From: a virus
IMG/VR virus record: IMGVR_UViG_3300028024_000010
Coordinates: 1 to 59,268 of that record
Reading direction: 5' to 3' (one strand)
DNA: 59,268 nt
The position numbers were made by a program, and so were the translations under genes. Positions 1 through 59,268 of this stretch are shown piece by piece (position 1 is the stretch's first letter; the number at the start of each line of letters is the position of its first letter). Under the pieces are notes generated by a model. The model did not search any database and was not told the DNA's origin. It was given only the letters and a program-made list of their open reading frames with translations.

Positions 1-192
1 CGCTCTCCCACACGCTCTCCCCCACGCTCTCCCACACGCTCTCCCCCACGCTCGCCCGCACGCTCTCCCACACGCTCGCCCACACGCTCGCCCACACGCT
101 CGCCCGCACGCTCTCCCGCACGCTCTCCCCCACGCTCTCCCGCACGCTCTCCCGCACGCTCTCCCCCACGCTCTCCCGCACGCTCTCCCGCA
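1..192. repeat. 12-bp tandem repeat, left window end
   Basis: Sixteen uninterrupted 12-bp units of the pattern CGCT(C)(T/G)CCC(N)CA fill the first 192 bases. Read on the minus strand each unit encodes a tetrapeptide (R, W or G)-(E or A)-S-V. The same array continues at the other end of the window (59064-59268), so the two blocks are one array cut open. Variation between units is limited to the first base of the first codon and the middle base of the second codon, so the frame and the S-V pair never change. That pattern points to selection on the protein rather than random slippage. Confidence 0.95.
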
Positions 193-442
193 TTTCGACC
201 GAGAGCTTCGCAAGAAGCTCTCGGTCGGTCAGGATCGCGTACCAAATGGCGCCAGCCATCGGTGAGGTCGAGAAAACGACCTTGGGTTTCGGCAGGTCAG
301 CAGCCTTATAGGCGAGCTCAATCGCCTTTTCCGCGCGCTCGCGGTCCATCGGCTCCGTCGATAGCCCGATCTGGGTCCATTTATCCGTCCAGACCGGCAA
401 AAGTGCTGTTTGTTGTGGCGTCAATTTTTCGATGCGAGCCAT
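1..442 (-). CDS. DUF6745-like repeat protein, N-terminal part (continues at window end)
   Basis: The reading frame starts with ATG at 440-442 behind a clear AGGAGG and runs off the left edge without a stop. The first 80 or so residues (beginning MARIEKLTPQQ) form a globular segment that includes a stretch close to 'STEPMDRERAEKAIELAY'. It then enters the R/W/G-E/A-S-V repeats. This start and the C-terminal part at 58398-59268 match what I recall of DUF6745-type proteins, which also carry such repeats; this was not checked against a database. If 2 overlapping bases are removed at the junction, both parts are in one frame and give about 436 residues. It is the promoter-distal end of the leftward block that begins near 57.9 kb. 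Function is unknown. Confidence 0.85.
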   Translation of the reverse strand, partial: MARIEKLTPQQTALLPVWTDKWTQIGLSTEPMDRERAEKAIELAYKAADLPKPKVVFSTSPMAGAIWYAILTDRELLAKLSVEMRESVRESVGESVRESVRESVGESVRESVRASVWASVWASVWESVRASVGESVWESVGESVWES

Positions 443-503
443 GATATCCTCCTAATGATCCATGCGAGGGCCGGCGCACCGGCCCTCTGACAGAACACCC
501 GGA

Positions 504-986
504 TCAGTCGGCGACGTTGCGGATAGCCTGAGGTGAATACTCCCGCTGCGGCGGAAGATCATAATTCCCCCGCAAGATGCCCTGTGTGTCGTGCTCTTCA
601 TGCTTGAGCGGAGACCAAGGGGCATTCGGAGTCACGCCGGTCGGCGTTTCCTTGACATCGGCGGCCGCAAACCACACGTCACCAACATTCGGCACTGGCA
701 TCAGAATTTGCTCGCCATATGGGCCTTTGCGCCGCTCTTTCACGGCCGCGTTAATGACGCCGGCGTAGTCACCATCCACGCGCAGACAACCACCGCTCCC
801 GGCGCCATCATCGCGGAACAATTTGACGGCCGGGGTATAAAAGGCATGTCGATGGCCGGTAACCTCTCCCAGCGCAAGAACGGTTGCGTCGTTATCCTTT
901 TTTGCTTCGGGCATGCCTTCAGGAATATCTTTGCGCGGGATAAGAATGACATCGCCTTGACGATAGGGATGCAACTGCTTGGTCAT
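504..986 (-). CDS. phage protein with GEVTGHRHAF motif, unknown function
   Basis: A 160-residue protein. I chose the second ATG (MTKQLHPYRQGDV) because GAGGAG lies 6 bases before it; a longer in-frame extension has no ribosome site. Visible conserved patches are RQGDVILIP near the N-terminus, GEVTGHRHAF at about residue 40, HEEHD at about 128, and QREYSPQAIR at the end. I recognise this as a common small phage and plasmid protein, often next to repeat proteins of the DUF6745 kind. The several histidines could bind a metal, which is only a guess. It follows the annealing-protein gene by 32 bases and is likely co-transcribed with it. Confidence 0.8.
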   Translation of the reverse strand: MTKQLHPYRQGDVILIPRKDIPEGMPEAKKDNDATVLALGEVTGHRHAFYTPAVKLFRDDGAGSGGCLRVDGDYAGVINAAVKERRKGPYGEQILMPVPNVGDVWFAAADVKETPTGVTPNAPWSPLKHEEHDTQGILRGNYDLPPQREYSPQAIRNVAD

Positions 987-1018
987 GGTCATCTCCTCAA
1001 AAGATGGGTTGGGTGATC

Positions 1019-2278
1019 TCACATCACGCCGATCGAGACGGCGTGTTTCTTCAGTTTCTCAAGGCGCTCGATGATCGGCTTGCTGGCCGGGTCCTCGGCC
1101 TTCCGCAGCACAACCGTGAAGCCCTCATTGAAGGATTCGATGTTGTCGGAGGTCCAGATATCGTGCGGTTCCGGGAAAGTCGCGACAATGTTCTCCATCT
1201 TATCGAGCCAGCCGGTGATGCTCGGAATCGTCTCAACGGTCGTCGTACGTGGGTCGTAGAAATCGAGGCCTTTGCCGCCCTCGGCTTGTTTGCCTTCGGC
1301 GGGGCTTTGCTGTTTTACCGGCTCCCCGCCGTCATTTGCGCCGGCCTCGACGTTTGCGCCCTGCGAATCCGACTGCGCCTTATTCTTGCTGCTGCTTGCT
1401 GCTTGCCGCTTGCTCTCATCCGGCTGCCCATCATCGCCTTGGTCGGCATCAGTAGCCTCCTTGCGGAACTGCGCCTGGGTCGGCCGGTCCGGTGCGGTGG
1501 GCGTGATGACCTCGACACCGCCGCCGAGGTCGATCGTGTGCCCTTCGATCTCGTCGTTCGTCTCCCAATCGCCGACCTCTTCCGGGAAGGCCTTGCGGAG
1601 AGCGGCAGCTTCGGCGACCTTTTCCAGCATATAGCTCGGCCGTCGATCCCATTGATCATTGGGGAGGTCGGTCTTGCCCTTCTTCCCATAGTTCTCGAGG
1701 AAATAGATGCGCGGGCCGGGAAATGCGATGCGCTGGTCATTGACGAAGCGGTAGAGCGTGATCTGTGCCCAATCCGGAGCCGTCAGCTTAACGGTCTCCA
1801 TCTTGCCTTTTACCTTCTGCCCTTGCTCGCGGTCGTAATATTCGGGCTGGCCGGTGAAGGTGAATTCTTTCAGCGGGCCGAAGACAGTAGCGTCGGCGCC
1901 GGCATAGATCTGCGTCCGGTGGGCTGTCGTCCGCAGCTCGCCGATGCCTGGCCAGACGGTCTCGACTTCGCGTTTCAGCGCGCTGTTCCAAATCGGCACG
2001 ATATGGACAAGCCGCTTGGAGATGTCGAGCTTGCGCGCGCGGCAATAGGAGAGGGCAAGCCGGACACCTTCGATCGTCTTCGCAGAGGGAAAAAAGGCAT
2101 CCACAATGGCGCGCCATATGCCTTCATCGACAGACGGGAATTCCCGCTGAATGTCCGGATGCCAGGGCAGGCGAGGCGGCTGCAACGGCGCCAGTTGGCC
2201 CTTGCTCTGCGGTTCCTGCGCAAAGCCCTGCTGCTGTTGCTGTGGGCGCTCTTTGGTCTGCGTGTTCTGTTTGGCCAT
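1019..2278 (-). CDS. bet: Bet/RecT-family single-strand annealing protein
   Basis: The core (about residues 50-260) has the look of the lambda Red-beta (Bet) family: SYCRARKLDISKRLVHIVP, a conserved PGIGELRTTAHRT patch, and PSYMLEKVAEAAALRKAFPE near the end of the core. Such proteins anneal complementary single strands in phage recombination. The N-terminus is a Q-rich low-complexity leader. The last 130 residues are a charged, A/Q/S-rich linker followed by a short folded tail, longer than in lambda. Start ATG at 2278 (MAKQNTQ) is preceded by GGGGAAAG; the frame is open further upstream but would overlap the previous gene. No partner exonuclease is obvious nearby. The coiled-coil gene just upstream (2295-3503) is the likely partner. 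Confidence 0.88.
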   Translation of the reverse strand: MAKQNTQTKERPQQQQQGFAQEPQSKGQLAPLQPPRLPWHPDIQREFPSVDEGIWRAIVDAFFPSAKTIEGVRLALSYCRARKLDISKRLVHIVPIWNSALKREVETVWPGIGELRTTAHRTQIYAGADATVFGPLKEFTFTGQPEYYDREQGQKVKGKMETVKLTAPDWAQITLYRFVNDQRIAFPGPRIYFLENYGKKGKTDLPNDQWDRRPSYMLEKVAEAAALRKAFPEEVGDWETNDEIEGHTIDLGGGVEVITPTAPDRPTQAQFRKEATDADQGDDGQPDESKRQAASSSKNKAQSDSQGANVEAGANDGGEPVKQQSPAEGKQAEGGKGLDFYDPRTTTVETIPSITGWLDKMENIVATFPEPHDIWTSDNIESFNEGFTVVLRKAEDPASKPIIERLEKLKKHAVSIGVM

Positions 2279-2294
2279 GCTGGCTTTCCCCGGA

Positions 2295-3503
2295 TTAACG
2301 GACGACGGTATTGACGTCCTCGAAGATGATGACGCCGGCGAGATCGCGGCCGTCGGCGTCGACGAATGAGCGGATCGCACGTTCCAGCGCCGCCTGGTCG
2401 AAATGCTGCGCCAGCTTCAGGATGTCACCGCGCAACGCGGCCATATTGGTGATCTGGAAATCCCAGTCGGTGCGGAGAGACGCCGTGGCGCCGTAATCAC
2501 CACGGACCTGCCCGAACTCGTACGGCTTCGCCTCGATGACACGGGTTTCCTTGACGATCGCCGCCGTCTCGCGCTCCGATGCCTGCACGACACGGGCGTC
2601 AGCCTTTTCGATTTTCTTGGCGCCGGCCTCTTCGGCCAATTTGATCCGGGCAGCATTCCGTTCTTCCTGTTCCAAACGCTGACGCTCTAGCCTGGCCTGC
2701 TCCTCGGCCGCCGCCTGGCGCTCGCGCTCGGCTTTCAGCCGATCAGCCTCAGCAGCTTTGCGCTGACGCTCGGCGGTCTCCTCGGCTTCTTTGGCGGCCT
2801 TGACCGCGGCATCGCGCTTGCGGCCCGCCTCGGCAGCCTCTTCGATTGCTTTGCGGCGGTCTTCCTCGGCCCTGGCTCGAGCCTGCTCGGCCTCCTGCCG
2901 CAGGCGCTCGGCCGCCGCCGCCCGTTCCTTGGCCTCACGTTCCAGTGCCTCGGCCTGGCGCTGGCGCTCCTCGGTCTCGCGACGCTGCGCATCGGCCTTT
3001 TCCCGTGCTTCACGGGCGACGCGCTCGGCTTCCTCGCGCGCCGCCGCCGCCTTGGCTTCCTCTTCCTTGCGCAACCGCTCGGCCTCTTCGCGCTTTTTGC
3101 GGGCCTCTTCCTCGGCGATCTTGCGCTTGCGGTCGGCTTCCTTCTCCTGCCAGACCTGCAGGCGGTCCTCGACCGTTTCCTTGTCCTTTTTCAGGACATT
3201 GATCGGCTTCATGAAGAGGTTCTGCACGGCAGCCGCGGCGCTATCATGCGGCGCCTTCTCCGCGGTGCGGGTGGTGTTCAGATCCTTGACGCCATAACCG
3301 ATCTGCTTGGCGAAATCGGCCGCCTTGCGGGCCGCCTCCTCGTCATCAATCGTCTCCGGCACCGCAGTCATGCCGGCATGCAGATCATTCGCCCGCTTGA
3401 ACAGGAAATCGTGCTTTTCCTGCAGGTTGTCGACGATCTGCTGTTCCGGGGAAACGACGGCAATATTGGTGAGATCCGGGATCTCGGCGACGGCAACGCT
3501 CAT
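2295..3503 (-). CDS. long coiled-coil protein upstream of bet
   Basis: 402 residues. Residues 1-110 look folded (LQEKHDFLFKRANDL, AAVQNLFMKPINVLKKDKE). From about 115 to 300 the chain is an almost pure Lys/Arg/Glu/Ala helix with heptad character (EEARKKREEAERLRKEEE). The final 100 residues are folded again and end in a segment with DWDFQITNMAALRGDILKLAQHF. The C-terminal part resembles the tails of phage proteins that sit beside annealing proteins and bind DNA or a partner, but I cannot name the family. It overlaps the gene upstream by 4 bases (ATGA), so the two are translationally coupled. A structural or recombination-accessory role is inferred from position only. Confidence 0.8.
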   Translation of the reverse strand: MSVAVAEIPDLTNIAVVSPEQQIVDNLQEKHDFLFKRANDLHAGMTAVPETIDDEEAARKAADFAKQIGYGVKDLNTTRTAEKAPHDSAAAAVQNLFMKPINVLKKDKETVEDRLQVWQEKEADRKRKIAEEEARKKREEAERLRKEEEAKAAAAREEAERVAREAREKADAQRRETEERQRQAEALEREAKERAAAAERLRQEAEQARARAEEDRRKAIEEAAEAGRKRDAAVKAAKEAEETAERQRKAAEADRLKAERERQAAAEEQARLERQRLEQEERNAARIKLAEEAGAKKIEKADARVVQASERETAAIVKETRVIEAKPYEFGQVRGDYGATASLRTDWDFQITNMAALRGDILKLAQHFDQAALERAIRSFVDADGRDLAGVIIFEDVNTVVR

Positions 3504-3865
3504 TTACGTGAACCTCCAAAAATGGGCGGCATCTGCCGCAGGTCGACAGGTTTGCGGGGAGTGGCCTCCGGCTCGTCAGGGGCATGCTTGATAGCCCATT
3601 GCCGCAGTGCCACGCGCCAGTTGTATTCGGCCTCTGGAATCGGCTCGCCGGCACACCAGGGCCAGACCTTGTCGATCGGCACGTCTTCGTCGCCGAGCAG
3701 GGCGTGAAAAGATGGCGACCGGTCCAGCAGCTCGCTGGTTTCCGAATCACGGGACGGGCGGAACTCGATCTTCACCGGCACCCACGGGCCACGCTTTATG
3801 ATGCGCATTTTGTAGAGGCCCGGGGTCGGCGTGCTGATGTCGTGGGAATCGCGCAGATCAAGCAT
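3500..3865 (-). CDS. small phage protein, unknown function
   Basis: 121 residues, acidic and proline-rich, with a PWVPVKIEFRPSRD patch near residue 30 and WPWCAGEPI in the middle. No membrane segment or signal peptide. It overlaps the coiled-coil gene by 4 bases and the preceding gene by 8 bases, so it belongs to the leftward early operon. I recognise the general type as a frequent hypothetical protein of alphaproteobacterial phages but no function is known to me. Confidence 0.72.
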   Translation of the reverse strand: MLDLRDSHDISTPTPGLYKMRIIKRGPWVPVKIEFRPSRDSETSELLDRSPSFHALLGDEDVPIDKVWPWCAGEPIPEAEYNWRVALRQWAIKHAPDEPEATPRKPVDLRQMPPIFGGSRK

Positions 3866-4043
3866 CCCGCTTGCGCTCCGCTGATAGCCCGGCGGCGCGC
3901 CGCGAAGCCTCAGTCTCAGCGATGACCTGCTCGACGCCTTCGCGATAGACGCGGAAATTGCCGAGATGCTCGTCGCACCAGGCCATTTGTTTCGGACCGA
4001 GGCCGCGCGGCTTGCTGGCCGGCTTCATGGCGATGGCTACCAT
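3858..4043 (-). CDS. small hypothetical protein
   Basis: 61 residues beginning MVAIAMKPASKPRG. The start at 4043 overlaps the stop of the small membrane gene upstream (ATGGTAG arrangement). A second ATG at 4028 (MKPASK) is equally possible. It is basic, with KQMAWCDEHLGNFRVYREGVEQVI as a likely helical core. The frame is open far upstream, but that part is antisense-like and overlaps two better genes, so the short version is preferred. Confidence 0.6.
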   Translation of the reverse strand: MVAIAMKPASKPRGLGPKQMAWCDEHLGNFRVYREGVEQVIAETEASRRAAGLSAERKRDA

Positions 4044-4159
4044 GCCAGCACCCATGACCAGGCGATATAGACGCCGAGACCGGCGACCAGGATGACGAAT
4101 TGTGCGAGGCCGCCCCAGGTCAGGGCATGAGCCATTGCATTGCGGGCATCGCGCTTCAT
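4037..4159 (-). CDS. 40-residue single-pass membrane protein
   Basis: Starts MKRDARNAMAHAL and contains one hydrophobic helix of about 20 residues (LAQFVILVAGLGVYIAWSWV) at residues 17-38. The positively charged N-terminus predicts an N-in orientation. It overlaps the genes on both sides (start within 4156-4380, stop within 3858-4043), the same coupled spacing as the rest of the operon. Small membrane proteins in phage early operons sometimes act in superinfection exclusion, but nothing here shows that. Confidence 0.6.
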   Translation of the reverse strand: MKRDARNAMAHALTWGGLAQFVILVAGLGVYIAWSWVLAW

Positions 4160-4380
4160 GCTGCAGTACCTCCGTCAGGCGCTGGGATGAAATGGACGGT
4201 GTCACCAATGGCGACGAGCCGCTTATGCGAGACGTTACGAAGACGATGGCTGGGGCCGCACCTGTAGAGCCGCCAAAGCTTCTCCTTATGGTCGCGATGT
4301 TCGGTGAGTTCGACGATCGGCCGCGCCAGCTCAGAGCTGGCCTCCCAATAATCCCGGGTCTTGTGCTCGGGGAGGCTCAT
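4156..4380 (-). CDS. small basic hypothetical protein
   Basis: 74 residues, rich in Arg and His (KLWRLYRCGPSHRLRNVSHKR). The C-terminal half (VAIGDTVHFIPAPDGG) looks like a small beta barrel. The start ATG shares bases with the stop of the gene upstream (ATGA at 4377-4380). No family recognised. Confidence 0.6.
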   Translation of the reverse strand: MSLPEHKTRDYWEASSELARPIVELTEHRDHKEKLWRLYRCGPSHRLRNVSHKRLVAIGDTVHFIPAPDGGTAA

Positions 4381-4643
4381 TGGTGCGCCTCGATAAGGTT
4401 GACGGAGTCGAGCAGCCCTACTGGCGGAATGCCAAGTATCTGGCGTGCTTCATTCGCCGTTATGTGGCCAAGCTCCGCCAAAAACGCGACCTGCCAGGCC
4501 TGAAGGGCCCTCGTCTCCCGGAAAATCACTGACGCTGCCGGCTTCACCGGCATGAGTGATGAAGCGCGCACGATGGCAGGAGCGACGATCAGGCCTGCGC
4601 CCATGCGAAGAAGCTGGCGGCGAGTGAGATCGATCAGGCTCAT
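4377..4643 (-). CDS. small exported protein with Tat-like signal
   Basis: 88 residues. The N-terminus TRRQLLRMGAGLIVAPAIVRA has twin arginines, a hydrophobic stretch and an A-x-A-like end, which is the layout of a twin-arginine (Tat) signal. It is followed by SSLMPVKP, a short sequence I have seen after such signals in small alphaproteobacterial phage proteins. The remaining 45 residues are helical, with HITANEARQILGIPP. The likely location is the periplasm or membrane of the host. Coupled to its neighbours by 4-base overlaps on both sides. Function unknown. Confidence 0.68.
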   Translation of the reverse strand: MSLIDLTRRQLLRMGAGLIVAPAIVRASSLMPVKPAASVIFRETRALQAWQVAFLAELGHITANEARQILGIPPVGLLDSVNLIEAHQ

Positions 4644-4882
4644 GCGTGCCCCACGGTGCCAGGCGCGCGCGTCAGGCCGACCAGATAGCCGTCGTCACCT
4701 TCCTGGCCGGCGAGATCGTGCCAGCCCGAGGCGCATTTGAGTGCGTAATACGGCATCCCGTCGCGACCTTCGACCTCGTAGACCGTATGAACACCGCCTT
4801 CGAGGCAGGTGAAACCGTTATCGGCCACCAGCTTGTCACCCGGCTTGACGTCATCGAGTTTGATGCGCGAGACATTGCTCAT
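4640..4882 (-). CDS. small hypothetical protein, beta-rich
   Basis: 80 residues, with a beta pattern: VKPGDKLVADNGFTCLEGG, then HTVYEVEGRDGMPYYALKC. This resembles a small KOW/SH3-like or ASCH-like barrel, but the family is not recognised. It starts inside the stop of the 46-residue membrane gene (ATGA) and ends inside the start of the Tat-signal gene. Nothing suggests export. Confidence 0.62.
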   Translation of the reverse strand: MSNVSRIKLDDVKPGDKLVADNGFTCLEGGVHTVYEVEGRDGMPYYALKCASGWHDLAGQEGDDGYLVGLTRAPGTVGHA

Positions 4883-5019
4883 CCCAAGACCTCTCTCAGC
4901 AGCGCCCTCGCGCCGAACGCGCTGACGAAAAAGGCCACCAGCAGCCAGAAGTAGAATGGCGCGGCGCTCGGAGGCGCGACGTTCTCGTTCGCGGGCTTAC
5001 GGATACCGGTCTCATCCAT
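4879..5019 (-). CDS. 46-residue single-pass membrane protein
   Basis: Reads MDETGIRKPANENVAPPS, then one hydrophobic helix (FYFWLLVAFFVSAFGARALL) at about residues 22-41, and a short tail. It starts within the stop of the gene upstream (TGATG) and ends within the start of the gene downstream (ATGA). Perfect coupling on both sides is the main reason to call it real. The acidic N-terminus and basic C-terminus suggest N-out. Confidence 0.6.
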   Translation of the reverse strand: MDETGIRKPANENVAPPSAAPFYFWLLVAFFVSAFGARALLREVLG

Positions 5020-5156
5020 CACCGACCTCCCAGGACGAAGATCTTCAAGGCGAGCCACGTCGCATCAAGAAAGAACGACCCGACCATGATGCGGAAGATG
5101 AAGGCGAGGCCGGGATTGTGGATTGGCGCCCAGAGCCAGCTGACGATGCGAAGCAT
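5019..5156 (-). CDS. 45-residue small hydrophobic protein
   Basis: Begins MLRIVSWLWAPIHNP directly after the stop of the sigma-factor gene (TGA followed at once by ATG) and has two hydrophobic patches (LAFIFRIMVGSFFL and WLALKIFVLG). It may be a short helical hairpin in the membrane. Position directly behind a sigma gene would suit a membrane-bound regulator, but at 45 residues it lacks any anti-sigma domain I can recognise. Confidence 0.55.
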   Translation of the reverse strand: MLRIVSWLWAPIHNPGLAFIFRIMVGSFFLDATWLALKIFVLGGR

Positions 5157-5639
5157 TCAACAGCCCTCCGCCCAGGCCATCATCTCGCGCCGGGCACGCG
5201 AGACGCGCGAGCGGATCGTGCCGATCGGCGCCTCCTGTACCTGAGCGATAGCCTCATAGGTTTCGCCTTCGCCGGCGAGATAGAGCGCGACCCGCCTTTC
5301 CCAGGGAAGCCGCGCGGTCCCGGCCATGATCTCGTGGAAGAAGACAGCGTCTTCCTGCCGAGCCCGGTCACTGATAAGCGAGGTGAGATCAGGCTCGAGC
5401 GATACCGTCGGCCGGCGCGCAGAAGCGCGGATGCCATTGATCCAGCAATGCCGCATGATCACAGAAAGCCAGGCACCCAGGTTCGTCCCGGGCTGGAAAT
5501 GATCCAGCGCGCGCCAGGCACGCTCGAGCGTATCCTGGATGAGGTCATCGGCCGCCGCACGGTTGCGGGTCAGCTTCATCGCGATCGGACGCAGGTTCGG
5601 CATGGCGGCGATGAGATCGCGGTCGAAAGCGGCGATCAT
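5157..5639 (-). CDS. ECF-type RNA polymerase sigma factor
   Basis: 160 residues, normal for a sigma-70 factor with only regions 2 and 4. Region 2 is clear at residues 20-75: RAAADDLIQDTLERAWRALDHF, followed by PGTNLGAWLSVIMRH. Region 4 is at residues 105-155: LPWERRVALYL, then YEAIAQVQEAPIGTIRSRVSRAR, the helix-turn-helix that reads -35 elements. The sequence is closest by eye to alphaproteobacterial EcfG-like factors, which suggests capture from a host. It would bind host core polymerase and redirect it to phage or host promoters. It overlaps the upstream gene by 4 bases. The 131-residue upstream protein and the small hydrophobic protein downstream are candidates for control of its activity. 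Confidence 0.9.
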   Translation of the reverse strand: MIAAFDRDLIAAMPNLRPIAMKLTRNRAAADDLIQDTLERAWRALDHFQPGTNLGAWLSVIMRHCWINGIRASARRPTVSLEPDLTSLISDRARQEDAVFFHEIMAGTARLPWERRVALYLAGEGETYEAIAQVQEAPIGTIRSRVSRARREMMAWAEGC

Positions 5640-6031
5640 CGGCCGCCGGCCCGCGCGATAACGCGCTGGATCTGCGAGAGCAGGGTGGGGATGCCTTCCT
5701 GCAGCGCGTCGCCCTCGAAGTCGCTGATGAAGCTTTCGGCCGCCCGCAGCGCCTTCAGCATCTCCGCCTCGATCGGCTGATCGAATTCCGTCGCCGGCTC
5801 GGCAACCGCTTCGCGCAGGGTCTGTTCGGCCTCGGCAATGAACGGCTCATTTTCCTTACCACCGATCTGCCGCAGCCGGTCGGTCAGGTTCTCGAGCGTC
5901 CGATACAGCTGCTCGCCATGGCCGCGAACGCGCCGCGCCAGCTCGATATCCTTCGCGCTGGCGGCGGTCAGCTCGGCCTGCGGGATCTTGCCGTCATAGG
6001 AGGAATGGAGGCGGTCGATATAACTGATCAT
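5636..6031 (-). CDS. helical hypothetical protein upstream of sigma factor
   Basis: 131 residues, predicted nearly all helix: ARRVRGHGEQLYRTLENLTDRLRQI, then an acidic middle, then EAEMLKALRAAESFISDFEGDALQEG. No membrane segment. Coupled by 4-base overlap to the sigma-factor gene, so it could be a partner or regulator of that factor. It does not show the zinc-binding HxxxCxxC signature of ZAS anti-sigma proteins. Family not recognised. Confidence 0.68.
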   Translation of the reverse strand: MISYIDRLHSSYDGKIPQAELTAASAKDIELARRVRGHGEQLYRTLENLTDRLRQIGGKENEPFIAEAEQTLREAVAEPATEFDQPIEAEMLKALRAAESFISDFEGDALQEGIPTLLSQIQRVIARAGGR

Positions 6032-6234
6032 GCCGCCACCTCGGGCTTCAGCGCCTGCGCCGTGACGACGGCATCGCTCAGGATCTTGATGAGCTGCAGG
6101 GCGTCATCGACGCCGAGCCAGAGATATGCATCGGCGCTGCCGGCAGATACCTGAATGCAGGGTTCGCCGCTGTTATCGAGAAAGGTGTGGACGCGAGAAA
6201 TACGGCCGCTCGCGAATGCCTGTATCCGCATCAT
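6028..6234 (-). CDS. small hypothetical protein
   Basis: 68 residues from the ATGATG at 6229-6234, which sits 7-10 bases after GGAGG; a longer frame exists but lacks a ribosome site. The sequence (FASGRISRVHTFLDNSGEP, then DAYLWLGVDDALQLIKIL) looks like a small alpha-beta fold. It is the last leftward gene before the divergently placed 6334-6621 gene. Confidence 0.62.
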   Translation of the reverse strand: MMRIQAFASGRISRVHTFLDNSGEPCIQVSAGSADAYLWLGVDDALQLIKILSDAVVTAQALKPEVAA

Positions 6235-6333
6235 TGGTGGCCTCCAAGGAGCGAATCCCGCGCGGAGAGGCATGGACGGCCTCCCTGCGCCCCCGCTACC
6301 ATCAAAGCTGCGAACCCTTTTATGGAGCGGGAA

Positions 6334-6621
6334 ATGAGCCAGGAAAAACTGGTGCTGACGATCGTCGAGGCTGTCACAGGTCTTACGGCGCAGACGCACG
6401 ACCTGTTGTTAGCCGGCATCCTCGATATGCTGCGCATCAAAGGCGTCATCGATAATGGCGATATCGTTCGCTTCATCGCCAAGATGCTTGCCCATGGCCC
6501 GCTCATGCCTTCGGCTCCGATGAGTGAGCAATGGAATGACCGGCTGACGGAACTCGCACTTCGCTTAGAGGTATCACCGGAAGAGTTAATCGCTTACGCA
6601 AAGCGCCCCCTGGACTCGTGA
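6334..6621 (+). CDS. small hypothetical protein on the opposite strand
   Basis: 95 residues starting MSQEKLVLTIVEAVTGL, with a GGAGCGGGA ribosome site directly upstream. It is the only plus-strand gene inside a leftward block, divergent from 6028-6234 and convergent with 6691-6918. Helical, with no recognised motif; the end (RLTELALRLEVSPEELIAYAKR) could be a small helix-turn-helix. A promoter is expected between 6235 and 6333, but no convincing -35/-10 pair is visible. Confidence 0.6.
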   Translation: MSQEKLVLTIVEAVTGLTAQTHDLLLAGILDMLRIKGVIDNGDIVRFIAKMLAHGPLMPSAPMSEQWNDRLTELALRLEVSPEELIAYAKRPLDS

Positions 6622-6694
6622 GCCCACGCGCCAACCGGCGAAGCAACTTGGTGCAGCAGTCGCAGCGGGAATTCCGGGTGCGGCGCTTCTTCAT
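6503..6694 (-). CDS. possible small basic protein, doubtful
   Basis: A 63-residue frame starting MKKRRTRNSRCDCC whose ATG overlaps the stop of the gene upstream (ATGA). That coupling and the CDCC motif argue for it. Against it, the last two thirds are antisense to the plus-strand gene 6334-6621, and the sequence there is low in hydrophobic core residues. Either this gene or its antisense neighbour may be wrong. Confidence 0.3.
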   Translation of the reverse strand: MKKRRTRNSRCDCCTKLLRRLARGLTSPGGALRKRLTLPVIPLSEVRVPSAGHSIAHSSEPKA

Positions 6695-6918
6695 GCGACG
6701 GCCCCCGCGGCTTCGACGCGCGACAGGCGCTGCGCCTCGAGCCGGCGCGCCGCTTCCAATGCCCGCGGCAGCTCATGCAGCAGGTTGGCGGTCTCTTCGA
6801 TGGTGAGATGAAGCGTGAAGTGCCCGAGGCTTTCGAGCGCGACGCCGGCCGGTGAGCTGAGGATCTGACTGGCCCGGGCCATGACCGGCCCCGCCGTCTG
6901 GGTGATGCAAGTCGCCAT
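6691..6918 (-). CDS. first gene of the leftward operon, unknown function
   Basis: 75 residues from ATG 6918 (MATCITQTAG), with GGGAGG 10 bases before it. Contains FTLHLTIEETANLLHELPRALEAARRL, a likely helical segment. It is the first gene after the leftward promoter at 7057-7085. The leader of about 130 bases contains the GC hairpin at 6955-6981, so its expression may be attenuated. Family not recognised. Confidence 0.6.
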   Translation of the reverse strand: MATCITQTAGPVMARASQILSSPAGVALESLGHFTLHLTIEETANLLHELPRALEAARRLEAQRLSRVEAAGAVA

Positions 6919-6954
6919 TTTCCCGTTTCCCTCCCCCATCCCTTTCCCGAGGGA

Positions 6955-6981
6955 CCCCGGCGCCTGGGAGAAGCGCCGGGG
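6955..6981. other. perfect 9-bp GC hairpin in the leftward leader
   Basis: CCCCGGCGC pairs with GCGCCGGGG across a 9-base loop. It lies between the leftward promoter and the first gene. No T-run follows on either strand, so it is not a standard intrinsic terminator. It could be an attenuator, an antitermination site or an mRNA-stabilising element. Confidence 0.6.
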
Positions 6982-7056
6982 TATCGGGAATCAGTTCATG
7001 GTGTCCTTGGGGGTAAGGCTGGTTCCATGAAGCCGGCGCTTGATCGCCGGTGACCA

Positions 7057-7085
7057 ACAATCGCGTTAAATCGCGACACAGTCAA
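7057..7085 (-). promoter_or_regulatory. leftward early promoter (PL) with repressor-like operator
   Basis: On the minus strand the sequence reads TTGACT, 17 bases, GATTGT, close to the standard -35/-10 pattern with ideal spacing. The spacer carries TGTCGCG and AACGCGATT half-sites. The rightward promoter at 8296-8324 has nearly the same spacer, so both are probably shut by the same repressor. Predicted start of transcription is near 7050, about 130 bases before the first leftward gene. Confidence 0.82.
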
Positions 7086-7241
7086 GGCGAAATCGCGTTT
7101 CAACGCGATATTTTCTCGAACGAGATATCAAGCCATGCGACTAAATCGCGACGGATGGAGGACAAGCTATTGTCAGAAAAGGGGAAAATAGGCCGTGAAG
7201 CCGACCTAGGGACAGGCGCAGTCGATATAGGGAATCGCGTT
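7059..7241. promoter_or_regulatory. operator cluster AATCGCGTT / AACGCGATT on the repressor-distal side
   Basis: Copies of AATCGCG(T/A) occur at 7059-7067, 7068-7076, 7091-7099, 7143-7151 and 7233-7241. The pair at 7091-7110 is a perfect inverted repeat: ATCGCGTT, TC, AACGCGAT. Next to it lies TCTCG-AA-CGAGA (7115-7126). Clustering of one half-site between the repressor gene and the leftward genes is what a lambda-like left operator region looks like. The 376 bases between 6919 and 7294 hold these sites, the leftward promoter and two hairpins, and I see no gene there. Confidence 0.75.
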
Positions 7242-7275
7242 CAAGGGACCTAGAATTGCTTCCGGTGATTTTTTC

Positions 7276-7294
7276 GGGCCCTTTTCGAGGGCCC
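7276..7294. other. GGGCCC hairpin at the end of the repressor gene
   Basis: GGGCCC, 7-base loop, GGGCCC immediately follows the repressor stop codon. On the minus strand it is followed by a run of A, not T, so it does not fit a textbook terminator for the repressor message. On the plus strand the T-run lies before it. Probably a transcript 3' end or processing element. Confidence 0.45.
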
Positions 7295-8239
7295 TCAGGT
7301 CATCTTGAGATCGGTGATCCGATAGATGCCAACCACTTTCGATCGCTCCAGCTTAACGGTCTTCTCCGGATTGAGCTGACGCAATTCGACATAGGTATCG
7401 GTCTTGCGGACGAATTTCTTGACGATCGCCATATGCTCCTGCAGCTCGACAACGACATCATCGCCCGCTCGCGCTGGCAATCGTGGATCCAAGATCACGG
7501 TCTCGCCTGGCTGGAATCTCGGCAGCATGCTTTCGAAGGAGACAAGAAGCCCGGCGGCATCAGAAACACCGCGTAACCTTGCCGGCCGCTCGATGTACAT
7601 GACGGGATTCTGATAATCGATCTCGCTTCCGTCAAAACTACCTTTGACCGAACCGAAAACGGGGAGATCGGCATTACCCATATCACCCTCTCTTCCGAGC
7701 GAGAGATCGAATTCGGCGCTTCGCATAAGGTTATGAAAAATATTACTTTTTGGCGATGATCGCTCCAAGATATCAGCTTCCCCTTCATCCATGTTCCGAA
7801 GATCGGAAGGGGTGAGCCCAAGCAGATTGGCCAGCTTATCCCTCTCATCCTCATGTAGGACTATGGACGGAGAGTTATTAATAAATTCACCTAAATAGGT
7901 TTCAGGTCTTCCCAATTTCTTGGAAAGGAACTCAAGCTTATAGCCGATGGCCTCGGCCCGGTCGGCGATAAGTCGGCGCAGCGGACCTTCCGCGAGCCTG
8001 TCTTGGGGCACTTCCTCACCCAATAGCAGCTGCACAGGAATGCCCTCGGATTTGGCGATCTTGTCATAGGTCGCCATCACCATGCTGTGGGTGCGGCACG
8101 CCAGAAAATCACGCACTGTCGCGGCGGCCACGCCGGCTTTTTTGCAGATGCCGTTCATCTTTCGTGGGCGCGCGTCGAAAAAGGCCTGCAGCGCGGCGCG
8201 TCGTTTCTGTTCGATAATATCCACTGTTTTCTTGGGCAT
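7295..8239 (-). CDS. prophage repressor, XRE HTH plus S24 LexA-like domain
   Basis: 314 residues from ATG 8239 (MPKKTVDI). The N-terminal DNA-binding part (about 10-75) includes NGICKKAGVAAATVRDFL. A second HTH-like segment is present at about 85-145 (LSKKLGRPETYLGEFI). The C-terminal 110 residues are an S24 peptidase fold with the Ser region SFESMLPRFQPGE and the Lys region MAIVKKF, the two catalytic positions of LexA/CI proteins. The usual Ala-Gly cleavage pair is not obvious (PVFGSVKG occupies the place). It lies between the two operator regions, divergent from the small XRE gene, as lambda cI lies opposite cro. It should maintain lysogeny by blocking both early promoters. Whether it self-cleaves on DNA damage is uncertain. 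Confidence 0.9.
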   Translation of the reverse strand: MPKKTVDIIEQKRRAALQAFFDARPRKMNGICKKAGVAAATVRDFLACRTHSMVMATYDKIAKSEGIPVQLLLGEEVPQDRLAEGPLRRLIADRAEAIGYKLEFLSKKLGRPETYLGEFINNSPSIVLHEDERDKLANLLGLTPSDLRNMDEGEADILERSSPKSNIFHNLMRSAEFDLSLGREGDMGNADLPVFGSVKGSFDGSEIDYQNPVMYIERPARLRGVSDAAGLLVSFESMLPRFQPGETVILDPRLPARAGDDVVVELQEHMAIVKKFVRKTDTYVELRQLNPEKTVKLERSKVVGIYRITDLKMT

Positions 8240-8249
8240 AGCGCATTTT

Positions 8250-8322
8250 AACGCGCTTCGCGGTTTAACGCGCGCGCGAAGTAACGCGATTACGTTTGAC
8301 AATGTCGCGCCAAAACGCGATT
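8250..8322. promoter_or_regulatory. right operator cluster between repressor and XRE gene
   Basis: AACGCG cores at 8250-8255 and 8267-8272, and full AACGCGATT at 8283-8291 and 8314-8322. The last forms an imperfect dyad with TCGCG at 8305-8309 and overlaps the -10 of the rightward promoter. Spacing of the cores resembles tandem repressor operators. Sites nearest 8239 would also cover the repressor's own promoter, giving autoregulation. Confidence 0.75.
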
Positions 8323-8324
8323 AT
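8296..8324 (+). promoter_or_regulatory. rightward early promoter (PR)
   Basis: TTGACA at 8296-8301, 17-base spacer, GATTAT at 8319-8324. Expected transcription start is 8331 or 8332, which is the A of the ATG of the small XRE gene, so the transcript would have no leader. The spacer is nearly the same as in the leftward promoter. Confidence 0.85.
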
Positions 8325-8331
8325 CCGTGCT

Positions 8332-8583
8332 ATGTTCATTGCCAAATCCATCGAGAAGATCAGAGCGTTCCGTGTCAGCCAAGGCTGGACGCTGAGCAAA
8401 CTCGCGCGCGAAGCAGGCCTGCGCGAGAGTTCCATCCGCGATCTCGATCGCGACAGCTGGAACCCTGAAAGCAAGACGCTGCGTAAGCTGGAGACGATCA
8501 TTCCGCCGGGGTTCGAGCCATCGACTATCGAAGGCCTAGCCGAGATCAGCGTTGTTTCTTCGTCGGAAGGGCCGGACCAATGA
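8332..8583 (+). CDS. small XRE-type regulator, Cro-like position
   Basis: 83 residues from ATG 8332 (MFIAKSIEKIRAF). A helix-turn-helix is clear: QGWTLSKLAREAGLRESSIRDLDRD. There is no ribosome site before this ATG, and the promoter places the transcript start at the ATG, so it is probably translated as a leaderless message. Position and direction match lambda cro: divergent from the repressor and first on the rightward transcript. It likely binds the same operators and tips the switch to lytic growth. Its 3' end overlaps the convergent gene 8546-8797 by 38 bases. Confidence 0.85.
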   Translation: MFIAKSIEKIRAFRVSQGWTLSKLAREAGLRESSIRDLDRDSWNPESKTLRKLETIIPPGFEPSTIEGLAEISVVSSSEGPDQ

Positions 8584-8797
8584 TCTCGTCCGCGGCGATG
8601 CGCATGTATTCACGTCCGCGCATCTCGTCACTGGGCGCCCAGCCATTGCGAAATTGGAAATTGTCTATCGAGTGCTCCACGCCTTGCGTGAAAGCCTTGG
8701 CGAATTTCGGATTGCTATGGAAGGCGTGGGCGAGGAGCTGTGTCAAGATGATCTGCACCGCCAGGGCTTCGGCGCGTTCCTTGAATTTCCGCATCAT
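8546..8797 (-). CDS. small hypothetical protein, convergent with the XRE gene
   Basis: 83 residues, with GGGAAAGGAAA directly before the ATG pair at 8792-8797. The sequence (KFKERAEALAVQIILTQLLAHAFHSNP, then REYMRIAADEIIGPAL) is helical and looks like a real protein. The opposite strand over this stretch carries an open frame of poor composition, which I reject. No family recognised. Confidence 0.65.
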   Translation of the reverse strand: MMRKFKERAEALAVQIILTQLLAHAFHSNPKFAKAFTQGVEHSIDNFQFRNGWAPSDEMRGREYMRIAADEIIGPALPTKKQR

Positions 8798-9025
8798 TTT
8801 CCTTTCCCTTCCGGCGGCTGCTCTGCGAACCCTGCCAGGCTCGCTCCCAACTGCCGCCGTTTGTCGCCAGGTGCTTTGATGGGCGCTTCAACAGCCATCC
8901 GCACCTTTATCGATCAGCCCGCGCCACAGCGCCGGCTGAGTTCGCGTCCGCTTCGAGAACCGCGAGCTATTCCAAGACACCGGGCTCTCTCATCGCGTGG
9001 AAATCATGCGATGGAGAGAGCCGAA

Positions 9026-9418
9026 ATGTCCTCCCCCAATATCGGGAAAGTTTTTCCGAACCCGCGCCAGTGCCGCGACGAGCATCGCGCCCGCATCGCA
9101 GCGGCACTGCGCCTTGCCCTGCAGAGCGGCCACTGGACCAAAGAGCAGATCATCTCGACCGCTCACATCGATCGGAAGACGCTCGATAACTGGCTGAATG
9201 GCTATTGCGATCCGACCAGCTGGCGCATCGCCGAAGTCTCGAAGCTGCTCGGCCCCTGGTTCTTCATGCATATCTTCGGCGGCGATGTCGGCCGCGCCAT
9301 GTTCGAGCGATTGCAGGCGCGCGTCGCCGCGGCACTCAGCCAGCAGAGCATGGACGCCGACCTGCAGGAGATCGCTTTCCAGATGTCAGAGCTCAAAGCT
9401 GCAGGAGGCAAACGATGA
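9026..9418 (+). CDS. HTH-containing early protein
   Basis: 130 residues from ATG 9026 (MSSPNIGKVF), preceded by GGAGAGAGCCG. The central part (TKEQIISTAHIDRKTLDNWLNGYCDPTSWRIAE) is a helix-turn-helix-like segment. A well-formed C-terminal helix follows (MFERLQARVAAALSQQS). It may be a second-layer regulator of early transcription, comparable in position to lambda cII, but this is inference. It is followed at once by a 33-residue coupled frame. Confidence 0.65.
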   Translation: MSSPNIGKVFPNPRQCRDEHRARIAAALRLALQSGHWTKEQIISTAHIDRKTLDNWLNGYCDPTSWRIAEVSKLLGPWFFMHIFGGDVGRAMFERLQARVAAALSQQSMDADLQEIAFQMSELKAAGGKR

Positions 9419-9516
9419 GCGGTAAACCGGGCTTTCTCCCGAGCATCCAGATCAAGATTCCCTTCACGTCCTGGGTCGTGACACTCGCCGTGCCGGCCTG
9501 GATCAGCCGTATCTGA
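9415..9516 (+). CDS. possible 33-residue peptide
   Basis: Starts MSGKPGFLPSIQIKI within the stop of the gene before it (ATGA) and ends ISRI. Contains one short hydrophobic stretch. Coupling is the only support. The 164 bases that follow, up to 9680, hold no gene that I can see. Confidence 0.38.
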   Translation: MSGKPGFLPSIQIKIPFTSWVVTLAVPAWISRI

Positions 9517-9680
9517 CTTTCTGAAATCCAAGGGGGAAGCATCCGGTCCCCGATCATTCGGGCGCGCGATCCGGCGGTCGATCGGCGGCCGACCGGGCAT
9601 ACCAAGCAGCGATTGGGGCGCCCTGATTCATTTCCCGATCGCAGCAAGCCGCCGACCTGACCCCACCTGAGGAGAGCCAT

Positions 9681-10343
9681 ATGGCCGACAAACTGCCCAA
9701 GCCGAAGAGCAAGAAGTCCGCGTCAAGCGACGCACCGGCATCGCCGGAGAAGGCAACTGCCAAGGTCACGGCCTCGGCGCAGCCGCCGGCGCCGAACGCG
9801 CTGACCGACAAGCAGACGAAGGATTTCGCCGTGAAGGCGGTCAGGCTCGAGAAGGCCTATCAGGAGACACGCGAGCGCTGCACCGGCGAGATCTCGAGCG
9901 CGCAGGGTCTCTACCGGGCACATCTGAAGGACTTCAAGAAGCAGGGCGGCAATCCCGATATCCTGACCAAGTTCATCGCTCTGGCGAAACGCGATCCCGA
10001 GGAAGTCGCCCGCGAGACCCGCCAGCTCAATCAGCTCGCCAAGCTGATGGAACTGCCGCTCTTCGCGCATCTCGGCGTCATGGATGATGGCCGCACCACC
10101 GCCACGGCGATCGAGGACGACAAGGGCGACCCGCTCGCCAGGCTCGAGGCCGAAGGCTATGCCTCCGGTAAGGCCGGCAAGACGATGTCGGAATGTAAGT
10201 TCGCCGAGGAGACACCGGAGCATGATGCCTGGCTCAAGGGCTGGAAGAAGGCCTTGGGCGAGAATGCCGGCGTCAAGGCTCTGCCGGCCGGCCGGGCCAA
10301 GGCGAATGGCAAGCACGGTGCGACGGGAGCGACGGCGCACTGA
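9681..10343 (+). CDS. GapR-like protein with RMF-like C-terminus
   Basis: 220 residues behind GAGGAG. Residues 1-40 are a Lys/Ala/Ser/Pro-rich tail. Residues 50-140 (AYRLEK-type helices, then FIALAKRDPEEVARETRQLNQLA) resemble the GapR/DUF2312 coiled-coil domain that clamps overtwisted DNA in alphaproteobacteria. Residues 155-200 (EAEGYASGKAGK, then DAWLKGWKKA) look like ribosome modulation factor, a short stress protein. The combination is unusual. It sits at the head of the replication operon, which suits a DNA-topology or nucleoid role. Similarity is by eye and the GapR part is only moderate. Confidence 0.6.
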   Translation: MADKLPKPKSKKSASSDAPASPEKATAKVTASAQPPAPNALTDKQTKDFAVKAVRLEKAYQETRERCTGEISSAQGLYRAHLKDFKKQGGNPDILTKFIALAKRDPEEVARETRQLNQLAKLMELPLFAHLGVMDDGRTTATAIEDDKGDPLARLEAEGYASGKAGKTMSECKFAEETPEHDAWLKGWKKALGENAGVKALPAGRAKANGKHGATGATAH

Positions 10344-10345
10344 TT

Positions 10346-11185
10346 ATGAAGGCGGGCGAACTATATCAGGCGCTGCTACAGCCGGCCGGGAACTTGGAAA
10401 CATGTTACCGGCCGGTCGGCGGTCTAAATGATCCGGCTCGCTGCAAGCGGCTGCGTGAGATCGCCCTGTTTTTGGCGACGGCGCAGAAGTTCGAATGCGC
10501 CTATGAAGGCGTTCTTGACGATCAGGTATTACACGCCACCTCGGTCGATTTCTTTCGGGCAGGCGCCCTGCGGTTGCCTTATCCGCTCTGCTATTTCGAG
10601 TTCTTCGGCTGCCATGAAACAAATAAGGCCATGAGGTTGAGCGGCATCGTAACTGAGATAGGTCCAGGCAATATCGACATGACCGTCTTTGCTTTTGATG
10701 GCGGCCAATGGTGGGACTTCGGCGCGAAGGTCAGGACCGGTCCATTTTTACGCAGCACCGAGACGGCCGTGCTGGAAGAGGCGCCGGAGTGCTACAACGA
10801 AGAAGGAATGCGCTATATCGAGCGCAACGCAACGCGCTGCACCCAATACCTGACGACGCTCCTGCTTTTCCTGGATACCAAGCATGCATCTGTCCGACCA
10901 ATGGCAGGCGCGTCCGATCGAGTAAATGAGCGCCGAGCGAATGACGGCAAGAAGCCAATATTTGACTACAACATCGTCAAGTTGCAGCCGGCAGACAAGA
11001 TTAGGGCGGACTTGGGCGGAACGCATGCTTCACCCAGGCCTCACCAGCGTCGCGGGCACAAGAGGATGTTGCGCGCCGGTGGCGAGACCTATGTTTCGCC
11101 GTGCCTTGTCGGTGTCTCTGGGAGGGGAGTGATCGACAAGCATTACTTGGTCGCCCCGTCTGACAAAGGGGGTGGCGCGAAATGA
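10346..11185 (+). CDS. phage early protein, unknown function
   Basis: 279 residues. The first half is alpha-beta (LREIALFLATAQKF, then LPYPLCYFEFFG). The C-terminal 70 residues have a basic conserved-looking signature: GGTHASPRPHQRRGHKR followed by a beta segment ending GVIDKHYLV. I have seen this tail in hypothetical proteins of many temperate phages, but the function is not known to me. It is coupled to the RuvC-like gene by a 4-base overlap. Confidence 0.7.
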   Translation: MKAGELYQALLQPAGNLETCYRPVGGLNDPARCKRLREIALFLATAQKFECAYEGVLDDQVLHATSVDFFRAGALRLPYPLCYFEFFGCHETNKAMRLSGIVTEIGPGNIDMTVFAFDGGQWWDFGAKVRTGPFLRSTETAVLEEAPECYNEEGMRYIERNATRCTQYLTTLLLFLDTKHASVRPMAGASDRVNERRANDGKKPIFDYNIVKLQPADKIRADLGGTHASPRPHQRRGHKRMLRAGGETYVSPCLVGVSGRGVIDKHYLVAPSDKGGGAK

Positions 11186-11685
11186 GCCGCCGCCTTGCTT
11201 TTTATGATCTGTCGAAATCGGTCGGCTGGGCTTTCGCAGAGGATCGGCTTTCGCCGAGATTCGGATGCAAGGAGTTTCCGCGCGGCCAATACGCGACCAC
11301 TGGGCAGGTGTTTCATAAATTCCGCTGCTGGCTTGTTGACGAATTCATTAAATGGGATCCGACGGACGTTGCCTTCGAAGCGCCGATGTTCGCCGGGAAT
11401 GCTGGCGAGGTCGCCTATCTTCTCATCGGCATGGCGGCGATCACCGAAGAGCTGTGCAATGAGCGCGGCGTACCTTGCTATCAGCAGACGCCAGACGAGA
11501 TCCGCAAGCACCTCCTCGGCTTTGCCAGGGGCAATGACATCAAGGGCCATGTCGGCTTCAAGCTGCGCCAGCTCGGCTATGATGTGGTCGACCATAATGC
11601 TGCTGATGCCTTGGCCGGCCTCATCTACATGCAGGACTGCTTCTTGCCTGAATCCGCAACCGTTCTCGCCGGAGCCGCACAATGA
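11182..11685 (+). CDS. RuvC-like Holliday junction resolvase
   Basis: 167 residues with the RNase H-fold layout of phage RuvC-like nucleases. First strand LAFYDLSKSVGWAF carries the first acidic residue; FEAPMF (about residue 65) carries the conserved Glu; DVVDHNAADALAGL near residue 140 gives the late acidic pair. It would cut branched DNA made during replication and recombination, and fits with the annealing protein encoded in the left arm. 4-base overlaps on both sides. Confidence 0.82.
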   Translation: MSRRLAFYDLSKSVGWAFAEDRLSPRFGCKEFPRGQYATTGQVFHKFRCWLVDEFIKWDPTDVAFEAPMFAGNAGEVAYLLIGMAAITEELCNERGVPCYQQTPDEIRKHLLGFARGNDIKGHVGFKLRQLGYDVVDHNAADALAGLIYMQDCFLPESATVLAGAAQ

Positions 11686-11888
11686 CCGGCGAGCGAAACC
11701 CAGGCCCTGATTGCAGCCTCTTTGTCGGCGACCGCATCGTCCATATGGAAGGCTGGGAAGGCGCCGTTGAGGCGATCAGCATCCTTGCCGATGGTGCGAT
11801 CGAGGTCAAAGTCTCCCGCGACACCGGCGGCACCTGGACCGGGCTTCGCGGCTATCTGCAATTCGATGGCCGCGACAGGGCGGCATAG
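11682..11888 (+). CDS. small beta-rich hypothetical protein
   Basis: 68 residues. GDRIVHMEGWEGAVEAISILADGAIEV has the rhythm of a small SH3/KOW-like barrel. ATG overlaps the stop of the resolvase gene. Family not recognised. After it come 102 bases with no convincing gene. Confidence 0.6.
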   Translation: MTGERNPGPDCSLFVGDRIVHMEGWEGAVEAISILADGAIEVKVSRDTGGTWTGLRGYLQFDGRDRAA

Positions 11889-11990
11889 GGGGCGAGATGT
11901 TCAAGAATGTTCTGCTGGGCGCTAGGTCACCAAGCTTCGTCTCCATGTGGATATGAGCCGGCGATAACAGGTTGACGGACGGGGACGAAC

Positions 11991-12869
11991 ATGGGGCAGG
12001 CAATACTGGCGATCCAGGAACCGGTAACACAGCTTTCCGAGCTCGGTGAGCGGCCGCAGCTGGTCTGGCTGCCGATCGGCAAGCTTGATACCGATACCTC
12101 CTATCAGCGCAGCATGGCCGGCACCGCCAGTCAAAGGCTGATCCGCCATATTGCCCTGAATTTCAGCTGGTCGCGCTTCCAGGTCCTGACCGTCACGCCG
12201 AAGCCCGCGGAAGGCTGGGACATTCCCGGTTGGCTGATCATCGACGGCCAGCACAGGGCGGCCGCAGCGCTTCTGCGCGGCGACATCGCCGACCTACCAT
12301 GCATTATTCTCGATCTGCCCGATCGCGCCAGCCAGGCGCAGGCCTTCGTCGCCTTGAACCGTGACCGGGTCGCCATCAACCGGATGCAGATGCACCACGC
12401 CGCCGCTGCAGCGGGCGATCCAGCCTCGATCCAGCTCAATGAGATCTGCGCCGCCGCCGGCATCGAGATCCCGCGCAACGTCGTGCCAAAAGGTATTCTC
12501 AAGCCAAATCAGACGATGGCCGTCTCAACCCTGCAGCGGATCCTGCGCGAACAGGGTGCCGCGACCATGCATGGCACATTGAAACTCACACGTATGGCCT
12601 GGCCGAGCCGGCCCTGCCCCGCGGATCTCATCGACGGCCTCGCCTTTTTCATCTCAAACCAACGCGGCGCGTTCGATGCCGATCATCTCCTGACAATCCT
12701 GAAACTCAGAATGCCGGATTCCTGGCTCGAGATCAGCCGGCGCCGGAAATATGAGGACAAGTGCAAGATCACCCGCGCTGTAACGCTGTCGATCATGGCC
12801 ACCTACAACGCCAAGGCGCCTGCCGGATTGCCGAAGCTGAAGCTGGAGGCCGTCGATGCCAGCGCCTAG
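11991..12869 (+). CDS. ParB/Srx-like protein
   Basis: 292 residues. The N-terminal half has the ParB/sulfiredoxin-fold pattern: LVWLPIGKLDTDTSYQR, then GWLIIDGQHRAAAALL (the GxHR signature) and LPCIILDLPDRASQAQAF. The C-terminal half is helical, with MAVSTLQRILREQG. Such phage proteins are relatives of plasmid partition ParB and may bind DNA or hydrolyse nucleotides. There is no ParA beside it, so plasmid-like partition is not supported. It lies just before a Cys-rich protein with which it overlaps by 14 bases. Confidence 0.75.
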   Translation: MGQAILAIQEPVTQLSELGERPQLVWLPIGKLDTDTSYQRSMAGTASQRLIRHIALNFSWSRFQVLTVTPKPAEGWDIPGWLIIDGQHRAAAALLRGDIADLPCIILDLPDRASQAQAFVALNRDRVAINRMQMHHAAAAAGDPASIQLNEICAAAGIEIPRNVVPKGILKPNQTMAVSTLQRILREQGAATMHGTLKLTRMAWPSRPCPADLIDGLAFFISNQRGAFDADHLLTILKLRMPDSWLEISRRRKYEDKCKITRAVTLSIMATYNAKAPAGLPKLKLEAVDASA

Positions 12870-14025
12870 CAAGCTTCCGCCGATCAGCCGGAAAGAAGCC
12901 GAGTATTTGATCGCCGTTCACATCGCCGATAAGGGCGTCACGCTCTGCAAGGCGGGCGTCGCCATCGGGGCACCTGTGCATCAGTTGCAGGCCGACCCCG
13001 CAACGATGTTGAAATTTCCGGATGAGAGATCGCTTCCTGCGACCCGTGGCGGCGCGCAAGCACAGATCAAGGAGATCGCGCGGCGGAAACAGGAATTCAT
13101 TGAGATCAATACTCAGCCCGGCTTCAAACCCGGGATCGATGTGCCGCCAAAGCCGGCCCCGCGGCCTGTCCAAGTAGCGGTCCATGCCGCGAAACCGCTG
13201 GCCACGCCCAAGACCGTCACGCCGCAGGCCCTGGCGCCGGTTGCGGCGGATGCCAATGGGGGGGGCATGCCGGCTAGGAACGCCCATACCCAACACGCGG
13301 GGCCGAAGCGCCGCTTCGAGAAGCATTTCAGGCCGGGCAAGCCCCGTGTCCTGGCGCGCGACCACGACGCTGTCACCGCCAGCCATACGATGTTTGTTTC
13401 GACGGTCAAGCCAGCGGCCGGCGAGTTCCAGCTGCTGAAATCCGGCGAGCATCAGCGCAAGATCGGCAGCCATGTCGTCAAGGGCGACTGGGCGCAGATG
13501 CCGATCTTCACCCTGACGCTCGAGGAGCGGGCGACCTGTCCGCGCAGCTGTCTGCACTGGCATGACTGCTATGGCAACAATATGTACTGGTCGACGCGGA
13601 TCTCGGCAGATGAGACCTTCCTGCCGAAGCTGGAACGTGAGCTCGGCGCCTTGAATATGATCCATCGGGGTGGCTTTGTCGTCCGGCTGCACATCCTTGG
13701 CGACTTCTTCTCGGCCGACTATGCGCGCTTCTGGCAACGGATGCTGGCGACATTCCGCGCCCTCAGGGTCTTCGGTTACACCGCACGGTCGCCGTCCGAT
13801 GACATCGGTGCCGTGATCGATGTCATGAACCGGGAATCAGCCGGCCATTGTGTCATCCGCTTCTCGAATGGTGTCGCCTATATCCCGCGCACGGTGACGA
13901 TCGACCGGCCGGAACAAGCCGGCGCAGCGATTGTCTGCCCGGCGCAGACCGAGAGGACTGCCTGCTGCGGCACCTGCGCGCTGTGCTGGTCGAGTGACAA
14001 ACCGATCGCTTTCCTGAGGCATTGA
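12856..14025 (+). CDS. Cys-rich phage protein of unknown function
   Basis: 389 residues. Residues 1-140 form a likely helix-turn-helix-type start (EAEYLIAVHIADKGVTLCKAGVAIG) and a long Pro/Ala/Lys linker. Residues 165-389 are a folded domain with ordered Cys: TCPRSCLHWHDCYGNNM at about residue 230 and CCGTCALCW near the end, with CPAQTERTAC between. Between them are FVVRLHILGDFFS and a Tyr/Arg-rich core. The Cys pattern suggests an iron-sulfur or zinc site. Similar domains occur in actinobacterial and proteobacterial phages as unnamed proteins. Its place between ParB-like and winged-helix genes suggests a role in early DNA metabolism. Confidence 0.72.
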   Translation: MPAPSKLPPISRKEAEYLIAVHIADKGVTLCKAGVAIGAPVHQLQADPATMLKFPDERSLPATRGGAQAQIKEIARRKQEFIEINTQPGFKPGIDVPPKPAPRPVQVAVHAAKPLATPKTVTPQALAPVAADANGGGMPARNAHTQHAGPKRRFEKHFRPGKPRVLARDHDAVTASHTMFVSTVKPAAGEFQLLKSGEHQRKIGSHVVKGDWAQMPIFTLTLEERATCPRSCLHWHDCYGNNMYWSTRISADETFLPKLERELGALNMIHRGGFVVRLHILGDFFSADYARFWQRMLATFRALRVFGYTARSPSDDIGAVIDVMNRESAGHCVIRFSNGVAYIPRTVTIDRPEQAGAAIVCPAQTERTACCGTCALCWSSDKPIAFLRH

Positions 14026-14027
14026 AG

Positions 14028-14423
14028 ATGGGAATCGATTGGCAACTCAATGCCCGGCGTCTGACCACGGATCTGGAGATGGCAACGGAACGGATCCGCG
14101 AACTTGAGGAGGCGCTCGGTGTCACCTTCCGCGGGGCGCCCTGCTTCGGCCTTACGAAAAGCGAGGAACGCCTGGTCGGCGCCTTCTTGAAAAACCGCTT
14201 CGTAACCAAACGCGCTGCTGCAGCAGCGATCTATATCGAGGGCCGCGACATGGCACCCAGCACTAACCTTCTCGGTGTCCATATCTCGCATCTTCGCCGC
14301 AAACTGGCGCCGTTCGAAATCCGCATCCGGACGGTTTATGCCGAAGGCTGGGCCATGGAGCCGCCTCACCAGGCGCGGCTGCGGGCGATCCAGGATGCCG
14401 CGGGACTGGCGGTGCAGGCATGA
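14028..14423 (+). CDS. OmpR-type winged-helix protein with coiled-coil start
   Basis: 131 residues from ATG 14028 (MGIDWQLN), with GAGG upstream. Residues 1-35 form a coiled coil (LEMATERIRELEEALG). The rest is a winged helix of the response-regulator output type: TKSEERLVGAFL, then HISHLRRKLAPFEIRIRTVYAEGWAM. It lacks a receiver domain. Alphaproteobacterial phages often carry such stand-alone domains, possibly to act at CtrA-type promoters; that part is inference. Confidence 0.8.
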   Translation: MGIDWQLNARRLTTDLEMATERIRELEEALGVTFRGAPCFGLTKSEERLVGAFLKNRFVTKRAAAAAIYIEGRDMAPSTNLLGVHISHLRRKLAPFEIRIRTVYAEGWAMEPPHQARLRAIQDAAGLAVQA

Positions 14424-14998
14424 GTTCAGCCGCGAAATCCTTCCGCGACGTGCCGGTCTATGACCGATCGCAAGATGATTGGTACGTCGACCCGATCTGG
14501 TGCACCGAGCTGCTCCTGAAGCATGAGCGGTTTGTCGGCCAAAGTTATGACCCTTGTGCTGGCGGCGGCAACATCATGCTCGCCGTCGAGCGATCGGGGG
14601 GTGCAATTGTCGGTTCTGACATTGCGCCGAAGGCAGCAGGCATCGAGCGCATGGACTTCTTCAACGCACGCTGCCGGTATCAGAATCTCATCTTCAACCC
14701 ACCCTACAAAGACGCCGAGCGCTTCATCCGCCGAGCGCTTGATCTTGCCGAGCATAAGGTCGCGGCGCTTGTCCAGCAGCAATTCCCTTTCAGCCAGACG
14801 CGCCATAGCCTCTTCACCGAGACGCCGGTTGCGCGGCTTTATTTCCTTAGCACCAGGCCATCGATGCCGCCTGGCCGGCTGCTACAGGCCGGCGAGATCA
14901 AGGCCAAGGGCGGCAAGACCGATTACCTCTGGATTGTATGGGACCACGACCATAAAGGACCGCCGCAGAGCTTTTGGCTGAGGCGAGAGGCGGCCTGA
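14420..14998 (+). CDS. adenine-specific DNA methyltransferase-like protein
   Basis: 192 residues. Motif I-like DPCAGGGNIML (SAM binding) at about residue 45 and motif IV NPPY (NLIFNPPYKD) at about 92 identify an amino-methyltransferase of the DNA type. The spacing and small size suit a phage orphan enzyme without a separate target-recognition domain. It could protect phage DNA or mark replication. No cognate nuclease is next to it. 4-base overlap with the winged-helix gene and 1-base overlap with dnaB. Confidence 0.8.
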   Translation: MSSAAKSFRDVPVYDRSQDDWYVDPIWCTELLLKHERFVGQSYDPCAGGGNIMLAVERSGGAIVGSDIAPKAAGIERMDFFNARCRYQNLIFNPPYKDAERFIRRALDLAEHKVAALVQQQFPFSQTRHSLFTETPVARLYFLSTRPSMPPGRLLQAGEIKAKGGKTDYLWIVWDHDHKGPPQSFWLRREAA

Positions 14999-16485
14999 TG
15001 GGCAACATGCCGACTCAACAACAGCCCAAGATCGAGTTCCCGGAGCATCTCTTCGTGCCGGAAGCCGAAATCGCCCTGCTCGCCGCGATCATGGCGGACA
15101 ATTCGGTCATTCACCGCGTCAATGGGTGGCTGGAGCCGAGCCATTTCGGCGACCCGCTGCGTGCCCGGATCTTCGAGGCCATGCACGCCATGGCCAAGGA
15201 GAAGGCCAAGATCAGCCCGGTCTCGCTCCTGCCATACTTTGCCAGCGACCGGGCCTTCGCCGATCGTCAGGATATGACACCGCAGCAATACCTTGTGCGG
15301 CTTGCTCAAGGCGTGGTCAGCGTGATCGACGCAGAGGATTACGGGCGGCCGATACTCGAGGCCCACGTCCGGCGCGATATGATGCGCGTATCCGCGGAGC
15401 TCTCGAACAGCGCGATCAATGACCGCTTCGAGATCGACGCCGGCAGCTTTTCCCTGACGCCGCAGCAAGCGACCGCGAAGATCATCGCAGATCACCGCCA
15501 GAAGCTGATCGACCTCGAGGTGACGCTGCAGGGACCGAGAGAGGAGGAAACGCTTGAATCGATCGGCGACAGGGCGCTGCAGGCGATCGAGGCGTCCTAC
15601 CTTGCCAAGGCCCCTGTCGGTGGCATTCCAACCGGCCTTGCCGATCTCGACCGGAAACTCGGTGGCTTCTTCCCTGGTGAGCTCGTCATCGGTGGCGGGC
15701 GACCGGGAATGGGCAAGACGGTCTTCGCCGCCACCTGCGCCTGGCGGGCGGCCTATGGCGGCATCCCATCGGCCTTCTTCTCGAAGGAAATGTCATCCGA
15801 ACAGCTCTTCCAGCGCATCCTCGCCATGGAGACCGGGATCGGCACCGAGAAACAGCGGACCGGCAAGATCAGTGACCGGGAATTCAGCGAGCTGATTGAG
15901 GCGAAGCGGCGGATCAGCAGCTTGCCGATCCATATCATCGACCAAGCGCGCATCACAACTTCGATGATCGAAGCCAAAGCCCGCGGCATCCTGCAGCCCG
16001 GCAAGCCCGGCATCGTCATCATCGACTATCTGCAGCTGATCACCGGCGAAGGCGGCTCGCGCAACGCCAACCGCGTCGAGGAACTGACCAAGATCACCCG
16101 CGAGCTGAAGCTGATGGCAAAGAGCCTGCGGGTGCCCGTTTTGGCGCTATCTCAGATCAACCGCGGCGTCGAAGGGCGCGATGACAAGCGGCCGATGGTG
16201 TCGGATCTCCGGGAATCCGGCTCGATCGAGCAGGATGCCGACCAGGTTTTGCTGTTCTACCGGGAGGAATATTACCTCGAAAGGGGTGAGCCGCGCCGCA
16301 AGCCCGGCGAGGGTGATGCCTCGTTCAAGGAGCGCTGGAACGATCACCAGGCCGATATGGAGCGCTGCCGCGGTGTCGCCGAGATCATCATCGGCAAGCA
16401 GCGCTTCGGCTCCGGCGGCGCAGTCCAGGTAGCCTTCCTTGGCGAGGCGCAGCGCTTCGATGATTTGCAACACGGGGAATATTGA
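14998..16485 (+). CDS. dnaB: replicative DNA helicase, DnaB family
   Basis: 495 residues, near the normal length of DnaB. N-terminal helical domain at 20-110 (PEAEIALLAAIMAD), linker, then the RecA-like motor: Walker A GRPGMGKT at about 234, Walker B region IVIIDYLQLI at about 338, arginine-rich end. Start chosen at ATG 14998, which shares a base with the previous stop (TGATG); an upstream in-frame start has no support. It should form the hexameric helicase of phage replication, probably loaded by the next gene product. Confidence 0.93.
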   Translation: MGNMPTQQQPKIEFPEHLFVPEAEIALLAAIMADNSVIHRVNGWLEPSHFGDPLRARIFEAMHAMAKEKAKISPVSLLPYFASDRAFADRQDMTPQQYLVRLAQGVVSVIDAEDYGRPILEAHVRRDMMRVSAELSNSAINDRFEIDAGSFSLTPQQATAKIIADHRQKLIDLEVTLQGPREEETLESIGDRALQAIEASYLAKAPVGGIPTGLADLDRKLGGFFPGELVIGGGRPGMGKTVFAATCAWRAAYGGIPSAFFSKEMSSEQLFQRILAMETGIGTEKQRTGKISDREFSELIEAKRRISSLPIHIIDQARITTSMIEAKARGILQPGKPGIVIIDYLQLITGEGGSRNANRVEELTKITRELKLMAKSLRVPVLALSQINRGVEGRDDKRPMVSDLRESGSIEQDADQVLLFYREEYYLERGEPRRKPGEGDASFKERWNDHQADMERCRGVAEIIIGKQRFGSGGAVQVAFLGEAQRFDDLQHGEY

Positions 16486-17489
16486 TGGCGCGTATACGAT
16501 CTATTCATCCCGGCACCTTTACCGACGAATCATTCGTCACCTTATCGTCCGACGCACAGGTCTTTCTGATCGGCCTTTGGACGGAAGCCGACGACCAGGG
16601 CATTTTTGAGTGGAAGCCACTCACGCTCCGCTTGAAACTGCGACCGACAAAAGACGGCGATGTCAGTGAGTTACTGGCTCAGATTGAAGCCGTTAATGCG
16701 ATCAAATCCTTCACCATCGAAGGCCGTAAGTACGGCGCAATTCGGAATTTCAGGAAGTATCAGAAGCCAAAATCTCCGAATTCGACCCATCCCACCACAC
16801 CGGAAATCCGAATTTACGTCTGCTTAGATAAGCCGATTTCCGAAACGTCGAAGCCTCAGCAAGAGCAATTTCCCCAAAAAGGAGAAACGGCGCTGCTGAT
16901 GGAGGATGGAGGAGATAAAGGGAAGAGGGAAGAGATTCAATCCCCCTTACCCCCTTCGCCAAAACTCAACACCGGCCGCGAATGGTCTGATGGCGGGAGG
17001 GGAATGGTTGAGCCTGATCCAAACGACAAGGATTTCGTTCAGGTCATTTCTGCCTTCGATCGGGAGCGCGTCCTGACATTCGGGCCGAAACAAGCTCGGC
17101 CCTTCATCCATGGCAGCGATGCGACGCAGGCTCGGAAATACCTCGCCGCGGGTGCCGATCTGATGCTTTGCAGGGAGGTGTTTCAGGCAGGGTTTCAGCA
17201 GGCAAAGGCGCAAAACGAAACCATCCCGGGAACGCTGAAGTATTTCGAGACGCGCATTGCCAATGCGATCGCCACGGCTGCCAAGCCGATGAAGGCCGGA
17301 TCGGCATCAGCAGGAGACCGGCAATCGCGGCCGCAAACCGTTTCCGGCCCGGATGATTTCACTTGGCAGCTCCGCATCGAGACCTTCCGCGCCAAGGGCA
17401 CATGGAACGCGATCTGGGGCGCAAAGCCCAATGAACCCGGCTGTCTGGCGCCGAAGCATCTGCTCGAGGGCAAGACCGATGCGGCGTGA
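16485..17489 (+). CDS. phage replication initiator-like protein
   Basis: 334 residues. The N-terminus (MARIRSIHPGTFTDESFVTLSSDAQVFLIGLW) is typical of phage replication proteins with a winged-helix origin-binding domain. The middle is a disordered acidic linker, and residues 175-270 contain PKQARPFIHGSDATQARKYLAAG and GTLKYFETRIANAI, similar to helicase-loader-like tails. Directly after dnaB (TGATG overlap), it probably binds the origin and recruits the helicase. The true start is ATG 16485. Confidence 0.75.
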   Translation: MARIRSIHPGTFTDESFVTLSSDAQVFLIGLWTEADDQGIFEWKPLTLRLKLRPTKDGDVSELLAQIEAVNAIKSFTIEGRKYGAIRNFRKYQKPKSPNSTHPTTPEIRIYVCLDKPISETSKPQQEQFPQKGETALLMEDGGDKGKREEIQSPLPPSPKLNTGREWSDGGRGMVEPDPNDKDFVQVISAFDRERVLTFGPKQARPFIHGSDATQARKYLAAGADLMLCREVFQAGFQQAKAQNETIPGTLKYFETRIANAIATAAKPMKAGSASAGDRQSRPQTVSGPDDFTWQLRIETFRAKGTWNAIWGAKPNEPGCLAPKHLLEGKTDAA

Positions 17490-17673
17490 CCCGACGAGCC
17501 CATTGGGCGGCTGGCAGAGCAGCATTTGCACGTTGAGTCCGGAGCAGATCGAGGACTATCGGCGCCGCGCCTTCCATGCCGGTTTCTTCGATATTCGGCT
17601 CGATGATTGTCGCCTGGCCGAAAGCGAGCGGCAGGTTCTGATTACCATCGGTCAGCGCATTTGGGGGAGATAG
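17479..17673 (+). CDS. small hypothetical protein
   Basis: 64 residues (MRRDPTSPLGGWQSSI), starting 11 bases inside the previous gene. The end (SPEQIEDYRRRAFHAGFFDIRL) is helical and resembles short phage proteins found after replication initiators. Family not named. Confidence 0.55.
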   Translation: MRRDPTSPLGGWQSSICTLSPEQIEDYRRRAFHAGFFDIRLDDCRLAESERQVLITIGQRIWGR

Positions 17674-18123
17674 ATGATCATGGCAAAGCGTCGACCGACC
17701 CGCGAGGCCGACGTCTGGGATGGCTGGGCCCCGACCGATGAGATGATCATGCGTGCAGCTGCCAGCCAGCCTTTCTGGACGCACTGGGAACGCGAGAAGG
17801 TCGAGAGCATCCAGGAGCTCTATGACGCCTTCACGATGCGCTGTTCAGCCCTTCTGGTGCGATCATTCGATCCAGCGCGGGTGCAGCGGCACGCGGCGCC
17901 GTTCATGTCCCAGGCCGAGGAGGACATCTACAGCCGCCTGGTTCAATGGCTGCGCGATGTCCATGACGCCGGCCTGCGGCGTTACGTGCCAATGGCGCAG
18001 GGCGTAATCGTTAACGAGGATCAGTGCCCCGACAAGCACCTGTTCGAACGGATTGTCGGGTTCCATGTGAAGATCCGGCAGGCCGAGCTACAGCGGTATG
18101 TGGCACAGAAGCATCGAAAGTGA
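17674..18123 (+). CDS. hypothetical protein of the replication operon
   Basis: 149 residues, helical. Features: WDGWAPTDEMIMRAAASQPFW, ELYDAFTMRCSALLVRSFD, and a C-terminal helix VGFHVKIRQAELQRYV. The GGGGGAGA ribosome site fits either ATG 17674 or ATG 17680. I recognise no family. It directly follows the small gene before it. Confidence 0.65.
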   Translation: MIMAKRRPTREADVWDGWAPTDEMIMRAAASQPFWTHWEREKVESIQELYDAFTMRCSALLVRSFDPARVQRHAAPFMSQAEEDIYSRLVQWLRDVHDAGLRRYVPMAQGVIVNEDQCPDKHLFERIVGFHVKIRQAELQRYVAQKHRK

Positions 18124-18130
18124 GGTCGCC

Positions 18131-18658
18131 GTGAGAAGATTCATTGGATTAAAACATCAACAGGACATTCCTTCGCTCACACCGGCCGAGATGGAGAAAT
18201 TCTGGCACCGCGTGGACAGGTCCGCGGGATGGGGATGTTGGCGCTGGTTGGGTGGATCGAACGGCGGCCGGCCAGTGATCGTGGTTGCTGGCAGGAAGTT
18301 CTTTGCGCGCCGGGTGTCCTGGGCGCTGATCCGGGGCGAATCGATCGACGGCTTGGATATTCGAATGAGTTGCCACGACTCCAAGTGCGTTAATCCTTGG
18401 CACATGAGCCTATCGACGCGCGTCGAGACTGCCCGGGACAACGGCAAGTTAGGCAGAGCCGCTTACGGAGATCGGGCCGGTGCGGCCAAGCTTACTGAGG
18501 AGCAGGTGTCTCGTATTAGACGTCTGCTTGCCATAAAGCTGCATGATTTTAACGATTTAGCGGCAATGTTCGGTGTCAACAAAGAGACCATTAGAGCGAT
18601 TGCCAAAGGCCGTACATGGAAGCGCAATGATCAAGCTATTGACAAACGGGCGCCTTAA
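18131..18658 (+). CDS. HNH endonuclease with C-terminal HTH
   Basis: 175 residues from GTG 18131 behind GAGG. The middle has an HNH_3-like core: GCWRWLGGSNGGRP, then RVSWALIRGE, CHDSKCVNPWHM (the C-x4-C / N-P-x-H part). The end (KLTEEQVSRIRRLLA, then LAAMFGVNKETIRAIAKGRTW) is a helix-turn-helix. This layout is typical of free-standing homing endonucleases in phages. Its base composition is a little more AT-rich than its neighbours, in keeping with recent entry. It is the last gene before the terminator at 18720. Confidence 0.78.
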   Translation: MRRFIGLKHQQDIPSLTPAEMEKFWHRVDRSAGWGCWRWLGGSNGGRPVIVVAGRKFFARRVSWALIRGESIDGLDIRMSCHDSKCVNPWHMSLSTRVETARDNGKLGRAAYGDRAGAAKLTEEQVSRIRRLLAIKLHDFNDLAAMFGVNKETIRAIAKGRTWKRNDQAIDKRAP

Positions 18659-18719
18659 CCATCAGTATCTAGTGGCGCTGGGATAGCTGCGCCTAAATCG
18701 AAGTGCCGCACATCCCCAA

Positions 18720-18755
18720 AGCCCCGAGCCTCATGGCTGGGGCTTTTGCTTTTTC
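18720..18755 (+). terminator. strong intrinsic terminator after the early region
   Basis: AGCCCC(G)AGCC, TCAT loop, GGCTGGGGCT, then TTTGCTTTTT. The stem has 10 pairs with one bulged G. It separates the early/replication operon from the packaging genes, so late genes need their own promoter or antitermination through this site. Confidence 0.85.
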
Positions 18756-18764
18756 GGAGATGGC

Positions 18765-19103
18765 ATGACGAAGCGACGGCTGGTTACCCTGTCCAGCCGG
18801 GTGCAGCCGCTGCGCCAGCCGTTAATGGCGCCAAGGCCGAAGCAACGTGACCCATTCTACGGCAGTCCGGAATGGCGCCAGCTGATCGCCGGGATCGTCA
18901 AGGCGCGCGGCCGGCGCTGCGAGGAATGCACCCGGACCCATGACAGCGAAGGCAAGCCGATCCGTGTCTTCGGTGACCATATCGTCGAGCTGAAGGACGG
19001 CGGCGCGCCGCTGGAAGACAGCAATATCAAGCTCTTATGCGGCAGCTGCCATACCATCAAGACGAACGCGAAGCGCGCCGAACGCGCGGCGAAAGTCTGG
19101 TGA
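18765..19103 (+). CDS. HNH endonuclease of the packaging module
   Basis: 112 residues. CEECTRTHD at about 45, then FGDHIVELKDGGAPLEDSNIKLLCGSCHTIK, which holds the H-N-H residues and two zinc-binding CxxC pairs. In HK97-like cos phages an HNH protein encoded beside TerS/TerL is needed for cutting of cos sites, and this gene sits exactly there. It follows the terminator by only 10 bases, so its promoter must lie within or before the terminator region. Confidence 0.88.
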   Translation: MTKRRLVTLSSRVQPLRQPLMAPRPKQRDPFYGSPEWRQLIAGIVKARGRRCEECTRTHDSEGKPIRVFGDHIVELKDGGAPLEDSNIKLLCGSCHTIKTNAKRAERAAKVW

Positions 19104-19261
19104 CAATCGATTTGCAAGCAATTGCAAGGGGATGGGGGTTTAATTCTGCGATGCCGAACAGGTGCTAGGACCGCGTCGGTGGCATGCGCAGAAAATTTTT
19201 CGTCCGCCGAAATTCCGGGCCCTGCGCTCGGTTTGTGCACAAATTGGAGAATTCGCAAATC
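19104..19261 (+). other. non-coding gap before terS, candidate cos region
   Basis: 158 bases between the HNH and terS genes without a credible gene. It holds a near-repeat GCAAGCAATTGCAAG and an imperfect dyad around 19149-19195 (GCGATGCCGA facing TCGGTGGCATGCGC). In HNH-type cos phages the cos site is often here. No single-stranded end can be deduced from sequence alone. Confidence 0.4.
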
Positions 19262-19678
19262 ATGGCTGGAAAGCGGAAAGCAGCTTTCAGGCCGACGGCT
19301 GTGCAGCGTCGTGACGTCATGCTCTTCAAGGCCGGCGGCATGTCGGATGATGGCATCGCGACCGAACTAGGCATCTGCCGCAATACCCTGCTGAAGCATT
19401 TTGCGATCGAACTCGCCGCCGCACATCAGAAGGAAATGGCGGCGAATCTCAGGCGGCTGCGCAAGGCAGCAAACGCTGGCAATGTCACGGCGATACGCCA
19501 TCTTGATCACAAGTTCGGCCTGGTCGCCGCCGAGGATGCCTTCACCGGCGACAGCAGGAGAGAACCCAGGTCGACCGTCAAGGGCAAGAAGGAACAGGCC
19601 GCCGACGCGGCGGAAACGGCCGGCGTTGGCACCGGCTGGGGCAATGATCTGAAAACGCCGGGTACGCGCGTGAACTGA
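19262..19678 (+). CDS. terS: terminase small subunit
   Basis: 138 residues from ATG 19262 (MAGKRKAAF). A helix-turn-helix lies at 15-45 (DVMLFKAGGMSDDGIATELGICRNTLLKHF), followed by a helical oligomerisation segment and a charged, disordered end. This is the normal pattern of DNA-recognising TerS. A longer frame from 19184 would run into the candidate cos region. Its stop overlaps the terL start (TGATG). Confidence 0.85.
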   Translation: MAGKRKAAFRPTAVQRRDVMLFKAGGMSDDGIATELGICRNTLLKHFAIELAAAHQKEMAANLRRLRKAANAGNVTAIRHLDHKFGLVAAEDAFTGDSRREPRSTVKGKKEQAADAAETAGVGTGWGNDLKTPGTRVN

Positions 19679-21369
19679 TGGGCGCCTGGCTGACGGCCTG
19701 CCCGGATTGGGAACAGCGGTTCCTCTGCGGGCAGACGCTCGTGCCAGACCTGCCACTCTTTACCGAAGAGGCGGCAAAGGCGCTCCGCGTCTATAAGCGG
19801 CTTCGTGTGCCCGATATGCATGGCAAGCCGACGCTCGGCGAAGTATCCGGACCCTGGGTCTTCCCGATCGTTGAAGCGATCTTTGGATCCTACGATCCAG
19901 ACAACAATGTCCGGATGATCCAGGAGTTTTTCTGGGTCATCCCAAAGAAAAACGGCAAGTCATCATCAGCCGCCGCGATCATGGTCGAGGCTCTGATCCT
20001 GAACCGGCGCCCCGAGGGCGAATATATCCTCGTCGCGCCGACCAAGGGTGTTGCTGACATCGTCTTTTTGCAAGCGTCGGGCACCATTCGGGCCGACCCA
20101 GAGCTGGAAAAGCTCTTTCAGCTCCAACCGCATATCAGAAAAATCACACATCGGCGCACCGGCGCCACGCTGCAGGTCAAGGCAGCCGATACCGACGTCA
20201 TCACCGGCGGCAAGCAGGTCGGAACGCTGATCGATGAAACGCACGTCTTTGCCGATAAGGCGGCAGCAGCAGAGATCTTCATCGAGATCCGCGGGGCCAT
20301 GGCGGCGCGCCCGGATGGGTTCCTGATCCAAATCACGACCCAATCGAAGAGCCCGCCGGCGGGCGTTTTCAAAGCGGAACTAACCAGAGCCCGCGACGTC
20401 CGCGATGGCAAATTGATTCTGCCGCTGCTGCCGATCATCTATGAGCTGCCGCAAAGTCTTGGCCGTGAAGCGTGGAAAGACGAGCGTTATTGGAGCCTGA
20501 TTAATCCAAACCTGAACCGCTCGGTGAGCCTCGATTTTCTCCGTCGCGAGCTGGAAAGCGCGGAACGGCAGGGAGCCGCACAGCTCGCGCTGTTCGCATC
20601 GCAGCATTTCGATGTCGAGATCGGCATTGGCCTGCAGACGGACCGCTGGGCTGGTGCCGATTATTGGGAACAGAGGGCTGATACTTCGCTCACCCTCAAT
20701 GAGCTGCTCGATCGTAGCGAGGTCGTAACGGTCGGCATCGATGGCGGCGGCCTCGACGACTTGCTCGGCTTGGCCGTGCTCGGGCGCGAGAAGAAGACGC
20801 GCCGTTGGCTGCTGTGGACGCATGCCTGGGCGCACCCGATCGTGCTGGAGAGACGCAAGGAGATCGCGCCGCGTCTCCTGGATTTCGAGAAAGATGGCGA
20901 TCTTACGCTGGTCGGCGAGATCGGTCAGGACGTGATCGGTGTCTGCAGCATCATCGAGATCATCGAGCGCCGTGGGTTGCTGCCGGAAAAGGAAGGAATC
21001 GGCGTCGACAGGGCCGGCATCACTGAGATTGTCGATGCCCTGGCGCGCCGAGGCTTTTCTGCCGATCAGGGCGGCATGATCGTCGCCGTGCAGCAGGGCT
21101 GGGCTCTGACGCCCACGATCAAGACGGCAGAACGGCAATTGGCGGGCCCGTATTTCGCTCATAGCGGCTCGCGGTTGATGGACTGGTGCGTCGGCAACGC
21201 GAAGGTTGAACCTAAAGGCAATGCGATCCTGATCACAAAGCAGGTCTCCGGCTCGGCCAAGATTGATCCACTGATGGCGACCTTTGATGCGGTCGCCTGC
21301 ATGGCTCTGAACCCCGAGGCGGCCGGCGCCTTCATCTACAACGAACGCGACGCAATCATCCTTGCTTGA
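19678..21369 (+). CDS. terL: terminase large subunit, HK97/Terminase_1 type
   Basis: 563 residues. The ATPase part has a Walker A-like WVIPKKNGKSS at about 85-95 and Walker B LIDETHVF at about 183. The nuclease half has VVTVGIDGGGLDD at about 350 and the late acidic residue in DPLMATFDAVACMAL near 540. It pumps DNA into the prohead and cuts at the packaging site together with TerS and HNH. No intein is present here. Confidence 0.94.
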   Translation: MGAWLTACPDWEQRFLCGQTLVPDLPLFTEEAAKALRVYKRLRVPDMHGKPTLGEVSGPWVFPIVEAIFGSYDPDNNVRMIQEFFWVIPKKNGKSSSAAAIMVEALILNRRPEGEYILVAPTKGVADIVFLQASGTIRADPELEKLFQLQPHIRKITHRRTGATLQVKAADTDVITGGKQVGTLIDETHVFADKAAAAEIFIEIRGAMAARPDGFLIQITTQSKSPPAGVFKAELTRARDVRDGKLILPLLPIIYELPQSLGREAWKDERYWSLINPNLNRSVSLDFLRRELESAERQGAAQLALFASQHFDVEIGIGLQTDRWAGADYWEQRADTSLTLNELLDRSEVVTVGIDGGGLDDLLGLAVLGREKKTRRWLLWTHAWAHPIVLERRKEIAPRLLDFEKDGDLTLVGEIGQDVIGVCSIIEIIERRGLLPEKEGIGVDRAGITEIVDALARRGFSADQGGMIVAVQQGWALTPTIKTAERQLAGPYFAHSGSRLMDWCVGNAKVEPKGNAILITKQVSGSAKIDPLMATFDAVACMALNPEAAGAFIYNERDAIILA

Positions 21370-21375
21370 GGCGAA

Positions 21376-22704
21376 ATGAGCTTCCTGAAACGACTGTTCA
21401 GCCGCGACGCTGCGACGGGCGAGCGCATCTCTGCGCCCGAAGCAAAAGCAGCAGCGGCCGAGGGCGGCACCTGGTCGGGTGGTACGTTCGGGGCGCCGTC
21501 ACTGGCCGGCTCCGTCCGATCGCTGACTGGCGTCACCATGAATCAGGTGACAGCCCTGCAAGTCTCGACGGTCTTTGCCTGCGTCTCGATCCGTGCCGAG
21601 GATGTCGCGCGCTGCACCGCCAGGCTCTTCCGCCAGCTGCCGGACGGCGACAGGGCGGAAATTGGCCCGAAGCAGCACCCGATCGCCATGCTGCTGAAAC
21701 GCCCGAACGATTTTCAGACCTGGTTCCAGTTCGTCGAGCAGATGGAACTCAATAGCCTGCTGCACCACAACGCCTATGCAGTGAAGCTCTATGATCGCCG
21801 TGGCAATATCGAGGAAGCGATACCGATAAACCCGGCGCAGGTCATCATGATGGCCGGGCCGGATGGCAGGCTGATGTATAACGTCGCGCGCCTCGGCCTT
21901 TGGGAGCAGGCGAAGCTGGTCGATTATGGCCCGGTCATCGCCGCCGAGGACATGATCCATCTGCGCGGCCTGACTTTGAACACGCTGCTCGGCTATTCGC
22001 GGATGCAGCTGGCGCGGGAAGCAATCGGCCTTGCCATGGCGCAGGAACAGCAGGCTGCGCGGTGGATCGGTAACGGCGCCCGGCCCTCCGGTGTGCTGAA
22101 GACCGACAAATCGCTGACCCAGGAAGGAGCCGATCGGCTGAAGTCGGTTTGGCGGACGCTGACCGCCGGCTTGAACAATACCGGCGCTACTCCTGTGCTG
22201 GAGAACGGCCTCAGCTGGGAAAAACTCGGCATGAATTCCGTCGATATGGAATTCTCCCAGTCCCGCAAGGATCAGATCCTGGAAATCTGCCGCTTCTTCC
22301 GGATGCCGCCGCATAAGGTCGGCATGATGGACGGTGTCGCCAAGGCCTCGCTTGCCCAGCAGGACCAGGATTACGTCAACAACACGATCATGCCGGACCT
22401 CGAGCGCTGGGAGACAAGCCTGGAGCGTGCCTTCGATCTCGACCTTTCAGATTATGAGATCGATTTCGATGAGACGCAGCTCGCCCGGGCCGATGTCCAG
22501 ACCCGCTATACCAACTATCGCACCGGCATCATGAGCGGCTTCCTCAAGCAGAACGAAGCCCGCAAGGCCGAGAATCTCAAGCAGGACCCGGACGGCGACA
22601 AGCTGCTGGTTCCATCGAGCATGGTGCCGCAGGGCAGCGACATCAATGGATCGGCCGACGACGGGGCCGGCCGTCCGCCCGCAGGTCAATCCGAGAAGGT
22701 GTGA
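21376..22704 (+). CDS. portal protein, HK97 type
   Basis: 442 residues with GAGGCGAA before ATG. Typical patches: VSTVFACVSIRAEDVAR at about 55-70, HPIAMLLKRPNDFQTWFQFVEQM, and SRKDQILEICRFFRMPPHKVG at about 295, which are the stem/clip and wing landmarks of HK97-like portals. It forms the dodecameric channel for DNA at one vertex of the capsid. Confidence 0.93.
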   Translation: MSFLKRLFSRDAATGERISAPEAKAAAAEGGTWSGGTFGAPSLAGSVRSLTGVTMNQVTALQVSTVFACVSIRAEDVARCTARLFRQLPDGDRAEIGPKQHPIAMLLKRPNDFQTWFQFVEQMELNSLLHHNAYAVKLYDRRGNIEEAIPINPAQVIMMAGPDGRLMYNVARLGLWEQAKLVDYGPVIAAEDMIHLRGLTLNTLLGYSRMQLAREAIGLAMAQEQQAARWIGNGARPSGVLKTDKSLTQEGADRLKSVWRTLTAGLNNTGATPVLENGLSWEKLGMNSVDMEFSQSRKDQILEICRFFRMPPHKVGMMDGVAKASLAQQDQDYVNNTIMPDLERWETSLERAFDLDLSDYEIDFDETQLARADVQTRYTNYRTGIMSGFLKQNEARKAENLKQDPDGDKLLVPSSMVPQGSDINGSADDGAGRPPAGQSEKV

Positions 22705-22705
22705 G

Positions 22706-23989
22706 ATGAACAAGAAATTCGCTAACGCCGCCGTCGTGAAGAGCGAAGGTCTGGGCGATAGGCAGATTCGCGCCCGCGCCTCGGATGCGACGGTCGATAT
22801 GGTCGGCGATATCCTGATCCCGAAGGGCTGCTCGCTGCGCGGCAATACGCAGACGGTCAAGGTCTTCGCTGATCACGAATCGAAGATCGCCAACACGCTC
22901 GGCAGCGCTGAGGTGACGATCACTGATAAGTCGGTCGATGCCGTCATCACCTTCCTGGAGAAGGGCATCAGTCCGCTCGCCGATCTTGCATGCGAGCTCT
23001 ACAAGTCCGGCGTCCTGACCGATGTCTCCGTGGGCTTCGATCCGGAAGAGGCCGAACCGCGGCGGGGCGGCGGCATCATCTTCACTAAGTGGAAGTTCCT
23101 CGAGCTTTCCTGTGTCGGCATCGGCTGCAACGAGAACGCCGTGACGACCGCGAAATCCGCCGGGCATGAGGGCGCCCATTTCTGGCTGGAGGCCGACGAG
23201 CATATGACGCGCGAAGCGATCGCCAGGGCCGGTGAAGTGCTCAAGGCATGGCTTGCGGACCCCTCGACACCGCTGGTGCTCGACAAGGGCCTCCATCTGA
23301 AATCGACCATTGCCACGAAGGCCGACGAGACCGATTGGCGTGTCGGCGCCTCGGGTGACCTGCCGCTTGGCGACGATGGTACCTGGGACGGCCCGGCGGC
23401 CGCCAAGAAGATGCTCGACGATGCCGCGGGCGAAGACGGCACGATCGATGTCGACAAGGCGAAGCGCGGCTTCCTGGTCTATGACCTGAAGAACGCCACC
23501 GAGCGCGGCGGCTACAAACTGCCCTTTGCCGAGCTGATCGACGGCGAGCTGAAGGCCATGCCGGGTGGCCTCCGCGCCGCGGCATCCCGACTTTCCGGTA
23601 CCGATATCCCCGACGCAGCCAAGGAAAAGGCCCGGAGCGTCATCGATAGCTATGAGGCGAAGATGAAAAACGACAAGGCAATTGCCGAGATCAAGACGAA
23701 GCTGCTCGATCGTTTCAAGACCAAGGGCCTCTATGACGTGGCGCAGCTTGCCTGCCTGCTCGATCAGCTGGGCTGGCTGCAGTACTGCGCCGAAGATGAG
23801 GCGGAGTGGGAGGGTGACGATTCGCTGGTCCCCGGCATGCTCGCCAACCTGTTGCAAGCCGGTGCCGAGGCACTCATGGCGATGGCCAAGGAAGAGACCG
23901 ACGAAGCGCTGGCGATCGCCCTGCGCAAGACCGTGGCCCAGATCCGCACCAAGGAAGCAATCACCAAACGGGCGAAGAAAATCGCCTGA
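22706..23989 (+). CDS. prohead protease fused to a C-terminal phage domain
   Basis: 427 residues, about twice the usual length of an S78 protease. Residues 15-150 are the HK97-type prohead protease, with the catalytic His in FADHESK and Ser in TDVSVGFDP. Residues 200-330 form a separate domain (GTWDGPAAAKKMLDDAAG, GGYKLPFAELIDGEL, then IPDAAKEKARSVIDSYEAKM). I recognise that module from other phage head proteins. The last 90 residues are helical. The protease should trim the capsid protein and scaffold; the extra domain could be the scaffold itself, since no separate scaffold gene is seen. Confidence 0.88.
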   Translation: MNKKFANAAVVKSEGLGDRQIRARASDATVDMVGDILIPKGCSLRGNTQTVKVFADHESKIANTLGSAEVTITDKSVDAVITFLEKGISPLADLACELYKSGVLTDVSVGFDPEEAEPRRGGGIIFTKWKFLELSCVGIGCNENAVTTAKSAGHEGAHFWLEADEHMTREAIARAGEVLKAWLADPSTPLVLDKGLHLKSTIATKADETDWRVGASGDLPLGDDGTWDGPAAAKKMLDDAAGEDGTIDVDKAKRGFLVYDLKNATERGGYKLPFAELIDGELKAMPGGLRAAASRLSGTDIPDAAKEKARSVIDSYEAKMKNDKAIAEIKTKLLDRFKTKGLYDVAQLACLLDQLGWLQYCAEDEAEWEGDDSLVPGMLANLLQAGAEALMAMAKEETDEALAIALRKTVAQIRTKEAITKRAKKIA

Positions 23990-24023
23990 GCCTTTCCGGC
24001 AGGCCGCCGGATAGCCCGTTCCG

Positions 24024-24039
24024 CCCTTGGGCAAGGCAG
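24024..24039 (+). repeat. 16-base element copy 1, before the major capsid gene
   Basis: CCCTTGGGCAAGGCAG, identical to 32768-32783 before the major tail gene. It contains the dyad CCTTG-GG-CAAGG. Here it lies 42 bases before the capsid ATG and is followed by a small hairpin (GCGAC, GTGAT, GTCGC). Function unknown; see findings. Confidence 0.7.
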
Positions 24040-24080
24040 CAGCGACGTGATGTCGCCGCGTCCCAACGAAGGAGCCTCTT

Positions 24081-25367
24081 ATGGCCAAGAAGCGAGCTGA
24101 GCTGGAAGCCAAGCGCATCCAGCTCTCCGATCGCATGAACGCGATCGCCGAGATGCCGGCGGCTGAAATGACGCCGGAAGTCCAGAAGGAGTTTGATACC
24201 GCGGAGAAGGATATTGAGGCGCTCGATACCGAAATCTCCAATCTTGACCGCGCCTTCCGCGCCAGCGCTGCCAAGGCGAAACCGGTCGGTGGCGGCGCTC
24301 AGCCGGCTACCGTGCCGGCCAAGGCCAAGGGCGAGGACTATCCGGTCGGCCGGTATGTGAAGTCGCTCTATGCCGGCCATGGCAATATGTTCCAGGCGGC
24401 AGAGCATGCCCAGCGCACTTATGGTGATGACGATATCGTCACCAAGGCGCTGAGCACGGCAGTCGCGGCTGACGGCGGCGCGCTGGTGCCGGAAGACTTC
24501 GCCGACCAGGTGATCGAGCTGCTGCGCCCGGCGACCGTCGTCCGTTCCAGCGGCCCCGTCGTCGTGCCGATGCCGCGCGGCACCATGCGCATGGCCCGCC
24601 AGACCTCTGGCGTCGCCGGCAGCTACGGTTCCGAGGGCGGCGCGCTCTCGGCCGAGCAGATGAAGGTCGATGATATCGTCGCGACCTTCAAGAAGCTGCG
24701 CGTCCTGACCCCGATCAGCAACGATCTGCTGCGTTATGCTTCGCCGCAGACCGATCGCATGGTCCAGCAGGACATCGTCCTCGGCCTGGCCCGCACGGAA
24801 GATTTTGCCTTCCTGCGCGGCGACGGTACTCAGGACTATCCGACCGGCCTGAAAACCATCGCTACCCGTGCCGCCAACAGCTTCGCGAGTAACGGCACGC
24901 CGACGCTGGATACCGTTTCGGCTGAGCTCAATAATGCCATCCTGAAGCTCCAGCAGGCCAATATTCCGATGTTGAGCCCGGCTTGGTTCTTCAATCCGCG
25001 CACGGAGCTCTATCTCAAGAACCTGAAGAATGCGAACGGGTTCTACGTCTACAAAGACGAGATGAGCGAGAGCAAGACCTTGCTCGGCTATTCGTTCAAA
25101 TCGACGACCGCGATCCCGGCCAACCTCGGCGGCGGCGGCGACGAATCGGAGGTTTATTTCTCCGATATGTCGCAGCTGATGATCTTCGATTCTCTCGCCC
25201 TCGGTCTCGCGATGTCGACTGACGCCACCTACACGGCGTCGGACGGTTCGCAGCGTAACGCCTTCGAGCGCGACGAGACGCTGATCCGCGGTATCGCCGA
25301 GCATGATTTCCACGCCCGGCATGATACCGCCGCCGCCTTGATCACCGCCGTCAAGTGGAAGTTCTAA
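24081..25367 (+). CDS. major capsid protein, HK97 fold
   Basis: 428 residues. Residues 1-75 form a coiled-coil delta domain (KRIQLSDRMNAIAEMP, then DTAEKDIEALDTEISNLDRAF), which the protease would remove. The mature part starts near residue 100, with the landmark VAADGGALVPEDFADQVIELLR, and ends in DFHARHDTAAALITAVKWKF, which is typical for HK97-fold shells. It has a separate leader with GAAGGAG before the ATG and the shared 16-base element. It is followed by a GC hairpin, in keeping with a highly expressed message. Confidence 0.95.
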   Translation: MAKKRAELEAKRIQLSDRMNAIAEMPAAEMTPEVQKEFDTAEKDIEALDTEISNLDRAFRASAAKAKPVGGGAQPATVPAKAKGEDYPVGRYVKSLYAGHGNMFQAAEHAQRTYGDDDIVTKALSTAVAADGGALVPEDFADQVIELLRPATVVRSSGPVVVPMPRGTMRMARQTSGVAGSYGSEGGALSAEQMKVDDIVATFKKLRVLTPISNDLLRYASPQTDRMVQQDIVLGLARTEDFAFLRGDGTQDYPTGLKTIATRAANSFASNGTPTLDTVSAELNNAILKLQQANIPMLSPAWFFNPRTELYLKNLKNANGFYVYKDEMSESKTLLGYSFKSTTAIPANLGGGGDESEVYFSDMSQLMIFDSLALGLAMSTDATYTASDGSQRNAFERDETLIRGIAEHDFHARHDTAAALITAVKWKF

Positions 25368-25423
25368 CCGTCAGCTAACCGGCTGGGCGGCGAGACCCGC
25401 CCATCCGAACAGAGGAGATTACT

Positions 25424-25894
25424 ATGCAGCGGATTCTCGCTACCGATCCGGGCAGCGTGCTGAAGGCGGTCATCGCCAGCACGATCCAGGATGTCACCGC
25501 CGGCGCCACGCCGGATAATCACAACGTCACCGGGCTTGCCATCGACCGGGAAGCCATGCGCATGCCGCCCGCGGCTGTGCTGACGATCCTGTTCGAGGCG
25601 GTCCTCGCTGCGGCGAAGACCCTCAGCATCAAGAGCGTCTCGATCCAGCACAGTGATGATGGGGCGACCAATTGGGCGACCTATCTGACGCTGACCGATC
25701 CCGGTGTCGTCGCCACCGGCCAGAGCGGCGGCTCGACCGAGCGCGGGCAGGTGCAGAACAGCGTCAATCTGTCCGGTGCGAAGCGCTGGGTGCGCGCGAT
25801 GTTCACGCCGGACCTGTCGGCGACCAATACCGACACCTGCGAAGTGGTGAGCGAGCTCATCTTCACCGGCTTCGACACGATCCCGCACGTCTAA
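25424..25894 (+). CDS. probable head decoration or minor virion protein
   Basis: 156 residues, beta-rich and low in charge (LSIKSVSIQHSDDGATNWATYL, then RWVRAMFTPDLSA), with its own GAGGAG site. Location directly after the capsid gene and a composition rich in Thr/Ala/Val suggest a shell-binding protein. Similar proteins appear in this place in other HK97-like phages; no family name is certain. Confidence 0.65.
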   Translation: MQRILATDPGSVLKAVIASTIQDVTAGATPDNHNVTGLAIDREAMRMPPAAVLTILFEAVLAAAKTLSIKSVSIQHSDDGATNWATYLTLTDPGVVATGQSGGSTERGQVQNSVNLSGAKRWVRAMFTPDLSATNTDTCEVVSELIFTGFDTIPHV

Positions 25895-25911
25895 GCGCTG
25901 CGGTGAGCCTG

Positions 25912-25934
25912 GCCGGCGCCATCCCGGCGCCGGC
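25912..25934 (+). other. perfect 9-bp hairpin after the decoration gene
   Basis: GCCGGCGCC, ATCCC, GGCGCCGGC. No T-run follows, so it probably protects the 3' end of the abundant capsid message or weakens read-through rather than ending transcription. Confidence 0.6.
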
Positions 25935-25955
25935 GCCTTCCTTCGGAGTTTCCTC

Positions 25956-26120
25956 ATGGTTGTCGAGTTCCAGAAGACCGTTACCCCCTATGTGAAGGGC
26001 GACGTTGCGGAGATCCGTGACGATGCCGCCAAAGGCCTGATTGAAAGGGGTGCGGCGAAAAGCTATCAGACCCGCGATGCGCGTCCCGCCGAGAACCGGC
26101 AGCGTCAGGCCGGTCAGTAA
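25956..26120 (+). CDS. small hypothetical virion-region protein
   Basis: 54 residues (MVVEFQKTVTPYVKGDVAEI, then DDAAKGLIERGAAKSYQ). The wording resembles short FluMu-gp41/HI1506-like proteins found between capsid and connector genes. GGAG lies 8 bases before the ATG. Function unknown. Confidence 0.65.
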   Translation: MVVEFQKTVTPYVKGDVAEIRDDAAKGLIERGAAKSYQTRDARPAENRQRQAGQ

Positions 26121-26131
26121 GGCCCAGAACG

Positions 26132-26803
26132 ATGCGGGTCGTCAGCACGGTCCTGACGCCAGCCGGCAGCGCCGCGCTGACGACCTGGTCGGATGTCCAG
26201 CTTGAACTCGGCTTGGCCGACGCGGCTCAGGCATGGACGGAGAAGGCCATCACGCGGGTGAGCGCCATTATCGCCCAATATTGCAACCGCGTTTTCGGAT
26301 TGCGCACTGTCCAGGATGAATTCCTCGCCGATTTCCAGCCCTTCGACTGGCAATACCCCGATGCGCGAGAAGAGCTCCGGCTTTCGTCGTTTCCGGTTCT
26401 GTCAACCATATCAGTGACGCTGGACGGCGATGACATTGCGGAAGGCGTCGATTATCGCCTCGACAAGACGAACGGCAAGCTGCTGCGCCTCGATGTCGCC
26501 GGCGATGTCAGTAAATGGGCCGCTCGGCCGGTGATCGCCGTCTATGAAGCCGGTTTTATCCTGCCGACCGATAGCGGATATATCGCCGGCGACGCCTCAG
26601 CCCTGCCGGCCGATATCCAGGACGCGGCGATTTCGCTGGTGAGGGCCCGGCACTTCGCCCGCAAGCGTGATCCGCTGCTGAAATCCGAGGACGTGCCGGA
26701 TGTCGGCGCAGCGCAATATTGGATCGGCTCGGTCGGCGACAAGCAGATGCCGAGCGACATCGCTGCCATTCTGGACAATTACCGGGTCGGCGTCGTCGCA
26801 TGA
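26132..26803 (+). CDS. head-tail connector protein, gp6-like
   Basis: 223 residues. N-terminal helical part (TTWSDVQLELGLADAAQAWTEKAITRVSAII) followed by a beta insertion (LRLSSFPVLSTISVTL) and a late helix (LPADIQDAAISLVRARHFARKRDPLL). This is the pattern of HK97 gp6-type adaptor proteins that bind the portal. Coupled by ATGA to the next gene. Confidence 0.85.
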   Translation: MRVVSTVLTPAGSAALTTWSDVQLELGLADAAQAWTEKAITRVSAIIAQYCNRVFGLRTVQDEFLADFQPFDWQYPDAREELRLSSFPVLSTISVTLDGDDIAEGVDYRLDKTNGKLLRLDVAGDVSKWAARPVIAVYEAGFILPTDSGYIAGDASALPADIQDAAISLVRARHFARKRDPLLKSEDVPDVGAAQYWIGSVGDKQMPSDIAAILDNYRVGVVA

Positions 26804-27171
26804 GTCCCGAAGAAGCGATCAGCATGCTGGATCGGCAGCTGGCTAATAATGGCAAGACCGTCACGGTCAAGAAACGGATCGATGGCAGCCTGACGAATCT
26901 CGAGCAGTACACTTGCAAGACCATGCACCGGACCTGGACCAAGGGGCGCGGTAGCGATGAGCTGGCCGGTGGTGTCCAGCAGCAATATGTTCTCGTCGTT
27001 TTCTCGCCAACCGATATCCCGGCAGGTTTCGGCACGGCTGCCGGCGGCCAGCAATGGCCCGATGTTGGCGACATCATTAGCGCCGATGGGCGCGACCGGG
27101 AAATAAAGGCCAGCAACCCTATCAAAATGGATGACGTCCTGGTCAGGATCAATTGTCAGCTGGTCGGCTGA
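26800..27171 (+). CDS. head-tail joining protein
   Basis: 123 residues from ATG 26800 (MSPEEAISMLDRQL). Mostly beta: KTVTVKKRIDGSL, QQQYVLVVFSPTDIPAGF, and DIISADGRDREIKASNP. It sits where HK97 and SPP1 encode the stopper protein. Fold assignment is by position and pattern only. It is the last gene before the sugar-modification island. Confidence 0.7.
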   Translation: MSPEEAISMLDRQLANNGKTVTVKKRIDGSLTNLEQYTCKTMHRTWTKGRGSDELAGGVQQQYVLVVFSPTDIPAGFGTAAGGQQWPDVGDIISADGRDREIKASNPIKMDDVLVRINCQLVG

Positions 27172-27173
27172 CG

Positions 27174-27830
27174 ATGATCCATTCGACGGCGAAATGGTCC
27201 GGCTCGGTCGCTCGGCCCGAGCTGGCTTGGCGGGCCGACCCGATCTGGGCCGGTGAGACGGTGATCTGCATCGCCTCCGGCGCCAGCCTGACGCAGGCGG
27301 ATGTCGATCTCTGCCGCGGCCGCAGAGTGGTCGCCGTCAATGACTGCTGGCGCCTGGCACCCTGGGCGGACTGCCTGTTTGCCGCTGACGCTTCCTGGTG
27401 GCAGGCAAAGGGTCCGAAGCCGGAGGAATTCGTCGGCATGCGGGTGACGACGGACCGGACGAACCCGGCCGGCTGCAAAGTAATGCTCTGGAACCGGATG
27501 ACGGGATTGGCTGCCGATCGGCGCTATCTCTGCACCGGTGCCAATTCCGGTTACTCGGCCGTCAATCTGGCGGTCCACCTGAACAATGGCGCCGCACCGA
27601 TCGTGCTGCTCGGTTACGACATGACCGGCGCGCACTTCTTCGGCCGGCACCCGGAGCCGCTCCGCAATCCCGAAGAGTCGCATTTCCGGCAGTGGCGCGA
27701 GAACTTCGCAACGCTGGCCGAAGCCGCGGCCAGGCGGGACCGGCCGATCAAGATCATCAACGCGACGCGGGCCACGGCTTTGACGTGCTTTCCCCGCATG
27801 AGTTTGGAGCAAGCGCTTGCCCTATCCTGA
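27174..27830 (+). CDS. GT42/DUF115-like Rossmann protein, sugar-modification island
   Basis: 218 residues. Begins a Rossmann-like fold with ETVICIASGASLTQADVD, then VVAVNDCWRLAPWADCLFAAD, and later TGANSGYSAVNLAVHLNNGAAPIVLLGYDM. The ASG-SL and NSG patches recall DUF115 proteins and CST-type sialyltransferases (GT42), which bind nucleotide sugars. A related protein is encoded at 29614-30210. First gene of a six-gene block inserted between two connector genes. The substrate is unknown; glycosylation of a virion protein or of the host surface is possible. Confidence 0.65.
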   Translation: MIHSTAKWSGSVARPELAWRADPIWAGETVICIASGASLTQADVDLCRGRRVVAVNDCWRLAPWADCLFAADASWWQAKGPKPEEFVGMRVTTDRTNPAGCKVMLWNRMTGLAADRRYLCTGANSGYSAVNLAVHLNNGAAPIVLLGYDMTGAHFFGRHPEPLRNPEESHFRQWRENFATLAEAAARRDRPIKIINATRATALTCFPRMSLEQALALS

Positions 27831-29001
27831 CGTGATCGGCGAATTCGAGACGATCGAGGCCTGCAAGTCGCGCTCGATCGCCCGTTATGGAGACGGTGAG
27901 TTCAATCTGGCGATCGGCCGCAAATGTGTCAGTCAGGAGGCAGATGACCGGCTCGCCGCCGAACTGCGCGCGATCCTGGCGCAGCCGACGTCCTGTATGG
28001 TTGGGATCCCGAACATCGCGCAAAGCCCCCGGGCGATCTCCTGGCAGAAATATGCCGACGGCCCGGCCGGCAGGCTGCTCGGTAAGGGTCCGTTCTATTC
28101 GAGCTTCATCACCCGGCCAGACAATGCGCCGCATATCGACACGCTGGCCTATTGGGATGCCATCTGGTCGCTCTGGCGCGGCAAAGACGTCACCCTCGTG
28201 CTCGGCGACCGCCGGTCGCTACGCCCGGAGATGCTCGAAGAGACCGGCAAGCTGACCGTGATCGAGGATCTGCGGCCGGTGACCGAGGGCGGCTGGACCA
28301 AGCATGCCTATCGGCATGTCGACGAGATCGAGGAGCGGATCGGGACGCCGGCCGGCACCGTGATCATGTGCCTCGGCGCTACCGCGACGGTCCTCGCCGA
28401 GCGGCTGGCGCGCAAGGGCGTCCATGCGCTCGATCTTGGCCACGTCGGCATGTTCGCGCGGCACGCTGGCATCTACCGTTACAGTCAGGATGACCTCTGT
28501 TCGCCGGCTTACCGGCAGACGCTCGCTCTGGTCCGAAAGAACGTGAAGGGCTGGGGCGGCGATGGCGGCAAGCATGCCGATGAAGCGCGGCGCCTGGCGG
28601 ACGAGTTCGAGGCGGCGACCATCCTGGACTATGGATGCGGTACCGGCAAACTGGCCGAAGCAATGGCGCCGCGCCGCGTCATGCAATACGACGCCGGCAT
28701 CGAGGGCAAGAATGGCATGCCGAAGCCGGTCGATCTGGTCGTCTGCACCGATGTCCTTGAACACGTCGAGCCGGAAAAACTGGATGCGGTGCTCGATCAT
28801 CTGTTCCGGCTCGCCGGCAAGGCGCTCTATGTCGTCATCTCGACCCGGCCGGCGCGGACGATCCTGCCGGATGGCCGCAACGCCCATCTTTTGGTGAAGC
28901 CGGCCGATTGGTGGCATGCCAAGTTCCAGGAGCAGGGCTGGAAGGGCGCCTATCGCCGCGAAGGCGATGACAAGGAAGCCCGGTTCTGGTTCCGGAAATG
29001 A
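27817..29001 (+). CDS. GT-D glycosyltransferase fused to SAM methyltransferase
   Basis: 394 residues in two domains. Residues 1-240 match the GT-D fold glycosyltransferase pattern: SRSIARYGDGEFNLAIG, MVGIPNIAQ, DVTLVLGDRR, GTVIMCLGATATVLAERL. Residues 265-394 are a class I methyltransferase: TILDYGCGTGKLAEAM (SAM loop), DLVVCTDVLEHVEPEKLDAVL, and a short tail. A single enzyme could add and methylate a sugar. It overlaps the gene before by 14 bases and the next by 4. Both domain calls are by eye; the GT-D call is the weaker of the two. Confidence 0.8.
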   Translation: MPYPDVIGEFETIEACKSRSIARYGDGEFNLAIGRKCVSQEADDRLAAELRAILAQPTSCMVGIPNIAQSPRAISWQKYADGPAGRLLGKGPFYSSFITRPDNAPHIDTLAYWDAIWSLWRGKDVTLVLGDRRSLRPEMLEETGKLTVIEDLRPVTEGGWTKHAYRHVDEIEERIGTPAGTVIMCLGATATVLAERLARKGVHALDLGHVGMFARHAGIYRYSQDDLCSPAYRQTLALVRKNVKGWGGDGGKHADEARRLADEFEAATILDYGCGTGKLAEAMAPRRVMQYDAGIEGKNGMPKPVDLVVCTDVLEHVEPEKLDAVLDHLFRLAGKALYVVISTRPARTILPDGRNAHLLVKPADWWHAKFQEQGWKGAYRREGDDKEARFWFRK

Positions 29002-29621
29002 TCAGCCGCGCCGACTGGACCCCGCAGGTCAGCGACGAAGCCTTCGCTTTCCTGGCGATCCAACGCGGCCGGCTGAACGACATCGTCGGCAATCGGGCGG
29101 CTTGGCTGGAAGCCTATAAGACATCGCTGTTCGACTGGTACGAGACCGCGTTGCCCTACCTGCCGGAAGCCTGCGGCGCGATCTGCGATATCGGCGGTGG
29201 GATGGGCGGTATAGATGCGCTGCTGAGCCTGCATTACGGCGGCACCGATGTTTTCGTCCTGGACGGCGTCGCCGATCAGCCGATTTTCGCGCAGACCATA
29301 CGGCCGTTCAATGACATGCGGGTGACGGCCCGTTTTCTGGCGGCGAATGGCATCGAGACCTTCGGCTATTTCCCGCCGGCTTCGCGTTCGACCGAGACCA
29401 AGTTCGACCTGATCCTCAGCTGCCAGGCTTGGTGCTTTCATCTGCCGCCGGCGGCCTATGCCGAATTCGCCCTCGATGGCTGGAAGAATGGTACGCGCAT
29501 GATCGTCGATCTCCGGCGTGGCCGCACCGACTGGCGCGAAGAGCTCGAGGCGGATTTCGGCCGGGCCGAGGTCATCCATCAGGATCGCAAGTTCGAAAGG
29601 CTCGTTTTCGGGCATGCCTGA
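28998..29621 (+). CDS. SAM-dependent methyltransferase-like protein
   Basis: 207 residues. SAM-binding loop CDIGGGMGGIDALLSLHYG at about 60-80, acidic turn VFVLDGVAD, and a late motif KFDLILSCQAWCFHLPPAAY, in the order of class I methyltransferases. It probably methylates a sugar or another small group in the product of the island. Coupled by ATGA to the fusion gene. Confidence 0.75.
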   Translation: MISRADWTPQVSDEAFAFLAIQRGRLNDIVGNRAAWLEAYKTSLFDWYETALPYLPEACGAICDIGGGMGGIDALLSLHYGGTDVFVLDGVADQPIFAQTIRPFNDMRVTARFLAANGIETFGYFPPASRSTETKFDLILSCQAWCFHLPPAAYAEFALDGWKNGTRMIVDLRRGRTDWREELEADFGRAEVIHQDRKFERLVFGHA

Positions 29622-30210
29622 CCAGATCACGGTCCTGGCAGGCGGCTGGTCGGCGGGCCTGCTGGACCTGACGCAGCTGCCGGGTCTGGTGATCGGGGTC
29701 AATGACAGCGCCATCCATGCGCACTGCGATCATGTCGTCTCAATGGACCGGCTTTGGACCGAGCATCGCGCCGCGCATCTGGCGTTCTGCAACATGCCGG
29801 CGCATATCCGCGCCGCGGCGCTGAAGAATGTGAAGCCCTGGCCGTCGCTGAAGCCTTTCGAATGTGATCATAGATCGGCGGTCTTCTCGGACGAGCCCGG
29901 CATCTTGAATGGGACGAATTCCGGGCTCTGCGCCTTCAATCTCGCCTACCAGATGCGACCGAAACGGATCTTCCTGATCGGCTTCGACATGCAGAAGGGC
30001 CCTAACGGGGCAGGGCACTGGTTTCCAGATTATCCGTGGGCACCTGGCGGCGCGACCAAACAGGGGAAATACAATGCTTGGGCAATGGAATTCCATTGCG
30101 CCGGCGGTAAATGCCACGCGGCCGGGATCGAGGTCATCAATGTGGGTGAGCGGTCGCTGATCGACGCTTTCCCGAAGATCAACAGCAAGGATTTCGGTCG
30201 TTACCGATGA
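29614..30210 (+). CDS. second GT42/DUF115-like protein
   Basis: 198 residues from ATG 29614 (MPDQITVLAGGWSAG). Shares the layout of 27174-27830: start of a Rossmann fold, LVIGVNDSAIHA, then NGTNSGLCAFNLAYQMRPKRIFLIGFDM. Likely a paralogue with a different acceptor or donor. 8-base overlap with the methyltransferase gene. Confidence 0.65.
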   Translation: MPDQITVLAGGWSAGLLDLTQLPGLVIGVNDSAIHAHCDHVVSMDRLWTEHRAAHLAFCNMPAHIRAAALKNVKPWPSLKPFECDHRSAVFSDEPGILNGTNSGLCAFNLAYQMRPKRIFLIGFDMQKGPNGAGHWFPDYPWAPGGATKQGKYNAWAMEFHCAGGKCHAAGIEVINVGERSLIDAFPKINSKDFGRYR

Positions 30211-30902
30211 GAGATGTGACCCTCTGTTTAAGCTTCTACATCAACAATTCTATGCTGGCAGAGCAATACCGCCAGCTCCGCGCGCTGCCGGCTGATCTGA
30301 AAACGCATCTTCGCCTGATCGTTGTCGATGACTGCTCGCCAGATCCAGCCTGGGCCGAGGATCTCGGCTTGCCGATGCGTCTCTATCGGATGCAGAAGGA
30401 TATCGCCTGGAACCAGGATGCCTGTCGCAACTTGGCGGTCAAGGAAGCCGAGACCGACTGGGTCCTGATGACGGATATGGACCACATCGTCCCAGAACAG
30501 ACATGGCGCCGCGTCATTACCGGTAGCCTCGACCCGAACACCGCCTTTCGGTTTGCCCGCGTCTCGATGCCGAAACGGGACGCATACAAGCCGCATCCGA
30601 ACAGCTGGCTGATGACGACAGCGGTCTTCGAGAAGGCCGGCGGCTATGATGAGCGGTTCGCCGGCTATTACGGCACCGATGGCGACTTCGTCGGCCGATT
30701 GAGTGCGCAGGCGCCGATCGAGCAGCTGAAGGAGCATATCATCCGCTACCCGCGCGAGGTGATCCCGGATGCCTCGACAACGACGCTGATCAGGAAGTCG
30801 GAAGAGAACGGCGAGGCGATCAAACGGATCAAGGCCGAGCGTAAGCTGGAAACCGATGGCCGCCCCAAGCGCTATCAGACGCCCTGGGAGCGCATCGCCT
30901 GA
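30207..30902 (+). CDS. family 2-like glycosyltransferase
   Basis: 231 residues with the GT-A pattern of GT2 enzymes: VTLCLSFYINNSMLAEQYRQL at the start, LIVVDDCSPD at about 45, and a DxD metal-binding site in VLMTDMDHIVPE at about 92. It has no membrane segment, so it acts in the cytoplasm on a soluble acceptor such as a virion protein. ATGA overlap with the preceding gene. Confidence 0.82.
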   Translation: MRDVTLCLSFYINNSMLAEQYRQLRALPADLKTHLRLIVVDDCSPDPAWAEDLGLPMRLYRMQKDIAWNQDACRNLAVKEAETDWVLMTDMDHIVPEQTWRRVITGSLDPNTAFRFARVSMPKRDAYKPHPNSWLMTTAVFEKAGGYDERFAGYYGTDGDFVGRLSAQAPIEQLKEHIIRYPREVIPDASTTTLIRKSEENGEAIKRIKAERKLETDGRPKRYQTPWERIA

Positions 30903-30904
30903 TC

Positions 30905-31612
30905 ATGCTGTCGATCGTCTGTTTTAAATGGAAACCGAAGGGCGCCTATCGGTCGATCTTCGGTGCCCAAACCGTCAATATCCTGAAGCGGATGGTCGAC
31001 CGGCATTATGCCAACCCGCACCGCGTGATTTGCGTTACCGATGACGCTCGCGATATCGATCCGGATATCGAGATCATGCCGCTCTGGGACGATCACGCGA
31101 ACGTGCCGTCGCCGCATGGTGCCGGCAATCCGAGCTGCTACCGCCGCTTGAAGGCCTACAGCAAGGAGGCGTCCGACTGGTTCGGTCCGCGCTTTGTCAT
31201 TCTGGATCTGGACTGCGTCATCGTGCGCGACATGGTGCCGGTCTGGGACACGCCGGCGGATTTCTGCATCTGGGGCGATACCAATCCGATGAGCCCCTAT
31301 AACGGCTCCATGCAGCTGATGAATACCGGAGCCCGGTCGCAGGTCTGGGAAACCTTCGACCCGGTCGAGAGCCCGAAGCGGTCGAAGGCGATGGGATATT
31401 TCGGGTCGGATCAGGGTTGGATCGCCGCCTGCCTCGGCCCGAACGAGAACAGATGGTCGACCGTCAACGGCGTCTATTCGTATCGCAACCATATCGCCCG
31501 CGCCGCCGGCAAGCTGCCGCCAAACGCGCGGATCGTCTTTTTTCACGGTCAAACGGACCCCTGGCATCCCCAGGCGCAGGCGTTAGACTGGGTCAAGGAG
31601 CATTACCGCTGA
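30905..31612 (+). CDS. family 8-like glycosyltransferase
   Basis: 235 residues. Starts MLSIVCFKWKPKGAY; HRVICVTDDARDI and FVILDLDCVIVRDM supply the acidic D-x-D metal site of GT8/glycogenin-like enzymes; GSDQGWIAACLG is a typical late motif. Last gene of the island. Its stop overlaps the start of the following connector gene (TGATG), which ties the island into the morphogenesis operon. Confidence 0.8.
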   Translation: MLSIVCFKWKPKGAYRSIFGAQTVNILKRMVDRHYANPHRVICVTDDARDIDPDIEIMPLWDDHANVPSPHGAGNPSCYRRLKAYSKEASDWFGPRFVILDLDCVIVRDMVPVWDTPADFCIWGDTNPMSPYNGSMQLMNTGARSQVWETFDPVESPKRSKAMGYFGSDQGWIAACLGPNENRWSTVNGVYSYRNHIARAAGKLPPNARIVFFHGQTDPWHPQAQALDWVKEHYR

Positions 31613-32319
31613 TGGCCGAGGATTTCAGCCGCATCGTCGATCTCGGCGCCGAGCTGCAGCGCGACCTTGCGCAATTGCTACCGCAGGAAGTCCAGCAACT
31701 GCATGTCGCTTATGCCAAAGAGGTGAAGGCCGCGGAAATGTCTGCCGGCGGTTTCCGGCCGACCGAGGTGCAGACCATTGTCGACGGCCGGTCGCCGGCG
31801 GCCGAGGAACAGGTGCGGCCCTTCGGCATCATCGCTTATCGCTTCGGCTCGATTGTCGATGTGGCTTTCGAAGTGCGCGACCTGCTGATCAGGGAATCGC
31901 CGAAGGGCGAAACCGGCCTCTATTCGCAGAGCTGGTTCGCGATCGTCAACGGCGAGCCGGTTGCCTGGGAAGCGCTGGAGCAGACATGGAAGCCGGGCCA
32001 AGAGATCTGGATCAGCAACGACCAGCCGTATTCTCGCATCCTTGAAGTCGGCGCTGACCCCAATGGGCCGCTGCGGGTCTTCAAGGTGCCGAACCACACG
32101 ACGCAGAAGATCCTGCCGGAAGCCCGCAGCCGGTTCGGCAATCTCGTGCGCATCAACGACACCTTCATCGACCTGCATGGTCCGGGAACAGGCAAAGCCA
32201 AGCCAAGCCGGACGCATGGCAGCTCGGTCCCCTGGATCCTGCAGAATTCGCAGGGTCGCAAGGGCCGGCTGGCCGGCGATCCGATCAACTATCCTGCCGT
32301 GGTGATCACGCCGCTATGA
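31612..32319 (+). CDS. neck/tail-completion protein, HK97 gp10-like position
   Basis: 235 residues. N-terminal helix (RIVDLGAELQRDLAQLLPQEVQQLHVAY) followed by a beta-rich domain (QEIWISNDQPYSRILEVG). The helix plus the YSRILE(V/N) patch is usual for head-tail joining proteins of the HK97 gp10 group. The location between the island and the tail terminator supports this. Confidence 0.68.
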   Translation: MAEDFSRIVDLGAELQRDLAQLLPQEVQQLHVAYAKEVKAAEMSAGGFRPTEVQTIVDGRSPAAEEQVRPFGIIAYRFGSIVDVAFEVRDLLIRESPKGETGLYSQSWFAIVNGEPVAWEALEQTWKPGQEIWISNDQPYSRILEVGADPNGPLRVFKVPNHTTQKILPEARSRFGNLVRINDTFIDLHGPGTGKAKPSRTHGSSVPWILQNSQGRKGRLAGDPINYPAVVITPL

Positions 32320-32747
32320 ATATCATCGAAGCCCGCCAGGCCGTGAAGCAATACGTCACGGATCATTGGACGACGACGCCGATCGTCTGGCCGAACCCGG
32401 CCCGCCCCGGAAAGGGACCGCCGAAGCAGATATCGGACATCGATCCGCATTGGATCGCCCTCGAAATCCTGGATCTCAGGGCCGATACCGGCCTCGGCGA
32501 GGTTGGAAGCCGTTTCGCGCAGGATGACGGCTTGTTCATCATCAACGCCTTTGCACCGGTGATGACGGATGAGGATCAGCTTTGGAGCATCGCGTTCCAA
32601 TTCAGCGAGATTTTCCGCGCGCTGAAACTCGATGGCTTGCAATTCATGTCACCGCGAATCCAGCCATCCGCCACGCGGTCCAGCGATGACGGCGCCTGGT
32701 ACGCGCTGACCGCGACGGTGCCGTTCATGCTTTTAGGTACCGTCTGA
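32316..32747 (+). CDS. tail terminator protein
   Basis: 143 residues. MNIIEARQAVKQYVTDHW, then ALEILDLRADTGLG and GLFIINAFAPVMTDEDQLWSIAFQFSEIF, the alpha-beta pattern of lambda gpU-like tail-terminator proteins. It caps the tail tube and stops its growth. Followed by a terminator at 32790. Confidence 0.75.
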   Translation: MNIIEARQAVKQYVTDHWTTTPIVWPNPARPGKGPPKQISDIDPHWIALEILDLRADTGLGEVGSRFAQDDGLFIINAFAPVMTDEDQLWSIAFQFSEIFRALKLDGLQFMSPRIQPSATRSSDDGAWYALTATVPFMLLGTV

Positions 32748-32767
32748 CAGACGGTCAGCCCTCATAG

Positions 32768-32783
32768 CCCTTGGGCAAGGCAG
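32768..32783 (+). repeat. 16-base element copy 2, before the major tail gene
   Basis: Same CCCTTGGGCAAGGCAG as 24024-24039. It lies 45 bases before the ATG of the major tail gene and directly before a hairpin, just as in the capsid leader. ATAGCCC occurs just before the core in both copies. Confidence 0.7.
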
Positions 32784-32789
32784 TGATCG

Positions 32790-32813
32790 AGGCGCCTCCA
32801 GGCGCCTTTTTCT
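32790..32813 (+). terminator. hairpin with T-run before the major tail gene
   Basis: AGGCGCC, TCCA, GGCGCCT, then TTTTC. It has the form of an intrinsic terminator, yet it lies between the 16-base element and the tail gene's ribosome site (ATGGAG). If it acts as a terminator, the tail gene would need read-through or a promoter inside the leader. Confidence 0.7.
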
Positions 32814-32827
32814 TTATGGAGCCCCCA

Positions 32828-33289
32828 ATGACTGCACAACCGTTACCAGCCTCTGGTTCCAAACTCTACATCGGCGGCATCGGCGATCTCGACGCCGAAA
32901 CGGGTTGGACCCTGATTGGCCGCGTGATCACCATGGGTGAATGGGGCGGCAAAGACGATCTCATCGACTTCGTCGACCTCGGCACCGGTATCCACATCAA
33001 ACTGAAGGGTCCGACCAATGCCGGGTCCATGGCATGCGGCATGGCGCGCGTGCCGAGCGATGCCGGCCAGGCCGCCTTGCAGGCAGCTTATGACGACAAG
33101 GTCAATGACTACAACTTCAAGGTTACGCTGCCGGATACGCCGAGCCATACCGGCGGCACGCCGACGACCCAGAAGTTCAAGGGCAAGGTGATGGGATATA
33201 CGACCAATATCCAGAATGCGAACAGCGTCATCCAGGCCGGCGTCGCGATCGAGCTGACGAGCGTACCGGAAGAAACGCCGGCCGCGTAA
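32828..33289 (+). CDS. major tail (tube) protein
   Basis: 153 residues from ATG 32828 (MTAQPLPASGSKLYIGG). Beta-rich, with WTLIGRVITMGEWGGK, then DLIDFVDLGTGIHIKLKG, then TTQKFKGKVMGYTTNIQNANSV, which is typical of siphophage tube proteins. It has its own leader and is followed by a further terminator-like hairpin, the mark of a highly expressed, separately controlled gene. Confidence 0.85.
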   Translation: MTAQPLPASGSKLYIGGIGDLDAETGWTLIGRVITMGEWGGKDDLIDFVDLGTGIHIKLKGPTNAGSMACGMARVPSDAGQAALQAAYDDKVNDYNFKVTLPDTPSHTGGTPTTQKFKGKVMGYTTNIQNANSVIQAGVAIELTSVPEETPAA

Positions 33290-33311
33290 CAGCCAAGCCT
33301 TTTCTGATTGA

Positions 33312-33343
33312 GCCGTCGCAGATCCCTGCGGCGGCATTTTCTT
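33312..33343 (+). terminator. intrinsic terminator after the major tail gene
   Basis: GCCGTCGCAG, ATCC, CTGCGGCGGC, then ATTTTCTTT. Ten pairs with one G-U. Probably partial, so that the tube protein is made in excess over the tail chaperone and tape measure. Confidence 0.8.
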
Positions 33344-33353
33344 TGGAGCAAAC

Positions 33354-33704
33354 ATGTCGAATTTGAACGATGGCGAAGTGCAGATTGTCCTCGGCGATGA
33401 AACTGTCACCCTGGAGCCGACGATCGAGGCCGTGAAATCGCTTTCAAGGCTCTATGGCGGCCTGCAGGGTGCCCTGAAAGCCTGCAGCAACCAGGATATC
33501 GAGGCGCAGGCGGCGATCGTGCAGATCGGCGCCAATATCGAAGACAAGGCCGATATCAAGATGCTGCCGCTACGGATTTTCAAGGCCGGCATGCTGAAGA
33601 CGACGCCGCTGCTCAACGATTACATCCTGATGCTGATGAATGGCGGCAAGCCGCTCGTCGAGCAATCTGACAGCGGAAACGACGCGGGAAACTCACCTGG
33701 CTGA
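33354..33704 (+). CDS. tail assembly chaperone, short form (G-like)
   Basis: 116 residues (MSNLNDGEVQIVLGDETVTL). Pattern: TLEPTIEAVKSLSRLYGGLQGAL, then PLLNDYILMLMNGG. This is the layout of gpG-like chaperones that coat the tape measure during tail assembly. Near its end the slippery site GGGAAAC allows a -1 shift into a second open frame. Confidence 0.85.
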   Translation: MSNLNDGEVQIVLGDETVTLEPTIEAVKSLSRLYGGLQGALKACSNQDIEAQAAIVQIGANIEDKADIKMLPLRIFKAGMLKTTPLLNDYILMLMNGGKPLVEQSDSGNDAGNSPG

Positions 33705-33943
33705 GCATCGAGGACTACTGCGTCCACCTCTACGGCATCGCTAGAGGGGTGCTCGGCTTTACCGAACGCGAGGCAATGCGCACGCCAATGCCTCGGATCG
33801 AAATCGCCCATAAGGCGCGCCTCGATTTCGAGATCGATATCAATCCCATGATCAAGAAACCGGAAGCGTTCCCGATTCCGACGCAAGCGCCTGAGGAGTT
33901 TTTCGCCATGATGAAGCGCAGGCAGAAGGCCAAGAATGGCTAA
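33354..33943 (+). CDS. tail assembly chaperone, frameshifted long form (G-T-like)
   Basis: A -1 shift at 33686-33692 joins 113 residues of the short form to 83 residues read in the other frame (LTWLSIEDYCVHLYGIARGV, then TEREAMRTPMPRIEIAHKARLD) and ends at TAA 33941-33943; about 196 residues. The second frame has no own start until 33749, but clearly protein-like sequence begins before that, which is why a shift is needed. Lambda uses the same trick with GGGAAAG. The long form should bind tape measure and tube proteins. It overlaps the tape-measure start by 8 bases. Confidence 0.85.
33686..33692 (+). other. programmed -1 frameshift site GGGAAAC
   Basis: The heptamer G GGA AAC is in the correct phase relative to the chaperone frame (GGA at 33687-33689, AAC at 33690-33692). 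Slipping back one base yields GGG AAA, and the -1 frame is then open to 33943. The stop of the original frame follows four codons later. Confidence 0.88.
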
Positions 33944-36900
33944 TAATTTTCAGAAGATCTATCAGATCGTCATCAAAGCGACCGGCGCCGATGAGGTCGA
34001 GAAAGCGCTTGCCGGCCTTATTGAGACGACCAAACAAGCTGCGACTGCGACAGCATCCCTTGACCGTATCAATCAGCGATTTGAATCGTTACAGCGCAGC
34101 CTCGATCCCCTAGCACAATCACAGATGGCCCTCGCTAAGGGCCTAAATACGATCACGCAATATGCCAATGCTACTGGTCAGGCGCTGTCTACGTTTCAGC
34201 CCGAGATCCAGAAGCTATATGACAAATATGATGCTGGCACGAAAGCGGCCAAGGCATTTGCCGATGCTCAGAACGTCGACGCGAAATCCTGGGTCTCTCG
34301 CTATGACCCGGTAACGACTGCGCAGGCTCGGTATAACGATGCCGTCACGAAGGGCACCGCTCTTGTCAAAGCCAATCTGATCACCTCCGAACAATTTGCG
34401 GCGGGCCTCAGGTTCGAGCAGACGGCGCTTGACGCCGTGACTGCTGCGCAGAAGCGCGCCGCAGCTGGTGGCGGTTCACTGTTCGGCCTCAATAATATCG
34501 GCCGCATGGAGCTTCAGGCCTCGGCGATCAACTTCGTACAGGGCATCTCCGCCGGCATCTCCCCCCTTCGCATGATCCAAACCGAGGCGCCACAGGTCTT
34601 CGGCGCTCTTATCCAGGGTGGTTTGAAGGTCAGCGCCTCGATGCTTGGCATGGGCGCGGCGCTCGGTGGCGCGGCGCTTGTAGTGGGCGGTCTCGGATAC
34701 GCTTTTGAAGCGGGATCAAGGCAGGCCAACGCCTTTAACCAGGCAATGCGGCTGACGGCGGACTCGTCTGGCATGACGAGCACGCGCCTCGAGCAGATCA
34801 TCGCCTCGGCGCAGAAATTCAGCAATATCGGCGCCCTGTCGGCCCGCTCCGTCGCGACAGAGATGACGGCCAGCGGCAAGCTCAGCGCCGATGTCATCGA
34901 ACGGCTGACCGGCCTGACCGAGGATTACGCCAAGGCCACCGGGCAGACGGCTGAAAAAGCCGGTACGGAGCTGACCAAGCTCTTCAGCGACCCCAAGCAG
35001 GGGATGCAGCAGCTTGACGACCAATATAACCTCCTCGATCAACAGCAGCGCCATTATATCGAGCAGCTGATCGCTCAGGGTGATCGGACCGGGGCGCAGA
35101 TCGCGCTCTCCGATGCTCTGGCTGGCCGGATCCATAACGTCGCCGACAATGTCGGATATCTCGGGCAAGTCTTAAAAGAAACCGGACGTCTCTGGCAGGA
35201 CTTCTGGAACGCCGCCGACAGCATCGGGCGCCCGGAGACGACCGGGCAGAAGCTTGCTGATTTGGATGCTCAGATCACAAAGCTGCAGCAAGACCGCGAC
35301 AATCAGAGCCACGCTTTGCTTGGTCAGTTCCTGCCCTTCCCCGGGCAGCGCAACCTTCAGAACCTGATCAATCAGCGTTCCATCGTCGAGGCTCAGCAGG
35401 CCGCCGAAGAGCAGAAAGCCCAGTCCGATGCGGCGGCGGCACAGTTCCGCACGCTCACCAAGGACATGGGCGATGCGGCGCAAAAATATGACACCTTCAC
35501 CTCCAAACAAAAGGCGCTGACGGACGAAATCGCCCGGTTTGATCGGGCCATTATCGAACTCGAAAGCCATAAGCCGGCCCAGGGTCCGCAGGGCGCCGCC
35601 TCATCCGCCCGCGATCAGGCCCTTCAGGATGCGTTGACGTCACGCCGCTTCGCCGCCGCCGAACAGGCGGCGATGCGGACGCCGCAGGATGAAGCCATTA
35701 CCCGGTCGAATATCGATAAACAGGTAGCCGCCGCCGGTCCGATCACCCGGCCGGCGCTGCAGGCGCGTCTTACCGCCGAAGATTCTGCCCGCCACAACGT
35801 CCAGATTCTGGCGCAGCCGAATGCCGAGGATCTGATTAAGCAGCAGGGCCAGCTGGCGGCGACCAATGCTGTCCTCCAGCAGACGACAGCGATCAGGGAC
35901 CAGAACACCCAGCTCACCCTGAACGCCCGGCTGACCCTGGCGACGGGCGAAGCCTGGATGCGCTCCGCGACCGAAGGCGCTACCGCCGCGGCACGCCAGC
36001 AGGCTGCCGTCGAGGCGCTGACCCAGCCGATCAATGTCGGCGCCCGGACGCTGCAGATCCTCAATCAGCAGGTCAATGATGCCGTCACTGCCGGCGCGCA
36101 GCAGGTGCGCTCGCTCGACGACCAGGTCACCGCGCAGGAACGCCTGGCCGCCGCGGCGAAGGGCGGCCCGCTCTCCGAACACCAGGCCGAGGTTACCAAC
36201 CAGATCACGGCGGCGACCAAGGACCTGAACGACAAGATGGCGCTGGCGCTGAGCATCGGCAACACCAAGGCCGCGGCAGACTTTGCGGATCAGATCGGCA
36301 AGATCGCCGATCGGACACGTGAGGCCGATGCGGCGGCTACCAAGGCGGCGAAGTCCCTACAGCTATTCTCGGCCGTGGAAGACCAGGGCTATCAGATGCG
36401 CCTGCTCCAAGTACAAACGGACAATGTCGGGGCCAATGACAACCAGCAGCAAAAAGCTCTCGCCGTCGCGCAGGCACAGATCGATCTCGAGAAACAGCAT
36501 CAGGACCTGACCAGTGACGACGCCAAGAAGTATCTGGCGAACGCCGCGGCGATCGCGGACATGAATGCCGAGCTGACCCGCCAAAAGGCGATCGCCTCTG
36601 AGCTGCCGAACGCCTTCGACCAGGCATTCGACCGGATCGGCGAGGCGGTCACCCAGTTCGCGGTCCAGGGTGGCAACGCCTTTCAATCGCTGCAGAACGT
36701 CGGCAATGCTGTCCTTTCCGAGCTTTTCCAGGAAGCGCTCAAGCTGTCGGTCGTCAACCCGCTGAAAAACTGGATGAACGGCGACGATGCGCTACCGAGC
36801 TGGAACGCCGTCATGAACCATGTGACGCAGGGCAGCGGGTCGGTCGCCGGGGCCCGAAATCAGTCGACAGGTGCCTTCGACATGGTGCCCTCGAGCGGCA

Positions 36901-37265
36901 GCTGGCTTTCCGGCATCGGTTCCTGGATCGGTTCGCTCTTCGCCGATGGTGGCGTTATGACCTCGCGCGGCCGCCTGCCGATCCGTGCCTATTCCGCCGG
37001 TGGCGTCACATCGACACCGCAGCTCGCCATGTTCGGCGAGGGATCAACCCCGGAAGCCTATGTCCCGGTGCCGTCTGGCCGCATCCCGGTCGAAATCCGC
37101 AACTTTCAGCCGGCGCAGGCCGCGAACAGCAACGGCGAGCGCCAACTGGTCGTCCATTTCAACTTCCAGACCGCGGCTGCGGTGGATGCCTTCAACCGCA
37201 GTCCGTCTCAACACGCCTATAAGGCCGCCCGCGCCTTGCAATCCTCTCTTGCGCGGAACGGCTGA
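33936..37265 (+). CDS. tail tape measure protein
   Basis: 1109 residues, the second longest protein in the window. N-terminal coiled coil (EKALAGLIETTKQAATATASLDRI), a hydrophobic membrane-like part near 230-255 (GMGAALGGAALVVGGLGYAF), long Gln/Ala/Asp-rich helices, and a typical C-terminus (FADGGVMTSRGRLPIRAYSAGG, then FGEGSTPEAYVPVP). At about 0.15 nm per residue the tail would be near 165 nm. The start overlaps the chaperone frame. Confidence 0.94.
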   Translation: MANNFQKIYQIVIKATGADEVEKALAGLIETTKQAATATASLDRINQRFESLQRSLDPLAQSQMALAKGLNTITQYANATGQALSTFQPEIQKLYDKYDAGTKAAKAFADAQNVDAKSWVSRYDPVTTAQARYNDAVTKGTALVKANLITSEQFAAGLRFEQTALDAVTAAQKRAAAGGGSLFGLNNIGRMELQASAINFVQGISAGISPLRMIQTEAPQVFGALIQGGLKVSASMLGMGAALGGAALVVGGLGYAFEAGSRQANAFNQAMRLTADSSGMTSTRLEQIIASAQKFSNIGALSARSVATEMTASGKLSADVIERLTGLTEDYAKATGQTAEKAGTELTKLFSDPKQGMQQLDDQYNLLDQQQRHYIEQLIAQGDRTGAQIALSDALAGRIHNVADNVGYLGQVLKETGRLWQDFWNAADSIGRPETTGQKLADLDAQITKLQQDRDNQSHALLGQFLPFPGQRNLQNLINQRSIVEAQQAAEEQKAQSDAAAAQFRTLTKDMGDAAQKYDTFTSKQKALTDEIARFDRAIIELESHKPAQGPQGAASSARDQALQDALTSRRFAAAEQAAMRTPQDEAITRSNIDKQVAAAGPITRPALQARLTAEDSARHNVQILAQPNAEDLIKQQGQLAATNAVLQQTTAIRDQNTQLTLNARLTLATGEAWMRSATEGATAAARQQAAVEALTQPINVGARTLQILNQQVNDAVTAGAQQVRSLDDQVTAQERLAAAAKGGPLSEHQAEVTNQITAATKDLNDKMALALSIGNTKAAADFADQIGKIADRTREADAAATKAAKSLQLFSAVEDQGYQMRLLQVQTDNVGANDNQQQKALAVAQAQIDLEKQHQDLTSDDAKKYLANAAAIADMNAELTRQKAIASELPNAFDQAFDRIGEAVTQFAVQGGNAFQSLQNVGNAVLSELFQEALKLSVVNPLKNWMNGDDALPSWNAVMNHVTQGSGSVAGARNQSTGAFDMVPSSGSWLSGIGSWIGSLFADGGVMTSRGRLPIRAYSAGGVTSTPQLAMFGEGSTPEAYVPVPSGRIPVEIRNFQPAQAANSNGERQLVVHFNFQTAAAVDAFNRSPSQHAYKAARALQSSLARNG

Positions 37266-37888
37266 TGTCAGGGTTCGATGAGATCCGCATGCCGCAGAAT
37301 CTGGCGGCCGGCGCCGTCGGCGGCCCCGGTTTCAGCACGACAGTGTTCCCGCTGAATTCGGGTTTCGAGAAGCGCAATCAGAACTGGGCGAAGTCGCGCT
37401 ATCACTGGACGCTGACTCACTGGATGAAAAGCGAAGCCGATATCCAGGCGATGATCACGTTCTTCCATCGTCGCGCCGGCAAGGCGAACGGCTTCCGTTT
37501 CCAGGATCTCGCCGATTATCAGGTCACCGCCTATCAGCAGTTCGCGACCGGTGATGGCGCCACGACACAGTTTCAGCTCAATAAGACCTATACCGACGCC
37601 CTTGGCTCCTACCAGCGTATCATCAAGAAGCCGGTCAACAATTCGACGCTCAGCATCAAGGTCGGCAGCACGATCATCACTGAAGGCATCGGCTCCAGTC
37701 ATTTCACCTGCGATTACACGTCCGGGATCGTGACCATCGGGACGGCGCCGGCATTGTTGACGGCGATCTATTGGACCGGCCAGTTCGATGTCCCGGTCCG
37801 GTTCGATACTGACCAACTGGATATCAATTTCCATCTGCTGCGGATCGGCTCCGCCGAAGGCCTCGATATCGTGGAGCTACGCCTGTGA
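37265..37888 (+). CDS. DUF2460 tail protein, GTA g12-like
   Basis: 207 residues. EIRMPQNLAAGAVGGPGFSTTV (matching the family's usual start), then HWTLTHWMKSEADIQAMITFFHRRAGKANGFRFQD, and DVPVRFDTDQLDI near the end. It is the distal tail protein in gene transfer agents of Rhodobacter type and in many siphophages of alphaproteobacteria. TGATG overlap with the tape measure. Confidence 0.9.
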   Translation: MSGFDEIRMPQNLAAGAVGGPGFSTTVFPLNSGFEKRNQNWAKSRYHWTLTHWMKSEADIQAMITFFHRRAGKANGFRFQDLADYQVTAYQQFATGDGATTQFQLNKTYTDALGSYQRIIKKPVNNSTLSIKVGSTIITEGIGSSHFTCDYTSGIVTIGTAPALLTAIYWTGQFDVPVRFDTDQLDINFHLLRIGSAEGLDIVELRL

Positions 37889-38997
37889 AGGCAGCCACGG
37901 CGCCGATGGATACACATCTGGCCGGCGATCTCACCAAGATGACGCTGTGCTGCCAGGTCACCCGCAAAGACGCGCAGGTCTTCCGCTTCACGACACATGA
38001 TCAGGATGTCGAATATCCGGCCGGCTCGGGCCTAATCTATTCGTCGTCTTTCGGATCGATTCCGAACGCCATCGACACGAACACCGATTACTCGGTGGCG
38101 ACGCAGAACTATTTCGGCTTCTGGGACGATGCCGAAGTCTCCGAGACCGACATGATCGGCGGCAAGTTCAATGGCGCCGATGTCCGCATCTTCCTGGTGA
38201 ATTGGTCTGATACCTCGGCGACAATGGGGCAGGTCAAGGAATTTCGCGGCAATTTTGGTCAAGCCTCGCTGACGAAGCAGGGATTCTTCCAGATCGAGCT
38301 CCGCTCGATGATGCAGAAATTGCAGCAATTGCTCGGCAGCTATTACAGTCAGACCTGTCAGCATAGCCTCGGCGATAGCAAGTGCCGAGTGCCGATCAAG
38401 CCTGACGATGTCCAGCGCGATACGGATTATGTGCTCGGTCAGATCGTCAAGGTGCCGGACATGATCCCGACGCCCGATAGCAGCGCCTATCATGACCGCA
38501 TCTTTACTTGCACAACGCCGGGCCATACTGACGTCTCGGCACCATTTTATGACTACGCCGTCGGCAACACGACGACCGATGGAACGGCCGCCTTCACCGC
38601 TGCGGAAGCCTGGACCCGCGCCGGAATCGTGGCGGCAGGAACCCAGACGACCGCCGCGGACAAGCACAGCTTCAATGTGACGTTGACGGAACCGCGTGCC
38701 ATCGACGGCTGGTTCAGCGCCGGTGTCCTGACTTTCGAGACGGGCCTCAATGCCGGCATCTCTCTCGAGGTCAAGAACTGGACCGCATCAGGCGCGATCA
38801 TGGGGCTGCGCTATGCGCTGCCTTTCGTGCCAGTCGCCGGCGACAAGTTCAGCGTTTATGCCGGCTGCAACCTGTTTAAATCCGGCTGTAAGAAGTTCAA
38901 CAATATCATCAATCGGCTCGGTTTCGACGATATCACCGGCGAAATCGCGATCCTCGGTTACGGCATCGGTGACGGCAATGTCAGTGTCGGGACCTGA
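37885..38997 (+). CDS. DUF2163/BR0599 hub protein, GTA g13-like
   Basis: 370 residues from GTG 37885 (ATG at 37906 also possible). KMTLCCQVTRKDAQVFRFTTHDQDV, then FRGNFGQASLTKQGFFQIELRSMMQKL, then four ordered Cys: TCQHSLGDSKC at about 155 and GCNLFKSGC at about 335. Family members carry such Cys, and the homologous hub protein of the Rhodobacter gene transfer agent was reported to hold an iron-sulfur cluster. Forms the first ring of the baseplate hub. Confidence 0.9.
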   Translation: MKAATAPMDTHLAGDLTKMTLCCQVTRKDAQVFRFTTHDQDVEYPAGSGLIYSSSFGSIPNAIDTNTDYSVATQNYFGFWDDAEVSETDMIGGKFNGADVRIFLVNWSDTSATMGQVKEFRGNFGQASLTKQGFFQIELRSMMQKLQQLLGSYYSQTCQHSLGDSKCRVPIKPDDVQRDTDYVLGQIVKVPDMIPTPDSSAYHDRIFTCTTPGHTDVSAPFYDYAVGNTTTDGTAAFTAAEAWTRAGIVAAGTQTTAADKHSFNVTLTEPRAIDGWFSAGVLTFETGLNAGISLEVKNWTASGAIMGLRYALPFVPVAGDKFSVYAGCNLFKSGCKKFNNIINRLGFDDITGEIAILGYGIGDGNVSVGT

Positions 38998-39406
38998 GAT
39001 CGCCGCCGCCGCCCGCAAATGGCTGGGCGTCAAATGGCGCCACCAAGGCAGGTCGGGACGCGGGGTCGATTGCATCGGCATAGGCGTCTGTGTCGCCGCG
39101 GATCTCGGTTTCAAGATTCAGGACCGCACCAATTACGGCCGGGAGCCGATACCGACCGAGATCGTCGCGGCCTTTCGCGGCAACGGTTTCAAGGAGGTCA
39201 TCCCGAGGACCATGCGGCAAATAGGCGACGTGCTGGTCTTTCGTGACGGCCGGCATATCCGCCATGTCGGCATCCAGTCGCAAAAGCACGATGTTCCGCA
39301 TCTGATCCATGCGGCCGCCGGACTGCGCCAGGTCGTCGAGGAACCGCTGACATCTGAATGGTTGGCGAAATTGGTCTACGTCTTCAGGTTTCCCGAGGTC
39401 GATTGA
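38978..39406 (+). CDS. NlpC/P60-type peptidase, GTA g14-like
   Basis: 142 residues from ATG 38978 (GTG at 38984 also possible). Catalytic Cys in RGVDCIGIGV, His in RHIRHVGIQSQ, the usual NlpC/P60 order. It probably opens peptidoglycan during DNA entry or closes the tail tip. Overlaps the end of the hub gene by 20 bases. Confidence 0.88.
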   Translation: MSVSGPEIAAAARKWLGVKWRHQGRSGRGVDCIGIGVCVAADLGFKIQDRTNYGREPIPTEIVAAFRGNGFKEVIPRTMRQIGDVLVFRDGRHIRHVGIQSQKHDVPHLIHAAAGLRQVVEEPLTSEWLAKLVYVFRFPEVD

Positions 39407-39410
39407 GAAA

Positions 39411-42400
39411 ATGGCACGTACCGCGATTGTCACCGGAGCAGGTCTGCTTGGTGCGGCGATCGGCTCTGAGTTCGGCAGTCCCGGCCTCGGCTTCACATTG
39501 GGCAGCCTTGCCGGTTCCGTCGTTGCAAGCTTTGCCGTGCCGAGCGGGTCGACGACAAAAGGCCCGCGCATCTCCGATCTCAAAGTTACGTCCTCGGCCT
39601 ATGGCGCCTTCATCCCCTATGGCTTCGGGACCGTCATCGTCGGCGGCAACATCATCTGGTCGACCGATCTCAAGGAGCACAAGAAGAAGAGCAAGAGCGG
39701 CAAGGGCAGCAGCGATACCGCTGGTACGGCGATCACCTTCTACTACACCGCCTCTTTCGCCCTCGGTCTTGCCTATGGTCCTGCCCAGGATGTGCTTCGC
39801 ATCTGGTTCGACGACAAGCTCTATTTCGACAAGACCGGAACCGGCCCTGTTATCAAGAAGGGCGGCCTTACGTTCCGCTTCTATCCGGGCGATGACAGCC
39901 AGCTGCCGGATCCATCAATCGTTGCCGCACTGGGCGAAGAGAATACGCCAGCCTGGCGAGGCCTTGTCTATATCGTCTTCGATGAACTCGACTTGAGCCC
40001 GTTCGCCAATCGCATTCCGACGATCAAGGTCGAGTTCACCTATAACGCGGTGCCGACATTTCCCTATACACCGCTGACGATACCTGCTGGAGCACCGGCG
40101 CCGACAGGTTCGTTCCTGGCGGTGGATCTCACGCGCAACGTTGCTTATACGACATCCACCGGAAATGCCTATTTGGAGCGCATCAACCTCGACACGATGA
40201 CGCTCGATTTCTGGAAAGACGGAAATATCGTCAATTCCGCAGGCAACGGATTTGTGAAGAATGCCTTGGGCGTCGGTCTCGATGGCTATATTTATGGCTC
40301 AGATGGCTCGGCTTATAATGATACGCCTCTTCTGAAGGTCAATCCCGAGACGTTGATGGAGGTTGCCCGGGGCGGGCTCGACGGAGATTTCACCGGCTAT
40401 CCCACGGCGATTACCGGAACGGCTGATGATATTGCTTCCATCCAGAACTTCGGCGTCAATGCTGTCAACACCTATGCGATTATCATCAGCCGTTTCGCCG
40501 CGACCGGATTTGTCGGCGTCTTGACCGTCAATGGCGGCCCGTCGGCGGCGGAGGATATCTCCGCTGGTTCACTGCCGATTCAATTAGCTGGTTGGTCAGA
40601 AGGCACGCCCGGAGATGGGCCGGCGATCTATATGGTCGGGGCGACTGATCTCTCCAGTACCGGCGCGATCGATACCATCGAATCCTGGGCCTATGCCTAT
40701 GGCATGCTGGCTGACGGTCAAATCGTTCGGGTTATCGTTGCCGGCTATCCGCTGTTTCAAAATACCTATGGCGGCGGTGCTGAGGCCCTGGCGAAAGGCT
40801 GCGCGATTGATTATTTCGATCCCCTTTCTTTGGATGACATCGCCGCAGCGGCTGGAAAATATTCGGGATATTACCTCACTTACAACACCGTTGGAACGGG
40901 ATGGTGGGACCAGACCGACGACACAATCATCTTCACATGCCGCCTGAATAAAGGATCGGGGTCCGATGTCCTGCTGGTCAAATACAAGCCGGACAAGCAG
41001 AACCTGTTTACGCCGATAGACACCGTCATTTGGGCGACGGTCGTGACCGGCGGTCTTTTTACCGGCACGACACATGGAACAAAATTGATCGGCAACCGCC
41101 TCGCTTATATGATGGGCAATGTGGTTTATCAGTTCGATACGACGACCGGCGCGATGACCACTCAGGTCTGGCCGATCAGCGCCACGAATGGAAGCTTTCC
41201 GCAGGTTTACGACACCGAGTCAGACAGTCTCGTCGCCTTTATTACCGGACATAACTGGACCCGGATTTATCTCAATCGCGGAACCGGTGACGGCACGACG
41301 GATGGTAGCATCGTCGCCGATCTGTGCAGCCGCATCGGGTATGGACCCGGTGACATCGATGTCTCGCAGCTGACCGATCCGGTGTATGGCTTCCTGGTCA
41401 CCAATCAATCGGCGGTGAAGGACAATATCCTGGCACTTGGCCAGGCGTTCTTTTTCGATCCTGTCGAGAGCGACTTCAAGATCAAGTTCCCGAAGCGTGG
41501 CGGTCCGTCCGTCGTGACGATTCCGCAAGACGACATGATGTGGCTCGGCAACAGCGGTTCCGACAAAAATCCGCAATTCATGTCGGATGATGAAACACAG
41601 GACGTCGATCTGCCGTTTTCCGTCTCGGTCGCGTTCCTGAATAAGGATCAGCAGGATCAGCAAGGCAGTATGGAATATCGCCGCATCGATGCGCCCGTCG
41701 CGACAATGGGTTCGCAGAACCGGACGACGGCGCAATTGCCGATCGTGATGACTGGGACCGATGCTTTGAAGATCGCGGAGCAAGCAGTTGACGCGGCGTG
41801 GGTCAGCCGGCATCACTACAGCCATATGCTGCCGCCGAAATATCTGAAATATGACGGCACCGACGTCGTCACATTCGCCTACTCGGATGGGACATCTACC
41901 CTGGCCCGGATCATCCAGCTTGGTACCGGCGCCGATTTTTCGCTTGATGTCACCAGTGTTTCCGAGGACCCGACGGTTTATGGCGGCACATTGATTGCTG
42001 ATAATGCCAACTATCCGGCGCAGGTGATCTCCGGGCCTGTGATCGGAAAGCTATTTGTCCTCAACATCCCGCTGCCGCGCGATGTGGACGATACTGGCGG
42101 TGTCGGGTCAAGAATCTATCTGGCGACATCGGGGTATAGCGCCGCAACGAATCCGCCTCGCGTCATCATGCGGAGCTATGACCAAGGCGTCACCTGGGAT
42201 GAAGTAACCCGCACCTATCTCGACGCGACCTGGGGCAGCTGCGTCACCGCACTTCCAGACACGACGCATCCCTTCGCCTGGAATGACGATTATACGCTCA
42301 CGATCCAGCTGACCGATGCCGGCAACGAAGCCCTGGCCAGTGTCACGGAAGCAGAGGTCTATGCCGGCAGCAATGTCGCCGCCATCATCAAATCGAACGG

Positions 42401-43685
42401 TGATGCCGAGATCATCCAGTTCGCAGATGTCACCCTGAATGCCGATGGCAGTTACACGCTGTCGCATATCCTGCGCGGCCGCCGCGGGACGGAGGTCTAC
42501 ACGGCCGGCCATGGGATCGGGGATTACTTCCTGCTGCTCGATGCGAGCGAGATGACCTCGGTTGTGGTGCCGTTGAGCGATATCAACCGGTCCGTCATGT
42601 GGAAGGTCGTGACCGCCGGCCAGGTGGCGGCCGACGTGGACGGGTTCACGCGGATCACGACCGGCGCCGATCTCAAGCCTTATGCCGTCGATCACATCGC
42701 TGTTGCTGCGTCAGGTTCCGATCTCAATCTCATCTGGGTACGCCGGACGCGTCTCGGCGGTGGCCTCTTCGACGGCACTGGCACCGTGCCACTATCGGAA
42801 ACCTCGGAAGCCTACGAGATCGATATCCTTTCCGGCCCCGGCGGCATCGTGAAGCGGACCATATCGGGCCTGACATCGCCGACAGCAACCTATACCGGTG
42901 CGCAGATCCTGACGGATTTTGGTACATCCATCAGCAGCCTGACGCTGAAAATCTACCAGCTGAGCGGCGTCGTCGGGCGCGGCTTCGCCAGGGAAACCAC
43001 GCTATCCGTTACCGGCTTGCCGAGCCTGTCGCCAACCGCCATCCCAGCAGTTCCGACCGGTCCGGCATATTTCCCCGCGGCGGGCCAGAACGCGCTGACC
43101 TGGAATGCAAACGTGCTCGGCGATTATGTGACGGCCTATCATCTCTATCGTGCTGCAGGAAATGGCGCCGCTTTCGCCGATGCCAGCCTGATCTGGTCCG
43201 GTAGCGTCAATTCCTACGTCGATAGCGGGCTCGCGGTCGGCCAGAAGAACACCTATTTCCTGACCGCGACGAACGCCATCGGGACATCATCGAACACGGC
43301 CGGCCTCGATACGACGGCGGGCGTCATCGTCAAGGATCTCCGGATCATCGGTGGGACACCGGGTGTCAAACCGACAGGGCTCCAAGAACTTCTGCTGATG
43401 GTCATGCTGTCCGGCGATACGTTGCCGAAGGACCTGATTTACAACGGCGTGCATAGCAAGATCAGCTGCGAAATAGCGCCGACCGCCGATTACACCATCA
43501 CCTTGAAAAAGAACGGCTCAACGATCGGGACCGGCACAATATTGGCTGGTCACACAACGGGAACATGGTCATTTGCAGCGGCTGTCACCTTTGCCGATGG
43601 CGATCTCTTCACCGTCACAGCGCCGGTATCTGATTCCACCATGTCCGGGCTCGCTTTGACGATCCTCGGCTCCCGCACGACCTGA
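39411..43685 (+). CDS. giant tail tip (hub/megatron) protein, GTA g15-like
   Basis: 1424 residues. Residues 1-210: ring-binding region (GSLAGSVVASFAVPSGSTTKGPRI split by short loops; ITFYYTASFALGLAYGPAQDVL). Residues about 215-625: Gly/Tyr/Asp-rich beta repeats with the look of a propeller (GLDGYIYGSDGSAYN, then MVGATDLSSTG), not seen in standard members. Residues 630-1060: hub proper (VADLCSRIGYGPGDIDVSQLTD, then HHYSHMLPPKYLKYDG). After 1060: beta sandwich and Fn3-like C-terminus. It should form the central fibre/tip contacting the cell. Confidence 0.9.
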   Translation: MARTAIVTGAGLLGAAIGSEFGSPGLGFTLGSLAGSVVASFAVPSGSTTKGPRISDLKVTSSAYGAFIPYGFGTVIVGGNIIWSTDLKEHKKKSKSGKGSSDTAGTAITFYYTASFALGLAYGPAQDVLRIWFDDKLYFDKTGTGPVIKKGGLTFRFYPGDDSQLPDPSIVAALGEENTPAWRGLVYIVFDELDLSPFANRIPTIKVEFTYNAVPTFPYTPLTIPAGAPAPTGSFLAVDLTRNVAYTTSTGNAYLERINLDTMTLDFWKDGNIVNSAGNGFVKNALGVGLDGYIYGSDGSAYNDTPLLKVNPETLMEVARGGLDGDFTGYPTAITGTADDIASIQNFGVNAVNTYAIIISRFAATGFVGVLTVNGGPSAAEDISAGSLPIQLAGWSEGTPGDGPAIYMVGATDLSSTGAIDTIESWAYAYGMLADGQIVRVIVAGYPLFQNTYGGGAEALAKGCAIDYFDPLSLDDIAAAAGKYSGYYLTYNTVGTGWWDQTDDTIIFTCRLNKGSGSDVLLVKYKPDKQNLFTPIDTVIWATVVTGGLFTGTTHGTKLIGNRLAYMMGNVVYQFDTTTGAMTTQVWPISATNGSFPQVYDTESDSLVAFITGHNWTRIYLNRGTGDGTTDGSIVADLCSRIGYGPGDIDVSQLTDPVYGFLVTNQSAVKDNILALGQAFFFDPVESDFKIKFPKRGGPSVVTIPQDDMMWLGNSGSDKNPQFMSDDETQDVDLPFSVSVAFLNKDQQDQQGSMEYRRIDAPVATMGSQNRTTAQLPIVMTGTDALKIAEQAVDAAWVSRHHYSHMLPPKYLKYDGTDVVTFAYSDGTSTLARIIQLGTGADFSLDVTSVSEDPTVYGGTLIADNANYPAQVISGPVIGKLFVLNIPLPRDVDDTGGVGSRIYLATSGYSAATNPPRVIMRSYDQGVTWDEVTRTYLDATWGSCVTALPDTTHPFAWNDDYTLTIQLTDAGNEALASVTEAEVYAGSNVAAIIKSNGDAEIIQFADVTLNADGSYTLSHILRGRRGTEVYTAGHGIGDYFLLLDASEMTSVVVPLSDINRSVMWKVVTAGQVAADVDGFTRITTGADLKPYAVDHIAVAASGSDLNLIWVRRTRLGGGLFDGTGTVPLSETSEAYEIDILSGPGGIVKRTISGLTSPTATYTGAQILTDFGTSISSLTLKIYQLSGVVGRGFARETTLSVTGLPSLSPTAIPAVPTGPAYFPAAGQNALTWNANVLGDYVTAYHLYRAAGNGAAFADASLIWSGSVNSYVDSGLAVGQKNTYFLTATNAIGTSSNTAGLDTTAGVIVKDLRIIGGTPGVKPTGLQELLLMVMLSGDTLPKDLIYNGVHSKISCEIAPTADYTITLKKNGSTIGTGTILAGHTTGTWSFAAAVTFADGDLFTVTAPVSDSTMSGLALTILGSRTT

Positions 43686-43698
43686 CCCCATCAACATC

Positions 43699-43712
43699 GG
43701 CGCATATGCGCC
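43699..43712. other. 14-base perfect palindrome between tip and fibre genes
   Basis: GGCGCATATGCGCC lies in the 46-base gap between the tip and fibre genes. It could fold into a short hairpin or bind a dimeric protein. No T-run. Confidence 0.5.
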
Positions 43713-43731
43713 GCCGAAAGGCCTTAACGCG

Positions 43732-45246
43732 ATGGCACTCATCATCCGCGATAGCTTCGCGCCATATGCAACGGTCACCGATATGGGCTTGTCCTATTGG
43801 GATGTGGCGAATACCAACGCCAGCCTCTCTTCCGCAGTGACGCGGTTCGGTGAGGGACAATCCTTCCGCAGCCCCAGCGCCGGAGGCGGCGGCGCCGTCT
43901 TGCTGCAGAAGGCGATGACATCGAACCAGCAGACGATATTCGCTGCCTTCGCCTTCATCTATAACGCGGCGTTTTCCGGCACGAGCGAAGTCATCGGTGT
44001 CCAATATCTTGACGGCACGACACAGCAGGTAACGATCAGTCTCCGTTCCGATGGTGCCGTTGTGGTGCGGCGCGGCAGCTTTGCCGGCACCGTGGTGCAG
44101 ACTTTTACCGGTGTCTTTTCCGCCAGCGCCTGGACGCAATTCCAGATCAAGACCGTGATCGACGGTTCCACCGGGTCGGTATCGATCCGGCTCAACGGTA
44201 ATACTTCGGACGACTTCGCGGCGACCGGACTCAATATCAAATCCTCGGCGAACAGCTATGCGAATGTCGTCGCCGTCACCCAGACTGCCGCCGGCAGTAA
44301 CGCGTATATCCAGCATCTCGCCCTCTTCGACAGTTCGGGATCTGCGCCCTGGAACAACTGGGTCGGCGATGTCCGCGCCAATCTGATCCGTCCCTCTGCC
44401 GATACGGCGCAGAAGCAGTTCAGCCCGAGCCCGGCGACCTCGACCAATTTTGGTGAGCAGACCCAGGTCAGTACCAATACGCTTGCCATCACTGCCGGGC
44501 AGATCCGTGTTGCCAGGGTCATTACGGCACCGGTTGGCGGTACCCTGGGCAAGGCAACGGCGAATTTCAATGCCGCGATGACCGGCAACGCCAAGGTCGC
44601 TCTTTATGACAGCGATGGTGCGGCTGGTGTGCCGGGAACACTTCTAGCGACGTCGAACCAGGTCACCAACCCCGTCATCGGGGTCAATGACTTCACGTTC
44701 AGCTCACCGCCGCTTCTCCGCAGCTCACATCAATATTATCTCGCCATCCTCACCGATACGAATTGCACGCTGAAAGCAGCCACCGGCACGTCAGCGACCT
44801 TTATCCAGACACAGGCCTATGCGTCCGGCTTCCCGGCGATCATGACGCCAACCGGCAATACCGCAACCGATCCCGTCCTTTTCGGTACCATCACGGTGAC
44901 CAATTCCGGCTGTGTCCAGGAAGTGATCCAGGACGGTTCGGCATCCTATGTCTTCGACAGCACGGTCGGGCATTACGATCTCTATGATTTCGATGATCTT
45001 ACCTCGACGCCGGCTTCAATCCTCGGCCTGTCGCTGCGGGCCTTTGTCTCGAAGTCCGATGCCGGAGCGCGATCTGGTGCCCTCACCCTGAAATCCGGGG
45101 CGACGAGCCAGGACAGCGCGACGGTCGTTCTTTCGACGACGAACTCCAATCTCGTCATGGTGCAGGATACCGATCCGAATACTGGATCGGCGTGGACCCC
45201 GCCCGGTATCGCTGCCATGCAAGCCGGGCCGAAGACAGCCGCCTGA
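43732..45246 (+). CDS. probable tail fibre protein with lectin-like start
   Basis: 504 residues, Ser/Thr/Ala/Gly-rich and almost free of Lys and Cys. Residues 1-215 have a jelly-roll/LamG-like rhythm (QTIFAAFAFIYNAAFSGTSEVIGVQYL, then FQIKTVIDGSTGSVSIRLNG, then YIQHLALFDSSG). Residues 255-370 form another beta domain that reads like a small-molecule-binding sandwich. This suits a host-contact protein. No known family is certain. Confidence 0.72.
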   Translation: MALIIRDSFAPYATVTDMGLSYWDVANTNASLSSAVTRFGEGQSFRSPSAGGGGAVLLQKAMTSNQQTIFAAFAFIYNAAFSGTSEVIGVQYLDGTTQQVTISLRSDGAVVVRRGSFAGTVVQTFTGVFSASAWTQFQIKTVIDGSTGSVSIRLNGNTSDDFAATGLNIKSSANSYANVVAVTQTAAGSNAYIQHLALFDSSGSAPWNNWVGDVRANLIRPSADTAQKQFSPSPATSTNFGEQTQVSTNTLAITAGQIRVARVITAPVGGTLGKATANFNAAMTGNAKVALYDSDGAAGVPGTLLATSNQVTNPVIGVNDFTFSSPPLLRSSHQYYLAILTDTNCTLKAATGTSATFIQTQAYASGFPAIMTPTGNTATDPVLFGTITVTNSGCVQEVIQDGSASYVFDSTVGHYDLYDFDDLTSTPASILGLSLRAFVSKSDAGARSGALTLKSGATSQDSATVVLSTTNSNLVMVQDTDPNTGSAWTPPGIAAMQAGPKTAA

Positions 45247-45497
45247 TGACCGATTTCCGCACGACAACTATCGTTGCCGAGGTCTGGTCGGTGATGACGC
45301 CGGCCTATCAGGCAACGGAGGTTGTTGCCGAGGTCTGGTCGGTGATGACGCCGGCCATGCAAATGTCAGACTTCCTGATTGAGATGTGGGCGCTCAACGT
45401 CACGGTCGGAACACAGTTCGTCGTCTCATTGATGGACATAGAAGTCTGGTCACTCATTCAACATAACACCGCACCCTTTTTCTTCGTGATCACATAG
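45246..45497 (+). CDS. small tail-region protein with duplicated segment
   Basis: 83 residues from ATG 45246 (MTDFRTTTIVAEVW). A 17-residue unit containing VAEVWSVMTPA is repeated exactly, then a weaker third copy (IEMWALNV) and a fourth (IEVWSLIQ) can be seen. Likely short beta strands stacked on one face. The DNA repeat units are identical over 33 bases, a recent duplication. Function unknown. Confidence 0.65.
   Translation: MTDFRTTTIVAEVWSVMTPAYQATEVVAEVWSVMTPAMQMSDFLIEMWALNVTVGTQFVVSLMDIEVWSLIQHNTAPFFFVIT
45273..45356 (+). repeat. 33-base direct repeat in a fibre-region gene
   Basis: Identical copies start at 45273 and 45324 (GTTGCCGAGGTCTGGTCGGT and on), 51 bases apart, equal to 17 codons. 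In frame with the gene. Confidence 0.9.
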
Positions 45498-45507
45498 GCA
45501 GGTCAGC

Positions 45508-46200
45508 ATGACGGCTAGTCCCATTCTCGGCATTCAGGAAGTGTCCTCAAGCCAGAATCAGAAAGAGGCGACGATCAATACGGCGATCGAGCTTCTTGAA
45601 AAGGCGCTGTGCGATACGCTGGATGTCGATGTGACATCTGCGAATCAGACCATCGTCGATACCGATTATCAGCAGCATGTGCGCTTCCGGATCTTCGGCG
45701 CGACGACGCCTGGCCGGGTGGTTATCCTCGGTAACAATCCGATCAAGCGCCTGGTGATCCTTCGCTCTTCATTATCAAATACGCAGCCGGTTTTGATCGA
45801 GCGCGGCTCGACAACGATCACGCTCTATCCAGGACAGACGATCTTCGTTTACACGAACGGGACGGCGAACGGTCTCGACCGCATGGACGTCCCTGGCAAG
45901 GTGATGCCGTATTCAGTCGCCGGCAACCATCTCGTGCTTTCGGGCGATGCCGGCGCCTATATCTACTGCACCGCCGGCGCGCCGAGCGCGATGATCATCG
46001 CCTCGAACCAGGATTCGCCGATGGATATCGGCACGCGCATCTGGTTTGTGCAGAAGGGGGCCGGTCAAATCGCTCTTGCCGCCGGTACCGGCGTGACGAT
46101 CTTGACCGCCCGGAGCCTCACCACGCGGGCGCAATATTCCGAGATCTATATCACCAAAATCGACACCGATACCTGGATCGCCAGCGGCGACCTGACATAA
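45508..46200 (+). CDS. tail fibre or receptor-contact protein
   Basis: 230 residues. Start ILGIQEVSSSQNQKEATINTAI; middle beta-rich (RFRIFGATTPGRVVILGNN); end GTRIWFVQKGAGQIALAAGTGVTI followed by YSEIYITKIDTDTWIASGDL. The ending is common at the C-terminus of phage fibre proteins with a trimeric beta structure. Possibly the receptor-binding tip. Confidence 0.75.
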   Translation: MTASPILGIQEVSSSQNQKEATINTAIELLEKALCDTLDVDVTSANQTIVDTDYQQHVRFRIFGATTPGRVVILGNNPIKRLVILRSSLSNTQPVLIERGSTTITLYPGQTIFVYTNGTANGLDRMDVPGKVMPYSVAGNHLVLSGDAGAYIYCTAGAPSAMIIASNQDSPMDIGTRIWFVQKGAGQIALAAGTGVTILTARSLTTRAQYSEIYITKIDTDTWIASGDLT

Positions 46201-46213
46201 GGGGGCAGGGAAG

Positions 46214-46447
46214 ATGGACCATTTGAGCATCAGGACCGAAGCGACTTTGGGGGCTGGTCTGATGACAACGCCCTTCTGGGTTTCACTTCTGAACAACATC
46301 GGCTGGGTTGCCAGCATCATTGCCGCGGTGTGCGGGGCCATCGTTGGTATTCATGCCGTCTGGCGCATCTGGAGCAATCGCAAAAAGTTGGACACGACAG
46401 CGGCCAAAAAGGCCGATGAAGACGACCTCGATATTCTCGCTCCGTGA
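46214..46447 (+). CDS. holin candidate 1
   Basis: 77 residues. One long hydrophobic region at 20-50 (FWVSLLNNIGWVASIIAAVCGAIVGIHAVW), then a basic/acidic tail (RKKLDTTAAKKADEDD). Size, single or double membrane pass, and charged C-terminus fit a phage holin. First gene of the lysis block. Confidence 0.72.
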   Translation: MDHLSIRTEATLGAGLMTTPFWVSLLNNIGWVASIIAAVCGAIVGIHAVWRIWSNRKKLDTTAAKKADEDDLDILAP

Positions 46448-46459
46448 AAGGAAATCATC

Positions 46460-46819
46460 ATGCTGAAAAGCCTGCTCACTCTCGAAAATCTTTGGAAGGG
46501 CCTCGGCCACATGACGCGCTGGGTCCTGGTACCGCTGATCATGCTGGCCGTCACCATGGCAGGCCTCGTGCTGGTCAGCACCGATCTTCTCAGCCCGCGG
46601 ATGCAAAGCGAAATCGCGTCGCTCTGGTACGTTTTTATCGCCGTCACCGCTTGGTGGCTGATGCGGCGCTGGCTGAACTGGCTCAATGGCGTGAGGTTCA
46701 AAAAAGATGTCGCACCGCTCATTTATCAAAATGCTCTATCTGCTGCTATTCATAGCGTCGGCCAGTCTCTCGCCCTCGCCATCCTCATCAGCAGCGTTCT
46801 CGCCACAGTACGATTCTGA
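46460..46819 (+). CDS. membrane protein, holin candidate 2
   Basis: 119 residues with three hydrophobic helices: WVLVPLIMLAVTMAGLVLV (21-40), SLWYVFIAVTAWWLM (54-69) and SLALAILISSVLATV (103-117). The last third overlaps the transglycosylase gene in another frame. It could be the holin, or an antiholin to the smaller protein. Confidence 0.7.
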   Translation: MLKSLLTLENLWKGLGHMTRWVLVPLIMLAVTMAGLVLVSTDLLSPRMQSEIASLWYVFIAVTAWWLMRRWLNWLNGVRFKKDVAPLIYQNALSAAIHSVGQSLALAILISSVLATVRF

Positions 46820-47300
46820 CATCCGCGGTGCGGTCGCCCAGTTCTGGCCCGAGGGGCCGGATTGGACCTGGTGGAAGGCGCAGCTCTACCAGGAAAGCCG
46901 CCTGGACCCGCAAGCAATGTCTCCGGTGGGCGCGCGGGGGCTGGCGCAGACGATGCCAGCTACATGGGCAGAAATAACCCGCCAGCTACATTGGGGCAAT
47001 GTCAGCCCGCATTCGCCGCGCCATGCGATCTACGGGGGAGCCTATTATATGCGGCGCATGCAGCTGGCCTGGACCTCGAGGCGCACAATCGAGGAACGGC
47101 AGAAGCTGGCCCAGGCGAGCTATAATGCTGGCACCGGCCATATCATCGAGGCGCAGGACGCCTGCCATGGCGCGTTGACATGGGACCGCATATGGCCATG
47201 CCTGGCGCAGGTCACCGGCCAGGAGAACGCTCAGCAGACGATCGACTATGTGACGCGCATCGCCGCCTGGCGCCGGCAGATCCTCAGCACGCCGCACTGA
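46707..47300 (+). CDS. lytic transglycosylase with signal sequence (endolysin)
   Basis: 197 residues. N-terminal signal (FIKMLYLLLFIASASLSPSP), then an SLT domain with the catalytic Glu in LYQESRLDPQAMSPVGARGLAQTM and the conserved ASYNAGTGHII at about 140. It cleaves peptidoglycan at cell lysis. The signal is encoded within the 3' end of the membrane gene 46460-46819 (113-base overlap), so both are coupled. Export by Sec, probably with membrane tethering before release. A start at 46731 (MLYLLLF) is possible too. Confidence 0.85.
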   Translation: MSHRSFIKMLYLLLFIASASLSPSPSSSAAFSPQYDSDIRGAVAQFWPEGPDWTWWKAQLYQESRLDPQAMSPVGARGLAQTMPATWAEITRQLHWGNVSPHSPRHAIYGGAYYMRRMQLAWTSRRTIEERQKLAQASYNAGTGHIIEAQDACHGALTWDRIWPCLAQVTGQENAQQTIDYVTRIAAWRRQILSTPH

Positions 47301-47366
47301 TCACCACCTGACTTTCCGATCCTTCAACCGCGCTGCCCGAGCGGCAGCCGAGAGCGGAGCCTTGCC

Positions 47367-48137
47367 ATGGACAGACTGAAGAGCCGTATCGGCCGGCGTT
47401 ACGACTGGACCCCGGACCTGCCGGACCATCGCGACGCGGTCTATCAGGTCAGGCGTCGCCTGGCGCTGCCGCTGAAGGTCGATCTCTCGCCCAAATGCTC
47501 GCCGGTCGAGGACCAGGGCGATCTCGGCAGCTGTACCGCCAATGCGCTGGCTGGCGCGCTCGAATTCCTCGAGGCCGTCGACGGCACGCCATTCAAGGAT
47601 ATCAGCCGGCTCTTCATCTATTACGGCGAGCGGGCGATCGAGCATACGATCAATCAGGATAGCGGCGCGCAGATCCGCGACGGCGTCAAGTTTCTGCATC
47701 AGACCGGCGCCTGCTCGGAAGACCTCTGGCCCTACAACATCACCAAGTTCAAGCAGAGGCCGACAGCGGCCGCCTATGCAGATGCCGCGAAGCGCAAGAT
47801 CACCCTCTATCAGCGCGTCACCGGCATCAACGCACTGCGCGCCTGCCTGGCCTCCGGTTTCCCGGTCGTCTTCGGCTTCACCGTCTATGACGGCTTCGAG
47901 AGCGATGCCATCGCCCGGACCGGCAAGCTGAACCTGCCGAAGCCGACCGAGCGCGTTCTTGGCGGCCATGCCGTGCTGGCGGTCGGCTATGACGATGCCG
48001 CCAGGCGGGTGAAGGTCAGGAACAGCTGGGGCGCCGGCTGGGGCCTGAAGGGCTATTTCACCATGCCCTACGACTATATCGGCAACCCGCAACTGGCCGA
48101 CGACTTCTGGACCATCCGCGCGGGGCAGCAGCTATGA
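47367..48137 (+). CDS. papain-like (C1) cysteine protease
   Basis: 256 residues with all landmarks of the C1 family: oxyanion Gln and catalytic Cys in EDQGDLGSCTANAL at about 48-60, catalytic His in GGHAVLAVGYDD at about 198, and Asn in VRNSWGAGWG at about 215. No signal or prosegment is evident, so it is made active in the cytoplasm or leaves through the holin hole. It lies between endolysin and spanins, an unusual place for such an enzyme. It may free virions from host protein, help lysis, or travel in the particle. Confidence 0.9.
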   Translation: MDRLKSRIGRRYDWTPDLPDHRDAVYQVRRRLALPLKVDLSPKCSPVEDQGDLGSCTANALAGALEFLEAVDGTPFKDISRLFIYYGERAIEHTINQDSGAQIRDGVKFLHQTGACSEDLWPYNITKFKQRPTAAAYADAAKRKITLYQRVTGINALRACLASGFPVVFGFTVYDGFESDAIARTGKLNLPKPTERVLGGHAVLAVGYDDAARRVKVRNSWGAGWGLKGYFTMPYDYIGNPQLADDFWTIRAGQQL

Positions 48138-48583
48138 GCGGCCTGATCAAGACCGGGCTTGCCACCATCACCGGCGGCACGGCGGCCTGGCTGCCCTATG
48201 CCCTGGTCGCCGCGCTGGCGGCCGGCGGCGCCGGCTTCGGCCTATGGAAGCTGGTGGTGGCGCCGCGTCTCGAAGCGGCGGCGCTGAAGGTCGAGAAGGC
48301 CGAGGCCGACCTGAAGATCGTCACCGATGCCAATGCCGAGACCGAGCGATCGCTGCGCCTGCAAAAGGCCCAGGCCGATTACGACCGGCAGGCGACCGCC
48401 AGCAAGCTCGCCGACCTCCAAGCCATGGCCGATCGCGCGGCCACCGCCAAGAAGGATATCAGCCATGTTCAAGGTGCTCAGGACGCCATTGATCCTGTTG
48501 AGTTGTATGGCAATCAGCGGCTGCGGGAGCTCCGCGCCGCGCGTCGTGGTCAAGTCGGAAACGCAATACCTGTTTCCCCCTGA
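48134..48583 (+). CDS. inner-membrane spanin (Rz-like)
   Basis: 149 residues. One membrane helix at 18-42 (WLPYALVAALAAGGAGFGLWKLVV), then a long periplasmic coiled coil (ALKVEKAEADLKIVTDANAETE). N-in, C-out, the usual i-spanin form. The o-spanin gene is embedded in its 3' part. Coupled by ATGA to the protease gene. Confidence 0.82.
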   Translation: MSGLIKTGLATITGGTAAWLPYALVAALAAGGAGFGLWKLVVAPRLEAAALKVEKAEADLKIVTDANAETERSLRLQKAQADYDRQATASKLADLQAMADRAATAKKDISHVQGAQDAIDPVELYGNQRLRELRAARRGQVGNAIPVSP

Positions 48584-48767
48584 AGCCGATCTGACCTGCA
48601 AGGACGATCCCGAGCCACCGGCCGACAACGCGACCAAAGGCGAAAATGCCCAATACAAGATCGATCTCTGGATCGCCGGCGATGATTGCCGCCAGGCAGT
48701 GCGCGGAACCGCGAAATGGGCCGCCGATGCCAGGGCGCAAATGGCGCATGACGCGAGCGTGAAATGA
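48465..48767 (+). CDS. outer-membrane spanin lipoprotein (Rz1-like)
   Basis: 100 residues from ATG 48465, read in a different frame inside the i-spanin gene and beyond it. Signal with lipobox: ILLSCMAISGC, lipid on the Cys at residue 20. The mature part has a Pro-rich patch (DPEPPAD), typical of Rz1, and is longer than lambda Rz1. It joins the inner to the outer membrane at lysis. Confidence 0.8.
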   Translation: MFKVLRTPLILLSCMAISGCGSSAPRVVVKSETQYLFPPEADLTCKDDPEPPADNATKGENAQYKIDLWIAGDDCRQAVRGTAKWAADARAQMAHDASVK

Positions 48768-48880
48768 CCCGGCGCGTCCTCGCGCTCGCGGCCGCCCTGG
48801 CGCTCGCCGGCTGCACGGCGCTGCTTGTCCAGCATCAGGACCATGGCTTTTCCCTCAAGATCCTGACGATCCATTTATGA
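48764..48880 (+). CDS. very small lipoprotein
   Basis: 38 residues, MTRRVLALAAALALAGC then a mature peptide of about 22 residues. The lipobox LALAGC is standard. It starts in the stop of the o-spanin gene and ends in the start of the next gene, both by ATGA. Either an additional outer-membrane lysis peptide or a lipoprotein for exclusion. Confidence 0.65.
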   Translation: MTRRVLALAAALALAGCTALLVQHQDHGFSLKILTIHL

Positions 48881-49137
48881 CCGAAGCGGTGAAGCATTCT
48901 ATGGGCGACGATTGCCGCAACTGCAGGGGCGGCCGGCTCTACTACGATGGCGGCCTGGCGGGCGGAGCATCGCATCTTGCCTGCTTCGCCTGCGGCTGGC
49001 GGCCCGACGCGGCCCCAGCATCGCCGCTGCCGCCGCGCGAGGCCTTCTGGCTGGCAGCCGAGGTCCGCGGCATCAGCCGGGCGCAATTCGACCTGGACTG
49101 GGACGAATACCAGCGGTCAAAGCTGCCTAAAAGTTAA
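48877..49137 (+). CDS. small zinc-ribbon-like protein
   Basis: 86 residues. Two CxxC pairs (CRNCRG and CFACGW) 20 residues apart form a probable zinc ribbon. The C-terminal half is helical (FWLAAEVRGISRAQFDLDWDEYQ). Last gene of the late operon. Confidence 0.7.
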   Translation: MTEAVKHSMGDDCRNCRGGRLYYDGGLAGGASHLACFACGWRPDAAPASPLPPREAFWLAAEVRGISRAQFDLDWDEYQRSKLPKS

Positions 49138-49174
49138 CCATTCCTGGGCGGATTTTCTGATTAAGAATTTGATG

Positions 49175-49199
49175 CTATCCTGACTGTCTGGATAGGAGG
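49175..49199 (+). promoter_or_regulatory. inverted repeat touching the acyltransferase ribosome site
   Basis: CTATCC, 9-base loop, GGATAG, with the last G being the first G of GGAGG (49195-49199). A hairpin could limit ribosome access, or the repeat could be an operator. The 60 bases before it are clearly AT-rich (GATTTTCTGATTAAG), so a promoter is likely in this gap, as in morons. Confidence 0.55.
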
Positions 49200-49204
49200 G
49201 CATC

Positions 49205-50260
49205 CTGCAGCGCAATTTCGGCCTCGATCTGCTTCGGTGCATCGCGATTATCGGCGTGGTTGCTGTCCATATCGCCGATGGTCGCGCGCTGTATTGCTTC
49301 GCCGCCGTTGTCCCTGTGGATCTGTTTTTCTCACTGAGCGGCTTCCTGATCGCCCAGATGATGGTCGAGCGGTTCGACGGCATCTCGACGCCGGCCGCGT
49401 TCTGGGCTTTCATGGCAAACCGCTGGCTCCGCACGCTCCCGCTCTATTTCCTCGCCCTCAGCACCTATCTTGGCTTCCTCGTCATCCTGGCGCCTCAGCC
49501 CGTCGATATCGCCTCCATTTTCACCAGATACGCGCTCTTCATCCAATACATCCCCTGGTATCATGACAGCGAGGCCTGGCAGTCGACTTTCTTTACCGTG
49601 AGCTGGTCGCTCGCTATCGAGGAATGGTTCTATCTCCTTTGTCCGCTCGTCCTGCTGCTGGCCGGTGCGCGATCACGGCGGTTCTTCATTGGGCTGATTG
49701 GCATCCTTGTCATGACATCGATCACCTATAGACTTGCTGTCTGTCTTGCTGATCCTGCCATGACACAGAGCATCATCTTCAAGTCGACACCGACCCGGGC
49801 TGATGCCTTTGTCTTTGGCATCGGGGCATATTTCACGGTACGGGGTGGCCTAGGCAAGCGGTTGTCGCTGGCCTGCTGCGCGGCTGGGTTGCTACTGGCT
49901 ACGGTCAATGCCTGGATGATTCCTGCCGTGACTTTGGGACTATATACCAAGGCACTGACCCCATCCCTGGCCCCGCTCTCCATGGCGCTGCTGATCCCGG
50001 CCGCCCTGACCCTGAAAGCGCCCCAGGCCATTGCCCGGGCCGCGGCATGGCTCAGCACCCGGACCTATGCGATCTATCTGTTCCATACCCTGGTAATCGC
50101 CTTCGCTTTCCCGCCGGGCCAGCACACGGCATTTCGGCTGCTGGCCTTCGTGGTGGCGACCGGACTGCTGGCGGACTTCCTATATCGCTATGTCGAGCGG
50201 CCGTTCATGCGGTTGCGGCCGGTCCGGGCGCCGTCTGCTATTCCGGCTTTGGCTGAATAG
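49205..50260 (+). CDS. acyltransferase family 3 membrane protein (moron)
   Basis: 351 residues if read from CTG 49205. The family start (RNFGLDLLRCIAIIGVVAVHIADG) directly follows the strong ribosome site, and no ATG or GTG is available before it; the first is GTG 49256, which would remove the first helix. About ten membrane helices follow, with FFSLSGFLIAQMM, SLAIEEWFYLLCPLVLLLAG and a final YRYVERPFM, all typical of OafA/NodX-type O-acetyltransferases. Probably acetylates LPS or another surface sugar in the lysogen and changes phage adsorption. It has its own upstream AT-rich region and faces the regulator gene at 50238. Confidence 0.85.
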   Translation: MQRNFGLDLLRCIAIIGVVAVHIADGRALYCFAAVVPVDLFFSLSGFLIAQMMVERFDGISTPAAFWAFMANRWLRTLPLYFLALSTYLGFLVILAPQPVDIASIFTRYALFIQYIPWYHDSEAWQSTFFTVSWSLAIEEWFYLLCPLVLLLAGARSRRFFIGLIGILVMTSITYRLAVCLADPAMTQSIIFKSTPTRADAFVFGIGAYFTVRGGLGKRLSLACCAAGLLLATVNAWMIPAVTLGLYTKALTPSLAPLSMALLIPAALTLKAPQAIARAAAWLSTRTYAIYLFHTLVIAFAFPPGQHTAFRLLAFVVATGLLADFLYRYVERPFMRLRPVRAPSAIPALAE

Positions 50261-50690
50261 CGCGCCGCGCGTTCATCACGGGCAGGTCATAGCTGATCGC
50301 CGCTGCCGTGGCCGGTGTAGAGCCGCGCGGGACGATCTTGAATCGCGCGCCGGGAAAGCTCGCAACGATCAATCCGATCAGCGCCTCATGGGCGCCGACA
50401 CAGGGCAGGCCGAGTTGTCGGGCTTCATGGTCATCGTCGGCGAGGCCGATCTCGATTTCTTCCGGCTCGCCATCTTTTTTAATCAGCGCCTCAATCTGAT
50501 CAGAGGCCGCGCCGGCTGCTTCCTCGATTCGTGTGTAAAGCTCACGCAGCTCGTCAATCACACCATCAGGCGCCCGGTTCCGGCCCGACGACCAGGATTT
50601 GACCGTATCGCGTCGGGCAGCCAAAAAGGCTGCGGCCTCCGTTTGAGAGAGGCCGCAGCGGTCACAGAGCAGGGAAAAGACGGTTTTCAT
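50238..50690 (-). CDS. XRE/HTH regulator
   Basis: 150 residues. HTH at 10-45: CGLSQTEAAAFLAARRDTVKSWSSGRNRAPD. The rest is an acidic helix and a beta-rich tail (SFPGARFKIVPRG). Second gene of a two-gene operon with a promoter at 51234-51262 that contains a dyad. Likely autoregulator. Overlaps the acyltransferase end by 23 bases and shares 1 base with its partner gene. Confidence 0.75.
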   Translation of the reverse strand: MKTVFSLLCDRCGLSQTEAAAFLAARRDTVKSWSSGRNRAPDGVIDELRELYTRIEEAAGAASDQIEALIKKDGEPEEIEIGLADDDHEARQLGLPCVGAHEALIGLIVASFPGARFKIVPRGSTPATAAAISYDLPVMNARRAIQPKPE

Positions 50691-51178
50691 CAGACCAGCA
50701 CGACATCGCCATCAACTAAACGATATTCTGACACCCAGCGGCCTTCCAACCACTCGCCATCCGGCTCGCGGAATTCAACGTGCCCTTCGGCGTCGATCCG
50801 CACTTCCTTGCCGTCGTTTTCATAGTGCAGGCGCACGCGATCCGTCTTAAATTCTTCATCCTCGAATGCTTCGGGCTTACTGGCCCACCCGGCGGCGATC
50901 ACTTGGCGCGCGATATCCTGCGTCGCAGCAAACTCGTTGCTTTCCAGTGAATAAATGACGGATTTGACCAACGGTCGGCCGCCACAGGTGCTGTTGTTGG
51001 AAAACTGCGAGGTCCAAAGATGCCACGACGGAGCCCAGCTTGAGCCATCGCTTACCGGGCGGATTTCGTAGCTATGACCATCATGGGTCAAGATTACCTG
51101 CATTGCCTCGACCTCCGTCAGGCCGCTAGCGATGACATAGCCGGAATTTTCGTTAACGACGGTGTAAAGCTGGGTCAT
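50690..51178 (-). CDS. hypothetical partner of the XRE regulator
   Basis: 162 residues (MTQLYTVVNENSGYVIASGL). First half reads VEAMQVILTHDGHSYEIRP, the middle is a helix with ATQDIARQVIAAGWA, and the end is an acidic beta hairpin pair (RLHYENDGKEVRIDAEGHVEF). No toxin motif is recognisable. Arrangement (unknown gene first, HTH gene second, operator in the promoter) is compatible with a toxin-antitoxin pair, but equally with any autoregulated operon. Confidence 0.65.
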   Translation of the reverse strand: MTQLYTVVNENSGYVIASGLTEVEAMQVILTHDGHSYEIRPVSDGSSWAPSWHLWTSQFSNNSTCGGRPLVKSVIYSLESNEFAATQDIARQVIAAGWASKPEAFEDEEFKTDRVRLHYENDGKEVRIDAEGHVEFREPDGEWLEGRWVSEYRLVDGDVVLV

Positions 51179-51233
51179 TTCAGGTTCTCCACCTCATGCA
51201 GCAGGCCAATCCCACCGCGTTGTTGATGAGATA

Positions 51234-51262
51234 GATATATACACTATCGGTGTATTGTTCAA
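51234..51262 (-). promoter_or_regulatory. promoter with operator dyad for the XRE operon
   Basis: Minus strand: TTGAAC, 17 bases, TATATC. The spacer and the -10 hold ATACAC, 5 bases, GTGTAT (51239-51255), a perfect dyad. A dimeric HTH protein bound there would block polymerase. Distance to the first start codon is about 50 bases. Confidence 0.82.
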
Positions 51263-51509
51263 GGGGGCCAGTGAAGAAAAACAACCGCCCCAGCCAATGC
51301 TATCCCCCAATCCAATGCTCCGTTATCGTTCTAATTTGGTGGGAGGGAGACTAGGGCGCCGATCGAACGATTGAGGAACACCAGACCAGCGACCGTGACA
51401 GATCTGGGCCATTAAACCGCCTGGAGCTTCCGTTCGTTTCCTGAAAGTTCCGATTTACCGACCCGCGCCGGTCTGCTAAAAGCGCTGAAAAGCGAGGTTT
51501 ATCAAGCCT

Positions 51510-51549
51510 CGGGGTGTAGCTCAGTCCGGTAGAGTGCCTGCTTTGGGAG
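51510..51549 (+). other. attP: tRNA-Pro (TGG) 5' half: attachment core
   Basis: CGGGGTGTAGCTCAGTCCGG and the following 20 bases match the 5' half of a bacterial tRNA-Pro through the anticodon loop TTTGGGA; the 3' half is missing (the sequence then diverges to GGCTCCACTACACC). It lies 6 bases past the integrase stop codon. This is the expected place of a tRNA-type attP core. The 376 bases from 51179 to 51554 hold no gene apart from this site and the promoter at 51234. A possible tRNA promoter, TTTACC-N17-TAAAAG, lies upstream near 51455-51483. Confidence 0.75.
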
Positions 51550-51555
51550 GCTCCA

Positions 51556-52719
51556 CTACACCGCGTTTTTCTTATTATCTTCCATAGGTTTGGCCTCATC
51601 CGGCGTTTCTGCCGGGGTGGATTTCGGGCCAGCGATCAGCTGTGACATCGCGGTCATGCCGGTCTTCACCTCTTCCACCGCATGAACATAGCGCAGCGTC
51701 GAAGCGATGTCTTTATGCCCCATGAATTTCTGGGTCAGCTTGATGTCGTTGGTCGCTTTCAGGAACCAGGTGCCGGCTGTATGCCGGAGATCATGCCAGC
51801 GAAACTCGGCGATCTTTGCTTTCGCCAATATCGCCGCCCATTCCTTGCGCCAACCATTCTTCGAAAACGGCTGCCTCGACCCTTTCTGCCGGGGGCCGCG
51901 CTTCTTCTTCGCAATATAGGTGAAGACATATTCGGCATGATTGCCGCGCTCGTTGGCGAGCAGCACCTGCAGCTCCGGCGTAATGCCGATCTTCAGCGGT
52001 TCCTTGCCGGGCCGGCGGCTCTTTGTGCGGATGGTGATCTCGCCGGTAAGGAAATTGACCTCATCCCAGCGGAGCCAGAGCGCATTCTCCTGTCGGACAG
52101 CGGTGAGGATGGAGAAGCGGATCACTGGCAGCAGCTCCGGTCTCAGTTCCCGGATGGCGGCATAAAGGCGTTCGATCTCACTGAGATCGGCATAGCGCTC
52201 GATCGGGGCCGCTTCGAGAAGCAGCAACTGCTTCCATGCTGGCATCTCACCGATATCGACCTTCCAGAGATCCCGCGCGCGCATGAAGACGCGGCGCAGC
52301 AGCTCGACCTCCCGATTGACCGTGCTGGCGGCGACCAACTTGGTCGATCCCTTCTTGGCATTAGCCGGCCGCATGCCGCGGCGCCTTGCTACATATTCAG
52401 CGATCTCTTTATCGGTCAGGGCATCGAGCATGCGATCGCGGCCGAATTGGCGCTGCATATTGGCGAGCTGATATTCGATATCGTTGGCTGATGTCGCGTG
52501 CTTGCCGATCTCGAGCCAATATTTACCGAAGGCTTCCCTGACGGTGATCGACTCTTTCTGGCGGAAATGGGTGCCGGTTACCGCGTCGGTCCGGAGCTTC
52601 GCGGCGATCGTTTCTGCCTGCTCGCGATTCTCTGTCTGCGTGCTTCCTCGATATCGAACACCATTGAGCGTGAAGTCGTACCTGAAGTACGGCGAGTCCG
52701 GACGTTTATAGACACGCAT
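51556..52719 (-). CDS. int: tyrosine integrase
   Basis: 387 residues from ATG 52719 (MRVYKRPDSPYFRYDF). SAM-like binding domain at 70-170, catalytic domain with Arg in LTAVRQENALWL, His-x-x-Arg in WHDLRHTAGTWF and the Tyr in STLRYVHAVEE. It catalyses integration into and excision from the host tRNA-Pro gene. The longer frame to 52821 overlaps the excisionase and starts with no ribosome site. The gene ends at the attachment core. Confidence 0.94.
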   Translation of the reverse strand: MRVYKRPDSPYFRYDFTLNGVRYRGSTQTENREQAETIAAKLRTDAVTGTHFRQKESITVREAFGKYWLEIGKHATSANDIEYQLANMQRQFGRDRMLDALTDKEIAEYVARRRGMRPANAKKGSTKLVAASTVNREVELLRRVFMRARDLWKVDIGEMPAWKQLLLLEAAPIERYADLSEIERLYAAIRELRPELLPVIRFSILTAVRQENALWLRWDEVNFLTGEITIRTKSRRPGKEPLKIGITPELQVLLANERGNHAEYVFTYIAKKKRGPRQKGSRQPFSKNGWRKEWAAILAKAKIAEFRWHDLRHTAGTWFLKATNDIKLTQKFMGHKDIASTLRYVHAVEEVKTGMTAMSQLIAGPKSTPAETPDEAKPMEDNKKNAV

Positions 52720-52907
52720 GCCGACTGCCTCTGTCGATCGATGAATTCCTGCAGGTCGGAAAGGGCGAATTGCCGCCGCCGACCGATCAGCACATAGCGT
52801 AATTCCCCACGGCGCACACATTCAAGCAGCGTCTTTTCGCAGATATTCAACAGCTTAGCTGCTTCGGCCTGGATATAGAGGAGTTTTTGCGCGGGTTCGG
52901 CGCTCAT
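52578..52907 (-). CDS. xis: excisionase-like HTH protein
   Basis: 109 residues. Residues 1-60 are a winged MerR-type HTH (YIQAEAAKLLNICEKTLLECVRRGELRYVLIGRRRQFALSDL), common to excisionases and small recombination directionality factors. The remaining basic tail is read from DNA that also encodes the first 47 residues of integrase in another frame (142-base overlap). Coupled by ATGA to the gene upstream. Confidence 0.82.
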   Translation of the reverse strand: MSAEPAQKLLYIQAEAAKLLNICEKTLLECVRRGELRYVLIGRRRQFALSDLQEFIDRQRQSACVSINVRTRRTSGTTSRSMVFDIEEARRQRIASRQKRSPRSSGPTR

Positions 52908-53176
52908 TGTTCCGTCGCCTGTTTCAGCACAGCAATCGCATCGATGTCATCGAATTCCACGACCACATCTCCGTGATCAATATACGGCGTCTTAGCCTCC
53001 CGCTGCGCGGCCGCACCCATCTGCATCAGCTTGACCGCGACAGCCTCAGGCACCGGCCAAGACCGGCGACCGCGCTCGCCGATGCCATACCAGCGCTCGG
53101 TCTCAGGATCAGACCAGCCGCAATCACTGTCAGGCTCATCGCGCCAGATGTTGAGCTCGTCACCTGCAATAGTCAT
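52904..53176 (-). CDS. small acidic hypothetical protein
   Basis: 90 residues (MTIAGDELNIWRDEPDSDCGW). Acidic start, then RRSWPVPEAVAVKLMQMGAAAQRE and an acidic C-terminus (VVEFDDIDAIAVL). No family recognised. ATGA overlaps on both sides place it in the leftward integrase-arm operon. Confidence 0.65.
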   Translation of the reverse strand: MTIAGDELNIWRDEPDSDCGWSDPETERWYGIGERGRRSWPVPEAVAVKLMQMGAAAQREAKTPYIDHGDVVVEFDDIDAIAVLKQATEQ

Positions 53177-53433
53177 AGCTTCTTCCTTTCAGGCTCAGCT
53201 GCTCGATCCGCGCGAGCCTCAGCTATGTTCTCTTTGGTAATGCCTCCGTTGTGCTTGAACCATAGCCAGGACCCTTTTTTCAGGTACCCAGCCCGCTCTA
53301 ATCGCCAGACAACAGCCATCGGTGTCATCTCAAAAAAGTCCGCGATATTGACTGCCATGCGCCGCGTGAATTTTGTCTGTCCTTCTTTATGAGCGCGAAA
53401 AGCTGTACCCAAGTCATCGTTACTTGCCATCAT
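53173..53433 (-). CDS. small HTH-like protein
   Basis: 86 residues. MAVNIADFFEMTPMAVVWRLERAGYL is a plausible helix-turn-helix, followed by WLWFKHNGGITKENIAEARADR. A role in transcription or DNA binding is possible. Coupled on both sides. Confidence 0.6.
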   Translation of the reverse strand: MMASNDDLGTAFRAHKEGQTKFTRRMAVNIADFFEMTPMAVVWRLERAGYLKKGSWLWFKHNGGITKENIAEARADRAAEPERKKL

Positions 53434-53675
53434 TTTTTCCTTTCGACGTAGGCTGCGATGGCAGCGTCAACCTTGTCTCTCGGCAGCCATAGAACAAGGC
53501 CCATCATCTTCGGCTGCTTGCCGTTCGCTGTGAATTCTTCAGCCTGGATTGCATTGGTATAGAAAACGATCCTTGTTCCGTTCTTCGTTTTTTCGATGAC
53601 CTGAGCGTCGTTCAAAAGGTTCTGGAATAGTAGGTTCTCATCACCCACTGCGAGGATCAGATCAGATATCTTCAT
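53430..53675 (-). CDS. small hypothetical protein
   Basis: 81 residues (MKISDLILAVGDENLLFQNLLNDAQVIE). Alpha-beta pattern: TRIVFYTNAIQAEEF, then GLVLWLPRDKVDAAIAAYVER. Family not recognised. Coupled on both sides by ATGA. Confidence 0.62.
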   Translation of the reverse strand: MKISDLILAVGDENLLFQNLLNDAQVIEKTKNGTRIVFYTNAIQAEEFTANGKQPKMMGLVLWLPRDKVDAAIAAYVERKK

Positions 53676-54277
53676 GACTGATCTTCCCCCGCCTCGGCGG
53701 CGAGGAAGGCAGCTGTTGCTCTTCCGGGTTCTGATAGCGTGTTTAGTCGCGCTGGAAGGTTCCAGTAATCTAGTAAGAACGTGGCGAACTCAATCAACCG
53801 TCCGTTCGGCGCCTCGTCGGGCTGGGGCTGGTGGCGGAGAGCATGCGCCATACCTTCTTTTTGATCTGGATGTCGATCAACGTAGCCGCATGTGCAGCAA
53901 CATCCCGGATATTGGCCGCACGGCTCATCCACCGCCGCGACCGGCTGTTGAACGCAGAGGGCTGCGATGCCTTTGACAATAGCTTCTGCCTCATGCATTG
54001 GCGTAGGGCCGTCCAGATACTCAGCGTTCTGTATAATCCCGACGCCGTATTGTTCAACGGCCTCTCTGATCAGGTGCAGGGCTTGCCATGCTTCGCGGTA
54101 GTTTTCTAAAAGAACATCATAACTGTTATTCTCCGCGCCCGACTGCGCGAGGGCGGCTTGCTGAACAGCCGGTTGCTTCCCGCACGCAGAGCAAGGAATG
54201 CGAATGGGCGCCCGGCAGGCCGTACTATTGATGTAACCTTTACCGCCGCAATGATCGCAGACGCCTTCCGTCGTCAT
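53672..54277 (-). CDS. zinc-ribbon-containing hypothetical protein
   Basis: 201 residues. N-terminal ribbon: CDHCGGKGYINSTACRAPIRIPCSACGK, two CxxC pairs. A second Cys cluster lies at about 125-135 (CGQYPGCCCTCGYV). The end (IEFATFLLDYWNLPARLNTL) is helical. Phages often encode such proteins; no function is assigned. Confidence 0.65.
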   Translation of the reverse strand: MTTEGVCDHCGGKGYINSTACRAPIRIPCSACGKQPAVQQAALAQSGAENNSYDVLLENYREAWQALHLIREAVEQYGVGIIQNAEYLDGPTPMHEAEAIVKGIAALCVQQPVAAVDEPCGQYPGCCCTCGYVDRHPDQKEGMAHALRHQPQPDEAPNGRLIEFATFLLDYWNLPARLNTLSEPGRATAAFLAAEAGEDQS

Positions 54278-54747
54278 GGCTTAGGCTCCCGACCCACTAC
54301 TGTTAGCGCCTCTCGCCATTTGTCGCGTACACGCTCAATCTCCACATCCTTCTCTGCAAGCTGGCGGCAGACATCCGCATGTAGCCGCTGCCACGTTGCA
54401 TTATCGTCCTGCAACCGTTTCGCCATCGCCAACAGACGCTTGGCTGCGTTGCGGAAACCTACCGAGAATGCGACATTGCGCCGGCTGTTTTCGTTCCAGG
54501 CATTCATAGATCCATCATCGTCATAATCGACCTCAACAGCTCCGCCGTTGTCGCCCTCGGTGTCAGTCGTGAGGATTTTAGAGCCGGCAGCATTGACGAT
54601 ATAAAACTCGTCGAATCCTTCGTAGATGTCTTCGCCAGTGCCGAAAGAACCATCAGTTTTGAAGCTGTCCATTTCCCACGGTCCAGGGTCGGCTTGTTTT
54701 TCCAGCCGCTCCAACTCTTCGATTTCTTGCGCGGTGAGGTCGGTCAT
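54274..54747 (-). CDS. Ea22-like early protein
   Basis: 157 residues. Start TAQEIEELERLEKQADPGPWEMDS, then a beta segment with FDEFYIVNAAGSKIL, and a C-terminal coiled coil (DVCRQLAEKDVEIERVRDKWRE). The 'PGPWE' start and layout resemble the Ead/Ea22 group of dispensable phage early proteins. The name is by eye. Confidence 0.68.
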   Translation of the reverse strand: MTDLTAQEIEELERLEKQADPGPWEMDSFKTDGSFGTGEDIYEGFDEFYIVNAAGSKILTTDTEGDNGGAVEVDYDDDGSMNAWNENSRRNVAFSVGFRNAAKRLLAMAKRLQDDNATWQRLHADVCRQLAEKDVEIERVRDKWREALTVVGREPKP

Positions 54748-54750
54748 GGT

Positions 54751-54870
54751 TTATCCCTCCATCCTGTCATGTCCCGTCACCGGGTTGAATCGTGGCGTGG
54801 CCTTGGCGGTGGCTCGCAACAGGCGCCAGAGCTGGCAGTAGCGGTGCAACCATGTGAGGATGCGGGTCAT
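54751..54870 (-). CDS. possible 39-residue basic peptide
   Basis: Starts MTRILTWLHRYCQLWRLLRA inside the stop codon of the ATPase gene (ATGA). Strongly basic and amphipathic. The coupling is its main support. Confidence 0.42.
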   Translation of the reverse strand: MTRILTWLHRYCQLWRLLRATAKATPRFNPVTGHDRMEG

Positions 54871-57572
54871 GGGAACAGCCAGTCTGCTGCTTTGACAGTG
54901 CCTCGGCCATTCGGCTCTATCAGGCCATAGGCCGAGACGGCTGACATATAGACCCCGGCCGTGCTGGCAGTCGGCGAAAGACCGACCTTTTCGGCGACTG
55001 CGTCGCGGCGGATGTCCTTCGGCCAAGCCCGATAGATGACCTCGAAAACCCGCTGCTCCTGTGGACCAAGAAGGCCGCGCGCCATCTGATAAAGATCCTC
55101 GCGCGTGGCGGCCGTTGGTGTATTCGCAGCCTTCAAGCCGGCCGGCGTCAGCGCGATCTTGCCTGACGATGTCTCGAGCAATCCGGCTTTGACCAGCTGC
55201 GAGACATAGACGCCGAAAGTCGAGGCCTTCGGGCTATAGCCAGCGACGACGCAGGCGCGGTCACGGGTGGCTGGGTCCTGGCCGATCTTTCGCCACCACG
55301 CCACGGCATCGAGAACACGCTGCTGTGCCACCGCGATACCTTCGGCCTGGCGCGCGGTGGAGCGGACGACGGGATTCGAACCCGCGACATTCGGCTTGGA
55401 AGACTGATGTTCTACCGGCTGAGCTACGTCCGCGGTCTGCTTGACCCTTTCGAGCGGCGCGTTGATGGCGTCAAACAGGTGCTGTGTCTGTGCCAGGATC
55501 TCGTTGATGCATCGCGACGCCTTGCCGCTGATCTCCAGCAGATTGCTGCGCTCCCTGGCCATGCCGGCGGCATACCCCTCCTGATAGGCCTTGGTCCGCA
55601 CCGCAGCCAATTCCTGCTCGCTGGCGTCCTCCTTGCCGGCTTGTTTCTCCAACTCCACGATGCGCCGGCGCAACGCGATCGGATCGTCAGCTTCTGCAGC
55701 TGCCACGGCATCACCAATGAGCGCCCGCAGCTTGGCCGGATCGACTGGAGCCGTTTTGACCTCATGCCGATGATCGTCATCGGTCGGGGTAGCGCTGTTG
55801 TCGTAGGTGCCGATGCGGGGGAACTTGACCAGTTCGACGATATTGGCCTCGCCGGAGATCACCCATCCCTCGCCGGTCTTCAGGCCAGCCAGCGACCGGG
55901 AGACCTTCTCCGCGATGTCCTTGGCGACGTTCCCCTTAAGCCATTCCTTGATCGGCGTCTGATCGGCCGGCAACGTCAGCCGGTGCGCGATCAGCGTTTC
56001 GCAGCTGCCGAGCACGGCGTTATGCAGGGATTGGGTCCGCTGCGTCACCACCACGAGGCGGATGCCCTTGGACCGCCCGGCGGTCGCCAATTTCTTCGCG
56101 AAGTGGATGGTCAGGTTCTCGCCGCCGAAGCCCGCCCGCTCCTTAGGGCAGTTACCAGTCACAAATACCTTTCCATTCCGGCGCGCGACAAACGCGCCAG
56201 TGGGTACAGTCACATCCCAGACCAAGCCATCGTAGTGCTCGCGGGAAGGTTTCCGCACCCAATTCATTCGCCGTTTATTGGCGATATTGACGATCCATTG
56301 GCCACTCGCGGCGGTTTGTTTGGTTGCTGCCAGGCCGAGGCGGATCGCTATCTCCTGAAAATCGTCAGCCAACCCACCATTGTGACCGGGATAAAACCGA
56401 ACCCACTTGCCGTTCAGCGAAGTGCCATCACCCTCGAGCAAACCTTGGAACAGCGCTTCCAACTGATCGCGTGACGCCTGCTCAATGATCCGACGCGGAA
56501 CGCGGTGTAAATCCCCTTCGAGCAACTCAATAAAGCGACGGCTACTCGTCCCGCCAAAATACCAACACACGGACGGGCCTGAACTCACGGTCCTCCCCAT
56601 CGTGGCAGCGGCGCGTTCAGGGCGCTCATAGCGAGACATCCCCTCGATGCCTGCCAGAACGGTATCAATTTCGGAGGCGATAGACCGGCCCACCTTAGTC
56701 GTCGATATCGACTGCGACAGCATTATCCGCGGCTCGACGGTCCGCGCGGAATGGAGATTGCCGTCCGTAATGATCCAGCCAAGTATGCGTGCCTCATCGA
56801 GCGTGAGACCAGCCATTCCCGGTCCAATAGGCGCTCCGCCCACCGGCGTATAGACGTTGGTTGGCACTTTCTCCGCTTGGCAGAATGTCCAATCATATAG
56901 CTTGTAACGCCCGGAGCTTCCGCGTTGGACTCTCCGCAACACCACTCGGTGATCCGGCGTAGAGAGGCTGTCAATTCCGTCGCTCTTGAGCCTTACCATT
57001 TCGCCGCACCACTGGCGGCGAACCACTCGCTCGACCGCACCGTAGAAAAAACGGCCGGTCGCGGTATCAAAACAAACGGCCTCAGCACCGACATCAATAT
57101 CAGCGTGTCGTCTAAAGCCGCTCTTAGTTAGGATCTCAGTGTCTTCTGACAGACAGAACTCGTGCGCCTCCTCGATGACCAGGTAGAGGATGCCGCGCAT
57201 TTTCCGCAGCAGGGCTGGCGCGAATTCCGTGAAGAAGGTCTGCAGCCCGCCCGGCTTGAAATCGGCCATGTCGATGATGGTGAGCGGCAGCTCGCCACCG
57301 GCCACCAGCTCGGCGATCGGCTTACCCGCCGTCTCCTGGATCTGCACATGGCCATGAGGGCCGCCGAGGATCTGGAACGGCAGCCCCGGTCGCTTGCCGT
57401 CGGCGCTGGATATCAGCCCCCACCAGTCGGACTTGATCGGGTCCAGGATGCAGACGCGGGCGCCCTGGGCCACGACATGCTCGACCAGCAGCTTGGCGGT
57501 CGAGGTCTTGCCCGAGCCGGTTTTTCCAACCACGGCGGTGTGCTGGCCGATGATGTCCTTGAAGATCTTCAT
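54867..57572 (-). CDS. HerA-like ATPase with intein and C-terminal HTH domains
   Basis: 901-residue precursor from ATG 57572. Extein 1-139: Walker A GKTGSGKTSTAKLL at 16-29, and Walker B YLVIEEAHEF at 130-139. An intein of 335 residues follows (140-474), then the extein continues CPKERAGFGGENL and RLVVVTQRTQSLHNAV, with the GNVAKDIAEKVSRSLAGLKTGEGWV part usual for HerA/DUF87 proteins. After about residue 640 comes a coiled coil, then 714-738 are read from a tRNA-like sequence, and last two winged-helix-like repeats (ACVVAGYSPKASTFGVYVSQLVKAGLLE and DAVAEKVGLSPTASTAGVYMSAV). HerA proteins pump or remodel DNA; no NurA partner is nearby. Role in this phage is unknown. Confidence 0.88.
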   Translation of the reverse strand: MKIFKDIIGQHTAVVGKTGSGKTSTAKLLVEHVVAQGARVCILDPIKSDWWGLISSADGKRPGLPFQILGGPHGHVQIQETAGKPIAELVAGGELPLTIIDMADFKPGGLQTFFTEFAPALLRKMRGILYLVIEEAHEFCLSEDTEILTKSGFRRHADIDVGAEAVCFDTATGRFFYGAVERVVRRQWCGEMVRLKSDGIDSLSTPDHRVVLRRVQRGSSGRYKLYDWTFCQAEKVPTNVYTPVGGAPIGPGMAGLTLDEARILGWIITDGNLHSARTVEPRIMLSQSISTTKVGRSIASEIDTVLAGIEGMSRYERPERAAATMGRTVSSGPSVCWYFGGTSSRRFIELLEGDLHRVPRRIIEQASRDQLEALFQGLLEGDGTSLNGKWVRFYPGHNGGLADDFQEIAIRLGLAATKQTAASGQWIVNIANKRRMNWVRKPSREHYDGLVWDVTVPTGAFVARRNGKVFVTGNCPKERAGFGGENLTIHFAKKLATAGRSKGIRLVVVTQRTQSLHNAVLGSCETLIAHRLTLPADQTPIKEWLKGNVAKDIAEKVSRSLAGLKTGEGWVISGEANIVELVKFPRIGTYDNSATPTDDDHRHEVKTAPVDPAKLRALIGDAVAAAEADDPIALRRRIVELEKQAGKEDASEQELAAVRTKAYQEGYAAGMARERSNLLEISGKASRCINEILAQTQHLFDAINAPLERVKQTADVAQPVEHQSSKPNVAGSNPVVRSTARQAEGIAVAQQRVLDAVAWWRKIGQDPATRDRACVVAGYSPKASTFGVYVSQLVKAGLLETSSGKIALTPAGLKAANTPTAATREDLYQMARGLLGPQEQRVFEVIYRAWPKDIRRDAVAEKVGLSPTASTAGVYMSAVSAYGLIEPNGRGTVKAADWLFP
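55358..55433 (-). tRNA. tRNA-Gly (UCC)-like gene inside the ATPase reading frame
   Basis: Minus strand: acceptor GCGGACG pairing with CGTCCGC, then T and encoded CCA; D arm GCTC-AGCCGGTA-GAAC; anticodon loop CTTCCAA with UCC; T arm GCGGG-TTCGAAT-CCCGT. Total 76 bases with CCA. One A-C mismatch in the D stem and one in the anticodon stem suggest a partly decayed or atypical molecule. It lies in frame on the same strand as the ATPase gene, whose protein reads ADVAQPVEHQSSKPNVAGSN there, as tRNA genes do when translated. It may be functional or a fossil. Confidence 0.85.
56151..57155 (-). other. intein with LAGLIDADG-type endonuclease in the ATPase gene
   Basis: 335 codons. Begins with Cys (block A: CLSEDTEILTKSGF), block B STPDHRVVL, ends with block F VWDVTVPTGAFVARR and block G NGKVFVTGN followed by Cys of the extein. 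Between them are two dodecapeptide endonuclease motifs, ARILGWIITDGNL and LEALFQGLLEGDGT, with the acidic residues in place. The penultimate residue is Gly rather than the common His. Inserted right after the Walker B motif, in the most conserved site of the host protein. Splicing leaves a 566-residue ATPase. It looks intact. Confidence 0.92.
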
Positions 57573-57871
57573 CCGTTGCCCTTCGTCGGCATTTGCTGCG
57601 CCCAAAAGTCGGCAATGAACTCGTCCAATTCGGCCTGGATCAGTGCAACGCGGTTAAGATCGCCCTCGGTGACGTCATCGTCATCATCGAGCGTGCGCAG
57701 CAGCGTCGCGAAGACATGCTGTGCGCCGGCAAAGAAGGCGGCCCGCATCTCAGACAGCTGGACATATCCAGCGTCTTCAGGAATCGCCATCATCCGCAGG
57801 CTATGCCAGCCGGCCTCAATCAGCTTGCCGCTATTGGCGAGTTCTCGTTCTAGTTCTTCAATCTGGCTCAT
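57569..57871 (-). CDS. acidic helical hypothetical protein
   Basis: 100 residues (MSQIEELERELANSGKLIEAGWHSL). Contains an Asp run (LDDDDDVTEGD) and helices AAFFAGAQHVFATLLRTL and VALIQAELDEFIADFWAQQ. Coupled by ATGA to the ATPase gene downstream and to the gene upstream; may be an accessory of the ATPase. No family. Confidence 0.66.
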   Translation of the reverse strand: MSQIEELERELANSGKLIEAGWHSLRMMAIPEDAGYVQLSEMRAAFFAGAQHVFATLLRTLDDDDDVTEGDLNRVALIQAELDEFIADFWAQQMPTKGNG

Positions 57872-58203
57872 GCAGCCTCCTTCATGCCGGCTCGTTCCCG
57901 GCGCTCTTCGTGTCTGGCAAGGGTCGCTAGGCGCAGCTTAATCGAGTTCTTGCGGCGCCCCATGCGGCGGCCGATATCGACCGGATGGCCACCGGCGATG
58001 ATCGTCGGGAGCGGTCCGTCGACGCTCTGGCCGGCCATGTGGTTGCGCAGGATGACCAGGAATGGCTCCGGCCAGTCGAACTTGATCGCGCCGGCATATA
58101 TCCGGGCCAGGGTCTTCCAACGCAGCCTGCGGGTCATTGTCTTGCGCCCGTCCAGCAGAGCGCGCACCATGGGGCCGCTGAAGATGATGGGTCTGTCGGT
58201 CAT
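57868..58203 (-). CDS. ASCH-like start, small phage protein
   Basis: 111 residues from ATG 58203 (MTDRPIIFSGPMVRALLDGRKTMTRR). That opening is typical of phage ASCH-domain proteins, which bind nucleic acids. The second half is different: PTIIAGGHPVDIGRRMGRRKNSIKLRLATLA reads like a basic HTH, so this may be a shortened or hybrid form. Coupled on both sides. Confidence 0.65.
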   Translation of the reverse strand: MTDRPIIFSGPMVRALLDGRKTMTRRLRWKTLARIYAGAIKFDWPEPFLVILRNHMAGQSVDGPLPTIIAGGHPVDIGRRMGRRKNSIKLRLATLARHEERRERAGMKEAA

Positions 58204-58367
58204 CACTTCCTTGTCGCCTCTGACAGAATCTCGATTGCCCGTTGCGGATCATCATCGTCGATCGCGTTGATCGCACGGCCGATGGCGAGGCGCATCCGGT
58301 GGTTTTCGAAGAGCAGGGCGGCCTTATCGACCGCCGCCACCGCCCAGCTGAAGAAGGACTTGATCAC
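58203..58367 (-). CDS. 54-residue helical protein with GTG start
   Basis: Starts with GTG 58367 (then IKSFFSWAVAAVDKAALLF), the only start in the frame after the stop of the gene before. It contains MRLAIGRAINAIDDDDPQRAIEILSEA, a tetratricopeptide-like helix pair. TGATG junction with the next gene supports it. Confidence 0.5.
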   Translation of the reverse strand: MIKSFFSWAVAAVDKAALLFENHRMRLAIGRAINAIDDDDPQRAIEILSEATRK

Positions 58368-58397
58368 TGCGGCTTCGCCTGCTTCCGGGCTTCCACC

Positions 58398-59268
58398 TCA
58401 CGTCTCGATCTGCGGGTAATATTGCTTGCCGGTTAGCCCGAAGGTGCTGGCAATCGCATTGCGCGCCGTCAACTTCTGGGGATCGCCGAACTTCTGATCG
58501 GCAAGCAAAGGCCGACATTCCGGATGGACGCGAAGCGTATAGCGTTTCCAGCTGCCGTCAGGCTCCGGCGTCGAATTGATGACATGGACCATGACGAGTG
58601 GCTCATCATCGCGGACATTCTTGCGATAGAGCGCGCCGACGCCCTCTTCATGATCGAGGATCTCAGCATTACCGGCGAGCAGATATTTATCGAAACCGAA
58701 GCGTTCCATCATGACGCGCCGGATCTCGGCGTTCGGCTCGGCATCGATCAGCTCGACCGTGATACGTTCCGGACGAAGGATGACCCAATCCGGAACGCGC
58801 ACGCCATGCCAGGAATAGACACCCCAGCCATCACGATATTCGATTGCCGCGCGATCTTCGAAATGAAGCCGGCCTTGGTCATCGCGCGCCAAGTGGCGCG
58901 GGCGGTCGGTCACAAGACAGACTTTCTCCATCGGCCAGAACCAGCCGGCCGATTGCGTCAGTTCGATCAGGCCGACGAGACGCTCGGTCTGCTGGACCAG
59001 GGCGCAGTTTTGGCGGAAGAAATCATAGAAGCCGATCCAGCTGGCATCATGTTGGCCATATCCGCTCGCCCCCACGCTCGCCCCCACGCTCTCCCGCACG
59101 CTCTCCCGCACGCTCGCCCACACGCTCGCCCACACGCTCTCCCACACGCTCTCCCGCACGCTCTCCCGCACGCTCTCCCCCACGCTCGCCCACACGCTCT
59201 CCCGCACGCTCGCCCACACGCTCTCCCGCACGCTCTCCCACACGCTCTCCCCCACGCTCTCCCGCACG
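58398..59268 (-). CDS. DUF6745-like repeat protein, C-terminal part
   Basis: 289 residues to the stop at 58398, entering from the right window edge in the middle of the repeats. After 17 repeats (last one incomplete, GAS) comes a conserved-looking C-terminal domain: GQHDASWIGFYDFFRQNCAL, SAGWFWPMEKVCLVTDRPR, FEDRAAIEYRDGWGVYSWHGVRVP, EIRRVMMERFGFDKYL and INSTPEPDGSWKRYTLRVHPECR. These phrases are, as I recall, the hallmark of the DUF6745 group. The N-terminal part is at 1-442. Function unknown. Confidence 0.88.
   Translation of the reverse strand, partial: VRESVGESVWESVRESVWASVRESVWASVGESVRESVRESVWESVWASVWASVRESVRESVGASVGASGYGQHDASWIGFYDFFRQNCALVQQTERLVGLIELTQSAGWFWPMEKVCLVTDRPRHLARDDQGRLHFEDRAAIEYRDGWGVYSWHGVRVPDWVILRPERITVELIDAEPNAEIRRVMMERFGFDKYLLAGNAEILDHEEGVGALYRKNVRDDEPLVMVHVINSTPEPDGSWKRYTLRVHPECRPLLADQKFGDPQKLTARNAIASTFGLTGKQYYPQIET
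59064..59268. repeat. 12-bp tandem repeat, right window end
   Basis: Seventeen units of the same 12-bp repeat as 1-192, ending in CG at the window edge. Both blocks together make about 33 units, or more if the assembly collapsed some. Confidence 0.95.

Follow-up and report, generated by a model that had tools for sequence, protein, structure and literature searches.

To our knowledge, glycosylation of the virion has been proven experimentally for only a few phages. It is known for mycobacteriophages of the cluster O Corndog type and for Che8 (PMC11600133, PMC12363180 and PMC12619734, citing Freeman et al. 2023), and in cluster O phages three tandem glycosyltransferases and an O-methyltransferase act on the capsid and tail tube (PMC11600133). 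Enzymes of the Maf, GmaR and Fap1 types glycosylate proteins directly in the cytoplasm with no lipid carrier (PMC7591256, PMC5063993). The window analyzed here, a stretch of 59,268 nucleotides from an IMG/VR virus record, contains a cassette of 6 genes, o1 to o6, with likeness to both. Compared to the mycobacteriophage set, the cassette has 5 glycosyltransferase domains, which by family description belong to other families (2 Maf-like, and one each of GT-D, GT2 and GT8-like); it has 2 methyltransferase domains, it sits inside the connector operon, and the named phages that have relatives of it infect Gram-negative bacteria. Maf, GmaR and GalT1 of the Fap1 pathway are related in fold or sequence to o1, to o5 and to the GT-D domain of o2, respectively, but those are cellular enzymes whose substrates are flagellin or serine-rich adhesins and not a phage virion. 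Virion glycosylation with an O-methyltransferase is already known from the mycobacteriophages, and what is new is a widespread cassette in the connector operon.

Several named phages have part or most of the set. Tetraselmis viridis virus S20/SI1 has o1, an o4-like gene, GT-D, methyltransferase, GT2 (43%) and GT8-like (55.5%) relatives in its head-tail operon, but there the GT-D and the methyltransferase are separate genes, a head-tail adaptor is interleaved, and additional genes are present, including a second methyltransferase. S20 and SI1 are tailed phages, though deposited as Tetraselmis viruses. The sequence-only reading knew of no described system with this set, which holds as far as S20/SI1 is concerned, where the set is deposited mainly as hypothetical proteins with no system annotated, but needs amending for the functional analogue described in cluster O mycobacteriophages (PMC11600133). 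In the literature searched, in which few subscription journals are covered, we found no paper on this 6-gene cassette. The P1 cluster pmgN-O-P-ppp-Q and its P7 counterpart hdmA-D encode homologs of o1 (PmgO/HdmB) and o6 (PmgQ/HdmD), but make up a smaller set that has a phosphatase and lies away from the head-tail operon. Depositor notes for P7 hdmB and hdmD read "head morphogenesis", and P1 pmgO, pmgP and pmgQ were dispensable for laboratory lytic growth in a CRISPRi screen (PMC10695390). In Pseudomonas phages D3 and PAJU2, the connector region has an o1 relative and a methyltransferase gene lies just 5' of gp10, but the set is reduced, the GT-D, GT2 and GT8-like genes not being found at that site. 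In D3, orf7 lies between the major capsid protein (MCP) and adaptor genes and the methyltransferase gene is in the Hc1-gp10 gap, and in PAJU2 both genes are in the same gap as the cassette of the window. The PAJU2 o1 relative is directly 3' of a putative head-tail adaptor and is labeled "structural protein" by its depositors, a label also given to the o1 relative of Klebsiella phage Eowyn.

Layout of the locus and its transcription unit

The cassette consists of 6 intact plus-strand genes at 27174-31612, with a head-closure gene on its 5' side and, on its 3' side, first a neck-like (gp10-like) gene and then the tail terminator (Table 1). The open reading frames and the PHROG matches of the flanks confirm the sequence-only reading of a 6-gene island between 2 connector genes. 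Start-stop overlaps had been claimed for every junction, and the spacings from Hc1 through o1-o6 to the gp10-like gene are +2, −14, −4, −8, −4, +2 and −1 bases; hence coupling is tight throughout, but overlap is not universal, as 2-base gaps are present at Hc1-o1 and o5-o6. The o2 start is TTG, and the aligned site in a sister phage (contig L008) is ATG. On the plus strand no terminator-like site was found from 25086 to 32789, and the nearest is directly before the major tail protein gene, consistent with a prediction that o1-o6 and the connectors form a single message. The gp10-like connector has a homolog in EBPR siphovirus 3.

Table 1. Features of the head-tail connector region of the window, with one distant gene discussed in the text
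Feature	Position	Strand	Evidence
Head-tail adaptor, upstream connector	26132..26803	+	phrog_442, E 1e-25
Hc1-like head-closure connector, directly 5' of cassette	26800..27171	+	phrog_161, E 0.002 (weak), and position
o1, PmgO-type glycosyltransferase, Maf-like fold; proposed primer	27174..27830	+	phrog_4603, E 1e-45
o2, GT-D glycosyltransferase fused to SAM methyltransferase	27817..29001	+	PF08759, 4e-16; PF13489, 5e-11
o3, predicted class-I SAM methyltransferase	28998..29621	+	motif DVGSGLGG and predicted fold
o4, second Maf/DUF115-like glycosyltransferase, o1 paralog	29614..30210	+	phrog_4603, E 2e-20
o5, GT2 glycosyltransferase	30207..30902	+	PF10111, 2e-9; PF00535, 4e-7
o6, GT8-like glycosyltransferase, PmgQ/HdmD type	30905..31612	+	phrog_1962, E 8e-16
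gp10/neck-like connector, 3' of cassette	31612..32319	+	phrog_16336, 2e-30; phrog_169 neck/completion, 0.05 (weak)
Tail terminator	32316..32747	+	phrog_179, 3e-9
O-antigen-acetylase-like membrane acyltransferase, typical moron position	49256-50260

The sister phage L008 has 82-87% nucleotide identity to the window across the cassette region, and all 6 genes are intact in it, with dN/dS of 0.09-0.15 versus 0.08 for the portal and 0.14 for the MCP. All of o1-o6 are under purifying selection. An additional open reading frame of about 130 amino acids, which matches no PHROG, separates o1 from o2 in L008. The G+C content of the 6-gene block is 0.59-0.65, the same as its surroundings, and on this match, together with the purifying selection on all of the genes, we reject the block as recent foreign cargo. 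Three related phages (L014, L015 and L016), with MCPs 41-64% identical to that of the window, are without the cassette, so the cassette is accessory, and where the junctions of cassette-free relatives are readable the connector genes adjoin the tail genes directly.

The six enzymes

The AlphaFold2 model of o1, with a 44-sequence alignment as input, has a pLDDT of 92.5, and in a Foldseek comparison to the Protein Data Bank (PDB) only 5MU5, a Maf flagellin glycosyltransferase, matches it significantly (E 3.7e-4, prob 1.00, TMq 0.62). BLASTP between o1 and o4 has E 4e-6, making them paralogs, and the Maf fold of o4 is assigned via homology to o1 only. Against the Pfam MptE/DUF115 family, o4 scores a sub-threshold 16.2 bits versus the cut-off of 34.6, and the MptE-like search with o1 gave no match, and therefore we refer to o1 and o4 as Maf-like relatives and not as DUF115 members. 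The database label "alpha-2,3-sialyltransferase" for the o1 family is poorly supported. As to membership in GT42, the CstII profile reached only E 0.3-0.5 with o1 and CstII is absent from the 50 best fold matches listed, and given such weak matches we reject o1 as a GT42 sialyltransferase proper. The enzyme classes of the sequence-only reading are supported, with o1 and o4 as Maf/DUF115-like glycosyltransferases beside the GT-D/methyltransferase fusion, the methyltransferase, the GT2 and the GT8-like enzyme.

The GT-D domain of o2 scores 59.8 bits against PF08759, for which the curated cut-off is 27, and the second domain is Methyltransf_23. The GT-D profile match in the PDB is to GalT1 of the Fap1 pathway (4PHR, E 1e-12). 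Residues 26-28 of o2 are an invariant D-G-E, which we take to fit the metal-binding motif of GT-D enzymes. No family match above threshold was found for o3, but its AlphaFold2 model (pLDDT 91.8) has 451 PDB matches at E ≤ 0.001, of which the best are methyltransferases, many of them O-methyltransferases. By motif and predicted fold, o3 is a class-I SAM methyltransferase. Its relatives are present only in viral contigs, with none found in the annotated phage collection.

For o5, both GT2 families are matched above the curated cut-offs, PF10111 at 37.7 versus 27.3 bits and PF00535 at 30.5 versus 23.3, and the best profile match in the PDB is to GmaR at 3e-5. We take GmaR to be the Listeria flagellin GlcNAc transferase. 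A conserved DLDCV motif is found in o6, along with weak profile matches to the Skp1 galactosyltransferase and glycogenin; it falls short of the GT8 curated cut-off and has no Pfam match, and phrog_1962 is its only glycosyltransferase family match. No transmembrane segments are predicted in any of the 6 proteins. By analogy, the nearest structural relatives of o1 (Maf), o2 (GalT1) and o5 (GmaR) support a role in protein glycosylation, and those of o6 (Skp1-GalT and glycogenin) do so weakly.

Distribution and placement among phages

In scans of viral contigs, relatives of o6 turned up in 189 contigs, those of o1 in 231 and those of o2 in 169, and the best 80 of each were read; the o1 scan was seeded with closer sub-alignments, the full o1 alignment being too divergent. 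The exact order o1-GT-D-MT-o3-o4-o5-o6 is found at 23 o2-anchored loci among the best 80 of 169, and since one of these is L008, at least 22 others have it. In those 22 contigs, cassette proteins are 28-64% identical to those of the window, but the terminase large subunit (terL) and portal are 21-35% identical where detectable, and no similarity to the MCP, connectors or tail proteins of the window could be detected. With the cassette more alike than terL, portal and MCP, we conclude that one module has been placed in the same operon in different lineages. The joint of o3 and o4 is no more than 20 bases in all 22 of them (−4 in 18), and the remaining joints are mostly overlaps. An order kept in at least 22 other contigs, combined with intact genes under selection, is more than chance would produce.

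To ask how constant the placement is, redundancy was removed from the best 80 per anchor, giving 143 contigs, 35 of which have at least one head and one tail gene in view; structural genes were recognized by homology to few reference phages, hence the many contigs that could not be typed. In 34 of the 35, the cassette is flanked by head genes on one side and tail genes on the other, all on one strand, and the single exception (L127) is a phiNP-like contig with the cassette genes 5' of the terminase. By position, spacing and this count, the cassette is part of the virion operon, with expression predicted, and as judged from its sequence it would supply phage-encoded glycosyltransferases as a virion modification system does. 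It had been proposed that the enzymes are made together with the virion proteins, and the operon position, the lack of an internal terminator-like site and the retained placement uphold this as a prediction. In S20 and in 7 of the contigs read, connector genes are found in among those of the cassette.

Relatives of cassette genes sited elsewhere are those of the P1 pmg cluster, those after the tail genes in Caulobacter phages, those before the terminase small subunit gene terS in phiNP, and those of XacN1 and RAS14, which adjoin ribonucleotide reductase. XacN1 encodes 2 o1 relatives; its virions have at least 2 glycoproteins, for which the authors implicated other glycosyltransferase genes (PMC5852040). 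Reduced versions among the contigs read have o1 alone, o1 with o6, o1 with a methyltransferase, or o1 with GT-D, o5 and o6. Where sufficient sequence is in view, o1 is present in 17 of 18 o6-anchored contigs and in all 29 o2-anchored contigs, and a graded series with o1 as the common member fits a priming role for o1.

What the cassette may modify

The reading we prefer, and consider probable, is cytoplasmic O-glycosylation and methylation of a virion protein, for which the acceptor is at the level of candidates. In outline, the 6 genes would be expressed late and build a short methylated O-glycan on a protein of the phage virion. The first sugar would be put by o1 directly on Ser/Thr of a subunit of the capsid, connector or tail, either ahead of assembly or in its course, the chain would be extended by the GT-D domain of o2 together with o4, o5 and o6, and methyl caps would be added by the methyltransferase domain of o2 and by o3. 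Because the cassette has no sugar-nucleotide gene, host nucleotide sugars are the proposed donors. Placement in the connector operon would give one message with matched timing of enzyme and substrate, and assembly in the cytoplasm would expose capsid and tail subunits to cytoplasmic enzymes. Identical set, order and site in distantly related phages make decoration of their own particles the most likely purpose. The late-operon position tells timing and not substrate. As to the acceptor, no Ser/Thr-rich stretch was found in the MCP or major tail protein of the window, and among its virion proteins the highest Ser/Thr content is in tail tip and appendage proteins.

The family of a glycosyltransferase leaves its acceptor open, as members of GT42 and GT8 also modify the LPS core. 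Since they do so elsewhere, and since the named hosts of the o1 relatives found are all Gram-negative, LPS core modification could apply here, in the form of a late change to the host surface (the LPS/LOS core or some other glycan of the cell) that would block re-adsorption of progeny to debris or exclude other phages. The GT42 enzyme CstII acts on LOS and o1 has the weak profile match to it noted above, and peripheral cytoplasmic enzymes could modify lipid A-core ahead of its flipping by the host. This phage also has the O-antigen-acetylase-like membrane acyltransferase of Table 1, a separate gene through which it probably does alter the host surface. Set against this reading, the fold search with o1 gives Maf and not CstII, and the matches of o2 and o5 are to protein glycosyltransferases. 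Conversion genes are usually morons outside the virion operon, as is the acyltransferase of this phage. The cassette contains neither the GtrA flippase nor the membrane glycosyltransferase of gtr-type serotype conversion, and a GtrA-type flippase is absent from all 20 records searched, namely S20, D3 and 18 cassette contigs, one of them the window. In 12 of these records no integrase was detected, which weakens lysogenic conversion, subject to the records possibly being incomplete. The window phage itself carries an integrase; an attachment-site search at tRNA-Gly gave a 12-base match, which is at chance level. With these considerations, we regard modification of the host surface as unlikely. 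That flagellin is the substrate of both Maf and GmaR brings up glycosylation and methylation of a host cytoplasmic or surface protein such as flagellin or pilin, acting against superinfection, but this leaves the strict embedding among head and tail genes of unrelated phages without explanation, and we give it a small chance.

Two further explanations are still less probable than those. The connector junctions of related cassette-free phages are clean and D3 holds other accessory genes in the same gap, which would suit unrelated accessory cargo at a hotspot permissive for insertion among the connector genes; the fixed order, tight overlaps and purifying selection across large distances nevertheless indicate one functional pathway, and make cargo very improbable. 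Hypermodification of phage DNA with glycosylated bases to evade restriction, a common role of phage glycosyltransferases in general, is to our judgment the least probable of all. The thymidylate-synthase-type hydroxymethylase PF00303 is absent in 19 of the 20 records, window included, no known base-modification enzyme is among the open reading frames of the window as scanned with Pfam, and the cassette is in the virion operon, away from DNA metabolism. A search for Tet/JBP enzymes of DNA modification left even its controls without a match.

Returning to virion glycosylation, a broader version of it, which we hold at about even chances, is that the cassette is a mobile 6-enzyme pathway of distantly related siphophages, placing a methyl-capped glycan on the virion proteins of phages of Gram-negative bacteria by means of Maf-, GmaR- and GT-D-type transferases such as serve flagella and adhesins, in a series from o1 alone through o1 with o6 to the full set. 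If true, virion glycosylation would be a common strategy, carried out in many environmental phages via a cassette at a fixed site, and there would be a link between phage particles and the enzymology by which flagellin and adhesins are glycosylated. It would also provide a likely role for the PmgO and PmgQ genes of P1 and for orf7 of D3.

Expression and gene content around the virion operon

The coordinates of the features are collected in the table. The major tail protein gene has a strong terminator-like hairpin on each side, the first lying close ahead of its likely start, which suggests that its expression is controlled separately. In the sister phage L008, the sugar-modification cassette (genes o1 to o6) holds an additional ORF that has no counterpart in the window and no PHROG match. 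The cysteine protease and transglycosylase-domain genes lie downstream of the tail genes. The acyltransferase, with seven hydrophobic segments, is encoded outside the virion operon and is likely a lysogenic-conversion gene.

Features of the window and of L008
Feature	Location	Strand	Details
RMF-like domain protein	9681-10343	+	220 aa; ribosome modulation factor-like domain at C-terminus; PF04957, 2e-6
Hairpin	32789-32808	+	just 5' of likely major tail protein gene start
Hairpin	33312-33335	+	just 3' of major tail protein gene
Transglycosylase-domain gene	46707-47300		adjoins cysteine protease gene
Papain-family cysteine protease	47367-48137	+	PF00112, 2e-13
Membrane acyltransferase	49256-50260	+	PF01757, 2e-15; PHROG O-acetyltransferase/O-antigen acetylase
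HerA/DUF87-like ATPase	54867-57605	-	912 aa
tRNA-Gly (tcc)	55358-55433	-	ARAGORN
Additional ORF	L008 10654-11052		~130 aa; sits exactly in the o1-o2 gap

The HerA-like ORF

The tRNA-Gly is enclosed by the frame of the HerA-like ORF, which translates across it as '...VAQPVEHQSSKPNVAGSNPVV...', and a search of the rest of the window yields no attachment-site repeat longer than 12 bases. After the Walker-B region 'EEAHEF' of the ORF comes 'CLSEDTEILTKSGF...', which on visual inspection resembles an intein start; Pfam reports no intein in this ORF at E 0.01.

Host of S20 and SI1

The deposited host of 'Tetraselmis viridis virus' S20 (NC_020840) and SI1 (HQ632858) is a green alga. Because both genomes encode a standard tailed-phage head-tail operon, these viruses presumably infect not the alga but a bacterium present in the culture.
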